This document shows, piece by piece, positions 1 through 64,000 of a stretch of 64,000 bases of DNA. The translations under genes and the position numbers were made by a program. How positions within the stretch are numbered: position 1 is the stretch's first letter; every line of letters begins with the position of its first letter. Below the pieces are notes generated by a model. The model was not told the origin of the DNA and ran no database searches. It saw nothing but the letters and a program-made list of their open reading frames with translations. The stretch is from Zygnema cylindricum (Eukaryota; Streptophyta; Zygnematophyceae; Zygnematales; Zygnemataceae), in NCBI GenBank assembly GCA_037447655.1, contig JBBHKE010001101.1:1-64000 (forward strand). The letters are read 5' to 3'.

Positions 1-751
1 ATGACGAATTTGCGAGGGAGAAAAAGAGGTGGATCACCAAGATGTAGAGGCATACCGAAAGAGTGAGGGGGGAGGTGAGATATATGGATGGCGTGAGGAG
101 GGGAATTAAAATACGCTTGCGGTTGTTGAAATGGAATCCATGGATGAAATGTGGAGTAGGCGGCGGAGCGTTCGGCTGCTTCGCCGTGAACAAATAAAAT
201 ATTATTCAAAATGACGCCGTTCAGATCCCACCAAAAAATGGTTGGTTGTGATTCGCCAAGAACGAATCCATTTTTTTATGCACTGTTCGCGTTTGTCGTT
301 TCCTCTCCCCAAATATCACCAATGCCAAATGTTTTTGTTTTATTCTATTAAATTCGAATAACAACATTAATTTAGGGTTTTTCGGCACATCAACCCCGTA
401 TTAACATAAACGTTTACTTTATTTTGTGTTCGACACCATATTACAATGGTCATTTATACTAAATGAGACCATCTTCACCTTATTACAATTAACTTTTACG
501 CTAAATGAACCATAACCATAAAATAGCATTAATAGTAACTATAAGTGCTTACAAAGAATCTACTCGGTGTTGAAATTGTATATATCAAAGTTACACTTAT
601 ACGCCGCCGTGACATTGCATTCACTTACGTTCATTTACTGAAAAAATAACTTTCTACAGGCGAATATGTTTGACGTTCACACTGTTGACCATGCGATTGT
701 TGGTCAAATATGTGCGAACGTAATTTTTTACGACCCGGATTGAACCCTTTT

Positions 752-1745
752 TAAGACCGCACATTCTCATGCGTCTGCGGCTATTAAACATAATGAATTG
801 TACCTTTTTACTTCAAAAGGTACAATTCTGTACGGTTTGGCACTATCCGTACACCACACTAATTTGACGATGACGTACTTCCGTTTTGTAGGGTACCTGA
901 AAATTAACCCTAAATAGAATACAGAAAAAAATAAAATCAACTACGCTAATGGAGAATATTTTTTTTTAAAAACGGGACGGAATTAGTGTACACAACGCTA
1001 ATAGCGATTGGCAGTGTACTCCGTTTTCAGAAGGAACCGCCATTGGAGACGCCGTAAATTCCGCCGCTCGCCGCTACACCGCGAATGGTTATTAGTGTCA
1101 AAGTTTAAATAGTGTTGAAGAAACTTTACCGTGCTTGATGTTAATTAAGAATTTAAATTTTGTTTAAAAAAATGTGTATTATAATTTTGGCATTATGCGA
1201 ATTTGGCAACAGCAAAAATGGAATATTCGTCGTACGTATATAATACATTAATATATGTATCCGTACAAAAAAAAATTGTATGTCGTCGTGAAATATAAAC
1301 ATCCGTACATGTCAGAATAATTTACGTGTTACTAATCCCGTTTTTTGAGCGCACGTTCCTATGCGTGCGCGTCTGATTTAATTTATTTATTGTAAAAAAT
1401 TCACTTGAAAAGGTACATTTATGTACTGTCTAACATCGACCGTACACCACACAATTTAAACTTATTAAACTTTCGTTTTTTACGCTATTTTGTACGGTAC
1501 ATTGAATAACGTCAAGGAAAATTTAAAATCATGTATCCTATTTGAGAAAAAAAATCAAAATTTTAAGAACCCAAATTAGTGACTTTAACACTAATAACAA
1601 TTCGCGGTGTAGTCCGTTACACTAAGCAATTTTTCAGTTTTGCTTCATTTGCATGTGAGTATTATTCCTTTCCTCCACTCCTCATTCTTCAGAAAGAACC
1701 GCCTTTGGAGATGCCGTAAATTCCGCTGCTCGCGGCTAGTTCGTT
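752..1745 (+). repeat. Two diverged direct repeat units (about 752-1085 and 1340-1745)
   Basis: The two stretches share an ordered series of motifs: a GC-rich patch with CATGCGTCTGCG or TATGCGTGCGCG, then AAAAGGTACA, then CCGTACACCACAC, then an A-rich segment, then an 'ACTAATAnC' block with GGYGTAGTCCG or GGCAGTGTACTCCG, then GGAGAYGCCGTAAATTCCGC. Spacing is conserved to within tens of bases, so this is an old tandem duplication or two copies of one dispersed element. No coding capacity is seen. Confidence 0.5.
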
Positions 1746-1876
1746 GCAGTTTTCAGTTTTGCTTCATTTGCCCGCGCTCAAACGTGTATTTTTATCTGTC
1801 CTCCACTCCATCTTAAAGAAGGAAGCCGTCGTTGGAGACGCCGTAAATTCAGCCGCTAGCAGCTAGTTCGTTACGC
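1632..1876 (+). repeat. Tandem repeat, about 119-127 bp unit, two copies
   Basis: Copy one (about 1632-1750) and copy two (about 1751-1876) both start with TTTCAGTTTTGCTTCATTTG, pass through CCTCCACTCC, and end with GCCGTAAATTC followed by a GCTAGTTCGTT motif. A third partial copy of the second half is at 1024-1080. Function unknown. Confidence 0.7.
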
Positions 1877-1999
1877 TTTTCATTTTTTTAGGTTATTGAA
1901 TATTTAAAAAATTTGAAAATTGAAAGTCAACAAAAAGTACATTTTTACAACGAATTATATAAAATTTGAAATTGTGTTATGCACATTGTACGTAATAAT

Positions 2000-3006
2000 T
2001 GTTGAAATAAGTAGTTTTTGTATTTTCTAGGTCTAAAATAAATTAGCGGAAACATATATAGAAAATGATGGCAGTTTCCCTCCATCTCTTCTCTCTTTCC
2101 CCTATACTTGTTGTAGTCACTGAAGGAGAGAGAGAGCGATGGAGCCATGGCTGCCTCAGCTCCATAGGAAGGACTAAAGAGTGACTTAAGTCACTCTCAA
2201 CAAAAGGTTGAGTGCGGCAGGACTCGAACCCCCGACCGGTAGAGCGCGGCGTAGCCGTTAGCTCTAACCAGTCTGTCGTAGAAGTTCGTTAGATGATATA
2301 GGGTTTCATTTATATTTAAACTATTGTATTACACTGAAATGATTTAACTGAAATATAGACGAAACGAACATAGAACTTGTTAAGATTTAGTGCGAACGTC
2401 ATTTTCGCACGAAACAAATGAAACGGACATTTGTTTTAAACGGTCGACATTTAATGTCGGATTTAATCCGACGGCGCACGTCATCGCCGAGATCGCGGAA
2501 TGGTCACTTTGGATTTTATGGACGTGGCATGACGTGGCGCCGCGTGGAAGGATGACATTCGGTCGCGAGATTTCCGAAGAATATACGAACGAGTGGAAAA
2601 GTGACACGCGTCCACTCAGTAGCCTTGTCGTACACCGGCCGTACAGAAAGGACATCGGCCGTAGTACCTTTCTGTACTTTACGGTAATATGATTGGTTCG
2701 TACTTTAGTAGATAGGGGTTGTGAGAGAGATTTAGGACTTAGGAAATTTTGGTAGATAGACACCTCTCTCTCTAAGAGAGCCTTGTATAAATTGGCATTT
2801 TTGCCGGCTCATAACTTATCGGCTGGTTGGCCGTTTTCAGTGATTCTTTTTGCTACGGACTCAAAGGAGTCGAGGCTACACAGGGGTATATTCAAATTGT
2901 CAGTTTGCCTTCTTGGGCAGCAGTGGTTGTGGCTTAAAGTGGGTTAGTTAAATACTATCTAGAGGTTTCCTGTATTCTGTGGTCCAATGGAGGACACAGA
3001 ATTGCA
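2000..3006 (+). repeat. Copia family C, copy 1: 5' LTR
   Basis: This 1007-bp block begins TGTTGAAATAAG and ends TTGCA immediately before a primer-binding site. A second 1007-bp copy of the same LTR lies on the - strand at 41632-42638, beginning TGTTAAAATAAG, so both borders are supported by comparison. It contains the CTTGTTGTAGTCACTGA motif near 2110, an antisense tRNA-like segment (2211-2280), an inverted CCAAT box (GATTGG near 2691), and the gag start codon at 2987-2989, only 20 bases from its end. The upstream flank is ATAAT. No matching 3' LTR on the + strand is present in the window. Confidence 0.85.
2211..2280 (-). promoter_or_regulatory. Antisense tRNA-like segment in the C1 LTR, with a perfect B box
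   Basis: Read on the - strand, the segment contains GGTTAGAGCTAACGG followed about 30 bases later by GGTTCGAGTCC, which is an exact Pol III B-box consensus, and then CTGCCGCA. The T-arm looks foldable but I cannot pair a full acceptor stem, so it is tRNA-like rather than a tRNA gene. It points against the direction of retrotransposon transcription, as do the equivalents in families A, D, E and F. Confidence 0.65.
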
Positions 3007-4190
3007 GGTTATGGGCCCACCCTCTAGGGTGCCCACCTTTAATGGATCTAGGTTAATCTATTGGGAAGCCATGATGATGGGAGCTATGTGTGGAAAACGA
3101 TACTGGGGTATCGTCAGTGGACAAGTGAAACGTCCACCTTCGGGAACTCCACCAGGATTTGTGGGAGTGAGGTTTCCTGCAACAACGGTTGCCTCAGCAG
3201 AGGAGGTAGATGATGGGTACAGCAGTGTGTCCGAAAAGGGGAAAGGGAAGGAGACACCCCTCACTCTTATTGCCACAGTATCAAGAGCGGCGACCGTGAA
3301 GACCGTGGAGAAAGATACTCAAATGTCGGAGGATGTAAACATGGCTGCCAAGAACTTCATTCTAAGGCACCTCACTCAAGGTTTGGCCACTCCTCATCTT
3401 CACATATACAAGGCCGAGGAGTTGTGGATGAGTTTGGTGGAGATTTATAGAGCTGGAACTATTCAGGAGCTCTAGTTGGCTGAGCAAAAGCTAGTGAGTT
3501 ACGATTACAAAGGAGGAAAGATGTTAGATTACTGTAGTGATCTTTCTTGTTTGTTTATGGAAATTGAAAGTGCCGGGTGGACAGGTACAATGAAAATGAA
3601 AGTTAACACCCTTATCATGAAATTACCAGATGAGTTTGAAAACATAGTGTACCGAGTACAGGGAATGCCTGATAGTTTATGGAAATGGATCACAGTAGTC
3701 AAGATGATACTGGTGCAAGAAAACACAATAGAGATTAGGAGAGGAGGAAAGAGCATTTAAGCTCTACCAGCAGGAGGGGACCGATGGGGGAAGGACCCGA
3801 AGAAACCTTATAAATGGGAAAAAGATCATTCTGGGGGACAAGGGCCCCCAAAGGGTCTTTGTCATTATTGCAAAAAACCGGGACACTTTAATCGCACATT
3901 GTGTCAAGCTATCAGAGCTAAGGCTCCAAGAGAACCGTGGAGGGGGTTCTTCCGGAGGGAAGAAAAAGGCACTTGTGGTTACAAAAGTGTCAGGAGAAAT
4001 CGAGGATGAGTCCTCTAAAGAGGATGGGGAGCTTCTTCTTTACGAGAGTCTGGAGGAGAAGGAGATTCCTCGGAGGCAGAAGTGTGCCCTTGGAGCGATC
4101 CGGTAAGCTCCAAAGGAAGGATGGATCATCGACTCAGGTGCATCCATGCATATGTGTCGTGATAAAGAACTCACACTAAGTTAAAAAAGA
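2987..4190 (+). pseudogene. Copia C1 gag and start of protease, broken and truncated
   Basis: The reading frame starts at an ATG inside the LTR and gives a copia Gag (UBN2/retrotran_gag type) with the blocks ILRHLTQGLATPHL and KLPDEFENIVYRVQG. It is interrupted by TAG at 3473-3475 and TAA at 3758-3760, both at positions where family A has glutamine. A CCHC zinc knuckle lies near 3862-3902 (CHYC...H...C), with a one-base frameshift at its last cysteine. The protease motif IDSGASMHMC follows at about 4127, after another in-frame TAA at 4108-4110. The gene stops at 4190, where the A1 LTR begins. Integrase, RT and RNase H are missing. It would have encoded the retrotransposon capsid and protease; it cannot now. 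Confidence 0.8.
3007..3021 (+). promoter_or_regulatory. Half-tRNA(iMet)-type primer-binding site of C1
   Basis: GGTTATGGGCCCACC follows the LTR with no gap. It is the exact complement of the anticodon-arm sequence GGTGGGCCCATAACC of the plant initiator tRNA-Met as I recall it, the position used by Drosophila copia and yeast Ty5, rather than of the tRNA 3' end. The same bases encode part of Gag (VMGPP). Confidence 0.8.
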
Positions 4191-5247
4191 TAAAACTCTG
4201 AGACCTCCATAAGTCCTCAGAGTGGACAGCTTCCAAGAAGCCTCTAGGATAACCCTGACCTCTTTGTGTTTCAGCAAAAAATAACTTCCACCCTGGCAGA
4301 CAAAAACTCTGACCAACTTCACCCTTGTGAAGAGAAGACCCCCTTGAGTCGATAGCAAAAAGAATCTATGAATTTGCTCCCCTGAGCAGTAAGTTATGGA
4401 GGGTCAAAAGTGACCTTTTGTACAGAAGCTCTCTGGGAGAGAGGGTCCTATCTTCTAATTTTTCTAAGTGCTATCTCTCACACAGACTCTATTTACTGAT
4501 GTACGGAGCCAATCAGATTTCAGTTTCGTACACAAAAGTAGAGCCACCGGTGTACTTTATGTACGGCCATTGTACGACATGGCCTAAATGTGGACACGTG
4601 GTATGTCCGGATTCGCTCCTTTAATCCTCGGAGATGCCGCGCTCCAATGTCATTCCGCCACGTGTCATCCGATGTGGCGATGACCACAAACCGTCGAAAT
4701 CCTCTTCCGCGATCTCGGCGTTAATTCTGGCCGTCCGATTAAATTCACATTTAATCGTAGCCGTAATAAATACATGCGCGGTATTCGTTTCACTAAAGAA
4801 ATAAATGCGCGGTATTGGTTTCTTATTCCTACCGGAATCCGTACTTTTACATTTACTGGATATATGTCTCCCGTAATCAGTTATAGTTATATGAACTGTT
4901 CTACGTATAAATGTTTAAATAATTATCAAACCCTATAATACGTAACACTATTTCTAGACTTAACGGCTAAGGCTACCGGCTATCGGTTGTTTGCCAGCCG
5001 GTAGGTACCAGGATCAAATCCTGTGGCCGACACATATCTTTTAGTAAATTAAACCCCTAACTAAAATATATTTTCCCGTAAACCTCTGGATAGCCTAGGT
5101 AGCCATGGCTCTAGCTCCCTCTCCAATTTCTCAGTGACTGCGACAAGTTTGAGAGTTGGAGAGAGAAGTTAGAGGTAGACTGCCTGGGCTTCTTTCTTAT
5201 TTCTATTCAGACCTAAAAAATACTTTAAAAGACTATTAATTTCTATA
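4191..5247 (-). repeat. Copia A1 3' LTR
   Basis: On the - strand it begins TATAGAAATTAATAG (the usual TG start has become TA) after a purine-rich tract, and ends CAGAGTTTTA. It aligns over its whole length with the A2 3' LTR at 26417-27474 and the A3 5' LTR at 35381-36429. It keeps the CTTGTCGCAGTCACTGA motif, the CCATGGCT motif, the antisense tRNA-like segment and the terminal gag start codon region. Confidence 0.85.
4953..5033 (+). promoter_or_regulatory. Antisense tRNA-like segment in the A1 LTR
   Basis: On the + strand, opposite to the element, TTAACGGCTAAGGCTACCGG is followed by AGGATCAAATCCTG, a degenerate A-box/B-box pair. The first block resembles the D-arm of tRNA-Arg (CCTAATGGATAAGGC). 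Equivalent segments occupy the same place in the other family A LTRs. Confidence 0.5.
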
Positions 5248-5828
5248 CTCCCGTTATTTTCTAGTCAATCTTTAATTTCAGACCACACATTTCCCTGCAG
5301 AAAATTAGCTTAGGGGAAGGCACATGTTTGGTCATCATATCTGCTACCATCTCACTATCTGGTCGGTACTCTAAACTGATTTTTTTTTTCTACTTTCTCT
5401 CTAACAAAGCTGAGTCTAATGTCCATGTGTTAAGCTTTAAAATGATGTTTAAGATTAGCAGAAATAGCGATTGCTGCCTGATTATCACAAAAAAATTTTT
5501 GCACACCACTCTTAAGGTAACCAAGCTCACCAAGCAAAGACTTGACCCACATCAATTCTTTTACAGCAGAGCAAGAGGCCATATACTCAACCTCCATGAT
5601 GGACTGAGCAATAAATTTTTGTCGTTTGCTACTCCAACAGCAAGCCCCATCACCCACATATAATACATATCCAGAAGTGCATCTCCTCATCGGAGCATCA
5701 CCATAACTTGCATCACTCCAAGTAGTGATGTCAGTATTCTCCCCACCCAAATGCAACCATAGATCCCCAGTTCCTATCAAATATCTAAGGACTCTTAGCT
5801 GCCTCCCAATCCCTCTTAGTGGAGGCAT
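5248..5828 (-). pseudogene. Copia A1 RNase H domain
   Basis: The - strand frame gives a copia RNase H with WSDASYGD, CCWSSKRQK, a degraded MEVEYMAS (usually MEAEYMA) and FFCDNQAAIA, the acidic residues expected for cleavage of the RNA strand of the RNA/DNA hybrid. A TAA replaces a lysine codon just after HHFKA (about 5428), ending the frame before the C-terminal MTKP-type tail. The domain is out of frame with the RT because two bases are missing near 5795; the identical deletion is in copy A2 near 25870. Confidence 0.8.
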
Positions 5829-6737
5829 TTAGACTTCTACTCAGCACTCCTACAGCTGCAGCTAAATCCGGCCGGGTACAATTCATAAAATAGATTAGAC
5901 TTCCCACTACTTGTCTGTAACGAATAGTCTGCATGAACTTTTGTTCTTCAGGAGATAATTCCTCGTCTAAGACTATGACTCCTTCCTCACTCCCCTCACT
6001 TCCCTTCTTCAACTCCATTGGAGTTGTACAACTATTAGCTTTATCCATTTGAAAATTTTCAAGCATGTTCCTTATTGCTTCCTTTTGAGTCAATCTTATA
6101 ATTTTTCTTTTTTGGTCTCTTTCTACTTGAATTCCCAAAATATATTTTGCTTCCCCCATATCCTTCATTTCAAATCTCCCCTTAAGATCGGTTTTCAGTA
6201 TATTAATTTTTTCCATTGATTTACTTAAGAAAAGCAAATCATCAACATAAATTGCAATAAATATAAAACCTTCCTCATCTTCGAAAACATAGATTGAGTG
6301 ATCTGAGCTGATTTGGATATATTCTAGACCGGTAAGAAACTCATCAAACTTCTTATTCAATTGTCGAGGCGCCTGTTTCAACCCATAAAGAGATTTAATC
6401 AGCCGGCATATCTTACTCTCCTCTCCTTCCTCCACAAACCCTTCGGGTTGTCGCATGAAGATCTCCTCTTCCAATTCTCCATGCAAAAAGGCTGTCTTGA
6501 TGTCCATCTGGTGCACTTCCATGTCTTTCGCTGCTGTCAGGCTGAGAAGTATGCAGACAGAGGGAAATCTGACCACCGGGGCAAAGGTTTCCTTGAGTCA
6601 ATTCTCTCTTTTTGTGCAAATCTCTTTGCCACTAATCGGGCCTTGTAGCGCTCGATTGTGTTATCTGGGTTCAGTTTTAATTTGAAAACCCACTTACAAC
6701 CGATTGGTATTTGGTTAGGTGGACAATCCACCAACTC
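5785..6737 (-). pseudogene. Copia A1 reverse transcriptase
   Basis: The RT frame runs from about 6737 to 5785. It shows PIGCKWVFKLKLNPDNTIERYKARLVAK at its start, then a one-base deletion near 6597 that breaks the frame, then [31 protein letters not shown] and the catalytic AIYVDDLL motif. The polymerase residues are present, so this is a recently inactivated RT. It is separated from the integrase frame by a TAG codon (6738-6740) at a position that is tryptophan in families B and D. Confidence 0.85.
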
Positions 6738-8684
6738 CTAAGTATCGGCTGCCATAATTGAGGCCATCTCTTCATTGATGGCTGTCTTCCACCGGTTTCT
6801 TTCTAGACAAGTCATCGCCTCTCCATAAGTTTGAGGTTCATCTTGATTAGATAGTTTAGTTACTTTGTTATTAACCTGTTTTTCTTTTAGTCTTTTGCTA
6901 GTTCTCCTTCCCCCCTCAAAATTTGAGGCCGGAATAGATGGTTCTCGTGGATTCTTTCGAACAAACTCGGCTTCTCCCCTATCCCTTGATTCTGAATCAA
7001 TTTCCACCACGTCTTCTGCTTTGGGTAGAGTTGTCACTGGAGTTTCCACAGCCGAGTCCTTGTCGGTCTGATTTGTATCTGCAAGAATGTCATCTTCTCT
7101 AAAACCAGGATAGTTAGGGAGCTCAAAGTCATCGGAATTTTCTGACTCAAATCTGATTTTTACTGACTTTGTATATTTGAAGGGATCCACAGACTTTCCT
7201 TCATCCATAACTACTAGATGCTTTACTAAGATTATGTCTTCTCTTTTTAGATCATAAACTCTATATCCTTTAACATACTCATCATATCCTAATAAGTATC
7301 CCGGTTTTCCTTTAGGATCTAGCTTACAATTGGACCGATCAATATCTAGACTGAATACTTGACTGCCGAAAACCTTTAAGTGAGATAAGTCTGGTTTCCG
7401 GCCTCTCCATCTCTCATAAGGTGTTTGATCTTTTATAGCTAAAGTAAGAACCCTATTTTTTAGGTAATTAGCACAATTCATTGCTTCTGCCCAAAACCTT
7501 TTTCCTATCTTCTTATCTGACAACATACGTCTAGCACTATCACTTAGTGTTCTATTTAACCTTTCAGCTACCCCATTCTGTTCCAGGTTTTCTAGAACTA
7601 TCTTTTGGTGTTGAACCCCATCTTCTCTCAGAAAATTTTCAAACTGGTTAGAAGTATACTCTCCACCATTGTCACTCCTTATTCTCTTGATTGAAGTTTC
7701 ATGAAATTTTTCGCTCCATACTTTATATTGTCTAAAACAATCCTGAGCTTCGGACTTGTTTTTCAAAAAATACACTCGCGAATACCGAGACCAATCATCA
7801 GTGATAGTCATCATAAATCTCTTCCCCCCCGGTGAGGGCACTTTAGCTGGTCCCCAAATATCTGTGTGTACTAGATCTAGAATTTTTTCTCCCTTATAGG
7901 TGGCTGTTTTAGGAAAGGGTAATCTGTGTGTTTTACCTTGAGCACATCCACTACAATCACTTATATTATCATTCTCACTAAACTTAATCCCTTCCACCAC
8001 TCCCATCTTTTTCATCTCTCTTAACTTGTCTAGATTCACATGCCCAAGCCTCTTATGCCACATCATAATATCATGAACACCAGCATAATAAAGTTTCTTC
8101 TTTTCATTACTTAAAACCAGCCTAAACATCCCATGGCTACCTTTCTCAGCAATGAAATAGACATCCTCCTCAAAACTAGCAGTAAAGACTCCTTCCCTAG
8201 TGCTAGTAAAAAAACCCTTATCATCTAATACGGATGTAGAGATGAGGTTTTTGTTCAGCTCCGGAATAAACAATACATCGGAGAATGTTACTATGGATGT
8301 CTTTCCGACTACTAACACTTTCAAATCTACCGATCCTACAAGAGTAGTGGTGACTATCCTTCCATCCCCGTACTCTATCTCTACGATGGGAATCTTTCTT
8401 ATCTTAGTGAACAGGTGCCTATCCTTACACATGTGCATGGAGACACCTGAATCTACAATCCAGCCTGCTTCACCTTTGAATCCACCGTAAGCACATTTCT
8501 GCCTTCGTGGTATTTCGACCTCGTTTTTCGCCTCCAACTCCTCATCCAAAAGAAGCTCATCGTCCTCGTCCTCGCATTCCGCCTCATGAACTTGTGTCAC
8601 AAAGGCCTTTTTCTTTCCTCTCGGGGTACCACCGGTCTGCCCCTCTTTTAACCGAAGCTCGGTTAGCTTAGTGCACTCTGCCAT
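6738..8684 (-). pseudogene. Copia A1 zinc-knuckle tail, protease and integrase (648-residue open frame)
   Basis: This open frame starts inside the Gag zinc knuckle and runs to the TAG at the integrase/RT boundary. The protease motif WIVDSGVSMHMC is at about residues 75-86, with Ala to Val after DSG. The integrase has its HHCC zinc finger (HKRLGHV ... CSGCAQGK), then the D, D and E catalytic positions in HTDIWGP, RSDNGGEY and NGVAERLNRT. An acidic, proline-poor linker leads toward RT. These domains would process the polyprotein and insert the cDNA. The frame is open but disconnected from both gag (frameshift near 8815) and RT. Confidence 0.85.
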
Positions 8685-9583
8685 ATAGTGCCCAGGTTTC
8701 TTACAAAAATGACATAAACCTTTGGGAGCCCTTGGTCCGAACTCGTCGGTCTGATTTTTCTGCTCCCTCCCCCCATAGTTTCCGACCGGTTTCCGGGAAT
8801 CCTTGTTCCTCCAATCGGTCCAGTTGCCAAGGCTTGTCCACTCTTTCCTCCCCTTCGGATCTCAATCGTATTCTCCCAAACGAGAATCATCCCTACCACT
8901 GAGTTCCATATCCACCTTGAGTCCGGCAAGTCCTGCACACGGTTGACTATGTTCTCGAACTCATCGGGTAACTTCATCAATAAACAGTTAACCTTTTCTT
9001 TTTCACTAAAATCTTTTCCCGCACTCTCTAGCTCCATGAAGAGTGTAGTAAGCTCATTGCAAAAATCCAACATCTTCCCCCCTTTGTATACATACTCCTT
9101 AACTTTTTGATCAGCCAAATGTTGTTGCTGAATCGTACCACTTTGGTACATCTCTATGAGAGCCATCCAAAGATCGGATGCCCTTTCTACCTGCAAATGA
9201 GGACATGCAAGTCCTTGAGTGAGATGGCGTAGGATGAACTGCTTTACCGCCATATTGTTGAAGTCCTAGGTTTCAGTATCATTCTCCTCGTTCCTCGGAA
9301 TAGGTGACATGAATGCCGAACCAGTTGTTATTGGTGTGGTCGCCTCCTTCTCCTTTCCTTTGTCAACCACCTCTTTTTTTTTGTTTCCTCCGTTGAAGGT
9401 GGATCCTCTTTTCTAGTGAATCTGCTTTCTCCAAACCCTGGAGGAATTCCAAGACATGATGGACGCCCCAACCGTCCACTCACTATCCCCCAAAACCTTT
9501 TTTCGCATAGAGCTCCTATAATCATACTTTCCCAATATATGAAGCCAGTTCCATTAAAGATTGGTACCCTAGAGGGTGGGCCC
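8663..9583 (-). pseudogene. Copia A1 gag
   Basis: The capsid region (about 9253-8820) has FILRHLTQGLACPHL, KGGKMLDFCNEL and KLPDEFENIVNRVQD, matching copy A3 almost word for word. One base is missing near 8815 relative to A3, so the frame leaves the zinc-knuckle reading frame. The N-terminal part (9583-9328) is readable from GPPSRVPIFNGTG onward but has no family A start codon because the A 5' LTR is absent. An open frame reads in from the gypsy LTR across the junction without an ATG of its own. Confidence 0.75.
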
Positions 9584-10474
9584 GAAAAAGGCGACCCCTC
9601 TCCGAGAGTATCGTCAAAAGGTATGGTACTCGAGCAACCTTCGGTGTCCGCAGCTCGGAACCCACCTGACTCTTCTCGGTTCCAAACAGCAAAAAGTCTA
9701 AAATCACCCAAAAAGGAAGATAGTGCCAACTACCCGCCCGGAGTGTGATTTCCACAAAAGACAGATCCAAAACCAAGATGGCAATAGAGTCGAAACAACA
9801 CAAAGATTCTCCAAAAGAAGGTTTTTTGGAATTTCTGAGGGTTTTCACAGGAGACAGTACTGAAAAGCAACCTAACTCCTTCGACCCCAAGTGCCTTATA
9901 CATCAAAGTTTGTCATTTTGCAAGTCTGAAAGTCAAAGCTACGCTATTAACCAATGAGCCGCAAGCAAGTGTAATGGAACTGACACAAGACAAATTAATC
10001 CGTACTACACTTGGGTCAAAAATTTCTGCTCTGGACTGCGGCTAGATCCGCGGCCGGAAGTAATTATTTAGTCCCCTATTTTAAGACAAAATCCTGAAAA
10101 TGACACTAACTTGTCAGACTTTGACTTAACGTAATTAAAGGACCAAAAGTCAGCTGAGCCGGAGCTTAATTCCTACTGACGGCTAACAACATAATCTAGA
10201 TGCAAATCCGGAAAGTTACGTGGCAATCTAGAATGTACCCCCCCACAGAGGCTGTTGGAAACTAGTCTAAGGTAACGGAATTGCAATCTTTGAAACGGTA
10301 GAACTTGGTTATTCGGCCTCCGTTAGACGCGAAATAAAGTGCGTTCCGCTCATTTAAGGAAATACAAGGATCTCGTCCGGCTTGTTGCACTCACTCCTCC
10401 GTACTCTGAAGACCGTAGAGCATAAAAAAGACCCGGAAATCCTTGATGATATAAAGTTATGCCTGAAAAGCACA
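9584..10474 (-). repeat. Gypsy copy 1 3' LTR (3' edge cut at the A1 junction)
   Basis: The block matches the + strand sequence at 31083-31990, for example the TGTGCTTTTCAGGCAT start, the GAGCGGAACGCACTTTAT block, the GGGGGGTACATT block and the GGCACTTGGGGTCGAAGG block. The end is lost where A1 internal sequence begins at 9583. The exact start (10474) is inferred from the first shared TG and is uncertain by about ten bases. Confidence 0.65.
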
Positions 10475-10928
10475 TGAGCTTCCCAGCTGTCGAGCGTGCC
10501 TGATTAACGTGAGGGAGGGGCCCACAGCCCGGAGTCTTCAACATTGGGGTCTTGCAAATAAATCCCGAATGCGAATGATTCTCAAAAAGGATGATCATGC
10601 TCACTGCTGCTCACATCCCTCCCATGGATATGCATGCAAAATAGGAGAGAGGCATGAGCAGGGAATAGGGAGGAGGGCAAGGGGGCAAGTGAAAGTTATC
10701 CCCTCCTCCTTCCTCTCCCCCCTGACCGGGGGAAGGGATTAGGGTCTCGACAATCGGGCTGATATCCCCAATTTCCCCCCCTCTTAGTCAACCGTGACTA
10801 AGATATGAAAACGATTACCCACTCCATTCGCAGTTCCCACAGAACCACATGCTAGAGGGTATATGGTGTGGCTCCCAAGAGGGGGGGAGACAGGCTGAAT
10901 GCCAACATTGACCACACTGATTGCAGAC
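10475..10928 (-). other. Gypsy copy 1 3' noncoding region
   Basis: Between the integrase C-terminal tail and the LTR there is no coding signal. On the - strand the region has purine runs (GGGGGGGAAATTGGGG and GGAAGGAGGAGGGGA) that could include the polypurine tract used to prime plus-strand synthesis, but the expected tract directly at the LTR border is not obvious. Confidence 0.4.
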
Positions 10929-12434
10929 CTATAGGTGGTGCAGCTGGGAAGACTGGCTGCAAGCTGAGGAACAGGAGGGAGGATCGACACTGTGAGTTAA
11001 GTGGAAAGTTGGTTCGTCTTCCAATCCCCGAAGATGGCAAGGGGCCACATTGATCTGATTCTCTTTAATTTGTCGACCATCTTTCCCCTCCAATGTAAGA
11101 ACCCCTTTGTTGGACACCTCGACCACTTTCAATATTACACTGCTGGCAGAAATATCCAGCGTGTCCTTCTTCTATTGCATTCGATATACAAAGTCTCCCG
11201 GCATAAATCGTCGCTGCCGAGGCACATAATTCCCACCCCAGCGCTGAGAATACCACAATTAATCTCGGTGTTGAGCCGCCTACAAATTGCCCATGGCGAG
11301 AGGCATCTCTCGGTGGAATACCTTGGCCCTGTCGTCGATCAGTTTTTCGACTGTCCCCTTGTCATCCATCTCCGGTAGGACCACCGCTTGGGCCGATGCA
11401 GCTCCGGGCAAGATGGGATGTCGTTCAAATAGAATAAAATAAGGGCTATAGGAGTGGAGAGAAGCCTGCCTGCTAAATCTGTAACCCATAGCAATCCAAG
11501 GCAATTTTTTGTCCCACTCCCCCAAATCTTCTTCCACGACATATATTCGTAGTGACCGCTTCACTGTCTGTACGCACCTTTCGGCTAAACCGTCGGCTTG
11601 AGGGTGGTCACGGCTGGTTAGCCGATGGTCGACCAAGCATTTTTCCAAGAGGTTAGAAAATTCTCCGGCAAATTTGGAGCCTGAGTCAGTTAGAACTTCC
11701 GCCGGCGCTCCAAATTCGGCCAGCACCCGTTGCAAAATTGCATCGCCAATTACCTTGGACTCCTTCCTGGGCAAAACCACCAACTCGATCCACTTGGAAA
11801 AATGTTCTATCATAACCAGCACAAAGCAGTTCCCCCGCCTGCTGGTCGGAAGGGGTCCCAAAAGATCCAACGACCACCGATAAAACATCCCTCAGATAGG
11901 CAGTGAGTGAAGCTCAGTCCCGCCCTTTTTGTCAAAAGCTGCGTTAATGCGATTGCTTGAGGAGCAAGTTCGCACAATTCGGTTGACTTGGGTCCGCAAC
12001 CCATGCCACCAATAAGAGCCCGTAACTAGGGAAGTGGTCCGCTTTTGCTCGAAGTGTCCACATTGCCAATGGCGATTAGAAATAAGAGTTTCTCGATCAG
12101 AGGGGGGAGGAACCACTTTCCTCGTATCGCCAGACCATTTCCGAAGGAGAATGCCTCTGTCCCAATCATAACAAACCATCGGGGTCTGTACCCGGGATAA
12201 GAGAACTCCAGTCAAGTGGGGAAGAGGGGACCCCTGCTGGATAGATTGGAGAGCATCGGGGTCGTTCCAAATGTCCTTCCGTCCGGCCCCTATTGGCGCC
12301 TGCCCCTCCATATCGGCAGAGAAAGTTGACAGTTCCCCCCCATTTTGGGGAAGCCATATGAAAACGGAGGAGGCTCGAATGATTCCTAAGCTGATCTCAA
12401 GGTCCTCATCATGCCGAGCTCCGGTAGAATCCAT
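10929..12434 (-). pseudogene. Gypsy copy 1 integrase
   Basis: The N-terminal zinc-binding part reads WQCGHFEQKRTTSLV with WWHGLRTQV, followed by a TGA at 11889-11891, probably from a CGA arginine codon. The core then gives RWSLDLLGPLP (first Asp), EVLTDSGSKF (second Asp) and HPQADGLAERCVQTVKR (Glu), the DDE triad that joins the cDNA ends to target DNA. The C-terminal tail ends near VAPCHL, a common plant gypsy ending. The core frame 11888-11280 is open. Confidence 0.85.
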
Positions 12435-13198
12435 GGTGGAGGGATCAGGATTCCGGCTAAGTTCGTTCGCATTCCCATGGATCTCCCTGCCCTATGAACA
12501 ATGTCGAAATCATATTCCTGCAGGATAAGAACCCATCTGAAGAGTTTGCCGGTCAACGTACTATTTTCCATGATCCATTTCAAGGGTTGGTGATCCGAAA
12601 TCAGTGTGAAATGGACTCCGTAAAAATAAGGTCGGAAATGCTGGATGGCCCAAACCGCTGCGAGTAACTCTCTGTGGTAACTGCTATAATTCCCCTCAGC
12701 GCTGTTGTTACTCTGGCTGGCGTAGGCCACCACATATTCAGCTCCGGCATTATCGACTTGAGCCAGAACCGCTCCCAATCCAAACCTGCTCCAATCAGTA
12801 TAATGGAGGAAAGGTCTTTGGTGATCAGTCATTCGAAGCACGGGGTGCTGCTTCAGAGCATCCTTCAAGAACTGGAAGGAGATCTGTTGTTCTTTGGCCC
12901 ACTGCCACTCTTGGTCCTTCCGCAGTAGCTGGTTAAGGGGCTGGGCGTGACTACTGAACTCTGGGATAAACCGCCGATAGTAATTGGCCAAACCCAGAAA
13001 AGTGCGAAGGGCCGAGATGTCCTGTGGTGGGGGAAAAGCGTCAAGAACTGCCACCTTGACCATGTGGGGACCCACAGTCCCGGGTGTCTCCTCATGTCCG
13101 AGGTAAATGATTTTCTGCACCCCAAAAATGCCTTTGCCCGGGTGACATTTCAAGCTCGCTGCTCGGAGTGCCCGAAGAACGATCTGGATATGCTCCAT
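12386..13198 (-). pseudogene. Gypsy copy 1 RNase H
   Basis: After the RT thumb (LGLANYYRRFIPEFSSHAQPLNQLL) comes a Ty3-type RNase H with LHYTDWSRFGLGAVLAQ, YHRELLAAVWAIQHFRPYF and FTLISDHQPLKWI, the first three catalytic acids. The last acid, usually in NADALSR after the HRAGRS motif, is lost in this copy (GMRTNLAGI). It overlaps the RT frame by about 50 bases in another frame, so one indel separates them. Confidence 0.85.
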
Positions 13199-13869
13199 GT
13201 TTCATCAAAAGTCTTTGAGAATATAATAACATCATCAATATAGCACCGGGCACACTCGATTCCTCGGAGTGCTTCGTCCATGGCCTCTTGGAATTTTACT
13301 GGTGCATTCTTAAGCCCGAAGGGCATGTAAATCCATTCATATAGTCTGGAACCCGCCCAAAATGCAGTTCTCTCCCGGTGCTTTGGTTCTATTGCAATCT
13401 GGTGGAAACCATTCTTCATGTCCAGAGTGGAATATATAGTGGCGCCTACAAGAGAGTCGAATATCTCTTGCGGAGTCGGCATCGGATACCGGTCAGAGAT
13501 GGGGGCCGTGTTCTGCATGCGATAGTCTCCACACGTCCGGAAATGTACAGTTTTCCCGGACGAGACTTTTTTGGGAGGGAGGATTGTCCAGGAAGCGAAC
13601 CCATAAAGTCCGGTACTTTCTTGAACCAATCCGGCTTCCACCAAGGTCAGGACTTTAGCCGTGATGAATTTCTTTTCCTTGAAACTGAGAAGATACTGCT
13701 TCTGCCAAACAGTAACCATCTCGTCGATCAAATCAATTCGGAAGGGTGTTCCTTTGTAGATACTGACGTCTGTTTTTGACCATGAGAACACCTGTATGTT
13801 TTCGGCCAACAGCTCCGAGATTCGCGCCTTCTGTTGAGGGTCCAATTGCTCCCCCAGGGTCCTATCCAT
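13150..13869 (-). pseudogene. Gypsy copy 1 reverse transcriptase
   Basis: A 239-residue open frame contains the RT fingers and palm: TCGDYRMQNTAPISDRYPMP, YSTLDMKNGFHQIAI, MPFGLKNAPVKFQ and the catalytic CYIDDVIIFSK. This is the Ty3/gypsy pattern. The part before it (QQKARISELLAENIQVFSW) is the usual pre-RT segment. The domain runs into RNase H in a shifted frame. Confidence 0.9.
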
Positions 13870-14419
13870 TTTCCCTGGCTCAACGGCAGCCCAAGCTTCC
13901 AGCGGTCTACCCAGAGGTTAATGTCAAATTCCAACCCTACCGCTGGATCTGCCCCTATCTCTCTGGCTAGTACACTGCTGCTGACAACTTCCGCTAAGCT
14001 TTCACCATCGGAGCCGCTGTCTCCCCCCAGTAGGAAAACCTGCGAGGGTAAAATGTGAAGTTTGGTTTTTCTTCTCCTTTCTCTCCCCCCCTCAAGCGCA
14101 AAGTTGCCTGCACCGCTAATAACTGAGGAGCTTCAAGGTAAATAGCTCTCGATTCCGGGGACGTGAAATTGGAAAAGGAGAGTGCTGTCAAGCGCGTGTG
14201 GATCTTCGGCACATTTGCACTCCTAGGAGTTCCGGGGCTTCATTCCACTTGGGACGGACTCTAGCGTACTGAGAAGGAAGAGGACAATCAGCCGGATCAG
14301 ATCTTTCTATTTTCATCCTGGAACACTACGCACTTTAGTTCACCTTAAACGGAGGTCGACCTGAGGAGTTAGTCCGGTGCAAAGTGTCTGATCCATTATA
14401 GTGTGTGTTCTATGTAGCT
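13870..14419 (-). other. Gypsy copy 1 spacer between DNMT and RT
   Basis: No long frame is open here. In the frames readable on the - strand there are low-complexity Lys/Pro-rich pieces and nothing I can assign to a domain. It is probably the decayed linker between the methyltransferase and the RT. Confidence 0.4.
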
Positions 14420-15308
14420 CTAGTAGAGGGATACCTTAGAGAACGACACGTCACATTTGGAGAGTGCTTTCCTTGGGAATCCCGGTTTGTTGCACCAGAA
14501 GAAAGGTTGGCGGTCGGGTCGAGTCACTGGTCTGGCTATTCTACCTTCCCGAAGTATTTGCTGGACGGAAATTTTCGGGTCAGGGATTTCCTTCTCCAAC
14601 AGTTGTCGGAGAACTTGAATCGGGATCATGTTGGTCCAATATGCCCAGACTTGGTGTGCCAAGGATCCCAGCTGTGCGGCGTCGAAATTTAATGGAGCCC
14701 CTAAAATCCGGGTTACGTGATTCCAGCTGTCCGCAACCTGTTTTCGTTTATCATTTCCTCGGTGGACATTTTCCAGAACGTACCCCACCGGCGTCTCCTG
14801 GAGCTGTTGAAGCCACGAGATTAACTCGATCAACCAAAAAAAAGGTTCCACTTCTGCAGTCTTGGTGCCCTTTTCCTTGTCCTGCTAGGGAGTATCCTTG
14901 ACAAGGCTAGCCTGCCAACACCAAATCCACTCTTCCCAAACTGGCCATGTGGGTCGCCATGATGTTTTCTACATTGTGGGGAAGACTACGGTGAGCTTTG
15001 GAGAAGGCTGATACTGGAAGCTGTTGAGGATATAGGTGATGAAGTTGGTGGAGGCCATGTTCGCTGACCGCCCTAGCCTCGGGAGATACTTCCACGGCTG
15101 TGTATGACTCCACCAAATATCATGTTTTCAAGACCGCTTCCAAATCAGAACTAATTCCTGAAAATAGAGATAAAATACGCAGTCCGGAATCGGGAACTGC
15201 CAATGACACCACTTGTCGATTGAATTCCTTGTTACTGCTCTTGGGTTTGGAAGCATTAGACGGTGAGGTAGCTTCCTTCAACGTCAAGGCTGAAAATGCC
15301 TGATCCAC
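14420..15308 (-). pseudogene. Cytosine-5 DNA methyltransferase domain inside gypsy copy 1
   Basis: Motifs appear in order on the - strand: motif I (GLRILSLFSGIS, about 15180) for S-adenosylmethionine binding, a segment ending VDLVLAG, motif IV PCQGYSLAGQG (about 14890) with the catalytic cysteine, motif VI GYVLENVHRG (about 14780), and motif VIII (FDAAQLGSLAHQVWAYWTN, about 14660), where the usual two arginines read Gln and Trp. The enzyme would transfer methyl groups to cytosine in DNA. A TGA (15117-15119), a TAG beside motif IV and a one-base expansion of a T run near 14840 break the frame. Length and motif VIII wording suggest a compact DNMT3/DRM-like catalytic core, but the subfamily is uncertain. 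A second copy in gypsy 2 shows the domain belongs to the element. Confidence 0.85.
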
Positions 15309-15577
15309 TCCCCACCGGAGTTTTGCTACCTGTAATAATCTATTCTGATATTCCTCTTCCCACCGCCCGGAAATTGGGAATTGCTAGATTTCTTTGGCGA
15401 TATCGGTGGAACTGCCAAACAGTTCCGTCGAAGATTATGTTGTGTACACCAGGTAGCATCTAGACATTGGGACATTTGTCTTTCCCCGGTTCCATAAATC
15501 CAGAGGGACAACCACTTTGGTTCCTTCCTGATTTTTGGGGTCCCGGACGGTACACTGCTCTTTCCACAGGCTCAAAC
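15309..15577 (-). other. Gypsy copy 1 spacer between protease and DNMT
   Basis: This part has short, shifted frames only. On the - strand a GGGGKRN-type basic patch is readable. The corresponding segment is present in gypsy copy 2 at 46390-46600, so it belongs to the element. No domain recognised. Confidence 0.4.
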
Positions 15578-16129
15578 TTATATTGAGTCGGGTCCAAGTG
15601 GCCATTCCCAACAAGATTTCGAATTGAGTCCCTCCACAACCAAGAAGGGGAGCTCAATTTTCACCCGTTGGCCTCCGTCATTCGAAAACTCGATATCCAT
15701 GGCCTTGATTATCCCATGGACTGGTTGACTGCCGCTACTTACGGTGCTTAAGCAGATGTTGCTTGGGCATATTTCGGGCCGGAGTTCCTCGGGCATCTTC
15801 TGCAAAGCAAAGGTGGTAATGAGGTTGGGGAGAGCTCGAGTGTCAACCACAACGTCGTGGTATCCCCCGTATCCGTTGAGCGTGACGTTCCCGGTTCTGT
15901 TCAGTATGAGAGCCACGGATAAGGCTTTGTAGTCCCTATCCACTATAGGGGTTTTAGGATCGTTGAACAAAAATAATGCGGTTGGCGGAGTGGTCTTGTC
16001 TACCCCCCCCTTTCTAGAGTGGATCTCCTCACCCAATGATTGAATGAGGATTTCTTCAGGCAAGTTGTGGGACGAGGCTAGAGTCTTCACGTGTGTGAGA
16101 GCATAGGGCATGAGGTGCCGGACTAGCAT
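15578..16129 (-). pseudogene. Gypsy copy 1 protease-like domain
   Basis: The open frame of 183 residues has a retropepsin-like core: YGGYHDVVVDTRALPNLIT, then hydrophobic FSNDGGQRVKIELPFLVVEG. In aspartic proteases the motif is D-T/S-G; here the third residue is Arg (codon CGA). In gypsy copy 2 the same codon is TGA and the Asp is Asn. Context (between Gag and DNMT/RT) supports a protease that would cut the polyprotein. The preceding MPYALTHV segment is probably the end of Gag. Confidence 0.7.
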
Positions 16130-17580
16130 GACAGCCGGCTTGGAGGAGGGAAGTGTTGCTTTTGGTGAAGATGGAGATGAGTTCGGCTCCTGCTGATCCT
16201 GATCTTGTCCTACTTGCTCACTCTCTGAGCCAAAATCTAGAACTGGAGGTGTTTGGGGAGCATCATTCTACGGGCGTTCGGCCATATATTTATGAAACCA
16301 GTCCTGATTCTCTTTTTTCTCTTGTTCCAGTTCCTCCTTCTCTCGCTGCTCTTTCTCGTTCTTGTAATTTTCGAAACCGGGAGGCAATTTAGGTTTGGGA
16401 GGAAGAGATGGCTGGTGAGTGGGCTTAATTCCTAAGCCGATGTCGCTATTCAATATTACGGCTTGGGGAGTAAATGACAAAGGCCCCGTAGCTTTCCGGT
16501 TGTGATCCCTCTGACCCATTTTTTGTCAGTCCTGTCTATGCATCGAGGTGGAGTTGCGAAGTTGGCGACGACTGTCTCCTACCCCAACATTCCAAGCTCC
16601 GGCCGGGAAGCTACGGGCATCGTGGGCATTAGGGGGTTCTAAATCCCAACCCAATAAGTCGTTATCATTGGCACCCTTTGTGCTTTGAAGCTCAAGCTCC
16701 GCAAGCTTCTGTAGCAACTCCTGTCTTTGCCTTTGGAGTCGTTGGGTGGCTGTAAGAGGTGCAGGTCCTGAAGAAGATCACAAGCGGAGGGCAGCTAACT
16801 CTGCAGCCATCGTGGCCAACTGCTGACTTTCTTGCTGTATAATGATCTCCGGCGTAAACTTTGCCGGAGCAGCCGGAAATCGCTCAAGTATTTCCGGTGT
16901 TGGCATAAGTTAGCGCCCCCACGGGTAAAGGAGTTGGAGGGGTAGAGGATTAACGGCGGTTTCCCATTCCCCAGTAAATAAAGCAAACTGCATCATTTCT
17001 TTTGGTATTCCATTTTTCCAGAAACATTGCCCTTCCTTATGGCCCAGAAATCCACAAGCTTCGCACTAGGCGCCCTTGGTAGTATATTTACTCCGGATTT
17101 CGTTGGAGATTTGGGCATCATCATACTTGGGAAGTTTGATCTGCCGCAACTGAGATTGGGACATCTTAGAGGTTTCGCTCCGTGGAGTTGGACAGTAAGT
17201 TTCTTTGGTTACCGGTGTGTTGTCCTCTCCCCTCCCCCCCTTGAGCCTTTCTTGCTGTTTCAAGGTTCTTTTTGCACGTTCTTTCTCCCATTCTTTAAGT
17301 TTCAAAGCCAGCTCCGGTTTAAGTTTTCTGGTGCAATGCTTCCACCCATGACCCGGTTGCTGATAATTCAGGCAATTATAGAGAAATACCTGCTCATCTG
17401 CTCCCATAGCTAGCTCTGACCCGCTGTGAGCTACTTGCTTCCCTTTAAGCTTTCGAAGAGCTTAAAGTTCAGCCTGTTCCTCCTTATTCAAAGAGGTCTC
17501 CCCGACGAATCCTGCCAAATTTGCTCGGGCCTTGCCAGTCACGACCTTCTCCCTTGCATCACTATGGACGAAGTGGTCAT
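16130..17580 (-). pseudogene. Gypsy copy 1 gag C-terminal half with two zinc knuckles
   Basis: On the - strand the first knuckle is degraded (CLNYQQPGHGWKHC, second Cys now Tyr; near 17372), while the second is canonical CCHC (CEACGFLGHKEGQC, near 17040-17080). Between them is a Lys/Glu-rich helix (LKLKEWEKERAKRTLKQQ). Downstream follow a coiled-coil-like LQRQRQELLQKLAELELQ stretch and a Glu/Lys-rich segment before PGFENY. Several stops interrupt the frame. Zinc knuckles bind genomic RNA during packaging. The frame is cut at 17580 by a rearrangement. Confidence 0.75.
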
Positions 17581-17599
17581 CTAGATACCCAAAATATAT
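17581..17599 (-). other. Junction filler from copia B RT
   Basis: The - strand sequence ATATATTTTGGGTATC is the 'YILGI' stretch of the copia B RT. It is joined on one side to gypsy gag (GACCACTTCGTCC) and on the other to a different part of B RT. It marks a rearrangement breakpoint. Confidence 0.6.
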
Positions 17600-17645
17600 G
17601 GTTGTGTCTTTTCTCCCTCTTGCTTTTGTCGAAACTCCATTGGAG

Positions 17646-18752
17646 TTAAACATCCTTTTGCCCCCCGCATTCTATAATATCTAACATGTTTCTAATAGCC
17701 TCTTTTTGAGTCAATTTTATTACTTTCTTATTTCTGTCTCTCTCTACTTGGATACCCAAAATATATTTTGCCTCACCGAGGTCTTTCATCTCGAACGGTG
17801 AGTTTAGAGCAGTTTTGATTTTGTTAATTTCAGCCATTGATTTGCTAATTAATAGCAAATCATCTACATATACTGCTATAAACACTATCCCATTTTCACC
17901 TTTTAGAACGTAGACAGAGTGATCAGAACTTATCCTTTGAAATCCTAGACTAGTCAGGAATTCATCAAGCTTTATATTCCACTGTCTGGGGGCCTGTTTT
18001 AGGCCGTACAAAGATTTTAACAACTTGCATACTAAGTGCTCTTTTCCTGGTTCCACATACTTTTCAAGCTGCAAAATGTAAATGGTCTCTTTTAGTTCTC
18101 CATGTAAAAAGGCCGTTTTTACATCCATCTGATAAATTTCCATATCTTTTATAGCAGCTAGGGACAGCAAGATCCTAACTGTTGGAAATCTTACAACCGG
18201 AGAAAATGTTTCTTCAAAATCCATTCCTTCCTTTTGATTGTACCCTTTCGCCACAAGTGTGGCCTTATAGCGTTCAATGGTGTTATCGGGACTTAACTTC
18301 ACCTTGAATACCCATTTGCTGCCGATCGCTTTTCGGTTCGGAGGAAGGTCCACAAGCTCCCATGTTTGAGCCTCCATGATCAACTTCATTTCGTCGTTTG
18401 CCGCCTCAATCCAGTGATTCCGCTCTGGTGATGAGAAGGCCTCTTGGATGGTCAAGGGCTCCCCTGAGCTGCCGAGTAGGCAATGTGAGAGCTTGCTTGC
18501 AGGTGGCTGCTTGATCTTCTTCCCCCCGGAAATTCTAGGGCTGAGATCGTCGGATGCCGCGCATTGCGCTGATTGCGCTGATTGCGCTGGTTGCGATCCG
18601 TGTCTTGCTGATTGCGCTGGTTGCGATCCGTGTGTTCCTGATTGCGCTGTTGGTCCGTCTGGACCCGAAGTTGGTGAGGAACTTGGAGAGAGTCTGACTC
18701 CGGAGTCATTACCGGAGTTTGTGGAATCTGCGGGACAATTTCCTGCATGCAA
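17646..18752 (-). pseudogene. Copia B1 reverse transcriptase (truncated)
   Basis: A 368-residue open frame begins in the repetitive integrase/RT linker and carries SKWVFKVKLSPDNTIERYKA, FEETFSPVVRFPTVR, YQMDVKTAFLHGELKE, LYGLKQAPRQWN and the catalytic AVYVDDLLLISK. It ends shortly after KLTQKEAIRNML. The linker DNA (18560-18650) is made of short tandem repeats rich in Asn, Gln and Arg codons, and the integrase and RT frames overlap there in different phases, so an indel in the repeat separates them. Confidence 0.85.
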
Positions 18753-20164
18753 TCTAAGATGACATACTCCTGTACTTTTTGTTGCTTTTGCTGCTCTGTC
18801 ATTTGAAATAAATCTATGGAGTCTAGTTCATCTTTAACAATGATGTTTCTAGCTACAACTATTTTCTGCCTTTCAAACACAAAGACTCTATAACCTTTTG
18901 AGTGATCATCATATCCTAACAGAATACCCGGTAATCCCTTCGGTTCCATTTTCCATCTATCTGTAGACGTATCCAATATAAAGCATTGACTACCAAAGAC
19001 CTTGAAATGGCTAACATCTGGTTTGCTACTTGTCCAGATTTCGTAAGGAGTTGTTTCTACCGATCTTGATCCTATCCTATTTTTAATATAAACTGCACAA
19101 TTTAGAGCCTCAGCCCAGAAATTTGGATCCACTGTTTTATCTGCGAGCATAGATCTAGAGCTTTCCGTGAGAGTTCTATTCAGTCTTTCTGACACCTCAT
19201 TTTGTTCCGGTGAATATGGAACAGTTAATAGATGACTAATGCCTTCCTCGAGTAAAAAGGTTTCAAATTCTTTCGATGTATATTCACCACCATTGTCCGA
19301 TCTGAGCTGCAAAATAGATGAATTATGAAGTTTTTCAGCCCATGCTTTATAGTGTTTGAAGTGACCAAACACTTCACTCTTCTCGTTCATGAAGTAAACT
19401 TTTGTAAACCTGGAGAAATCATCTGTGAAGGTGACCATATATTTCATCCCTCCGGTAGATGGAACCTTCGCAGGACCAAAGACATCTGAATGAATTTGTT
19501 GTAAAAGTTTCGTTGATCGATGCTCAGACTCCTTAGGAAATGGTAATTTGTGGATTTTGCCTAAAGCGCAACCATCGGAAGTTTTGACCGGCCCATCTGT
19601 GATTGATTCACCCTCTATTTTTCCAGCAATGACCATTTTCCTCAAACTATCATAATTAACATGGCCTAATCTTTTATGCCACAACTCATCTGAGTGCAAA
19701 ACATCGGAGTACAAAACATCATTCTCTTTTGTATTAGCCATATCCATGTGATACATCTTGCTACTATCTCTAGTACCTGTAACCGCAACCTTGCCATTTT
19801 TGCTAACAACCTGCCGACCATTTTTCAAATTAACCTCAAAGCCTTTGCTCTTTACCAACGACGTAGAAAACAGATTTTTCTTAAAGTCAGGCACAAATAA
19901 GACATTGTGAAGAGTCCTTTCAATTGATTTTCCTTCTGCATCAACTAGTAAGGACACATCACCCACAGCACGAGTTTGGACACTCATTCCACAAGCATAA
20001 TAAATATTTTTCTCCGGCGTTGCTTTCAGATTTTTGAAGATGGTCTTGTTCCAGCACATGTGGGCTGACGCTCCTGTATCCATTATCCATCCAGGGTCCG
20101 TGGCACCCTCCATTGCAGCCACCATAGCGAATAGATCCGTATCGTTCTCCGTAGAAACCGTCAA
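18452..20164 (-). pseudogene. Copia B1 protease and integrase (570-residue open frame)
   Basis: The frame contains the protease motif WIMDTGASAHMC near residues 28-39, the integrase zinc finger (HKRLGHVNYDSLRKM ... CALGK, with one Cys replaced by Ser), and the triad positions in HSDVFGPAKV, LRSDNGGEYTS and QNEVSERLNRT. The wording differs clearly from family A, so B is a separate copia lineage. It is fused to gag upstream through TDLFAM and to RT downstream through a repetitive linker. Confidence 0.85.
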
Positions 20165-21082
20165 AGTCTCGTCTTGGAGAGACGAAGAAGTTGAAAATAG
20201 TGCATTTCCACGAGGTGTAGTCCCCGTGAAGCCTTTGTAAAACTGGCTTTGTTGCCATCCCAGCCGGTATAAACCTGTATCGTTAGCTTTTTTAAGCTTA
20301 GGACAAAATTTGTATCCATGACCTCTCTCACTACAATAAAAACATGCATTGTTGGATTGTCTATTTCCACTTTGATTAAAATGTCTGAACTGATTAAACT
20401 GATTCCTTTGCTGATTAAACTGTCATTTTCTCTCAAATTCTGAATTAAAAGCCTCTACTTGCTCAACATTGAGAATATTAGATGTAGCTTCCTCCTCTAG
20501 TACAATATTGATGGCTAACTGTAAAGTCCAGCTAGCTTTATCTTTTTGTTTGAGCATGTTAGATGCTCCTTTCATACTACGAGGGAGACCCCTCATGAGC
20601 AATGCCGCCTGTTGAAAAGGAGGAAACACCCCACCTGCACAAGCATGTGCATCTACAAGGATATGAAATTTGTTAGAATATTCAGCCATTGTACCGCCAG
20701 TGTACTTATAGTCCCAAATTTTTCCAGCCACTAGAAGCTCTTCCTAGACATTGGCCTTTTCATAATCACTTTTAAGAGATTTCCAAATATCAATTGCTTT
20801 TTTCATTTTTGTCCGAGACATAGCTTAGTCCTGAGATATACAAAATTTCAGAATAGAACGAGCTTGCGTAATTTTTCTTAGACCATGACGGATCAGATTC
20901 ATCCAGCGAACCACCAATATATCCAAAAGATTGACATTTTCAAAATGTGTTTCCACCATATCCGCCCGGTAAACATACTTATCCCCGGAAAAGATAGGAA
21001 TTCTTGATGAGAGGCCCATAACCTGTTGTTCTACAACCACCGGTGCAGGTGGAGGAGCAGCAGTAGTAGTAGAAGTAGACAT
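20165..21082 (-). pseudogene. Copia B1 gag with start codon inside the LTR
   Basis: Translation would start at the ATG at 21082, 58 bases before the LTR end, giving a Ser/Thr- then Pro-rich leader and VVEQQ, followed by VMG encoded by the primer-binding site. Capsid blocks AEYSNKF and ALLMRGLPRSMKG and the CCHC zinc knuckle CFYCSERGHGYKFC follow. TAA near 20826, TAG near 20745 (ANV*EELL) and a stop near 20420 interrupt it. The TAG at ANV*EELL is shared with copy B3. Confidence 0.8.
21013..21023 (-). promoter_or_regulatory. Primer-binding site of B1, short half-tRNA(iMet) type
   Basis: GGTTATGGGCC directly follows the LTR end, giving an 11-nt match to the initiator tRNA-Met anticodon arm, shorter than the 15 nt of families A, C and D. 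Confidence 0.7.
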
Positions 21083-21818
21083 GATACACTCTTAGAAGCT
21101 ATCAAGAATCCTACCAAACAGCTGTTCTTAAGTGCTCACCAATTCTTATACAAGTATCCAAACCTCACAAAACTCTATCAGAATATAGAGTAGCATAAAC
21201 ACTGATAAATCCCAAAGTTATTGCACAATTGACTTGACAACACTCAAGATATAATACTCAGAAGTTTCCCAAAAACTGTCTACACTTTGACTACTTGGAA
21301 GTCTGGATACATAATATGTTATGAGTCCTAAGTCTTATACTTGTGTTGAACTGGCAACACCACTGTACTTGAGAGGTATGTCAAACCATCAAGCTACCAC
21401 TAATCTGTCAAGCTACCATTGAGGTATCACTAAGATACCACTGAGCTATCACTAAGCTACCACTGAGTTACCCACTAAGTTACCACTGAGTTCCCACTAA
21501 ATTGACTATAATCGTATCTATCGCAATTGCTCTATCCCGTACAGAATCACATTAAGAATATCAGACGTTTTGTTGTCCGTACGGACCATATCAAATATAA
21601 TCGTGGTTGCCTTGTCCTGTCTGTATTCTAGCTTCGCTGCAGCACTGCTCTGCTGTTGCGCTGCTCTGCTGGTGCGCTGCTCTGATGTATAGCAGTTGCT
21701 CTGCTGTATAGCAGCTGCTCTACTGTATAGCAGCTGCTCAGATGTATCGCAACTGCGCTGCTCTGTCTGTATAGCAGCTGCGCTGCTCTGAGACTGAAAG
21801 ATTTCCAAAAAGACAACA
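21024..21818 (-). repeat. Copia B1 5' LTR
   Basis: On the - strand it begins TGTTGTCTTTTTGG and ends GTTGTAGAACAACA, immediately before GGTTATGGGCC. The borders match those of the B3 LTRs. Near its start are degenerate tandem repeats rich in AGCAGC (21630-21800), and in the middle a minisatellite of GGTAGCTTAGTGATAGCTCA units (21370-21500). Copy number of both arrays varies between LTR copies. Confidence 0.85.
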
Positions 21819-22069
21819 CTCTCTACAGAGAGCTTCTATACAAAAGGTCAACTTTGACCCTCCATAACTTACTACTCAGGGGAGCAAATTCAGAGATTCT
21901 TTTTGCTATCTACTTAGGGGAGTCTAATTATCACAATGGTGTAGTTGGTCAGTGTTTTTGTCTTACAAGGTGGCAGTTATTTTTGCTGAAACACAAAAGG
22001 GTCAGGGTCATCCTAGAGGCTTCTTGGAAGTTGTCCACTCTGAGGACTTATGGAGGTCTCAGAGTGTCA
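21819..22069 (+). repeat. Copia A2 5' LTR, proximal part
   Basis: This 251-bp piece starts CTCTCTACAGAGAGC and runs to GAGTGTCA before the primer-binding site at 22070-22084 (GGTTATGGGCCCACC). It corresponds to the last quarter of the family A LTR. The first three quarters lie on the - strand at 45439-46250. The gag ATG is at 22050-22052, inside the LTR. Confidence 0.8.
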
Positions 22070-24923
22070 GGTTATGGGCCCACCCTCTACGGTACCAACC
22101 TTTAATGGAATTGGCTTCATATACTGGTAAATTATGATGATAGGAGCTCTATGCGAAAAAAGGTTTTGGGGGATAGTGAGTGGACAGTTGGGGCGTCCAT
22201 CAAGTCTTGGAATTCCTCCATGGTTTGGAGGAAGCAGATTCACCAGAAAAGGGGATCCACCTTCAACGGAGGAAACAAAAGAACGAGAGGTGGTGGACAA
22301 AGGAAAGGAGAAGGAGGCGACCACACCAATAACAACTGGTTCGGCATTCATGTCACCTATTCCGAGGAACGAGGAGAATGATACTGAAACCTGGGACTTC
22401 AACAATATGGCGCCAAAGCACTTCATCCTACGCCATCTCACTCAAGGACTTGCATGTCCTCATTTGCAGGTAGAGAGGGCATCCGATCTTTGGATGGCTC
22501 TCATAGAGATGTACGAAAGTGGTACAATTCAGCAACAACAGTTGGCTAATCAGAAAGTTAAGGAGTATGTATACAAATGGGGGAAGATGTTGGATTTTTG
22601 CAATGAGCTTCCTACACTCTTCATGGAGCTAGAGAGTGCGGGAAAAGATTTTAGTGAAAAAGAAAAGGTTAACTGTTTACTAATGAAGTTACCCGATGAG
22701 TTCGAGAACATAGTCAACCATGTGCAGGACTTGCCGGACTCAAGGTGGATATGGAACTCAGTGGTAGGGATGATTCTCGTTTGGGAAGAATACGATTGAG
22801 ATCCGAAGGGGAGGAAAGAGTGGACAAGCCTTGGCAACTGCGACTGATTGGAGGAACAAGGATTCCCGAAAACCGGTCGAAAACTATGGGGGGAGGGAGC
22901 AAAAAAATCAGACCGACGAGTTCGGACCAAGGGCTCCCAAAGGTTTATGTCATTTTTGTTAGAAACCTGGGCACTATATGGCAGAGTGCAGTAAGCTAAC
23001 CGAGCTTCGGTTAAAAGAGGGGCAGACCGGTGGTACCCCGAGAGGAAAGAAAAATGCCCTTGTGACACAGGTACATGAGGCGGAATCCGAGGACGAGGAC
23101 GATGAGCTCCTTTTGAATGAGGAGTTGGAGGCGAAAAACGAGGTTGAAATACCACGAAGGCAGAAATGTGCTTATGGTGGATTCAAAGGTGAAGCACGCT
23201 GGATTGTAGATTCAGGTGCCTCCATGCACATGTGTAAGGATAAGCACCTGTTCACTAAGATAAGAATTATTCCCACCGTAGAGATAGAGTACGGGGATAG
23301 GAGGATGGTCACCACTACTCTTGTAAGATCGGTAGATTTGAAAGTGTTAGTAGAAGGAAAGACATCCATAGTAACATTCTCCGATGTATTGTTTATTCCG
23401 GAGCTGAACAAAAACCTCATCTAAACATCCGTATTAGATGATAAAGGTTTTTTACAAGCACTAGGGAAGGAGTCTTTACTGCTAGTTTTGAGGAGGATGT
23501 CTATTTCATTGTTGAGAAAGGTAGCCATGGGATGTTTAGGCTGGTTTTAAGTAATGAAAAGAAGAAACTTTATTATGCTGGTGTTCATGATATTATGATG
23601 TGGCATAAGAGGCTTGGGCATGTGAATCTAGACAAGTTAAGAGAGATGAAAAAGATGGGAGTGGTGGAAGGGATTAAGTTTAGTGAGAATGATAATATAA
23701 GTGATTGTAGTGGATGTGCTCAAGGTAAAACACACAGATTACCCTTTCCTAAAACAACCACCTATAAGGGAGAAAAAATTCTAGATCTAGTACACAGAGA
23801 TATTTGGGGACCAGCTAAAGTGCCCTCACCGGGGGGGAAGAGATTTATGATGACTATCATTAATGATTGGTCTCGTTATTCCCGAGTGTGTTTTTTGAAA
23901 AACAAGTCCGAAGCTCAAGATTGTTTTAGACAATATTAAGCAAGGAGCGAAAAACTTCATGAAACTCTAATCAAGAGAATAAGGAGTGACAATGGTGGAG
24001 AGTATACTTCTAACCAGTTTGAGGATTTTCTGAGAGAAGATGGGGTTCGACACCAAAAGACAGTTCCAGAAAACCCGGAACAGAATGGGGTAGCTGAAAG
24101 GTTAAATAAAACACTAAGTGATAGTGCTAGAAGTATGTTGTCAGATAAGAAGATAGGAAAATGGTTTTGGGCAGAAGCAATGAACTGTGCTAATTACCTC
24201 AAAAATAGAGTTCTTACTTCAGCAATAAAAGATCAAACACCTTATGAGAGATGGATAGGCCGGAAACCACACTTATCTCACTTAAAGGTTTTCGGCAGTC
24301 AAGTATTCAGTCTAGATACAGATCAGTCAAATTGGAAGCTAGATCCTAAAGGAAAACAGGGATACTTATTAGGATATGATGAGGATGTTAAAGGATATAG
24401 AGTTTATGATCTAAAAAGGGAAGATATAATGTTAGTAAAGCATCTAGTAGTTATGGATGAAGGAAAGTCTGTGGATCCCTTCAAATATACAAAGTCAGTA
24501 AAAATCAGATTTGAGTCAGAAAATTCCGATGACTTTGAGCTCCCTAACTATCCTGGTTTTAGAGAAGATGACATTCTTGCAGATACAAATCAGACCGAAA
24601 AAGACTCGGCTGTGGAAACTCTAGTGACAACACTACCCAAAGCAGAAGACGTGGTGGAAATTGATTCGGAATCAAGGGATAGGGGAGAAGCCGAGTTTGT
24701 TCGAAAGAATCCACGAGAACCATCTATTCCGGCCTCAGATTTTGAGGGGGGAAGGAGAAGTAGCAAAAGACTACAAGAAAAACAGGTTAACAACAAAGTA
24801 ACTAAACTATCTCATCAAGATGAACCTCAAACTTATGGAGAGGCGATGACTTGTCCAGAAAGAAACCAGTGGAAGACAGCCATTAATGAGGAGATGGCCT
24901 CAATTATGGCAGCCGATACTTAG
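22050..24923 (+). pseudogene. Copia A2 gag, protease and integrase
   Basis: The frame opens in the LTR, but a TAA near 22134 ends it after FIYW. Capsid sequence continues to 22799, where an inserted A changes WENTIE to WEEYD followed by a stop. The zinc knuckle has lost its second cysteine codon. Protease motif WIVDSGASMHMC is intact near 23200. A stop near 23421, an indel near 23450 and a TAA near 23937 break the integrase, but HRDIWGP and RSDNGGEY keep the first two catalytic Asp residues and QNGVAERLN the Glu. The last frame ends at TAG 24921-24923, the same tryptophan-to-stop change as in A1. Confidence 0.8.
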
Positions 24924-26416
24924 GAGCTGGTGGATTGTCCACCTAACCGAATACCAATCGGTAGTAAGTGGGTTTTCAAATTAAAACTGAACTAAGATAA
25001 CACAATCGAGCGCTACAAAGCCCGATTAGTGGAAAAAAGGATTTACACAAAAAGAGGGAATTGACTACGAGGAAACCTTTACCCCGGTGGTCAGATTTCC
25101 CTCCGTCCGCATACTTCTCAGCTTGGCAGCAGCGGAAGACATGGAAGTGCACCAGATAGACATCAAAATAGCCTTTTTGTATGGAAAATGGGAAAAGGAG
25201 ATCTTCATACGACAAACTGAAGGGTTTGTGGAAGAAGGAGAGGAGAGTAAGGTATGCCGGCTGATTAAATCTCTTTATGGTTTAAAACAGGCGCCTCGAC
25301 AGTGGAATAAGAAGCTTGATGAGTTTCTTACCGGTCAGGGATATTTCCAGATCAGCTCAGATCACTCAATCTATGTTTTCGAAGATGTGGAAGGTTTTAT
25401 ATTTATTGCAATTTATGTTGATGATTTGCTTGTTTTAAGTAAATCAATGGAAAAAATTAATAAACTGAAAACCGATCTTAAGGGGAGATTTGAAATGAAC
25501 GATATGGGGGAAGCAAAATATATTTTGGGAATTTAAATAGAGAGAGACCGAAAAAGAAAAATTATAAGATTGACTCAAAATCAAGCAATAGGGAACAGGC
25601 TTGAAAAATTTCAAATGGATAAAGCTAATAGTTGTACAACTCCAATGGAGTTGAAGAAGGGAAGTGAGGGGAGTGAGGAAGGAGTCATAGTCTTAGACGA
25701 GGAATTATCTACTGAAGAAAAAAAGTTCATGCAGACTATTCGTTACAGACAAGTAGTGGGAAGTCTAATCTATTTTATGAATTGTACCCGGCCGGATTTA
25801 GCTGCAGCTGTAGGAGTGCTGAGTAGAAGTCTAAATGCTCCCACTAGGAGGGATTCGAAGGCAGCTAAGAGTCCTTAGATATTTGATAGGTACTAGGGAT
25901 CTATGGTTGCATTTGGGTGGGGAGAAAACTGACATCATTACTTGGAGTGATGCTAGTTATGGTGATGCTCCCATGAGGAGATGCACTTCAGGATATGTAT
26001 TATATGTGGGTGATCGGGCTTGCTGTTGGAGTAGCAAACAACAAAAAGTTATTGCTCACTCCACCATGGAGGCTGAGTATATGGCCTCTTGCTCTGCTGT
26101 AAAAGAATTGATGTGGGTCAAGTCTTTGCTTGGTGAGCTTGGTCACCTTAAGAGTGGTGTGCAGAAAATTCTTTGTGATAATCGACAACAATCGCTATTT
26201 CTGCCAATCCTAAACATCATTTTAAAGCTAAACACATGGACATTAGACTCAGCTTTGTTAGAGAGAAAGTAGAAAATAAAATAATCAGCTTAGAGTACAG
26301 ACCAGATAGTGAGATGGTAGCAGATATGATGACCAAACCTGTGCCTTCCCCTAAGCTAATTTTCTGCAGGGAAAAGTGTGGTCTGAAATTAAAGATTGAC
26401 TAGAAAATAAGGGGAG
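24924..26416 (+). pseudogene. Copia A2 reverse transcriptase and RNase H
   Basis: RT blocks are SKWVFKLKLN, VRFPSVRILLSLAAAEDMEVHQ, LYGLKQAPRQWNKKLDEF and the catalytic AIYVDDLLVLSK. Frame breaks include a TAA near 25536. RNase H (25835-26272) has WSDASYGDAPMRR, MEAEYMAS and a frameshifted catalytic CDN region. Two bases are missing near 25870 relative to families B and D, exactly as in A1. The region ends with a purine-rich tract (AAATAAGGGGAG) directly before the 3' LTR, the expected plus-strand primer. Confidence 0.8.
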
Positions 26417-27474
26417 TGTAGAAATTAATGGTCTTTTTAAAGTATTTTCTAGGTCTGAATAGAAATAAGAAAGAAGCCGAGGCAGTCTATCTCTAACTTC
26501 TCTCTCCAACTTCTCAAACTTGTCGCAGTCACTGAGAAATTGGAGAAGGAGCTAGAGCCATGGCTACCTAGGCTATCCAGAGGTTTACGGGAAAATATAT
26601 TTTAGTTAGGGGTTTAATTTACTAAAAGATATGTGCCGGCGACAGGATTTGATCCTGGTACCTGTCGGCCGGCAGACAGCTAGTAGCCGGTAGCCTTAGC
26701 CGTTAAGTCTAGGAGTAGTGTTATGTACTATATGGTTTGATAATTACTTAAACATTTATACGTAGGATAGTTCATTTAACTGTAACTGATTACGGGAGAC
26801 ATATATCCAGTAAATGTAAAAGTACGGATTCCGGTACGGATAAGAAACCAATACCGCGCATTTATTTCTTTAGTGAAACGAATACCGCGCATGTATTTAT
26901 TACGGCTACGATTAAATGTGAATTTAATCGGACGGCCGGAATTAACGCCTAGATCGCGGAAGAGGATTTTGGCGGTTTGTGGTCATCGCCACATCGGATG
27001 ACACGTGGCGGAATGACATTGGATCGCCGCATCTCTGAGGATTAAGGGAGCGAATGCGGACATACCACATGTCGACATTTAGGCCATGTCGTACAATGGC
27101 CGTACATAAAGTACACCGGCAGCTGTACTTTTGGGTACGAAACTGAAATCTGATTGGCTCCGTACATCAGTAGATAGAGTCTGTGAGAGAGATAGGACTT
27201 AGAAAAATTAGAAGATAGGACCCTCTCTCCGAGAGAGCTTTTGTACTAAAGGTCAATTTTGACCCTCCATAAGTTACTGCTCAGGGGAGCAAATTCAGAG
27301 ATTCTTTTTGCTATCGATTCAAGGGAGTCTTGTCTTCACAAGGGTGAAGTTGGTCAGAGTTTTTGTCTCCCAGGGTGGCAGTTATTTTTGCTGAAACACA
27401 AAGGGGTCAGGGTTATCCTAAAAGCTTCTTGGAAGTTGTCCACTCTGAGGACTTATGGAGGTCTCAGAGTTTCA
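26417..27474 (+). repeat. Copia A2 3' LTR
   Basis: The 1058-bp LTR begins TGTAGAAATTAATGG and ends GAGTTTCA. The next five bases GTGTC resume gypsy DNMT sequence. The other end of the same insertion is at 46250/46251, where the flank reads GTGTT on the - strand, so the two flanks fit a five-base target duplication with one mismatch. Confidence 0.85.
26632..26716 (-). promoter_or_regulatory. Antisense tRNA-like segment in the A2 3' LTR
   Basis: The - strand reads TTAACGGCTAAGGCTACCGG and later AGGATCAAATCCTGTCG, the family A version of the A-box/B-box-like pair. It opposes the LTR direction. Confidence 0.5.
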
Positions 27475-27877
27475 GTGTCATTGGTAGTCCCCGATTCCGG
27501 ACTGCGTATTTTATCTCTATTTTTGGGAATTAGTTTCGATTTGGAAGGATTTGAAAACATGATATCTGGTGGAGTCATACGCGGCCGTGGAAATATCACC
27601 CGAGACGCGGGCTGTCAGCGAACACCGCCTCCACCAACTTCATCACCTATATCGTCAACAACTTCCAGTGAAAGCCATTTCCACAGCTCACCGAAGTCTT
27701 CTCCAAAATGTAGACAACATCCTGGCGCCTCATCTAGCCAGTTTGGGAAAAGTCGATTTGGTGTTGGCAGGCTGGACTTGTCAGGGATACTCCTTAGCGG
27801 GACAAGGAAATGGGCATCAAGATCGCATAAGTGGAACATTTCACCGGATGATCAAATTATTCATTAGTGTTTGTTGA
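27475..27877 (+). pseudogene. Gypsy copy 2 DNMT fragment (motifs I to IV)
   Basis: One + strand frame gives motif I (SGLRILSLFLGIS) and another, after a one-base shift, gives SYAAVEISPETRAVSEH, VDLVLAGWTCQGYSLAGQG and NGHQDRISG. The catalytic cysteine and following Gln-Gly are kept; the residue before the cysteine is Thr, while gypsy copy 1 has Pro. Sequence matches copy 1 closely up to about 27856 and is lost at 27877. It is the continuation of the gypsy copy 2 sequence that stops at 46251 on the other strand. Confidence 0.8.
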
Positions 27878-28732
27878 TATTTTTTATGGGTATTTTATAA
27901 ACGACGAATAAATTTTACGTTGGATAGTGTTATTTAAAATTGCAAAATTACAACTAAGAATTTTAGATTTATACTTTTTTAGTTTAAAACATAAAATTAT
28001 TAAGATTTTTCGGTGTTTAACCTAAAACATCATTTTTTTTCGCAGAGTCTAAAAAAGCTGTAAAGTTTTTAACATACGAAAACGTCATTTTACAACATCA
28101 AAAGATGTTAACCCACTAGCTCAAAAAACTTCGATAGGCATGAGCATATTCTAAATTTTTTCGAAAAATAAAGTGTTAAAAAACAAATACAACAAATATT
28201 TCAATATGAGTAACCTATACATACACAAATTAAATAACGAAGTTGTTTAAAGTAGTAAACAGTTTTAAAGTGGAAAGTGACAAAAATAATGCGCAAATTA
28301 TTTCATCACATAAATAAAATTTTGAAATATCCTTGTTGATGAAAACAACGTCGTCACATATTGGGAAAATGTTGAATAACATATATGAACGCCTAATGAT
28401 CAATTAATCATATATCTCAAAATTTACATTTTTCCTTTAATAAAAAGCATAGATGTTCGGTGCGCATGTTACGCATGAATTAAACTAACCAATAATACGT
28501 ACAGTCCGCATTGAACGATATTTAAATGTTAAATGTGAACCCTACTTTGTTCTGAGATATTTTTTGTAAATTAATGTACATTGTTTGTACATTTTTACAC
28601 TTTGTAGGGTTATTTTATGGGGGTTCTGGGCGGTATAGGTACATTGTTAAACATTCCTATATATTTTAAGTACAAATGCCTTACATTTTCTGTATTTTTC
28701 TACGGTTTTTAAATGACATTTAAGGTTTTTAG
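27878..28732. other. AT-rich intergenic DNA without a recognisable gene
   Basis: No coding or RNA feature recognised. The text is A/T-rich with dispersed GTAC words, similar to the segment after the hAT element at 30396-30600, consistent with one host segment split by that insertion. Confidence 0.5.
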
Positions 28733-30387
28733 TAGTATTGTGTATCGGTAAAAAACTATTCGCGATAACACAAATACGGATATTTATCAGTTATCGAACG
28801 ATGAGAGGTCCCAATATATCAGTTCGATACCAACAAATTCCATATCGACGATAACTTAAAAAATATATAGTATGCATACTATAGTAATTTAAAATATACT
28901 GTTTACATTATTTAAATTATATAGCGTGGCATGCCACATATAACAATGTGTTCCGTATCTATTTAACTGAAAATTATTATAGCCAGCGTAGCACGTAAAC
29001 TTAGATAAATTTAGTATAATACTTTATAGTTCTAAAACTATATTACCGAAACGAAAAAAAAAAATATACATTGTAAAATTTGAGAATCAAACTTTTTCGA
29101 TAAAAAACGAACAGAGCATACAGAACACATCTGTCAGATTGCCGCCATTTACAACCACCATATTTTTAAAATTATGCAACACTTATTTGAAAATATACTA
29201 ATCTTTTATAGAATAGTAAAAACCTAAAATTATATATTTATTCATTCTGAAAGATTATCAGGAAACTGTAGGAGGTTTTGAATTATCAGATTTTGAATAT
29301 GGTGGTTTGGAAGTTGAAAAAATTGATAATTTAAAAATTGAATTTTGAGAATTTTGACATTGCAGATTTTTAGAGATTGAGATTTTAAAAGGTAGGAATT
29401 GCATAATTTTCAGATTTTGAATATGGTGGTTTTGGAAATTTATAACATTAATAATTTAGAAAATGGATTTTGAGAATTTTGACATTGTAGATTTTTGGAG
29501 ATTGAGAATTGGTTAGTTAAGAATCTTAAATTTTTTAGAATATTAAATCGGTGATTTGGCAGGATACGAAACACTGAGAATTTGAGAATTGAATCTTGAA
29601 GGTTTTGACTTTTGACATTGAAGATTTTGGCAATAAAGAATTGGTAAGCTAGTAAATAAAAAATTTTCAAAATGTGAAATTGGTGATTTGGCAAGATGTG
29701 AAGAATTGAGAATTTGGGAATTCAATTTTTAACATTATGACATTTAATTGATTATGTATGTTGGTGAATTGAAGCATCAAAGACTTTTCTGTTAATGCCT
29801 CTAAGTTGGACTACAAACAGGACTAGGAAATATCAAATATATCATAAATAACGCCATGTAATGCCATATAATGTATACGAAATGCGCGACAATAGCTCAT
29901 AATCGTCCAAAATTCAACTTATGTATTTATTTTGCCCGACCTTATTTCAGATCGTTTGTAAAATGGATTGAAAATGCATTAAATTAAAAAGAAACAGTCA
30001 AAAAGACATTCAATAAAGGTATGGGAGCTTGGAACCCTACTAAAACCCCCTTAAATTAGAAATAATCAAGGAAAAATCGCAATTTTTTACCGAAATCGGA
30101 GAAAAGAGGGCTCCGCTGCGCATCCGGGGAATAATATGTATATTTGAGTGTACTGATTTTACATTTATCTGTACGAATGTACTGACCGTAAAGTTATCCG
30201 TACGGTCTATACAGTTATCGCCAATTGTTATCGATATCGGTGATATCGCCGATAATAATCGATAAATATTTTTTATCCTTCGGCGATAACACCGATAGCG
30301 ATATATTGTACCAATATATCGATTATCGAGTACCCGAAAAAAGGTCTATATCAGTTATCGACAAATCTTTACCGATACACAACACTA
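28733..30387. mobile_element. Non-autonomous hAT-type DNA transposon, 1655 bp
   Basis: The ends are inverted repeats: TAGTATTGTGTATCGGTAAA on the left and, read from the other strand, TAGTGTTGTGTATCGGTAAA on the right (19 of 20 match). The eight bases on each side, GTTTTTAG at 28725-28732 and 30388-30395, are identical, the 8-bp target duplication typical of hAT. Both subterminal regions are crowded with CGATAA/TTATCG words, the usual place for transposase binding. No transposase frame is present, so it would depend on an autonomous relative. Confidence 0.9.
29241..29745 (+). repeat. Degenerate tandem repeat array inside the hAT element
   Basis: Units of roughly 120-130 bp repeat the words GATTTTGAATATGGTGGTTT, GAGAATTTTGACATTG, AGATTTTTGGAGATTGAGA and GGTGATTTGGCA in the same order, about four times with divergence. 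The array accounts for a third of the element. It has no sensible coding frame. Confidence 0.7.
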
Positions 30388-30395
30388 GTTTTTAG

Positions 30396-31082
30396 GGTAT
30401 ATTTTCCGTATAATTTCGTACCTTTCTGTGTATTCTCTATAATTTTTAGGTTTTTTGGGTGTTTAAGTGGACTTTTTCCGTATGGATCTGTACATTTATT
30501 CTACGTTTTAGGATTTTACGATTTTTTCACGTTTTAAAAGGTACACTTCCGTATACTTTATGACATTTCTATATTTTAAAACCATAGTTGTTCAAAACGC
30601 ATTTTACACATGAGACAAACGCGTGAATAATACGTGGAAATCGGAGAGGTCGATTTGAAAAATTGTTAATGAGTTTATGTCCGTACAATTCCGTATATGT
30701 AGAAAATTTTGAATTCAACATGTTCTACAGTTTGTGCGTTTTCCGTTAAATTAGCGATAACAAATTTTAATAATTTAAATAATTATCACACTCCATGTGT
30801 ATATCACAACATCTACATCAACTGGTTACAAACAACGCTCTCCAATGATATTGTGACTATCTGTCGAGCCAGGTTTACCTTTGGAGCATGATTAAATTTT
30901 GTAGCAAACCTAGTCTCTCCAGGTTTCAAAAGCTGAAGTTGTGATATATTATTGAGCATGGATACACTCATGCTATGATTAGTGATGAATTTCAAAAAAA
31001 AAAAATTACTCTATGACAGGTTTAGAGATAAATGTCAACCCACTCCAATCTTCCAACATGAAGTCTAATATTGTCAAGCTCA
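30396..31082. other. AT-rich intergenic DNA between the hAT element and the gypsy LTR
   Basis: No gene recognised. It includes a poly-A run near 30995 and ends where sequence shared with the gypsy 3' LTR at 10474 begins. Confidence 0.45.
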
Positions 31083-31995
31083 TGTGCTTTTCAGGCATGC
31101 CTTTATATCACCAAGGATTTTCGGGCCCCTTTTTCCCTGTACGGTCCTCAGAGTACGGATGAATGAGTGCACCAAGCCGAACGAGATCCTTGTATTTCCT
31201 AAATTGAGCGGAACGCACTTTATTTGGCGCCAAACGGAGGCCGGATGACAAAGTTCTACCGTCTCAAAAATTGCAATTCCGTTACAGGGAGCCATTTGCC
31301 ACCAGCCCCCGTGGGGGGTACATTGTGGATGGCCACCTAACTTTTCGGATTTGCATTTAGATTATGCTGGTAACCGTCAGTAGAAATTTAGTTCAGTCTC
31401 AGCTGACTTTTCGTCCATTTATTACGTTAGGTCTAAGTCTGGAAAGTTAGTGTCATTTTATGGATTTTGTCTTATAATTGTGGACCGAATAAATACTTCT
31501 GGCCACAGATCTAGCCGCAGTCCGGAGCAAAACTTTTTGTCCCGAGAGTCCGGAGCAGAACTTTTTGTCCCGAGTGTAGTACAGATTAATTTGTCTTGTG
31601 TGAGTTCAATTACACTTGCTTGCCGCTCATTGGTTAATAGCGTAGCTTTGACTTTTGGACTCGTAATTTGACAAACTTTGATGTATAAGGCACTTGGGGT
31701 CGAAGGAGACATGTTGTTTTTCAGTACTGTCTCTTGTGAAAACCCTCAGAAATTCCAACAAACCTTCTTTTGGAGAATCTTTGTGTTGTTTCGACTCTAT
31801 TGCCATCTTGGTTTTGGATCTGTCTTTTGTGGAAATCAAAGTCCGGGCGGGTAGTTGGCACTATCTTCCTTTTTGGGTGTTTTTGGACTTTTTGCTTTTT
31901 GGAACCGAGAAGAGTCTGGTCGGTTCCGAGCTGCGGACACTGAAGGTTGCTGGATTACCATACCATTTGACGATACTCTCGGGAGAGGGGTCGCC
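31083..31995 (+). repeat. Gypsy 5' LTR
   Basis: Matches the reverse complement of 9584-10474 along its length. It contains a tandem duplication of a 28-bp unit (GTCCGGAGCARAACTTTTTG, 31521-31575) that is single in the other copy. The 3' border is uncertain because the other LTR is cut there; I place it near 31995, after CGCCTTTTTCTCA. No conventional TGG-type primer-binding site is evident next to it. Confidence 0.6.
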
Positions 31996-32469
31996 TTTTT
32001 CTCATTTTCATCGTTGATTGCTGGGGTATGTTGAGCTCGTTTCGCTACATTTCACATTTTATACCTTTTATTCTCTTTTCTGGGGTAAGGTGATATTGTT
32101 AAATCTGGAAAGCCAATCATATTTATCTATATATATATATATATCTACGTGGTAGTGCATTTGTGTCTTCATCTGGAGTTCTGTTTGCTTTGGAGTTACT
32201 TTTTTGGAGTAAGCTGAAAACCCCCTGAATCAGGACAGTGGGTTTTGAGGGAACAAATGCGTTAGACTTCCTGTCGACAAAGCACAGTACTGAAAAGCCT
32301 ACCTGTCTTCTCGGATTAGAGGGGATAGGAGCTTTCACTTTGGAAGCCCTCTTTTTGGAAGCGATCTTTAGTTCTATCCACCACCCTTTTCCCCTACACC
32401 TCTATCATCATAGGGGGAAGAGAGACTCTGGATAACGGATCCGAAGGGCAAGGCTGACCGGAGAGGCCC
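31996..32469 (+). other. Gypsy leader between LTR and gag
   Basis: Untranslated leader with a TA microsatellite near 32131-32143. A purine-rich GGGGGAAGAGAGA stretch precedes the gag ATG at 32470. No domain or RNA structure recognised. Confidence 0.4.
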
Positions 32470-35242
32470 ATGCCGGAAGGGAAATCTTTGAGGTCTGAGG
32501 AGTCGGAGCCCATGGAGACTGCTTTTGGATCGCCAGCCACGGAACCTTCTGGTGGTTCTCCTCCTCCTCCACCTCCCAGTCTGACTCCCGAACATTACCC
32601 TTCTTTGGCAGAAGCCGCCAGGGTCCATGCAAAGGAGAGGAATAGAGAGTTTCCGAGGGCTCGGCCAAAGAGGCAAGCGCAGAGGGAGCCCAATGTGGGC
32701 CCCTTTCCTGAGGTCGGGCTACATACCCGATCCAAGATTCCCCGGGCCGAGATCCTGATTGACCTCGCTGTTTTGACGGACACACGTCGACCAGGGCGTA
32801 AGGAACTCCTTGCCCTTCACGACCTCCATGAGCTCAAGGTGAAAAATGAGTTGGTACCGAGAGTGGCGCGAACAGATCGAGTCAGAGTGGTTAGACTCGT
32901 CGGAGGGGTGGTGGAGATTTTGAGCAGTTATTCGGAGAGCAGCTCTTCACAGTCAGTGCCAGACCGGTCCCAGAGGGCTCCCTATTCTCACCCTCCCCCA
33001 TCTTCCTCTCAGGACACCGCAGCCAGCCGACCCACTCGAGAAGGTACCTATTTTCGGCTTCGTAGGGGAGAAGGGGGTATCAAGAGGGATGCACCAGATC
33101 CAGTGAGGGGAAAGAGATTTGACCACCGTGACAGCAAGGGGAGATTTGCACCTTTCCCCATGGAGGAGAAGTCCCCGACTCCCATTCCACCTTCCACCGA
33201 GAGATCTGCTCCCAACACAACTCGTGTCCGCCCTGCCGAAGGGCTCTAGAGATCCAGACCTATCGATCCTGAGGTTCCGGGTACAGGACCAGAAGATTTG
33301 TCCGAAAGATGGTGGCGCACCAGACCTAATGATCCCGAATTTCCGCGCACCGAGATAGCGGATCTTACCAAAGTAGTGGAAAAAGCCAAGAAACTAGTGG
33401 AGGTTCTGAAATCCCAAGGACAGGCTACGGCGGGGGCCGGACCCGTCACGGTAGATTGGGAGGCTTTAGAGGAAGAGAGGCGAAAGGCATGGGAACATGA
33501 ATTGACGCTCATTAGGGAAGTTCGGTGTAGGACAAGTGGGATTCTTAGCGGGAAGACTCTTCCTACCTTAATGATAGGGCCGCATTTAGAAGCTCTCGCA
33601 GCGGGGACTTCTCCTCTCGCCAGTACTCAGCCTTAAATGCCTTCTTTGGAGCCAAGCCAAGAGCCTCCCCTTCCGCGGAAAGTGGAGGAAAACACAAGAC
33701 CTAATGTGGAGGGTTTGGGTGCAGATCTACCTTCTGGAAACACTTCGGCTCATCGGGAAAAGACCACCTTTGTCACGCTGGAGGTGTCTACTACTGTGGA
33801 GGCTTTAGTGGAGTTACGACCTGACGAGAGGATTCACATCCCCTTGAGGGCTCCGACACCCCCTCTCACCTCTCCCAAAAAATCCCCGGAGCCCCCATCT
33901 TCTGCTCCTCCACCTTATTCCTCTCACTCCTCGGAACACGCCACAGGACTCCGGACTGTCCAGATCCCTCTCCTTCGCCATCCGTTTCTCCCGCTGCAGC
34001 TGTCCGTGGGTCGCCTAGTCCGCCTGTGTTGCCCTACAAATATGACGTACCTGCCTATTCACCTCCTCACCGACGCTCTCTTTCCTCCAGCTCCGAAACT
34101 TCCCCTCTTGAGACCTCTAGGAGGCGAACCAGGAGACAGACACCTTTCCCCGCAAGGGCTCCGCTGTCTCCTTCTAAATCCCCTTCTCTGTCTCCGCCAC
34201 CAGCCATTCCTCAAAGGCCTGGGAACAAGCCGCGCCTCCACATACCATCGGTGGCAACCGTCCTCCAGGATCCACAATATTCTGCTGGATATAGAGGAGT
34301 AGTGGGGAACATCCCACCTCCAACCATCTTTTCCGGCGCTGGTACTTCCTCATTGGGAAGGGAGCCACACCACAGGGGGCTGCACCTTCTAGCAGGGAGG
34401 ACCCGGTTCCATCTTTGAGGAAGAGGATACGAGAGTCATCTCACCCGCTCAGTTTGTCAGTTCCACCGGGCCTTCCTCTTCCCATTTCACCAACTCTGCA
34501 GAGGAGGAAAAGGAAATGGGGGATATTCGGATCTTTATCGGAGATAGCTCGGGGATTGCATTCTCAGATTTCGAGTTGTTGTGGAAATCTTTCACACAAT
34601 CTGAGATAAACAAGTACCGGGGGGGAGCCATTCCGGATGACTTCGAAACCACCCTCTTCTCATGATGGTCAACTACCTGTCTGGAGGGGCGTTGTCAAAC
34701 TACAAGGAGTGTCAACCTCTTTTAATGGCTCCTAGCATTAAAATCTCGGATACAGCCCTTGATGTCGCTGTTTTGCAAACGGAGGCTGGCTTGGCCGCGG
34801 CTGCGGCGACCCCTCTGACTGCTACCTTTACACAGGGCATGAAACTACAGGCGCAAGGAAGTGCCTATGTTAACTAGCTGCAGGGGATCCAGGAAGCCCA
34901 AGCAGCAACTCGCCTGGTTGGCAACCCAAACCCTTGTACCACCCTGCTGAATATCTGGAGACTCCTCTACACAGAGAGGAACGAGTTCGTGATCAAGGAA
35001 TTCACGGAATTCCGATGTTTGAAGAACGAGACTCCCCAGACTCTTTTTAACCGACTCTCCATTCTTTGTCAAAAGAAAAAGCTGTCCACGATTGATCTTT
35101 CGGCCATGGCCACAAAATATTTCATCGCCGTCCGTAATTCCTTCGGGCCGACAGGGCAGACTGCACTGGACAATTAGATTGCCGGAAAGGCAATTCAGGA
35201 CATTAATCCCTCCGCGAAGGACATTTCTCTGGTGGCCATAAA
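32470..35242 (+). pseudogene. Gypsy gag N-terminal and capsid region
   Basis: The frame opens at ATG 32470 and stays in one phase to about 34000 apart from TAG at 33247-33249 and TAA at 33634-33636, giving a long Pro/Ser/Arg-rich region with no recognised domain. After a frameshift near 34000 more Pro/Ser-rich sequence follows, then the capsid-like part with NYLSGGALSNYKECQ, TERNEFVIKEF and NETPQTLFNRLSILCQ. Total length before the zinc knuckles would exceed 850 residues, long for a gypsy Gag. It is cut after LVAIK at 35242; gypsy copy 1 resumes at the next codons at 17580 on the other strand. Confidence 0.7.
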
Positions 35243-35380
35243 AATAAGAAAATAATAAAATTGACTCAAAAAAAGGCTATTGGAAACATGTTAGATGAGT
35301 ACGCAATGCGGGGGGCAAAAGGATGTTTAACTCCAATGGAGTTTCGGCAGAAGTTAGAGGGAGAAGAGACAGAACCAGGT
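35243..35380 (+). pseudogene. Copia B reverse transcriptase fragment
   Basis: About 138 bp encode KLTQKKAIGNMLDEYAMRG and TPMEFRQK in the B wording. It joins gypsy gag on the left and the A3 LTR on the right. The same stretch of RT forms the 3' end of B1 at 17600-17760 in the opposite orientation, so the two are inverted repeats at a rearrangement. Confidence 0.75.
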
Positions 35381-36429
35381 TGTAGAAACTAATGGTTTTA
35401 TTAGTATTTTCTAGGTCTGAAAAGAAATATAGAAGTCGAGGCAGTCTATCTCTAACTTCTCTCTCCAACTCTCAAACTTGTCGCAGTCACTGAGAAATTG
35501 GAGAGGAAGCTAGAGCCATGGCTACCTTGGCTATCCTGAGGTTTACGGGAATTTTATATTAGGGTTTATATATTTAATTAAAATGTATGTGCCGGCGGCA
35601 GGATTTGATCCTTGTACCTGCCGGCCGGCAGACACGAAGTAGCCGGTAGCCTTAGCCGTTTCATCTAGCGGTAGTGTTACTTAGCATATAGTTTGATAAT
35701 TATTTACATATGTATACAAGCGATAAACCATTTAACTGAAATTAATTACGGGATACATAGATCTAGTAATATATAATGTACGACTTACGGTACGGACAAA
35801 AATCAGTACCGCGCATTTGTTTCGTAAATGAAACAAATACCGCGCATGTATTTATTACGGCTACGATTAAAGCCGAATTTAATCGGACGGCCGGGATTAG
35901 CGCCGAGATCGCGGAGGAAGATTTCGGCGGTTTGTGGCCATCGCCACATTGGATGACGCGTGGCGAAATTCCGTTGGATTGTGGAATCTCCGGAGATTAT
36001 GGCACCGAATCCGGATTTGACATGTGTCGACATTTTGGCCATGTCGTACAATGTCCGTACATAAAGTACACCGGCAGCTGTACTTTTGCGTACGGAACTC
36101 AATTCTGATTGGTTCCGTACATCAGTAGATAGAGTCTGTGAGAGAGATAGGACTTATAAAAATTAGAAGATAGGACCCCCTCTCCCAGAGAGCTTCTGTA
36201 CAAAAGGTCAACTTTGACCCTCCATAACTTACTGCTCAGGGGAGCAAATTCAGAGATTCTTTTTGCTATCGACTCAGGGGAGTCTTGTTTTCACATGGGT
36301 GAAGTTGGTCAGAGTTTTTGTCTGCCAGGGTGGCAGTTATTTTTGCTTAAACACAAAGGGGTCAGGATTATCCTAGAGGCTTCTTGGAAGCTGTCCACTC
36401 TGAGGACTTATGGAGGTGTCAGAGTTTCA
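35381..36429 (+). repeat. Copia A3 5' LTR
   Basis: This 1049-bp LTR begins TGTAGAAACTAATGG and ends GAGTTTCA, followed without gap by GGTTATGGGCCCACC at 36430-36444. The left flank is CAGGT. It includes an inverted CCAAT box (CTGATTGG near 36103), the conserved CTTGTCGCAGTCACTGA motif near 35480 and the gag ATG at 36410. Confidence 0.9.
35590..35671 (-). promoter_or_regulatory. Antisense tRNA-like segment in the A3 LTR
   Basis: The - strand reads AACGGCTAAGGCTACCGGCT and then AGGATCAAATCCTGCCG. It has the same position and orientation as in the other A LTRs. Confidence 0.5.
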
Positions 36430-38380
36430 GGTTATGGGCCCACCCTCTAGGGTACCAATCTTTAATGGAACTGGCTTCATATACTGGGAAAGTATGATGA
36501 TAGGAGCTCTATGCGAAAAAAGGTTTTGGGGGATAGTGAGTGGACGATTGGGGCGTCCATCAAGTATTGGACTTCCTCCAGGGTTTAAAGGAAGCAGATT
36601 CACCAGGAAAGAGGATTCATCTTCAACGGAGGAAACAAAGGAAGGAGAGGTGATGGACAAAGGAAAGGAGAAGGAGGCGACCACACCAATAGCAACTGGT
36701 TTAGCATTCATGTCACCTATTCCGAGGAACGAGGAGAATGATACTGAAACCTGGGACTTCAACAATATGGCGGCAAAGCACTTCATCCTACGCCATCTCA
36801 CTCAAGGACTTGCATGTCCTCATTTGCAGGTAGAGAGGGCATCCGATCTTTGGATGGCTCTCATAGAGATGTACCGAAGTGGTACGATTCAGCAACAACA
36901 GTTGGCTGATCAGAAAGTTAAGGAGTATGTATACAAAGGGGGAAATATGTTGGATTTTTGCAATGAGCTTGCTACACTCTTCATGGAGCTAGAGAGTGCG
37001 GGTAAAGTTTTTAGTGAAAAAGAAAAAGTTAACTGTTTACTAATGAAGTTACCTGATGAGTTCGAGAACATAGTCAACCGTGTGCAGGACTTGCCGGACT
37101 CAAGGTGGATATGGAACTCAGTGGTAGGGATGATTCTCGTTCGAGAGAATACGATTGAGATCCGAAGGGGAGGAAAGAGTGGCCAAGCCTTGGCAACAGC
37201 GACCGATTGGAGGAACAAGGATTCCCGGAAACCAGTCGGAAACTATGGGGGTAGGGAGCAGAAAAAACAGGTTGGCGAGTTCGAACCAAGGGCTCCCAAA
37301 GGTTTATGTCATTTTTGTAAGAAACCGGGGCACTATATGGCAGAGTGCACCAAGCTAACCGAGCTTCGGTTAAAGGAGGGGCAGACCGGTGGTACCCCGA
37401 GAGGAAAGAAAAAGGCCCTTGTCACACAGGTACTTGAGGCGGAATCCGAGGACGAGGACGATGAGCTCCTTTTGGATGAGGAGTTGGAGGCGAAAACTGA
37501 GGTTGAAATTCCACGAAGGCAGAAATGTGCTTACGGTGGATTGAAAGGTGAAGCAGGCTGGATTATAGATTCAGGTGCCTCAATGCACATGTGTAAGGAT
37601 AGACACCTGTTCACTAAGATAAGAAAGATTCCCACCGTAGAGATAGAGTACGGGGATGGGAGGATAGTCACCACTACTCTTGTAGGATCGGTAGATCTGA
37701 AAGTGTTAGTAGAAGGAAAGACATCCATATTAACATTCTCCGATGTATTGTTTATTCCGGAGCTGAACAAAAACCTTATCTCTACATCAGTATTAGATGA
37801 TAAGGGTTTTTTCACTAGCACTAGGGAAGGAGTCTTTACTGCTAGTTTTGAGGAGGATGTCTATTTCATTGCTGAGAAAGGTAGCCATGGGATGTTTAGG
37901 CTGATCTTAAGTAATGAAACGAAGAAACTTTATTATGCTGGTGTTCATGATATTATGATGTGGCATAAGAGGCTTGGGCATGTGAATCTAGATAAGTTAA
38001 GAGAGATGAAAAAGATGGGAGTGGTGGAAGGGATTCAGTTCAGTGAGAGTGATGATATAAGTGATTGTAGTGGGTGTGCTCAAGGTAAAGCACACAGATT
38101 ACCCTTTCCAAAAACAGCCACCTACAAGGGAGCAAAACTTCTAGATCTAGTACACACAAATATTTGGGGACCGGCTAGAGTGCCCTCACCGGGGGGGAAG
38201 AGATTTATGATGACTATAACTGATGATTGGTCTCGGTATTCCCGAGTATATTTTTTGAAAAACAAGTCAGAGGCTGAGGACTGTTTTAGACAATATAAAG
38301 CATGGAGCGAAAAACTCCATGAAACTCCAATCAAGAGAGTAAGGAGTGACAATGGTGGAGAGTATAATTCTAACCAGTTT
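36410..38380 (+). CDS. Copia A3 Gag-protease-integrase polyprotein, uninterrupted but 3'-truncated
   Basis: This is the best preserved coding region of the window: 657 codons of retrotransposon sequence without a stop. The ATG lies in the LTR and codons 7-12 overlap the primer-binding site (QVMGPP). Capsid blocks (residues 120-250), the CCHC knuckle CHFCKKPGHYMAEC (about 303-316), protease WIIDSGASMHMC (about 384-395), integrase zinc finger HKRLGHV ... CSGCAQGK, HTNIWGP and RSDNGGEY follow. The first integrase aspartate is Asn, so integration would be blocked. Sequence leaves the family after SNQF at 38380, and the frame runs on into unrelated DNA until 38518. The protein would make capsid and protease; RT and RNase H are absent. 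Confidence 0.85.
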
Positions 38381-38614
38381 CGCATCGTCAACTTTTTGAC
38401 GCGTATGGCTGATTGTCGGCGCTACTCCAAAAACCTGCATACGTTATTTCGCCGACACGTGTCCCTGCAAAAGTACGATACAGTACGATACACTCTACTG
38501 TACCTCTCGCTACTGTAACACTAATTAAGGTAAGTCTTATAGTAGACTACTAGAAAAAATATCCTAAGTTATTTTTACCCCTATTGACTGAAATAAAGAT
38601 TTATAAATTACAAC
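38381..38614. other. Unassigned segment between A3 and the F LTR
   Basis: No similarity to other parts of the window. It contains repeated ACGATACAGTACGATACACT words and no meaningful frame beyond the readthrough from A3. Confidence 0.4.
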
Positions 38615-39500
38615 AAAAAAGAATCTCTGAATTTGCTTCCTCGAGTAGTAAGTTATGGAGGGTCAAAGTTGACATTTTGTATAGAGGCTCATTGGGAGAG
38701 AAGGTCCTATCTACCGAATTTTCCTAAGTCCTATCTCTCTCTAAAACACTATCTACTGATTTACGGCACCAATTAAAATACTGTGTCATACAGAAAGGTA
38801 CAGGTGTTGGTGTACTTTTTGTACGGACATTGTATGACATGGCCAACAAGTCGACACATGTTATATTTGGATTTGTTCCTGTAATCCTGGAGATGCGGTA
38901 ATCCAATGTGGTCGTGCCACATGTTAATCGATGTGGCCGTGACCAAAATCGTTTAAAACCTATTCCGCGATTACGGCATCCTTTGCGGCCGTCCGATCAA
39001 AATCGGGTTTTAATCGTTGCCGTCATAAATTGTTGCGCGATATTTGTTTCATTGTCAAAACAAAATACGCGGTATCAATTTAGGAACCCTACCGTACTAC
39101 GTACTTTACAAACCTGTATCCATGGGCGACGTCTATAGTTTCAGTTAAATGAAATAGTTCTCGCTTCACAGTTCATATATTTGTCAAACCCTATATGTCT
39201 CAGCACCGATTCTAGACTATAAGATAAAGCTACCGTCTATCTCAGGCTTGACGGGCGGCAGGTACTAAGATCAAATAATGGGTCCGTCAAGTATATTTTG
39301 GTAAATCTACCAAAATCTACCACATGCCTCTCTATCTTTTAAGCAGCATAGGCAGCCATGGCTTTAGCATCCTCTTCAACTTTCAGTGACTGCGACAAGT
39401 GTGGGAGCTGAAGAGAGGAGTTAGATGTAAACTGCCTCAGCTTCTTTTTTGCCTTTCATTTTAGACCTAGAAAATACTAAAAATAACCATTAATTATACA
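38615..39500 (-). repeat. Divergent A-like LTR fragment (family F)
   Basis: On the - strand it begins TGTATAATTAATGG and follows the family A LTR in order: the YTTGTCGCAGTCACTGA motif, CCATGGCT, an antisense tRNA-like segment at about 39222-39290, the GTAC-rich stretch and the CTCAATGAGCC region. It ends about 170 bases before the expected LTR end. It differs from A throughout, so it is an older copy or a separate family. No internal sequence is attached. Confidence 0.7.
39222..39290 (+). promoter_or_regulatory. Degenerate antisense tRNA-like segment in the F LTR
   Basis: AAGATAAAGCTACCG followed by AAGATCAAATAATGGG keeps the layout of the family A segment but with a poor B box. Confidence 0.35.
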
Positions 39501-39976
39501 AAGACCCCTATAAAGAAATTCCGGTATAAGATGTAAGCGAAACTAAAGAAATAATCTGCATTCCAACGATTTTTTTGTATGGTTGTAACTTTAGCAGTAA
39601 GACGCTAAGTTTTTGAGGAAAACGACAGAAAAAAACCTTTACTTAGCCATAATGTGCCGTACCCTAAATGATACAATTTTTTGTTACGATTACTACATCA
39701 CGCATTCTTATTGACTACCCCTTAAATCGGTATTAGAGTCAAATGGCGTTTTCGCCATTTTCGCTAGTTTTTCTATGTGCACGCACATCTGATTAATCGA
39801 CACTGGAAGGAAAGATTCCTGTTTTCCAATCTAAACCTTCGGATCGCTAAGAGTGCAAGATTTTTGTTTCCCAATCTAAGCCTTCAAATCGCTAAGAGTG
39901 CAAGAAAAAATAATTTTTAAGTGGTAAAGGAAAACATTAACGTTAATGACGATTCATGGTGTAGTTATCACTACAG
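39501..39976. other. AT-rich intergenic DNA
   Basis: No gene recognised. A short direct repeat (TTTCCAATCTAARCCTTC with GATCGCTAAGAGTGCAAG) occurs twice near 39820-39905. Confidence 0.4.
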
Positions 39977-40377
39977 TAGTGTTGTGTAACAGTAAAAACC
40001 TATCGCAATAAATATGATATTCAAAACATTGAATACGAAAGGTCATAGAGCACGATATTTGCTGAGGGACCATAAAAAATTATAGCCATATATGTTGTAG
40101 GAAGTGGGGGTCCGTACATATTTGTACGACAAATTGTAAAGAAGATAACCCCCCCCCCCCCCCCTCTCGAAAGCGCGCCACGACGAGGGGGAATCTTGTT
40201 GACCCAGGGTCACTTCGATACGTCGCAATGGTAATGTGTTGTAATATCGAAGTGTATATCGGATATATACTCCGATATTAAGCTTTTTGATAATATCTAA
40301 GAGATATATCGATTATCGGGTACCCAAAATTTGGTACATATTGAATAGCGGCTAGGAGACTTCGATACACAACACTA
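39977..40377. mobile_element. Small hAT-like MITE, 401 bp
   Basis: Both ends read TAGTGTTGTGTA outward-in (12 of 12), the same terminus as the 28733-30387 element, and the right subterminal part has the same ATATCGATTATCGGGTACCC block. Flanking 8-mers (CACTACAG and TAAGACAA) do not match, so the target duplication is lost or one border has been rearranged. A run of 17 C at about 40148-40164 lies inside. Confidence 0.7.
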
Positions 40378-41631
40378 TAAGACAATATGCCACGAATCGT
40401 AATTGAGTAATGAAAAAATTAGAGTAAAAAAAAAACTAGAGTTATTAACTCTAATTTATATGAGAGAACTTCTTCACAGAGGAAGTTTACTCTAATTTGT
40501 TTAAGTACTCAGTATTGGGTTATGTCAGTAATAATTATCCGCGTTGTAAATATGATCACTAAATTATGTAGACGTAAAAAAACTGACAGACAGTACAGTT
40601 TGACGTCATTATGACGCTATTACTATTTGTCGCGTTGAATGTCAGTTACGTCGGACCACCGTCAAAGGTTACATATAAATTGTGCGCAGTTAAATAATTA
40701 AAAATCCCCATTTATGAACAAATGTATTACGCTTGTAAGTCGAGTGTAAACTGCACTTCCGTTACGTTGTTTGATTTTCATATGAAAAAAGGTACTTTTG
40801 AACTCTAATAACGTCGCTTGTTGTTGGTTTTATTAGGGCGTGTCCCCATGTGTTCAAGTAAGGGTTTTTTTTCGTCGTTTTCAAAAAAAATGGGACCAGC
40901 AACGAGAAAATATTACGCCGTACAAAAAATGGGCAAAAACACAAGTACATTTTGCGTCTTCTTGAAACTTGGAGTGTACGGCAATTTGGCGTTATTATCA
41001 TCGCGACCCACTTCCAGCTCAACTTCACACTTGCACTGGAATCAAATCGCGACCTGATTCTAATCAAAATACTACCCTATTGACGAATTGAAAACTTGGA
41101 TTGCACGTGTCAAAAGTTTTCGAAAAAATTTGCAAGAAAGACAAGTACACGCTATTTTTTTCACTGCTCGTCACGCGCATGCACATAAAAAAATGACAAA
41201 CATGTACGGAAAAAAATTCCAGGGGTCTCGGCCCTCCACTTTCCTTCATAGGTCCTTTGCAAATTTTTATGTCGTCCTCGTCTCTCCCCCACTTTCTCAC
41301 TCGACCACTCCTCTTTCTCTCATATTTCACGAGATGTAAAAATAATAGTATCAAATGAAAGTTGTATTCTTTTTCCTTTTTTAATATTTTTGGTCTAAGT
41401 TTGATGGCATATCGAATGATAAAATATAAGAAAACGAAATCGAGAAGCCATGACGGAAAATGTACGTTTTGAAGACGTCACATGGTAGCATGACTTCGCT
41501 ACGTCACAAAACCCTAAACATCTACAACGTCACAAAAACCTCGTTTTCTACAACAATCGCCGTTTTTAAAAAGTTTCATAGTTTCGTAGTCGTCTACATT
41601 TCGTTTCGTAGACTGTCGCACATTTTGTAGA
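40378..41631. other. AT-rich intergenic DNA without a recognisable gene
   Basis: Frames of up to 101 codons occur on both strands but none has recognisable features. The ACGTCAC and CTACAA words in 41460-41630 are repeated. It ends at the C2 LTR border; the adjacent five bases are GTAGA. Confidence 0.5.
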
Positions 41632-42638
41632 TGGAATTCTGTGTCCTCCATTAGACCACAAAATACAGGAAGCCTCTCGATAGTGTTTAACTAACCCACT
41701 TCAAGCCACAACCACTGCTGTCTAGGAAGGCAAAATGACACTTTGACTACACTCGTGTGCAGCCTAGACTCCTTTGAGTCCGTAGCAAAAAAAATCATTG
41801 AAAACGACCAACTAGCTGATAAGTTATGAGCCGGCAAAAATGCCAATTTATACAAAGTTTTCTTAAAGAGAGAGGCGACTATCTACCAAAAATTTCCTAA
41901 GTCCTAAACCTCTCTCACAACCCCTATCTACTGAAGTATGAACTAATCATATAACTGTAAAGTACAAAAAAAAGTATAACTGCCGATGTACTTTCTGTAC
42001 GGCCGGTGTACGACAAGGCTACTGAGTGGACGCGTGTCACTTTTCCACTCGTTCGTATATTCTCCCGAATTCCCGCGACCGAATGTTATCCTTCCACGCG
42101 GCGCCAGGTCATGCCACGTCCATAAAAGCCAAAGTGACCATTCCGCGATCTCGACGATGATGTGCGCTGTCGGATTAAATCCGACATTAAATGTCGACCG
42201 TTGAAACAAATGTCCGATTTATTTGTTTCGTGCGAAATGACGTTCGCACTAAACCTTAACAAGTTCTATGTTCATTTGTCCATATTTTAGTTAAATGGTT
42301 TCAGTATTATACAATAGTTTAAATACTTATTAAACCCTATATCTCCTGACTGACTTCTACGACAGACTGGTGAGAGCTAACGGATACGCAGCGCTCTACC
42401 GGTCGATGGTTCGAGTCCTGTCGGACTTAACCTTTTGTTGAGAGTGACTTAAGTCACTCTTTAGTCCTTCCTATGGAGCTGAGGCAACCATGGCTACATC
42501 GCTCTCTCTCTCCTTCTGTGACTACAACAAGTATAGGGGTAAGAGAGAAGAGATGGAGGCAGACTGCCTGCATTTTCTTTATCTGTTTCCGCTAATTATT
42601 TTAGACCTAGAAAATACCAAAAACTACTTATTTTAACA
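41632..42638 (-). repeat. Copia C2 3' LTR
   Basis: A 1007-bp LTR on the - strand, beginning TGTTAAAATAAG and ending AGAATTCCA. It has exactly the length of the C1 5' LTR and the same internal landmarks. The flanks differ from those of C1 (TCTAC against ATAAT), so the two LTRs belong to different insertions. Confidence 0.85.
42358..42427 (+). promoter_or_regulatory. Antisense tRNA-like segment in the C2 LTR, B box intact
   Basis: CTGGTGAGAGCTAACGG is followed by GGTTCGAGTCC (42408-42418), the exact B-box consensus. It lies on the strand opposite to the LTR. Confidence 0.6.
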
Positions 42639-43243
42639 TTCCCCTTATTTTCTAGTCTAATTTTAACTTTTCTTTCAACCCGCATTTTTTCACAATATTT
42701 TAACTTTGGAAAGAGCACATGTTTGGTAATCATGTCAGTCACCATTTCTTCATCGGATTTATACACAAGATTTGCAATTTTATTTTCAACTTTTTCCCTC
42801 ACAAAGCTCAATCTTATGTCCATATGTTTAGCCTTGAAATGATGTTTTGGATTGGCTGCAATGGCAATGGCAGCCTGATTATGGTAAAAAAATTCATGCA
42901 CTCCCACGTTCATGTACCCTAATTCTTGCAACAAGGATTTGACCCACATAAACTCTTTCACAGCCAAACAAGAGGCCATATCCTCAGCCTCCATAGTAGA
43001 CAGAGTAACCACCTTTTGTTGTTTACTACTCCAACAACAAGCACCTTCCCCCACATACAACACATACCCAGAAGTGCATCTTCTCATAGGTTCATCCCCA
43101 TAACTGGCATCACTCCAAGTAGTGATATCACTGTGCTCCCCTCCCGAATATAACCACAACTCTCTAGTTCCTACCAGATATCTCATGACTATCTTGGCTG
43201 CCTCCCAATATCTCTTCCTAGGATCATTAAGACTCTTACTGAG
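42639..43243 (-). pseudogene. Copia C2 RNase H
   Basis: The frame contains [31 protein letters not shown], a degraded MEAEDMAS and FFYHNQAAIA, where the catalytic Asp of the usual CDNQ is His. It continues to KHMDIRLSFVREKVENK and runs into the LTR after a purine-rich tract. At 43243 it is joined head-to-head to copia B RT, so the upstream pol is missing. Confidence 0.8.
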
Positions 43244-44663
43244 GAAATACATCAGATGGATGTAAAGACGACCTTTTTGCACGGAGAACTAGAAGAGACC
43301 ATTTACATGCAGGAGCTTGAAAAGTATGTGGAACCACGAAAAGAGCACTTAGTATGCAAGTTGCTAAAATCTTTGTACGGCCTAAAATAGGCCCCCAGAC
43401 AGTGGAATCTGAAGCTTGATGAATTCTTCACTAGCCTAGGATTTCAAAGGATAAGTTTTGATCACTCTATCTACGTTCAAAAGGGTGAAAATGGGATAGT
43501 GTATATAACACTATATGTAGATGATTTGCTATTAATTAGCAAATCAATGGCTGAAATTAACAATATCAAAACTGCTATAAACTCACGGTTCAAGATGAAA
43601 GACCTCGGTGAGGAAAAAATATATTTTGGGTATCCAGGAAGAGAGGGACAAAAATATGAAAAAAATAAAATTTACTCAAAAAGAGGCTATTGGAAACATG
43701 TTAGATGAGTACAGAATACGGGGGGCAAAAGGATGTTTAACTCCAATGAAGATTTGGCAGAAGTAAAAGGGAGAAGAGACAGACCCAGGTGTCATTTTTA
43801 GCAAGTATTTAGAGTCAGAGGAGAATGATCCTATGACAATAATACCTTATAGACAGATAGTGGGAAGCCTAATATATTTCATGAACTGTACCCGTCTTGA
43901 CATTGCTCCAGCAGTCGGGGTACTGAGCAGGAGTCTAGAAAATCCAAGAAAATCTGATCATGATGCAGCAAGGAGAGTCTTAAGATATTTGGCAGGAACT
44001 AAAGACCTCAAACTCGCTCTAGGCGGAGGAGAAGTCAAGCTACAAACATGGAGTGATGCAAGCTATGGCGACATGCCAAGCCGAAAATCCACCACGGGAT
44101 TCATTCTACAAATTGGGAACGGTACTTGCTGCTGGAGCAGCAAACTTCAAAAGGTTACAGCACAATCGACAATGGAGTCAGAATATATGGCAGCAAGCTC
44201 GGCCCTCAAAGAACTCTTATGGGTAAAATCCATATTACAAGAACTAGGATACATGCAAGTTGGTCCACATGTGATCTGGTGTGATAACCAGGCTGCCATT
44301 GCCGTTGCTTCTAACCTGAGTCATCACTTCAAAAGCAAGCATATGGATGTACGATTATACTTTGTAAGAGAAAAAGTGTTCTCTAGAGTGATTAAATTAT
44401 GTTATTTGCCACATGCATAAAAATGATTGCTGATATGCTCACTAAAGCCTTTCCTGCTCCTAAGCTGAAGTATTATAAGGACGCAATGGGATTAAGTGAA
44501 TAGTTGAATTGTTGCACTGCTATACTGCCACTCTGCGATAAATCAACCATTGTGAGGTAGTGGGACTGGGTGACTTGCTAATTGATATATTGCTATGTTG
44601 CGATGTTGCGCTAGTATATCACCGCAGCTGCGCCGGGATATTGAGTCTAAAGCTTTAGGGGAG
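43244..44663 (+). pseudogene. Copia B2 RT C-terminal half and RNase H
   Basis: Starting mid-RT, the frame shows [21 protein letters not shown] then TAG at 43388-43390 (CAG in other copies), QWNLKLDEF, and TLYVDDLLLISK with the catalytic YVDD. A frameshift lies near 43615. The RNase H frame (43833-44420) has IVGSLIYFMNCTR, WSDASYGDMPSR, MESEYMAAS and WCDNQAAIAVA. A terminal frameshift at PHA precedes MIADMLTKA. The tract AAGCTTTAGGGGAG directly before the LTR is the plus-strand primer. Confidence 0.8.
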
Positions 44664-45438
44664 TGTTGTCTTTTTGGAAAGCTTTCAGTCTCATAGCAGT
44701 GTAGCTGCTATACAAACAAAGCTGCGCAACTGCTATATAGCAGAGCAGCTGTTATACAGCCGAGCAGCTGCTATACAACAGAGCAGCACACCAGCAGAGC
44801 AGTGCAGCTGCAGAGCAGCGCAGCGGCGAAGCTGCAACACAGACAAGACAAGGCAACCACGATTATATTTGATTTCTTCCGTACGGACAACGCAACGTCT
44901 GATATTCTTAATGTGATTCTGTACAGGATAGAGTAACTGCGATAGATACGATTCTAGTCAACTTAGTGGGAACTCAGTGGTAACTTCGTGGGTAACTCAG
45001 TGGTAGCTTAGTGATAGCTCAGTGGTAGCTTAGTGATAGCTCAATGGTAGCTTGACTGATTAGTGGTAGCTCGATGGTTTGACATACCTCTCAAGTACAG
45101 TGGTGTTGCCAGTTCAACACAAGTATAAGACTTAGGACTCATAACATATTATGTATCCAAGACTTCGAAGTAGTAAAACTGCAAACAGTTTTTGGGAAAC
45201 TTCTGAGTATTATATCTTGAGTGTTGTCGAGTCAATTGTGCTATAACTTTGGGATTTATTAGTGTTTATGCTACTCTATATTCTGATAGAGTTTTGTGAG
45301 GTTTGGATGCTTGTATAAGAATTGGTGAGCACTTAAGAACAACTGTTTGGTAGGATTCTTGATAGCTTCTGAGAGTGTATCATGTATACTTCTACTACTA
45401 CTGCTACTCCTCCACCTGCACCGGTGGTTGTAGAACAA
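44664..45438 (+). repeat. Copia B2 3' LTR
   Basis: Begins TGTTGTCTTTTTGG, carries the AGCAGC-rich repeats (44700-44830) and the TAGCTCAGTGGTAGC minisatellite (44975-45075), and ends GTTGTAGAACAA, two bases short of the usual ACA end. The LTR-internal gag start is at about 45380. Next is family A LTR sequence starting GAGAG on the opposite strand. Confidence 0.8.
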
Positions 45439-46250
45439 GAGAGAGGGTCCTATCTTCTAATTTTTCTAAGTCCTATCTCTCTCACAGACTCTTTCTACTA
45501 ATGTACGGAGCGAAACAGATTTCAGTTTCGTACACAAAAGTACAGCCGCCGGTGTACTTTATGTACGGCCATTGTACGACATGGCCTAAATATCGACACG
45601 TGGTATGTCCGGATTCGCTCCCTTAATCCTCAGATATGCCGCGATCTAATGTCATTCCGCCACATGTCATCGGATGTGGCGATGACCACAAACCGCCGAA
45701 ATCCTCTTCTGGATCTTGGCGTTAATTCCGGCCGTCCGATTAAATTCACATTTAATCGCAGCCGTAAAAAATACATGCGCGGTATTCGTTTCACTAAAGA
45801 ATTAAATGCGCGGTATTGGTTTCTTATCCGTACCGAAATCAGTACTTTTACATTTACTAGATATATGTCTCCCGTAATCAGTTACAATTAAATGAACTAT
45901 CCTATGTATAAATGTTTAAGTAATTATCAAACTATATTGTACATAACACTACTGCTAGACTTAACGGCTAAGGCTACCGGCTACTGGCTGTCCGCCGGCC
46001 GGCAGGTACCAAGATCAAATACTGTCGCCGATACATATCTTTTAGTAAATTAAACCCCTAACTAAAATATATTTTCCCGTAAACCTTAGGATAACCTAGG
46101 TAGCCATGGCTCTAGCTCCTTCTCCAATTTCTGAGTGACTGCGACAAGTTTGAGAAGTTGGAGAGAGAAGTTAGAGATAGTCTGCCTCGGCTTCTTTCTT
46201 ATTTCTATTCAGATCTAGAAAATACTTTAAAAAGACCATTAATTTCTACA
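45439..46250 (-). repeat. Copia A2 5' LTR, distal part (displaced)
   Basis: On the - strand it begins TGTAGAAATTAATGG at 46250 and runs about 812 bp to GGACCCTCTCTC. It is the first three quarters of a family A LTR. The last quarter is at 21819-22069 on the + strand, and both broken ends carry the same five bases (GAGAG/CTCTC) next to copia B LTR ends. Flank at 46251-46255 is GTGTT on the - strand. Confidence 0.75.
45955..46033 (+). promoter_or_regulatory. Antisense tRNA-like segment in the displaced A2 LTR part
   Basis: TTAACGGCTAAGGCTACCGG followed by AAGATCAAATACTGTCG, opposite to LTR direction. Confidence 0.45.
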
Positions 46251-47234
46251 AACACCACTTGTCGATTGAACTCTTCGTTACCGGACTTGGCTTTGGAAGC
46301 ATTAGACACTGGTGTAGAAATGACATCCTTCAATGTTAAGGCTGAAAATACCTTATCCACTCCTCGCCGGAGTTTTGCTACCTGCAAAAATCTATCTTTA
46401 TATTCCTAATCCCACAGCTTGGAAATTGGAAATTGCTAGATTTCTTTGGCGATATCGGTGGAACTGCCAAACAATTCCGTTGGAGATGATGTAATGTACA
46501 CCAGGTAGCAACCAGACATTGGGACATTTGTCTTCCCCCGGTTCCACAAATCCAAAGGAACCACCACTTGGATTCTTTACGGATTTTTGAGGTCCCGAGC
46601 GGTACATTGTTCCTTCCACAAGCTCAAGCTCATATTGAGCCGGGTCAAAGTGGCCATTCCCAACAGAATTTCGAATTGAGTCCCTTTCACCACCAAGAAA
46701 GGAAGCTCAATTTTCACCTGTTGGCCTCCATCATCAGAAAACTCGATTTCCATGGCCTTGATTATTTCATGGATTGGTTGACTGCTGATGCTTACGCTGC
46801 TTAAGCAGATGCCGCTGTTAACGGCGCTTAAGCAGATATTGCTTGGGCGAATTTCGGGTCGGAGTTCATCGGGCATTTTTTGCAAAGCGGAGGTGGTAAT
46901 GAGGTTGGGGAGAGCTCAGGTGTTGACCACAACATCCTGGTATCCCCCGTACCCGTTAAGCTTAAAGTTCCCGATAAGGTTCAGTATAAGAGCCACTGAT
47001 AAGCCTTTGTAGTCCGTATCCACTATAGGGGTTTTATGATCTGTGGATAAAAATACTGCGGTTGGCGAAGTGGTCTTGTCCACCCCCCTTTTTCCTAAGT
47101 GGATCTCCTCTCCTAATACCTGAATGAGGATTTCTTCCGGCAAGTTATGAGAAAATGCTAGAGTCATCACGTGTGTGAGGGCATAGGGCATGAGGTGCCG
47201 GACTAGCATGACAATCGGTTTGGAGGATGGAAGT
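46251..47234 (-). pseudogene. Gypsy copy 2 protease-like region
   Basis: Sequence matches gypsy copy 1 from 15210 to 16145. The protease core reads GYQDVVVNT then TGA then ALPNLITT, so the catalytic Asp is Asn and the next variable residue is a stop. The end of Gag (MPYALTHVMTL) lies upstream. It is bounded by the A2 insertion at 46250 and the B3 insertion at 47235. Confidence 0.8.
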
Positions 47235-47983
47235 TGTTGTTCTACAACTACCGGTGCAGGTGGAGGAGCAGTAGTAGTAGTAGAAGTAGACACGATACAC
47301 TCACATAAGCTATCAAGAATCCTACCAAACAGTTGTTCTTAAGTGCTCACCAATTCTTATACAAGCATCCAAACCTCACAAAACTCTATTTGAATATAAA
47401 GTAGCAGAAACACTGACAACTCCTAAAGTTTCAGGACAATTGACCCGACAACACTCAAGATATAATATTCAGAAGTTTCCCAAAAACTGTCTGCAATTTT
47501 ACTACTTGGAAGTCTGGATACATAATATGTTTTGAGTCCTAAGTCTTATACTTGTGTTGATTTGGCAACACCAGTGTACTTAAGAGGTTTGTCAAACCAC
47601 CAAGCTACCACTAATCTGTCAAGCTACCACTAAGCAATCACTAAGCTACCACTAAGCTATCACTAAGCTACCACTAGGCTATCACTAAACTACCACTGAG
47701 TTACCCACTAAGTTACCCACTAAGTTACTACTGAGTTACCCACTAAGTGGACTAGAATCGTATCTATCCCAGTTGCTCTATCCTGTACAGAATCACATTG
47801 GAATATCAGATGCATCGTTGTTCGTACAGACCATATCAAATATAATCGTGGTTGCGTTGTCCTGTCTGTGTTGCAGCTTTGCTGCTGCGCTGCTCTGTCT
47901 GTATAGCCGCTGCGGTGCTTTGTCTATATAGCAACTACGCTTTTTTGCTGCTCTGAGACTGAAAGCTTTCCAAAAAGACAACA
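47235..47983 (-). repeat. Copia B3 3' LTR
   Basis: 749 bp, beginning TGTTGTCTTTTTGG and ending GTTGTAGAACAACA on the - strand. The gag start ATG seen in other B LTRs is GTG here (47291-47293). The reading frame continues across the LTR end into gypsy sequence. The 3' LTR has fewer AGCAGC repeats than B1. Confidence 0.85.
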
Positions 47984-49790
47984 CTCCCCTAAAGCTTTAG
48001 ACTCAATTTACTGGCGCATCTGCGGTGATAAACTAGCGTAGCATCGCAGCATAACAATATAGCAATTAGCAAGTCACCCAGTCTCACTACATCTCAATGG
48101 TGGACTTATCGCAGCGTGGCAGTATAGCAGTGCAGCAATTCAACTATTCACTTAATCCCACTGCGTCCCTACAATACTTCAGCTTAGGAGCAGGAAGAGC
48201 TTTAGTGAGCATATCAGCAATCATTTTTGCATCTGGCAAATAACATAATTTAATCACTCTAGAGAACACTTTTTCTCTTACAAAGTGTAATCGTACATCC
48301 ATGTGCTTGCTTTTGAAGTGATGACTCGGGTTAGAAGCAATGGCAATGGCAGCCTGGTTATCACACCAGATCACCTGTGGACCAACTTGCATGTATCCTA
48401 GTTCTTGGAACATGGATTTTACCTATAAGAGTTCTTTGAGGGCCGAGCTTGCTGCCATATATTATGACTCCATTGTCAACTGTGCTTTAACCTTTTGAAG
48501 TTTGTTGCTCCAGCAGCAAGCACCGTTCCCAATTTGTAGAACGAATCCCGTGGTGGATTTCCGGCTTGGCATGTCGCCATAGCTTGCATCACTCCATGTT
48601 TGCAGTTTTACTTCTCCTCCGTTTAGAGTGAGTTTGAGGTCTTAAGTTCCTGCCAAATATCTTAAGACTCTCCTTGCTGCATCAAAGTCTTATTTCCTCG
48701 GATTTTCTAGACTCCTGCTCAGTACCCCGACTGCTGCAGCAATGTCAGGACGGGTACAATTCATGAAATATATTATGCTTCCCACTATCTTTCTATAAGG
48801 TATTATTGTCATAGGATCATTCTCCTCTAACTCTAAATACTGGCTAACAATAACACCCGGTTGTGTCTCTTCCCCCTCTTGCTTTTGTCGAAACTCCATT
48901 GGAGTTAAACATCCTTTTGCCCCCCGCATTCTATACTCATCTAACATGTTTCCAATAGCCTCTTTTTGAGTCAATTTTATTACTTTCTTATTTCTGTCTC
49001 TCTCTACTTGGATACCCAAAATATATTTTGCCTCACCGAGGTCTTTCATCTCGAACCGTGAGTTTAAAGCAGTTTTGATTTTGTTAATTTCAGCTCTTAA
49101 TTTGCTAATTAATAGTAAATCATCTACATACACCGCTATATACACTATCCCATTTTTGCCTTTTATAACGTAGACAGAGTGATCAATACTTATCCTTTGA
49201 AATCCTAGGTTAGTCAAGAATTCATCAAGCTTCAGATTCCACTGTCTGGGGGCCTGTTTTAGGCCATACAGAGATTTTAGCAACTTGCATACTAAGTGCT
49301 CTTTTCCTGGTTCCATATACTTTTCAGGCTGCTGTATGTAAATGGTCTCTTCTAGTTCTCCATGCAAAAAGGTCGTCTTTACATCAATCTGATGTATTTC
49401 CATATCTTCTATAGCACTTAGGGACAGCAAAATCCTAACTGTCAGAAATCTTACAACCGGAGAAAATGTTTCTTCAAAATCGATTCCTTCCTTTTGATTC
49501 TACCCTTTCGCCACAAGTCGGGCCTTATAACTTTCAATGGTGTTGTCGGGATTTAACTTCACCTTGAATACCCATTTGCTGCCGATCGCTTTTCGGTTCG
49601 GAGGAAAGGTCCACAAGCTCCCATGTTTGAGCCTCCATGATGGACTTCATTTTGTCGTTTGCTGCCTCGATCCAGTGATTCCGTTTTGGTGATGAGAAGG
49701 CCTCCGAATGGTCAAAGGCTCCCCGAGGCTGCCGAGTAGGCAAAGTGAGAGCTTGCTTGCAGGCGGCCACAGGATCTTCTTCCCCCCAAA
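47984..49790 (-). pseudogene. Copia B3 reverse transcriptase and RNase H
   Basis: RT frame 49430-48690 shows [49 protein letters not shown] and GSIIYFMNCTRPDIAAAVG. Upstream, FEAFSSPKRNHWIEAAND and KWVFKVK are split by an extra base near 49606. RNase H has stops near 48645 and at a TAA within the MESEYMA region near 48465; its C-terminus IWCDNQAAIAIAS to MIADMLTKALPAPKL is open (48413-48144). A purine tract (TTTAGGGGAG) precedes the LTR. Confidence 0.8.
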
Positions 49791-49791
49791 A

Positions 49792-51306
49792 TTATGAGGC
49801 TGAGATTGTCGGATGCCGCGCATTGCGCTGATTGCGCTGGTTGCGATCTGTGTGGATTGACCGTTGTTGGTCCGGTTGGAAGTGAACTTGTTGAGGGACT
49901 TGGAGAGAGTCTGACTCCGGAGTCACTACCGGAGAATGTTGCATTTGTGGGACAATTTCTTGCATGAAATCTAAAATGACATATTCTTGTACCTTTTGTT
50001 GCTTTTGCTGCTCTTTCATTTGAAATAAATCTATGGAGTAAAGCTCATCCTTTACAATAATATTGCGAGCTACGACTATTTTTTGCTTCTGAAACACAAA
50101 GACTTTATAACCTTTTGAGTGATCGTCATATCCTAACAAAATACCCGGTAGTCCCTTCGGTTCCATTTTCCATCTATCTATGGACGTATCAAATATAAAG
50201 CATTGACTACCAAAGACTTTACAATGGCTAACATCTGGTTTGCTACCTGTCCAGATCTCGTAAGGAGTAGTGTCTACCGATCTGGATCCTATCCTATTCT
50301 TAATATAAACTGCACAATTTAGAGCCTCAACCCAGAATTTCGGATCCACATTTTTATCTGCGAGCATCGACCTTGAGCTCTCCGTGAGAGTTCTATTTAG
50401 TCTCTCCGACACCCCATTTTGTTCTGGTGAATATGGAACAGTCAATAGATGACTAATACCTTCCTCGAGTAAAAAGGTTTCAAATTCTTTCGACGTATAT
50501 TCACCACCATTGTCCGATCTGAGATGCAAAATAAGTAAATTATGAAGTTTTTCAACCCATGCTTTATAGTGTTTGAAGTGACCAAACACTTCACTCTTCT
50601 CTTTCATGAAGTAAACTTTTGTAAACTTGGAGAAATCATCTGTGAAGGTGACCATATAATTCATCCCCCCGCCAGATGGAACCTTCGCAGGACCTAAAAC
50701 ATCCGAATGAATTTGTTGCAAGAGTTACGTTGACCGATGCTCTAACTCTTTAGGAAATGGCAATCGGTGGATTTTTCCTAAAGCGCAACCATCACAAGTT
50801 TTGACCTTCTCATCTGTGATTGATACACCCTCTATTTTTCCAGCACGGACCATTTTCCTCAAACTATCATAGTTGACATGGCCTAATCTTTTATGCCACA
50901 ACTCATCTTAGTGCAAAACACCAGAGTACAGAACATCATTCGCCTTGGTATTAGCCATATCCATGTGATACATCTTGCTACTATCTCTAGTACCTGTAAT
51001 CGCAATCTTGCCATTTTTGCTAACAACATGCCGACCATTTTTCAAAGTAACCTCAAAGCCTTTGCTCTCTCCCAACGACGTAGAAAACATATTTTTCTTA
51101 AAGTCAGGCACAAATAAGACATTGTGAAGAGTCCTTTCAATTGCTTTTCCTTTTGCATCAACTCGCAAGGACACATCACCCATAGCACGAGTTTGGACAC
51201 TCATTCCACAAGCATAATAAATATTTTTCTTCGGCGTTGCTTTCAGATTTTTGAAAATGGCCTTGTTCCAACACATGTGGGCTGACGCTCCGTATCCATT
51301 ATCCAT
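49792..51306 (-). pseudogene. Copia B3 protease and integrase
   Basis: The protease is broken in its core: WIMD and GASAHMCWN are in different frames around 51296. The integrase zinc finger HKRLGHVNYDSLRKM ... CDGCALGK is complete, unlike in B1. A TAG interrupts before LLQQIHSDVLGP. The triad positions HSDVLGP, LRSDNGGEYTS and QNGVSERLNRT are retained in the open frame 50721-49792, which ends in the Asn/Gln-rich linker. Confidence 0.8.
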
Positions 51307-52298
51307 CGAGGGTCCTTCGCGCCCTCCATTGCTGCCGCCATAGCGAATAGATCCGTGTCATCCTCCTCAGAAAATCTCAGAGTCTCGTCCTATAGTGATG
51401 AATAAGGTGAAAACAGTGCATTTCCACGAGGTGTAGGCCTCGTGAAGCTTTTGTAAAACTGACTTTGTAGCCATCTCGGCCTGTATAAACGTGTATCGTT
51501 AGCTTGTTTAAGTTTAGGACAGAATTTGTATCCATGACCTCTCTCACTACAATAAAAACATGCATTGTTTGATTGTCTATTTCCACCCTGATTAAATTGT
51601 CTCAACTGGTTAAACTGATTACGTTGCTGATTAAGTTTACCTTTCCTCCCAAAGTCTGAATTAAAAGCCTGTACTTGCTCAACATTGAGAATATTAGATG
51701 TAGCTTCCTCCTCTAGTAAAATATTGATGGCTAACTATAAAGTCCAGCTAGCTTTATCTTTCTGTTTGAGCATGTCAGATGCTCCTTTCATACTACGAGG
51801 GAGACCCCTCATGAGCAATGTTGCCTGTTGAAACGGAGGAAACACCCCACCTGCACAAGTATGTGCGTCTACAAGGACACGAAATTTGTTAGAATATTCA
51901 GCCATTGTACCGCCAATGTACTTATAGTCCCAAATTTTTCCTGCCAACAAAAGCTCTTCCTAGACATTAGCCTTTTCATAATCACTTTTAAGGGATTTCC
52001 AGATATCAATTGTTTTTTTCATTTTTATCCGAGACATAGCTAAGTCCTTAGATATACAAAATTTCAGAATAGAACGAGCTTGCGTATTTTTCTTAGACCA
52101 TGACGAATCAGATTCATCCAGCGAACCATCCAATATATCCAAAAAATTGACATTCGCAAAATGTGTCTCCACCATATCCGCCCACTAAACATACTTATCC
52201 CCGGAAAAGATAGGAATTCTTGATGAGAGGCCCATAACCTGTTGTTCTACAACCACCGGTGCAGGTGGAGGAGCAGCAGTAGTAGTAGAAGTAGGCAT
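51307..52298 (-). pseudogene. Copia B3 gag
   Basis: The ATG at 52298 is inside the 5' LTR. Capsid AEYSNKFRVLVDAHTC and LLMRGLPRSMKG, and zinc knuckle CFYCSERGHGYKFC, match B1. Stops include a TAA where B1 has Trp-Arg codons near 52185, the TAG in ANV*EELL near 51960 that B1 shares, and TAG in SWTL*LAIN where B1 has Gln. Confidence 0.8.
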
Positions 52299-52984
52299 GA
52301 TACACTCTCGGAAGCTATCAAGAATCCTACCAAACAACTGTTCTTAAGTGCTCAGCAATTCTTATACAAGCATCCAAACCTCAGAAAACTCTATCAAAAT
52401 ATAGAGTAGCATAAACAGTGACAACTCCTAAAGTTTCAACACAATTGACTTGACATCACTCAAGATATAATACTCATAAGTTTCCCAAAAACTGTCTGCA
52501 GTTTTACTACTTGGAAGTCTAGATACATAATATGTTTTGAGTCCTAAGTCTTATATTTGTGTTGAACTGGCAACACTAGTGTACTTAAGAGGTACGTCAA
52601 ACCACCAAGCTACCACTAATCTGTCAAGCTACCACTGAGCTATCACTAAGCTACCACTGAGCCATCACGAAGCTACCACTGCGCTATCACTAAGCTACCA
52701 CTGAGTTACCCACTAAGTTACCACTGAGTTACCCACTAAGTTGACTAGAATCGTATCTATCGCAGTTGCCCTATCCTGTACAGAATCACATTAAGAATAT
52801 CAGACGATGCGTTGTTCTTACGGACCATATCAAATATAATCGTGGTTGCGTTGTCCTGTCTGTTTTGCAGCTTTGCTGCTGCGCTGCTGTACTGCTGTGC
52901 TGCTCTGCTGCTGCGGTGCTCTGTCTGTATAGCAGCTGCGCTACTGCGCAGCTCTGAGACTGAAAGCTTTCCAAAAAGACAACA
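52240..52984 (-). repeat. Copia B3 5' LTR
   Basis: 745 bp with the same ends as the 3' LTR, followed by GGTTATGGGCC (52229-52239). The minisatellite (52600-52735) and AGCAGC repeats (52870-52960) differ in copy number from the 3' LTR, so these arrays change after insertion. Confidence 0.85.
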
Positions 52985-55878
52985 AAAGTGTTGCTTTCGG
53001 TGAAGATCAAGATGAGTTTGGTTTCGCAGATCCTAATCTTGTCTTTCTTTCTCACTTTCGGAGTCGGAATGTGGGATTGGAGGTGTTTAGGGAGTGTCAT
53101 TTTCTGGGCGTTCTGCCATATATCTCTCAAACCAGTCATGATTGTCGTTTTTCTCTCGTTCCATTGACTCCTTCTCTCGCTCCTGTTTCTCGTTTTGGTA
53201 ATTTTCGAAACCGGGAGGCGATTTAGGTTTAGGAGGAAGAGATCGGGGTTGATTAGGTTTGATTCCTAGGCCGATGTCCTTGTTCAACATTACTGACCGA
53301 GGAGTAAATGACAAAGGCCCTGTAGCTTTCCGGTTGTGATCCCACAGACCCATTTTCTGCTTGTCTTGTCTTTGCATCGAGGTGGAACTGCGGAGTTGGT
53401 GGCGGCTGTCTCCCACCCCAACAATTTAAGCTCCGGATATGAAGGTTCGGGCATGGTGAGCATTTGGGGGTTCCAAATCCCAGCCCAATAAGTCGTCATC
53501 GTTGGCATCCGCGGTGCCTTGAAGCTCAAGCTCCGCGAGCTTTTGCAACAACTCACGTTTTTGCTTTTGGAGTCGTTGTGTTGCTATGAGAGGAGCAAGC
53601 CGGGATGAAGATCCCAGGTGGAAGGCAGCCAACTCTGCAGCCATTGCTCTCAATTGTTGACTTTGTTGATGTATGATGATCTCCGGCGTAAGCTTGGCCA
53701 GAGCAGCCGGGGCTCGTTCAGATCTCTCTGGCGTGGACATAAGTTAGCGCCCCTAAGGGTAAAGTAGTTGGAGGGGGAGAGGGTCTCTGCCGTGGACATA
53801 AGTTGGCGCCCCCAAGGGTTAAGAAGTTGGAGGGGGAGAGGGTTAACGAATGTTTCTCATTCTTCTGTAAACAAAGCAAATTGCATCATTTTCTTGGGTA
53901 CTCCATTTTTCCGGGAACATTGTCCTTCCTTAAGCCCCAGAAATCCACAAGCTTCGCACTTGGCGCCCTCAGTGGTATATTTACTCCGGATTTCGTTGGA
54001 GATTTTAGCTTCATCAAACTTTAGAAGTTTGATTTGCCGCAACGGAGATTGGCACATCTTAGAGGTTTCGCTCCGTGGAGTTGGACAGTAAGTTTCCTTG
54101 ATTATCAGGGTCTTGTCCTCTCCCCTCCCTCCCTTTAGCTTTTCCTGGTGTTTCAACGTCCTATCTCCATGTTCTTTCTCCTATTCCTTAAGTTTCAAAG
54201 CCAGCTCCAGTTTACGTTTCTAGGTGCATTGCTTCCACCCATGACGAGGTTGTTGACAATTTATTTAATTATAGAGAAATACTCGCTCATCTGCTCTCAT
54301 AGCTGGTTCTGACCCGCTGTCAGCCACTTCCTTCCCTTTAAGCTTTCGCAAAACTTGAATTTCAGCCTATTCCTCTTCATTCAAAGAGGTTTCCCCGGCA
54401 AATCCTGCAAAATTTGCTCGGGCTTTGCCGGTCACGGCCTTCTCCCTTGCCTCACTGTGGACGAAGTGGTCATATAATTTCATCGCCGCAAGTGGGACTT
54501 TTTTGGCGAAGGGATTGATGTCATGAATTGCCTGTCTGGCAATCTAGTTATCTAGAGCAGTCTACCCTGTTGATCCGAATGAATTACAGACAACGATAAA
54601 GTATTTAGTTGCCATTGCCGGAAGGTTAATATTGGACGGTTTCATTTTCTGACAAAGGCTTGAGAGTCGGTTGAAGAAAGTCTGCGGAGTCTCGTTCTTC
54701 AAGCATCGAAACCCTTTGAATTCCTTGATTGCTAACTCGTTCCTCTCTGTGTAGAGGAGTTTCCAGATGAGTGGTACAAGGGTTGGGATTAGCAACCATG
54801 CGAGTTGCTGCTTGGGCTGCTTGAATGGCTTCCAGCTGGTTAACATAGGCACTTCCTTGTGGCTGCAGTTTCATGTCCTGTGTGAAGGTAGTGGTTACAA
54901 GGGTTGCAGCCACTGCCGCCAAGTGAGCCTCCGTTTGCAGGACTGTCCCATCAAGGACCGGATCCAAGATTTAGATGCTAAGAGCCATCAAAAGAGGTTG
55001 ACGCTCCTTGTAATCTGCCAACGCCCCTCCAGAAAGGTTGTTGACCATCATGGGGAAGAGGGTTGTCTCGAACTCATCCGGAATGGCTCCTCCCCGGTAC
55101 TTATTGATTTCGGCTTGTGTGAAATATTTCCACAACAACTCGAAATCCGAAAATGCGATCCTCGAGCTATCTCCTGTAAAGATCCGGATATCCCCCGTTT
55201 CCTTTTCTTCCTTTGCAAGGTTGTGAAATGGGAAGAGAAAGGCCCGGTCGCGCTGACAAACTGAGCAGGCGAGATGACTCCCGTATCCTCTTCCTCGGGA
55301 CCGGAACCGTGTCTTCCTCCGGAAGAAGGTGTTGCCTTAAGAGGTGTGGATCCCCCTTCCATAGAGGAAGTACCAGCGCTTGAAAATATGGTGTGAGGAA
55401 CGATGTTCCACACTACTCCTCTATATCAAGAAGAGTATTGTTCCTCCCTGAAAGCCTACTCCATCGATGGGATGTGGAGGCAAGGTCGATTCAAAAGAGG
55501 TCCTTGGGAAATGGGTGGCGACGGAGATGGAGACGAAGATTGCTGGAGCCCGGTTTGATAAGGCGTCTATTTCCGTGTTCGCCTCCTGGAGGTCTCGGGA
55601 GGTGGAGTTCTGAAATTTGTGAAAGGGGAACGCCTGTGAAGAGGTGTGTAAGCGCGGACGTCATGTTTGTAAGGTAAAATAGGCGGCTCTGGAGACCCCC
55701 AGACTGTTATAGAAGGAGAAACAGATGGTGAAGGGCAATCCACGGGGGTGTAGTAGGACCCGTGGAGTGAGAGGAAGGAGGAGGAGGAGAAGATGGGAGA
55801 TCTAGAGATGCTCTAAGAGGTGGTGAAGGGAGTGTTGACGGTCTTAAGGGGATGTGTATCCTCTCGTCCGGTCGTAAC
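52985..55878 (-). pseudogene. Gypsy copy 2 gag
   Basis: Reading down the - strand: LRPDERIHIPL, a Pro/Ser-rich part, the capsid-like region NETPQTFFNRLSSLCQ (about 54690), then LYDHFVHSEAREKAVTGKARANFAGF, zinc knuckles (NCQQPRHGWKQC, first Cys lost; CEACGFLGLKEGQC, His now Leu) and the LAELELQ helix region. This copy is continuous across the point where gypsy copy 1 is split, and so shows the native sequence there. It is cut at 55878 by the copia D insertion and at 52985 by B3. Confidence 0.75.
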
Positions 55879-56767
55879 TGAAATTATGTGGTCTCCATTG
55901 ACCCATAGAATGAGCAACCTATGTAAAGCCTCTAGGATAATATTTGCCCCTTCCACTTTCCCACTGAATAAGTGCCGCCCACGCACACAAATATTTTGAC
56001 CACCTTCACCCTTGTGAGGATAAGACTCCTTTGAGTCAAACGCAAAAAGAATCACTGAATTTGCTCCCCTGAGCAGTAAGTTATGGCTGGTCAAAGATGA
56101 CAGTTATACTTACAAGCTCTCTTAGAGAGAGGTACCTAAATATCACTAAGTCTTGGTCTGCCTACTCATGACTACCTACTACTAAACCCCTTGTCCAATA
56201 GGAACACTATATAGTACAAAAAGGTACAATATGAGAACTACTTATTGTACGGCCATTGTACGACATGGTCTACAAGGTGACACCTGTCAAACGAAGAGCC
56301 ATTGTTCCTCTTCCCATCTTCTCCGGTATCAAATAATGTGGCACCACGTGGCACCGCGTAACGCCATCTATAAATGACGCCAAAATCTCATTTCGCGTGG
56401 CGGCTACAATGTCGGCCGTCCGATCAAAACATATTTTACACGGTTCAGATTCGCGTACATGCATGAATTGCTCCTTTTGGTTAGTCTGGTGTTAATTAGC
56501 TATCGCGTTAATGTTTATATATGTTTGAAACCCATCACGTGTATTATTTTGATAACGCCCTAGTGGATAAGGCTTACGTCTACATACTGGTTCACAGACC
56601 CAGGTTCAAATATGGACATAGGCAACATTTTAGTAAAATATCCTCTACTTCAAAATCTGCCACTTTCTAAATAAGGCGGCAGCCATGGCGTGCCTTTGAT
56701 CCTCACTCTCTTTCTTGAAAGTAAAACTAAAATATAGAAGTGAACTATTAATTACCTCTTTTCAACA
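55879..56767 (-). repeat. Copia D 3' LTR
   Basis: 889 bp, beginning TGTTGAAAAGAGGTAATTAA and ending ATAATTTCA on the - strand. It has the GTACGGCCATTGTACGACATGG block, shared with family A, and the antisense tRNA-Arg-like segment. Confidence 0.85.
56552..56624 (+). promoter_or_regulatory. Antisense tRNA(Arg)-like segment in the D LTR
   Basis: ACGCCCTAGTGGATAAGGC closely resembles the D-arm and A box of tRNA-Arg (GGCCTAATGGATAAGGC). AGACCCAGGTTCAAATATGG at 56596-56615 resembles a T-arm with B box. Acceptor pairing is not complete. Orientation is opposite to the LTR. Confidence 0.6.
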
Positions 56768-58763
56768 CTCCCTTTAATTCCTAGTCACTTTTCAATTTTA
56801 ATCCACAGTTTTCTTTGCAATAAATCAACTTAAGGGAAGGCACTGGTTTTGTCATCATGTCTGCAATCATTTCTCTATCAGTTTTATAAACCATTATAAT
56901 AATTTTATTTTCAACCTTCTCTTTGACAAAGCTTAGTCTAATATCCATATGTTTAGCTTTGAAGTGATGTTTCGGATTAGCTGTAATAGAGATAGTAGCT
57001 TGATTATCACAAAAAACATTTTGAGTTCCAGACTTCATGAACCCAAGTTTTTCAAGAAGAAATTTAACCCACATTAATTCTTTGGTGGTAGCAAAAGAAG
57101 CCATGTATTCAGCCTCCATAGTGGACTGAGCAACTACTTTTTGTTGCTTGCTACTCCAAGAACATGCACCGGATCCAATTTGCAACACATATCCAGTCGT
57201 ACACCTCCTTAAAGGCACATCTCCATAACTGGCATCACTCCAAGTGGTGATGTCAGTCTGCTCCCCTCCCAAATGCAACCATAATTCCCTTGTCCCCACC
57301 AGATACCTCATCACCCTTTTGGCAGCCTCCCAATCTCTCTTTCTTGGTTCATTTAGATTTCTACTAAGGACACCTACAGCTGCAGCTATATCCGGACGGG
57401 TACAGTTCATAAAATAAATTAAACTGCCTACAATCTACCGATAAGCGATATTTTCCATAAATTTTCTATTTATCTCATCCATCTCATCATTAAAAGTAAA
57501 TATTCCACTCTCTTCACTCCCTTCAAACACTTTCTTCAAATCCATGGGAGTAGTACATCCATTTGCTTTTTCCATCTGAAATTTTTCTAGCATATTACCG
57601 ATTGCTTCTTTTTGAGTGAGTCTTATAATTCTATTCCCTCTATCTTTCTCCATCTGAATTCCCAAAATGTATTTTGCTTCGCCGAGATCTTTCATTTCAA
57701 AACTGCTTCTAAGATCCCGTTTTAGTTTGTTAATTTTATCTAAGGACTTGCTTAAGAGTTACAAATCATCCACATAAATAGCAATAAATATCACTTCATT
57801 CTCATCCTTAAATAAATATATAGAGTGATCTGAACTAATTCTGAGATACCCCTAACCGGTTAGAAATTCGTCTAGCTTTATATTCCATTGTCGCGGGGCT
57901 TGCTTAAGCTTATAGAGTGATTTAATCAGTTTACAAACCTTGCTTTCTTCCCCACTTTCCACGAATCCTTCCGGTCGCCTCATGTAAATTTCTTCTTCCA
58001 ACTCTCCGTGCAAAAAGGTCGTTTTAATATCCATCTGGTGTATTTCCATATCCTCCGCTGCGGCTATATTTAAAAGGATTCTAACAGAAGGAAATCTGAC
58101 TATAGGTGCAAAGGTTTCTTCGTAGTCTATCCCTTCTTTCTGAGTATAACCTTTTGCAACTAAACTATCTTTGTACCTCTCAGTGGTATTATCGGGGTTT
58201 AATTTAAGTTTAAAAACCCATTTACATAAGATCGGTTTTCGGTTTGGTGGACAATCTACAAACTCCCATGTATTGGCTTCCATGATAGAGGTCATTTCTT
58301 CATTTATAGCTGTGACCCACCGGCTACTTTCTAGGGTGTTTATGGCCTCTAAGTATGTCTGAGGTTCATTCGGGTGAGACATCTTTGTGAGTTGGTTATT
58401 TACTTGTCTTTCTTGAAGTCGTTTACTACTTCTTTTTCCCCCTTCAAAATCGGAAGTCGGTTTGGAAGGCATATTTGGGTTTCGTTTAGGGAGATTTTCA
58501 GCTCCCCTATCATCCAATTTCGGTGTCTCATCAAAATCCTCATCGGTTTCCACTTCGTATTGTGGCGTTGCCTCGGATGTTGTCCTTTCCTCCTTCTCCT
58601 TTGGTAGATATGCAGATTTTTCTTTTTCTCCATCTTCCTTCTCTTCATTTTCAAAGTCAAAGTCAGGAAACTGATCTGTTTCAAATCTGATTTTGACTTC
58701 CTTATTATATTTGAATGGATCAACAGACTTCACTTCATTCATCACCACTATGTGTTTTACCAA
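56768..58763 (-). pseudogene. Copia D integrase tail, reverse transcriptase and RNase H
   Basis: The first open frame (58763-57852) has the integrase C-terminal linker, KWVFKLKLNPDNTTERYK, EETFAPIVRFPSVRILL and LYKLKQAPRQWNIKLDEFLTG, ending at TAG where A2 has Gln. A stop directly follows IYVDDL in the catalytic region. The middle frame (57695-57435) ends in TAG before IVGSL. RNase H (57410-56781) is complete with WSDASYGDVPLRR, MEAEYMAS, VFCDNQATISI and MIADMMTKPVP. Unlike A1 and A2, the WEAAKRVMRYL join is intact. Confidence 0.85.
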
Positions 58764-60240
58764 AATTTATCTCTCTTTTTCAAGTCATACACCCAGTATC
58801 CTTTTGTGCTCTCATCATATCCTACAAGATATCGTGGTTTCCCTCTTCCCTCTAACTTCCATTTAGTCTTATTGGAATCCAAACTATAAACTTGACTTCC
58901 GAACACTCTCAAACTAGACAAATCAGGCTTTCTTCCTGTCCACCTTTCATACGGAGTTTCCTCTTTAGTTACTGAAGTTAGGACTCTATTTTTGATAAAA
59001 TTAGCATAGTTCATAGACTCAGCCCAAAACTGCAGCCCTATCCTCTTGTAACTTAAAATACTTCTTGCCATATCTTTTTAAGTTCTATTCACTCTTTTTG
59101 CTACTCCAATTTGTTCCGAATTATAGGGAACAGTTTTCTCATGATGAATTCCTTCTTCTTTAAGATATTCTTCAAATTCTCTTGAGGTGTATTCTTTCCC
59201 ATTATCACTTCTTATCTCTTTTATTGAGGTTTCATGTAGCTTTACACTCCATACTTTATACTCTTTGAAACATCTTAACACCTCTGACTTATGTCTGAGA
59301 AAGTATACCTTCGTGTATCTAGACCAATCATGTGTGATAGTTAACATCCATCTCTTCCCCCCATGTGAAGCATACCTAACAAGTCCCCAAACATCAATGT
59401 GAACTAGATCTAATACTTTCTCTCTCCTAAATGTGGTTGCCTTTGGAAATGGAAGTCTATGAATCTTCCTTTGGGCACATCTACTACAATCATCAAAGGT
59501 CTCATCATCCTCAAAAGTAATACCCTCCACTATTCATTTTTTCTTCATTTTCTTTAATCTATCTAGATGCACATGCCCCAATCTTTTATGCCAAAGCATC
59601 ATCTCACTTGCACACGAGTAGAGAACACTATTTTCATTGCAAAGAACAATTCTGAACATTCCTTGAATGCCCTTCTCAACTATGAAATACACCTCATTAT
59701 CAAAGCTTGTTGTGAAGATTGCTTTCCAAGTTCCTGTTTCAAACTCCTTTTCATCTAGGACAGCTGTTGAGACTAGGTTCTTGCTAAGTTGTGGAATGTA
59801 AAGAACGTATGAGAGTGCTACAATTGAGGCCTTTCCATCAACTAGAACCTTGAAGTCAACAGTTCCAACAAGACTTGTGGTTTCTGCTCTACCATCTCCG
59901 TACTCTATCTCAACTGTTGGGATCTTTCTCAGTTTAGTGAACCACCGCTTATCTTTTCACATATACATTGAAGCCCTTGAGTCTATGATCCACCCATCCT
60001 CGGGTAGATCCCTCTTACCTCCGAAAGCACACTTTTGTCTCCGTGGAATGTCGACATGCTTTTCGGTGTTTTTCGGATTAATTAGAGGCTCCTCAAGCTC
60101 CTCTTATGGTTTTGTTTTTTCTTCCACTTCCTCATCATGAACTTGAGGCAGGAAAGCCTTTTTCTTTCCTCTATCCCTTGAGGTTCCTTAACCATTTTTC
60201 AGTCGAAGATTTGCAAGTTTGACACAATCTGCCATATAGT
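58757..60240 (-). pseudogene. Copia D protease and integrase
   Basis: Protease motif reads WIIDSRASMYM near 59990, Gly to Arg in the D-S-G signature. Integrase has DCSRCAQRKIHRLPFP, HIDVWGL (first Asp), IRSDNGKEYTS (second Asp), and a stop at about 59078 after VAKRVNRT, where Glu of the usual AERLNRT is Lys. The C-terminal part (59071-58757) is open, with PYERWTGRKPDLS and VFGSQVYSLD. Confidence 0.8.
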
Positions 60241-61218
60241 GTCCCGGTTTCTTGTAGAAATGACATAATCCTCCCCGAGAAGTTCCTCTCCCGTGTCTAT
60301 CAAATCTGCCACCTCCTTGTCCTCTTCCACGAAAGTTTCGGTAGGGATCTTTCCCTCTGTCCTAATCACGTTTCCGCCAATCAGCTCGTGCAGACAATGC
60401 TTGAACACTTAGACTCCCTCTCCTAAGCTCAATGGTGCTTTCTTTCACTAAAATCATTCCCACTGTGTCATCCCAATTCCAATTGCTATCTTCTATGTCT
60501 TGTTATCGGTTAATGATACTCTCATACTCTTCAGGTAGTTTCATCATTAATGTGTTCACTCTTTGTCTCTCAAATCATGAGTTACCTGCACTCTCTAATT
60601 CTCCAAATAATGCTCCTAAATCATTGCAATAATTATTCATACATCCTCCTTTATAAATATAAGTTGCAATCTTATTTTTCGCCAACTGCTGTTGCTACAA
60701 TGATCCACTTTTATATTTGTTAACTAGTGATATCCAAATCTGAGATGAAGATTTGACATGCATAAGGGGAATGGCAATGCCCTTTGCTACACTTTTAAGA
60801 ATTAAAAGCTTAGCAACCTTGTCTTTGTAGTTTCACTTTTCATACTCTGATCTTTCGCTTTGAACCCTTGTCGCTATTACTAGTGGTGTTGGTGCCGATA
60901 TCGCCTTCGCCAATGGTGTCACTTGAGTTCCAACTCCTCCATTTTCTCCTTCCATGACAATCTCCTCTCCATCCTCATCTTCATCCTCGGTGATGGTGGC
61001 AGTTGTTCTACCAACTGTAGAGGCGACGGTGCCAGAAAAACGACTCCCTCCAAACCCAGGTGAAGGTGGGCATTGAATTTGTCCAAACAATATGCCCTAT
61101 AGATGCTTCTCAAATAGTTCTCCCTCCATCATCATTTCCCAATACAAAAAATCTGATCCATCAAATAGGGGCACCCTTGAGGGTGGGCCCATAACCTGAA
61201 ATTTTGTGGTCTCCATTG
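60241..61218 (-). pseudogene. Copia D gag
   Basis: The ATG is in the LTR (METTKFQ) and the frame reads VMGPPSRVPLFDGS through the primer-binding site. A TAG interrupts near 61100. The region around 60833-61090 is acidic (EDEDEDGEEIVMEGE). The zinc knuckle is CHFYKKPGHYMADC, second Cys now Tyr. Several further stops are present. Confidence 0.75.
61182..61196 (-). promoter_or_regulatory. Half-tRNA(iMet)-type primer-binding site of D
   Basis: GGTTATGGGCCCACC on the - strand directly after the LTR end TTTCA. On the + strand the text is GGTGGGCCCATAACC, identical to the initiator tRNA-Met anticodon arm as I recall it. Confidence 0.8.
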
Positions 61219-61568
61219 ACCCACAAAATGAGCAGCCTATGTAAAGCCTCTAGGATAATATTTTCCCCTTCCACTTTCCCACTAAATAAGTGCCACCCAG
61301 GCACACAAATATTTTGACCACCCTCACCATTGTGAGGACAAGACTCCCCTGAGTCAAACGCAAAAAGAATTACTGAATTTGCTCCCCTGAGCAATAAGTT
61401 ATGGTTGATCAAAGATGACCTTTATAGTTACAAGCTCTCTTAGAGAGAGGTTCCTAAATATCACTAAGTCTTTGTCTGCCTACTACTAAACCCTAGTTCA
61501 ATAAGAACACTATATAGTACAAGAAGGTACAATAAGAGATGTACTTATTGTACGCCCATTGTACAACA
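61197..61568 (-). repeat. Copia D 5' LTR remnant
   Basis: 372 bp matching the last part of the D 3' LTR (55879-56250). The rest is displaced by the E insertion at 61569; the bases next to E are CAACA. Confidence 0.8.
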
Positions 61569-62686
61569 TGTTGAAAAGTGATATTTTGTACTTTACCTTT
61601 TTTTTTTTAGTCTTGCAGTTCTCATACTTGTCGTAGTCACTGAAAATTGACAGGCAACCATGGCTGCCTTGGACAGATGAGAGGATAGACAGAAGACAAA
61701 GCTCCTGCAAAAGTTATTTCGCCACATACATGATTTGATTTTGTAACCTCCGGGCGAAACCCGTACGAAAAGGGCAATCGCCTTATCCGTTAGGTCTTGA
61801 TGAATCGATACATGTATTGTACTTGATAAGTATTTAAATAAAAACATACAGCATATTCCGTTTAACATCTTACGAAACAAAACGAAACATGGAACATGTG
61901 GTACCGCACGAAATGCAGTACCGCACGAAATAAATGAAACAAACATTTGATTTCGACAGACGAAATTAAATGTCGCAATCGACGGCTCGCGAAGCAAGAA
62001 GAAAATTTAAGCGGTCAACACGGAGTGTTGACCGTCGAAATTCAACGGTCAACACAGAACTTTGACCGGTGAAATTCAACGGTCAACATTTATTCGACGC
62101 GCCGTCAGATAGACGGCTGCAATTAATCACCGTGAAAAGAACGGGCGACACGCGTGAGTGCCGGGATGCCGGAACAACTATCTGGGAGAAGTACGGCGAA
62201 ATGGGAGGAAATTACATGTGGCGTCATCCTATATGATGCTGGAAGAGAAAAGGGACAGGTTGTCATTGACCTATTTTGCCACGTGGCAGACCGGAAATGG
62301 TGTCGAATATATCCGTACATAAAGTACGGCGGCTGTTGTACTTTGTATGTACAATAATGAAAGTACTTCACTTTGATTGGTTTAGAGTAGTTATTAGGAG
62401 TTTTCAGGACTTAGACAAAATTTGGAAAACGTCCTCTCTCCTAGAGGCCATCTGTACAAATATGTTGTCTTTGAACAGCCATAACTTAATGCTCAGGTGA
62501 GCAAATTCAGTGATTCTTTTTGTAGCCGACTCAGGGGAGTCCAGGCTACACAGGGGTGTAGTCGGTCAGAGTTTTTGCGTGCCAGGGTGGCACTTATTCA
62601 TTTCCAAAGTCAAAAGTGCTAATATTATCCTAGAGGCTTCATATAAGCTGGACATTCTGTGTACCAATGGAGGTCACAATATTACA
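61569..62686 (+). repeat. Copia E 5' LTR
   Basis: Begins TGTTGAAAAGTGATATTTTG and ends ATATTACA before AGTTATGGGCCCACC (62687-62701), a primer-binding site with one mismatch. It carries CTTGTCGTAGTCACTGA and ACCATGGCTGCC near its start, a tandem GGTCAAC-rich stretch (62010-62090), an inverted CCAAT box (TTGATTGG near 62375) and the gag ATG at 62667. Length 1118 bp. The 3' LTR is outside the window. Confidence 0.8.
61741..61800 (-). promoter_or_regulatory. Antisense tRNA(Arg)-like segment in the E LTR
   Basis: On the - strand GACCTAACGGATAAGGCG matches the tRNA-Arg D-arm pattern, followed by ACGGGTTTCGCCCGG as a weak T-arm/B-box equivalent. Confidence 0.55.
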
Positions 62687-64000
62687 AGTTATGGGCCCAC
62701 CCTCTAGGGTGCTCAATTTTAATGGAACAGGGTTCATTTATTGGGAAACCATGATGAGGGGTGCATTTTTTGAAAAACCGCTATGGGGCATTGTGAGTGG
62801 TCGTGTGCGTCGGCCATCCGCTAAATTGGGAGTTCCACCAGGGTTTGGAGGATCTCGGTTCACTGGAGGATCTGCAGGGACAGAGGGGGTGGAGGATGTT
62901 GCAAAAAGCACCATGTCGAACAAAGGAAAGGAGAAAATCACACTGATGGCTAGTGGATCGGCTCCAGTAGCACTTGTTCAGAAAACAGAGGCGAATGATA
63001 CTGAAATCTGGGATTTCAACAATACCGTGGCTACTCATTTTATTCTCGGGCGTCTCACTCAGGGAGTGGCTACACCTCATCTTCATGTGGAGAGGGCAGA
63101 CGAGTTGTGGGAGCTACGACGTATAAGCAAATGATTGGACGGTTGAGTCAGGATGTACAAAGGGAAAGATATTGGAATTCATAATGATTTGGTGGGTTAT
63201 TCATGGGTTAAAGTGCAAGAAAGGGGGCCCGAAGAGTGAAGCTTTTAATGAAACTCAGATGATTATGAGAATATTGTCCAGCTGGTCCGGGTTTCTCCAT
63301 CATCTTTGGATTTGGAATTCTGTTGTGGGGATGATTTTGGTTCGGGAAAGCACAATTGAGATCCATAGGTGAGGAAAGAGTGTTCAAGCATTGGCTACTG
63401 GTACTGATTGGGGGGGTAAAGATTCCAAGAAACCTTATGGGAACTTTGGTGGAGGAGGAAGAGGAAACCATGACGGATCTGGACCAAGGGCTCCAAAGGG
63501 GCTGTGCCATTTTTGTAAGAAGACAGGACACTACATAGCGGAGTGCACTAAGTTGGCGGAGTAGAGATTGAAGGAGGAATCGATTGGAAAACCAGCCGGA
63601 AGGAAAAAGAAGGCGTTCGTTGCAACACAAGTCGTGGAAGAGGATGCCGATGATGATGATGGAGAACTTCTCCTCAATGAAGAGTTGGAGGTGAAAGGTG
63701 AGCTACAGATTCCAAGAAGGCAAAAGTGTGCTTTTGATGGAGTGAAAAAGCTCTTGAAGAAGGATGGGTCATTCATTCAGGAGCCTCTATGCATATGTGT
63801 AGAGAAAAACCATTGTTTACTAAAATGAGAAAGATCCCTACTGTAGAGATAGAGTATGGGGATGGGAGAATAGTGACCACTAATTCATTGGGATCAATGG
63901 ATCTGAGAGTCTTAGTTGATGGTAAGACATCTATTTTCACTTTCTCTAATGTACTTTTCATTCCAGAGTTGAACAAGAATCTTATCTCTACGCTACTCTT
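62667..64000 (+). pseudogene. Copia E gag and protease, running off the window
   Basis: The frame begins in the LTR (MEVTILQVMGPPSRV) and is open to 63134, where a deletion after RADELWE ends it. Part of the capsid is missing. The zinc knuckle CHFCKKTGHYIAEC near 63507 is intact. The protease motif near 63770 reads WVIHSGASMHMC after a frameshift, with His for the catalytic Asp. The frame then follows MRKIPTVEIEYGDGRIVTT to the window end at LISTL. The rest of pol lies beyond 64000. Confidence 0.8.

What the first reader, a model, noticed from the sequence alone, without database searches (positions are those of the whole stretch)
14420..15308. A Ty3/gypsy retrotransposon family that carries its own cytosine-5 DNA methyltransferase
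Between the protease-like domain and RT of gypsy copy 1 there is a DNMT catalytic core with motif I (LRILSLFSGIS), motif IV (PCQGYSLAG), motif VI (LENV) and motif VIII (AYWTN) in the canonical order. Gypsy copy 2 has the same domain at the same place (46251 joining 27475-27877), so it is part of the family. DNMT capture by LTR retrotransposons was reported in dinoflagellates and charophyte algae by de Mendoza and colleagues (Nature Communications, 2018, from memory). A self-methylating element could hide its cDNA or new copies in host silencing. Whether this family is the reported one or a new capture cannot be decided here.
Basis: partly seen in the sequence, partly recalled or inferred. Interest (0 to 1): 0.92.

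Follow-up and report, generated by a model that had tools for sequence, protein, structure and literature searches.

The report
Jumping gene with own DNA methylase
This genome holds many copies of a virus-like jumping gene that carries its own enzyme for chemically marking DNA, together with a chromatin-reading finger and, in one family, what looks like a leaky stop signal in front of the enzyme; the kind is known, these extra parts I did not find described.

Summary
Confirmed. Window 15221-14423 (minus) is a decayed DNMT3-type cytosine-5 methyltransferase between the protease-like region and RT of a Ty3/gypsy element; copy 2 has its first half at the same junction. The whole genome (353 Mb, unnamed) decides what the window could not. 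Each of the 50 best RT copies of the family has DNMT sequence upstream, whole or partial. Every scored DNMT candidate matched: 120 for the window's family B. Some copies are uninterrupted: a 1520-aa DNMT-RT-RH-IN-PHD frame (B) and a 2395-aa gag-to-PHD frame (A). The domain has DNMT3 motif order and fold, not the DRM permutation, and shows purifying selection. Two features were not in the finding: a PHD finger after integrase, and in family B a UAG about 56 codons before the DNMT, present in all 39 copies where the site could be read (35 followed by CAAUUC), which I read as programmed readthrough. A metagenomic relative has the DNMT between RNase H and integrase. The kind is known (KnitGypsy-Dnmt3, 2018); this is a new, expanded variant. 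Methylation of its own cDNA is inferred only, and CpG statistics do not support it.

The parts
14423..15221 (-). DNMT3-type C5 cytosine methyltransferase, decayed (two frames, 2 in-frame stops); motifs I to VIII and start of the target-recognition part
   Evidence: motifs IX-X not recoverable in this copy
15384..15386 (-). Conserved UAG, in frame with the DNMT, followed by CAATTC: proposed readthrough stop (copy 1)
   Evidence: same UAG in the other copies read
46436..46438 (-). Same UAG in copy 2, followed by CAATTT
15600..15860 (-). Protease-like region (motif DTRA / LLGMATW); no Pfam hit, assigned by position and motif
16151..17583 (-). Gag C-terminal part with zinc-knuckle-like motif, up to the protease-like region
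13073..13749 (-). Reverse transcriptase, Ty3/gypsy type
12455..13012 (-). RNase H
11262..12170 (-). Integrase
   Evidence: rve E 1e-10
10818..10985 (-). PHD finger downstream of integrase
   Evidence: Pfam PHD E 5.2e-5, 23.6 bits against a cut-off of 24; same place in L001 and P0121
9584..10481 (-). LTR-like end of copy 1 (86% identical to 31076-32001)
31076..35246 (+). LTR-like end plus gag-like 5' part; perhaps the 5' part of copy 1 moved by the inversion (inference), otherwise a third copy
   Evidence: 33812-35218 matches 55879-54503 at 76%, lower than the 81-86% between copies 1 and 2
27475..27841 (+). Copy 2: N-terminal half of the DNMT (motifs I to IV)
46252..47239 (-). Copy 2: protease-like region and linker up to the DNMT start
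52986..54476 (-). Copy 2: gag part

Best explanation
Shown by sequence: the host genome carries a multi-copy Ty3/gypsy lineage whose Pol polyprotein includes a DNMT3-type cytosine methyltransferase between protease and RT, and a PHD finger after integrase. At least two families exist. Family A can be a single open frame and has recent insertions; family B (the window's) has a conserved UAG, mostly UAG-CAA-UUC, between protease and DNMT. Inferred: in family B most ribosomes stop at the UAG and make the Gag-protease part, and a minority read through to make DNMT-RT-RNase H-integrase-PHD. The DNMT is thus made and packaged at Pol stoichiometry. In the particle or the pre-integration complex it acts on the element's own double-stranded cDNA, or on the DNA around the new insertion, writing CpG methylation de novo, while the PHD finger tethers integrase to a histone state. 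Part likelihoods: DNMT-carrying family 0.98; readthrough 0.85; catalytic activity in family B 0.7, in family A 0.45; cDNA or insertion-site methylation as the selected function 0.4.
For: Open frames: L005 1520 aa with PF00145 48.9 bits, RVT_1, RNase H, H2C2, rve and PHD (17.5 bits, below its cut-off of 24); L001 2395 aa with the same (PF00145 44.4, PHD 38.1 bits; zinc knuckle and aspartyl protease below their cut-offs). DNMT then RT on one strand in 18 of 20 loci (loci chosen mainly for long frames). DNMT upstream of RT in 50 of the 50 best RT copies. Class: L005 DNMT against PDB, DNMT3A E 1.2e-14, HhaI 3.5e-5, plant DRM 9.6e-4, no chain named DNMT1 or CMT among the 56 listed; model pLDDT 65.5, pTM 0.70, its 50 best listed Foldseek matches all from DNMT3 entries. 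Family B keeps PCQ, ENV and R-x-R in 5 of 5 rows, motif IX and G-x-S-M in 4 of 5 (the fifth row is cut). Selection: between the window copies Ka/Ks 0.27 in the DNMT frame, 0.64 and 1.37 in the others, as in gag 0.28-0.29, PR 0.24, linker 0.32; open family-B copies median 0.25, 6 pairs of 4 copies. UAG in 9 of 9, 20 of 20, and 10 of 10 further. Direct terminal repeats 100% identical in L001 (519 bp) and L008 (361 bp), 99.8% in L006 (465 bp), all family A and cut by the stretch ends: recent insertions.
Against: No experiment. CpG o/e of two family-B frames (0.62-0.63) lies within that of three copia stretches without DNMT (0.59-0.70) and five family-A frames are less depleted (0.88-0.95); CpG C-to-T differences from L005 to the window copy (32 of 179, 18%) are barely commoner than other C-to-T (138 of 867, 16%). 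So no footprint of heavy CpG methylation of the element itself. 96 of the 121 listed family-B DNMT rows hold at least one stop. Family A and P0121 have Glu for the Pro of the motif IV PC dipeptide. Ka/Ks of the DNMT (0.25) is higher than of RT (0.09, 3 pairs). Both window copies share a TGA at 15122, so this subfamily seems to have spread with a broken DNMT, or mutated twice. No terminal repeats were seen in the 8 family-B stretches, so recent movement of B is not shown. The KnitGypsy-Dnmt3 domain gave no methylation in yeast, which its authors call inconclusive (PMC5890265).
Confidence: 0.55

Rival explanations
1. The DNMT acts on the host rather than on its own cDNA: it methylates target chromatin or other copies, keeping the family quiet enough not to harm the host, with the PHD finger choosing the site.
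For: PHD finger on the same polyprotein; at least 150 RT copies coexist in the genome; the discussion of PMC5890265 offers reduced transposition as one option.
Against: No methylome and no target data; no CpG footprint.
Confidence: 0.25
2. The domain has a non-catalytic or RNA-directed role (nucleic-acid binding, tRNA primer or genomic RNA methylation), most likely in family A with Glu-Cys in motif IV.
For: Motif IV change P to E in 4 of 4 family-A rows and in P0121; no CpG footprint.
Against: Family B keeps the catalytic set; sequence and fold match DNMT3 far better than DNMT2.
Confidence: 0.2
3. The DNMT is passive cargo, kept only because it sits inside an essential polyprotein.
For: Copies with a broken DNMT are common: 96 of 121 listed rows hold a stop; of 16 RT copies read upstream, several keep only the 3' part of the DNMT.
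Against: Ka/Ks 0.25-0.27, like gag and PR in the window pair; DNMT retained through the A/B/P0121 split at identity 39-43%, not far below RT 42-50%.
Confidence: 0.1
4. Family B makes DNMT-Pol by reinitiation or from a separate message, and the UAG is an ordinary gene end.
For: No test of translation; upstream gag frames are broken at different places in L004 and L005.
Against: UAG, never UAA or UGA, in 39 of 39 copies where the site could be read, with a nearly fixed following hexamer although neighbouring codons vary; the frame is the same before and after it in L005.
Confidence: 0.12

Closest known systems
KnitGypsy-Dnmt3 of Klebsormidium nitens (de Mendoza et al. 2018, PMC5890265; sections 6, 9, 10, 11 and passages read, figures and supplements not seen)
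   Same: LTR/gypsy element with an unrearranged Dnmt3-type DNMT inside the Pol ORF, intronless, under purifying selection.
   Different: Here a PHD finger (the word PHD is absent from that main text), a conserved UAG before the DNMT in family B, a second family in one frame with a Glu-Cys motif IV, and 120 scored places of one family, all matching; that paper says K. nitens has fewer copies than Symbiodinium. Its legend gives a DIRS-like repeat structure; here 6 of 20 loci show direct terminal repeats. The place of its DNMT within Pol was not seen, and sequence comparison was not possible.
SymbioDIRS-Dnmt3 and SymbioLINE-Dnmt of Symbiodinium (same paper)
   Same: Retroelement-borne DNMTs in very high copy number; two SymbioDIRS forms with different domain order, as window family against P0121.
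   Different: DIRS (tyrosine recombinase) and LINE elements, not LTR elements with a DDE integrase.
Animal DNMT3A/DNMT3B catalytic domain
   Same: Motif order, fold, best sequence match.
   Different: About 20% identity; insertion between motifs II and III, and AGW[P/E]C in place of GGSPC, shared by A, B and P0121.
Gypsy elements with chromodomains (chromoviruses; recalled)
   Same: A chromatin-binding module C-terminal to integrase.
   Different: PHD finger instead; no chromodomain hit in the two open frames scanned.
Retroelements that read through a stop between gag(-pro) and pol (Tca2, search listing of PMC2194720 only; MLV, SIRE1 and the tobamovirus UAG-CAA-UUA context recalled)
   Same: In-frame stop between structural and polymerase parts.
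   Different: Here the part after the stop begins with a DNMT; the hexamer is CAAUUC in 35 of 39.

Membership tests
DNMT3 family | Motif order I-IV-VI-VIII-IX-X without permutation | tested here: met
   Open copies L005, L004, L013, L017
DNMT3 family | Closer to DNMT3 than to DNMT1/CMT, DNMT2 or bacterial enzymes | tested here: met
   PDB sequence ranks, Foldseek. No tree with K. nitens or plant DNMT3 was possible
DRM | Rearranged (permuted) catalytic motifs | tested here: not met
   Motif I is N-terminal and X C-terminal; best DRM chain E 9.6e-4 against DNMT3A 1.2e-14
Ty3/gypsy LTR retrotransposon | RT-RNase H-integrase order in one Pol | tested here: met
   (L005, L001); window
Ty3/gypsy LTR retrotransposon | Direct LTRs | tested here: met
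   Direct terminal repeats in 6 of 20 loci, all family A, cut by the 10-kb stretch ends; for family B only the 86% match of 9584-10481 to 31076-32001 in the window
KnitGypsy-Dnmt3 | Gypsy Pol ORF with intronless unrearranged Dnmt3 | tested here: met
KnitGypsy-Dnmt3 | Sequence descent from the K. nitens family | not testable with these tools
KnitGypsy-Dnmt3 | DIRS-like repeat structure given in the legend of Fig. 4 | tested here: inconclusive
   Direct repeats seen; no search for split or inverted repeats
KnitGypsy-Dnmt3 | Ka/Ks of the DNMT below 0.2 among copies | tested here: inconclusive
   0.25 median over 6 pairs in family B, 0.17 in the 2 usable of 10 pairs of family A
Chromovirus | Chromodomain after integrase | tested here: not met
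   PHD, no chromodomain, in L005 and L001 frames
Stop-codon-readthrough retroelement | Conserved in-frame stop with the coding frame continuing after it | tested here: met
   39 of 39 copies UAG where the site could be read; same frame on both sides in L005; in the DNMT's frame in 19 of the 20 copies
Stop-codon-readthrough retroelement | Readthrough product made | not testable with these tools
   needs a reporter or proteomics

The most novel reading that the evidence does not exclude
One mobile element carries a complete, dosage-controlled chromatin-marking kit: a de novo DNA methyltransferase (writer) and a PHD finger (reader) in one Pol polyprotein, the writer released only by leaky UAG readthrough. 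With it the element sets the methylation state of its own new copies, and so amplified to at least 150 copies in a 353-Mb genome. The same kit, with the writer at another place in Pol, exists in a distant metagenomic lineage, so the association is ancient.
Probability: 0.35. Interest if true: 0.88.

Novelty: new variant of a known kind. Interest (0 to 1): 0.74.

Why it matters
DNA methylation is the classic weapon against transposons; an LTR element family that carries and keeps a de novo methyltransferase turns the question round. The lineage offers two natural variants of the catalytic motif (Pro-Cys and Glu-Cys), recent insertions of family A and many broken copies as controls in one genome, so the open question left in 2018, what a retrotransposon gains from its own DNMT, becomes directly testable by methylome reads over young insertions. 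If the UAG is read through as I think, it says how the element limits the dose of the enzyme.

Tried and rejected
Led nowhere: viral-contig scans with the DNMT, the DNMT alignment, P0121 and the RT-RNase H region and a genome-contig scan found no relative. A first protein search with the DNMT alone found nothing; full polyproteins are outside its length range. The first structure model (P0121 piece, 5 rows) had pLDDT 43 and gave no match at E 0.001 or better. Rfam and tRNA scans of the window were empty.

Rejected: chance motif match (E-values, selection, genome copies). DRM class (motif order). My early reading that the two shared stops in the window copies mean a dead source: the TAG at 15386 is in every copy where the site could be read and is a family feature, while the TGA at 15122 is a real shared break of the window subfamily. 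My early reading of the TAA at 16912 as the gag/pol boundary: L004 has a sense codon there. A stem-loop after the UAG: six sequences gave a weak consensus fold with little covariation; no claim made.

Not decided: the host. An assembly of similar size and copia content is reported for Zygnema cf. cylindricum (359.8 Mb, 3,587 scaffolds, Copia 29.8%; PMC11096116 passages); this is a lead from size and repeat content alone. Host DNMT1/DNMT3 genes and rRNA/rbcL were not obtained. Pairs of places with identical scores (for example two pairs near the top) may be haplotype duplicates in the assembly, so independent insertions may be fewer than the places counted.

Full report
What is in the window. 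The window is a nest of copia and gypsy elements. Gypsy copy 1 lies on the minus strand, about 17583 to 9584. The DNMT has motif I (LRILSLFSGIS), motif II (AVEVSP), motif IV (PCQGYSLAG, preceded by an in-frame stop), RSGTFF, motif VI (GYVLENV), a motif VIII remnant and GRIA of the following part; motif labels are recalled. Pfam PF00145 E 2.2e-9; TIGR00675 E 6.7e-12 but 45.7 bits against a cut-off of 100.65. In this copy motifs IX and X cannot be recovered.

Copy 2 and selection. Copy 2 keeps gag (54476-52986), protease-like region and linker (47239-46252) and, 18 kb away and inverted, the first half of the DNMT (27475-27841). In copy-1 coordinates the pieces abut with 4 bp overlap. A single inversion of about 17590-46251 between copia insertions would restore both copies to one orientation; this is inference from coordinates. 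Between the two copies the coding frame of each segment is under purifying selection: Ka/Ks 0.29 and 0.28 (gag), 0.24 (PR), 0.32 (linker), 0.27 (DNMT), while the other two frames give 0.61-1.47 (two copies only; an alignment a few codons longer gave 0.30). So the DNMT was a working part of the element as much as gag and protease were.

A distant relative. Of 5.8 billion proteins, searched within 0.55 to 1.75 times the length of a padded query, one matched at E 0.001 or better: P0121, a 1528-aa frame from a JGI metagenome contig (E 1.1e-32, 38% identity over 87% of the DNMT), standing for 9 sequences. Its order is RT-RNase H-DNMT-integrase-PHD: the same modules with the DNMT in another place; what lies upstream of its RT is not known, as the frame starts there. 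Identities between families A, B and P0121 are 39-43% for the DNMT, 42-50% for RT and 47-53% for integrase. All three share AGW[P/E]C (or GGW) in motif IV and an insertion between motifs II and III that DNMT3A lacks. I read this as one old capture with a later move of the domain; independent captures of related DNMTs are not excluded.

The genome. The host assembly has 352,776,454 bases in 2,689 contigs. PF00145: 782 first-look candidates, 123 scored, 123 of 123 over the cut-off; host DNMT genes may be among them. With the DNMT of one open family-B copy: 1,881 candidates, 120 scored, giving 121 rows: 120 at E 1.5e-143 or better and 64-100% identity, and one further piece of a place already listed. 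25 of the 121 rows are free of stops, 96 are not. With its RT: 3,178 candidates, 150 scored, 150 matching at E 1.2e-125 or better. Only the best candidates are scored, so these are lower bounds of places, though some places may be haplotype duplicates. Of the 50 best RT matches, 34 have a DNMT match from my typed list (76 places, 71 of the 121 rows and 5 of the 123) within 1.5 kb upstream on the same strand. I fetched 2 kb upstream of each of the remaining 16, and 16 of 16 hold DNMT sequence, some only its 3' part. So 50 of 50 carry it.

Two families. Twenty 10-kb loci, chosen mainly for long open frames and high scores among the 123, fall into family A (12) and family B (8). DNMT is followed by RT on the same strand in 18 of 20; L016 and L018 have DNMT only within the stretch. 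A protease match lies upstream of the DNMT in 12 of 12 family-A loci (no family-B protease query was used), and a PHD match lies after integrase in 14 of 20 loci and in the window. L001 (family A) is one 2395-aa frame holding every part, and L005 and L004 (family B) have 1520- and 1525-aa frames (Pfam was run on L005 and L001 only). Direct terminal repeats appear in 6 of 20 loci, all family A: 100% in L001 and L008, 99.8% in L006, 91-95% in L003, L007, L015. So family A moved recently; for B this is not shown.

What class of enzyme. The L005 DNMT matches DNMT3A at E 1.2e-14, HhaI at 3.5e-5 and plant DRM at 9.6e-4; no chain named DNMT1 or CMT is among the 56 listed up to E 10. The motifs are not permuted, so it is not a DRM. 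A model from ten rows (pLDDT 65.5, pTM 0.70) has DNMT3 entries as its 50 listed best PDB matches. Family B keeps PCQ, ENV and R-x-R, and, where the row reaches them, ERE-x-AMGF and GQSMD. Family A and P0121 have Glu before the catalytic Cys and GRVMD or GRCMD. Open family-B copies give Ka/Ks medians 0.25 (DNMT, 6 pairs), 0.09 (RT, 3 pairs), 0.12 (IN, 1 pair), 0.36 (PHD, 6 pairs); in family A 2 of 10 DNMT pairs were usable and gave 0.17.

A leaky stop. Both window copies have a TAG at the same place in the linker. In L005 the frames 3577-4413 and 4417-8976 are one frame split by that TAG. In nine copies found by similarity TAG is present in 9 and CAATTC follows in 7. In 20 further copies, chosen over 67-96% DNMT identity, TAG is present in 20, CAATTC in 19, and the TAG is in the DNMT's frame in 19. 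In the 16 upstream stretches the site lies within the sequence in 9, all TAG-CAATTC; in the other 7 no match to the site was found (21-26 of 47 bases), most of them cut within the DNMT. L011, missed by the first similarity search, has TAG-CAATTG. Together 39 of 39 TAG and 35 of 39 CAATTC, while neighbouring codons vary. UAG-CAA-UU is the start of the tobamovirus-type readthrough context (recalled). I infer programmed readthrough with the DNMT at the start of the readthrough part. Family A has no such stop in L001.

Does it methylate itself? Not shown. CpG o/e is 0.62-0.63 in two family-B frames, 0.88-0.95 in five family-A frames, 0.59-0.70 in three copia stretches of the window; from L005 to the window copy CpG sites change C to T in 32 of 179, other C in 138 of 867. 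These results speak against heavy CpG methylation and decay of these copies, or show that it is not specific to DNMT carriers.

What is known. PMC5890265 (sections 6, 9, 10, 11 and passages read) reports KnitGypsy-Dnmt3 in the charophyte Klebsormidium nitens, an LTR/gypsy element with Dnmt3 in Pol, and DIRS and LINE elements with DNMTs in Symbiodinium; the KnitGypsy domain was inactive in yeast, called inconclusive. PMC12344493 (passages) mentions DNMT3s embedded in retrotransposons, which it names LTR Copia and DIRS, citing that paper. PMC6338049 (part 2 of 4 and passages) mentions DNMT-bearing Ty3/gypsy elements from the first paper. PMC2836005 (passages) describes PHD fingers in Ginger1 DNA transposases, whose integrase resembles gypsy's. 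My searches for DNMT-bearing retroelements and for PHD fingers in gypsy elements showed me no report of a DNMT-PHD gypsy element or of a stop before the DNMT; I saw listings and the passages named here, and most subscription journals, supplements and figures are not in the library. So: known kind, new variant.

Noticed in passing
17590-46251: An inversion of about 28.7 kb between copia insertions seems to have split both gypsy copies; un-inverting would rejoin them (coordinates only, no sequence rebuilt).
   Followed up: partly
15120-15122 and 27560-27562: Both window copies share a TGA inside the DNMT where L004 and L005 have a Gly codon: a subfamily that may have spread with a broken DNMT.
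   Followed up: partly
L001, L003, L008, L010 DNMT; P0121: Motif IV has Glu-Cys instead of Pro-Cys in family A and in the metagenomic relative, a natural change next to the catalytic cysteine.
   Followed up: partly
27880-31050: AT-rich island (29% GC, CpG o/e 1.39) between the elements, with tandem repeats of 125 and 132 bp at 29281-29726; not searched for genes beyond the ORF list.
   Followed up: no
18455-20422, 6738-8861, 36404-38518: Copia elements with long open frames; the 120 listed relatives of the one frame searched (18455-20422) are only 31-43% identical, so the host's copia families seem poorly represented in databases.
   Followed up: partly
21410-21500, 44962-45053, 47621-47748, 52626-52740: Arrays of an 11/22-bp unit (TACCACT-like) in what look like copia ends, with GCTGCT-like arrays nearby (44726-44824, 52866-52923).
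   Followed up: no
L018: A DNMT about 60% identical to family B, with the same UAG-CAATTC, but no RT match within the stretch: a more distant subfamily or a truncated copy.
   Followed up: no
L041 (C961): A 5743-aa 'open frame' listed at this RT match probably reflects the N letters seen beside it (1125 of 2000 in L041).
   Followed up: partly
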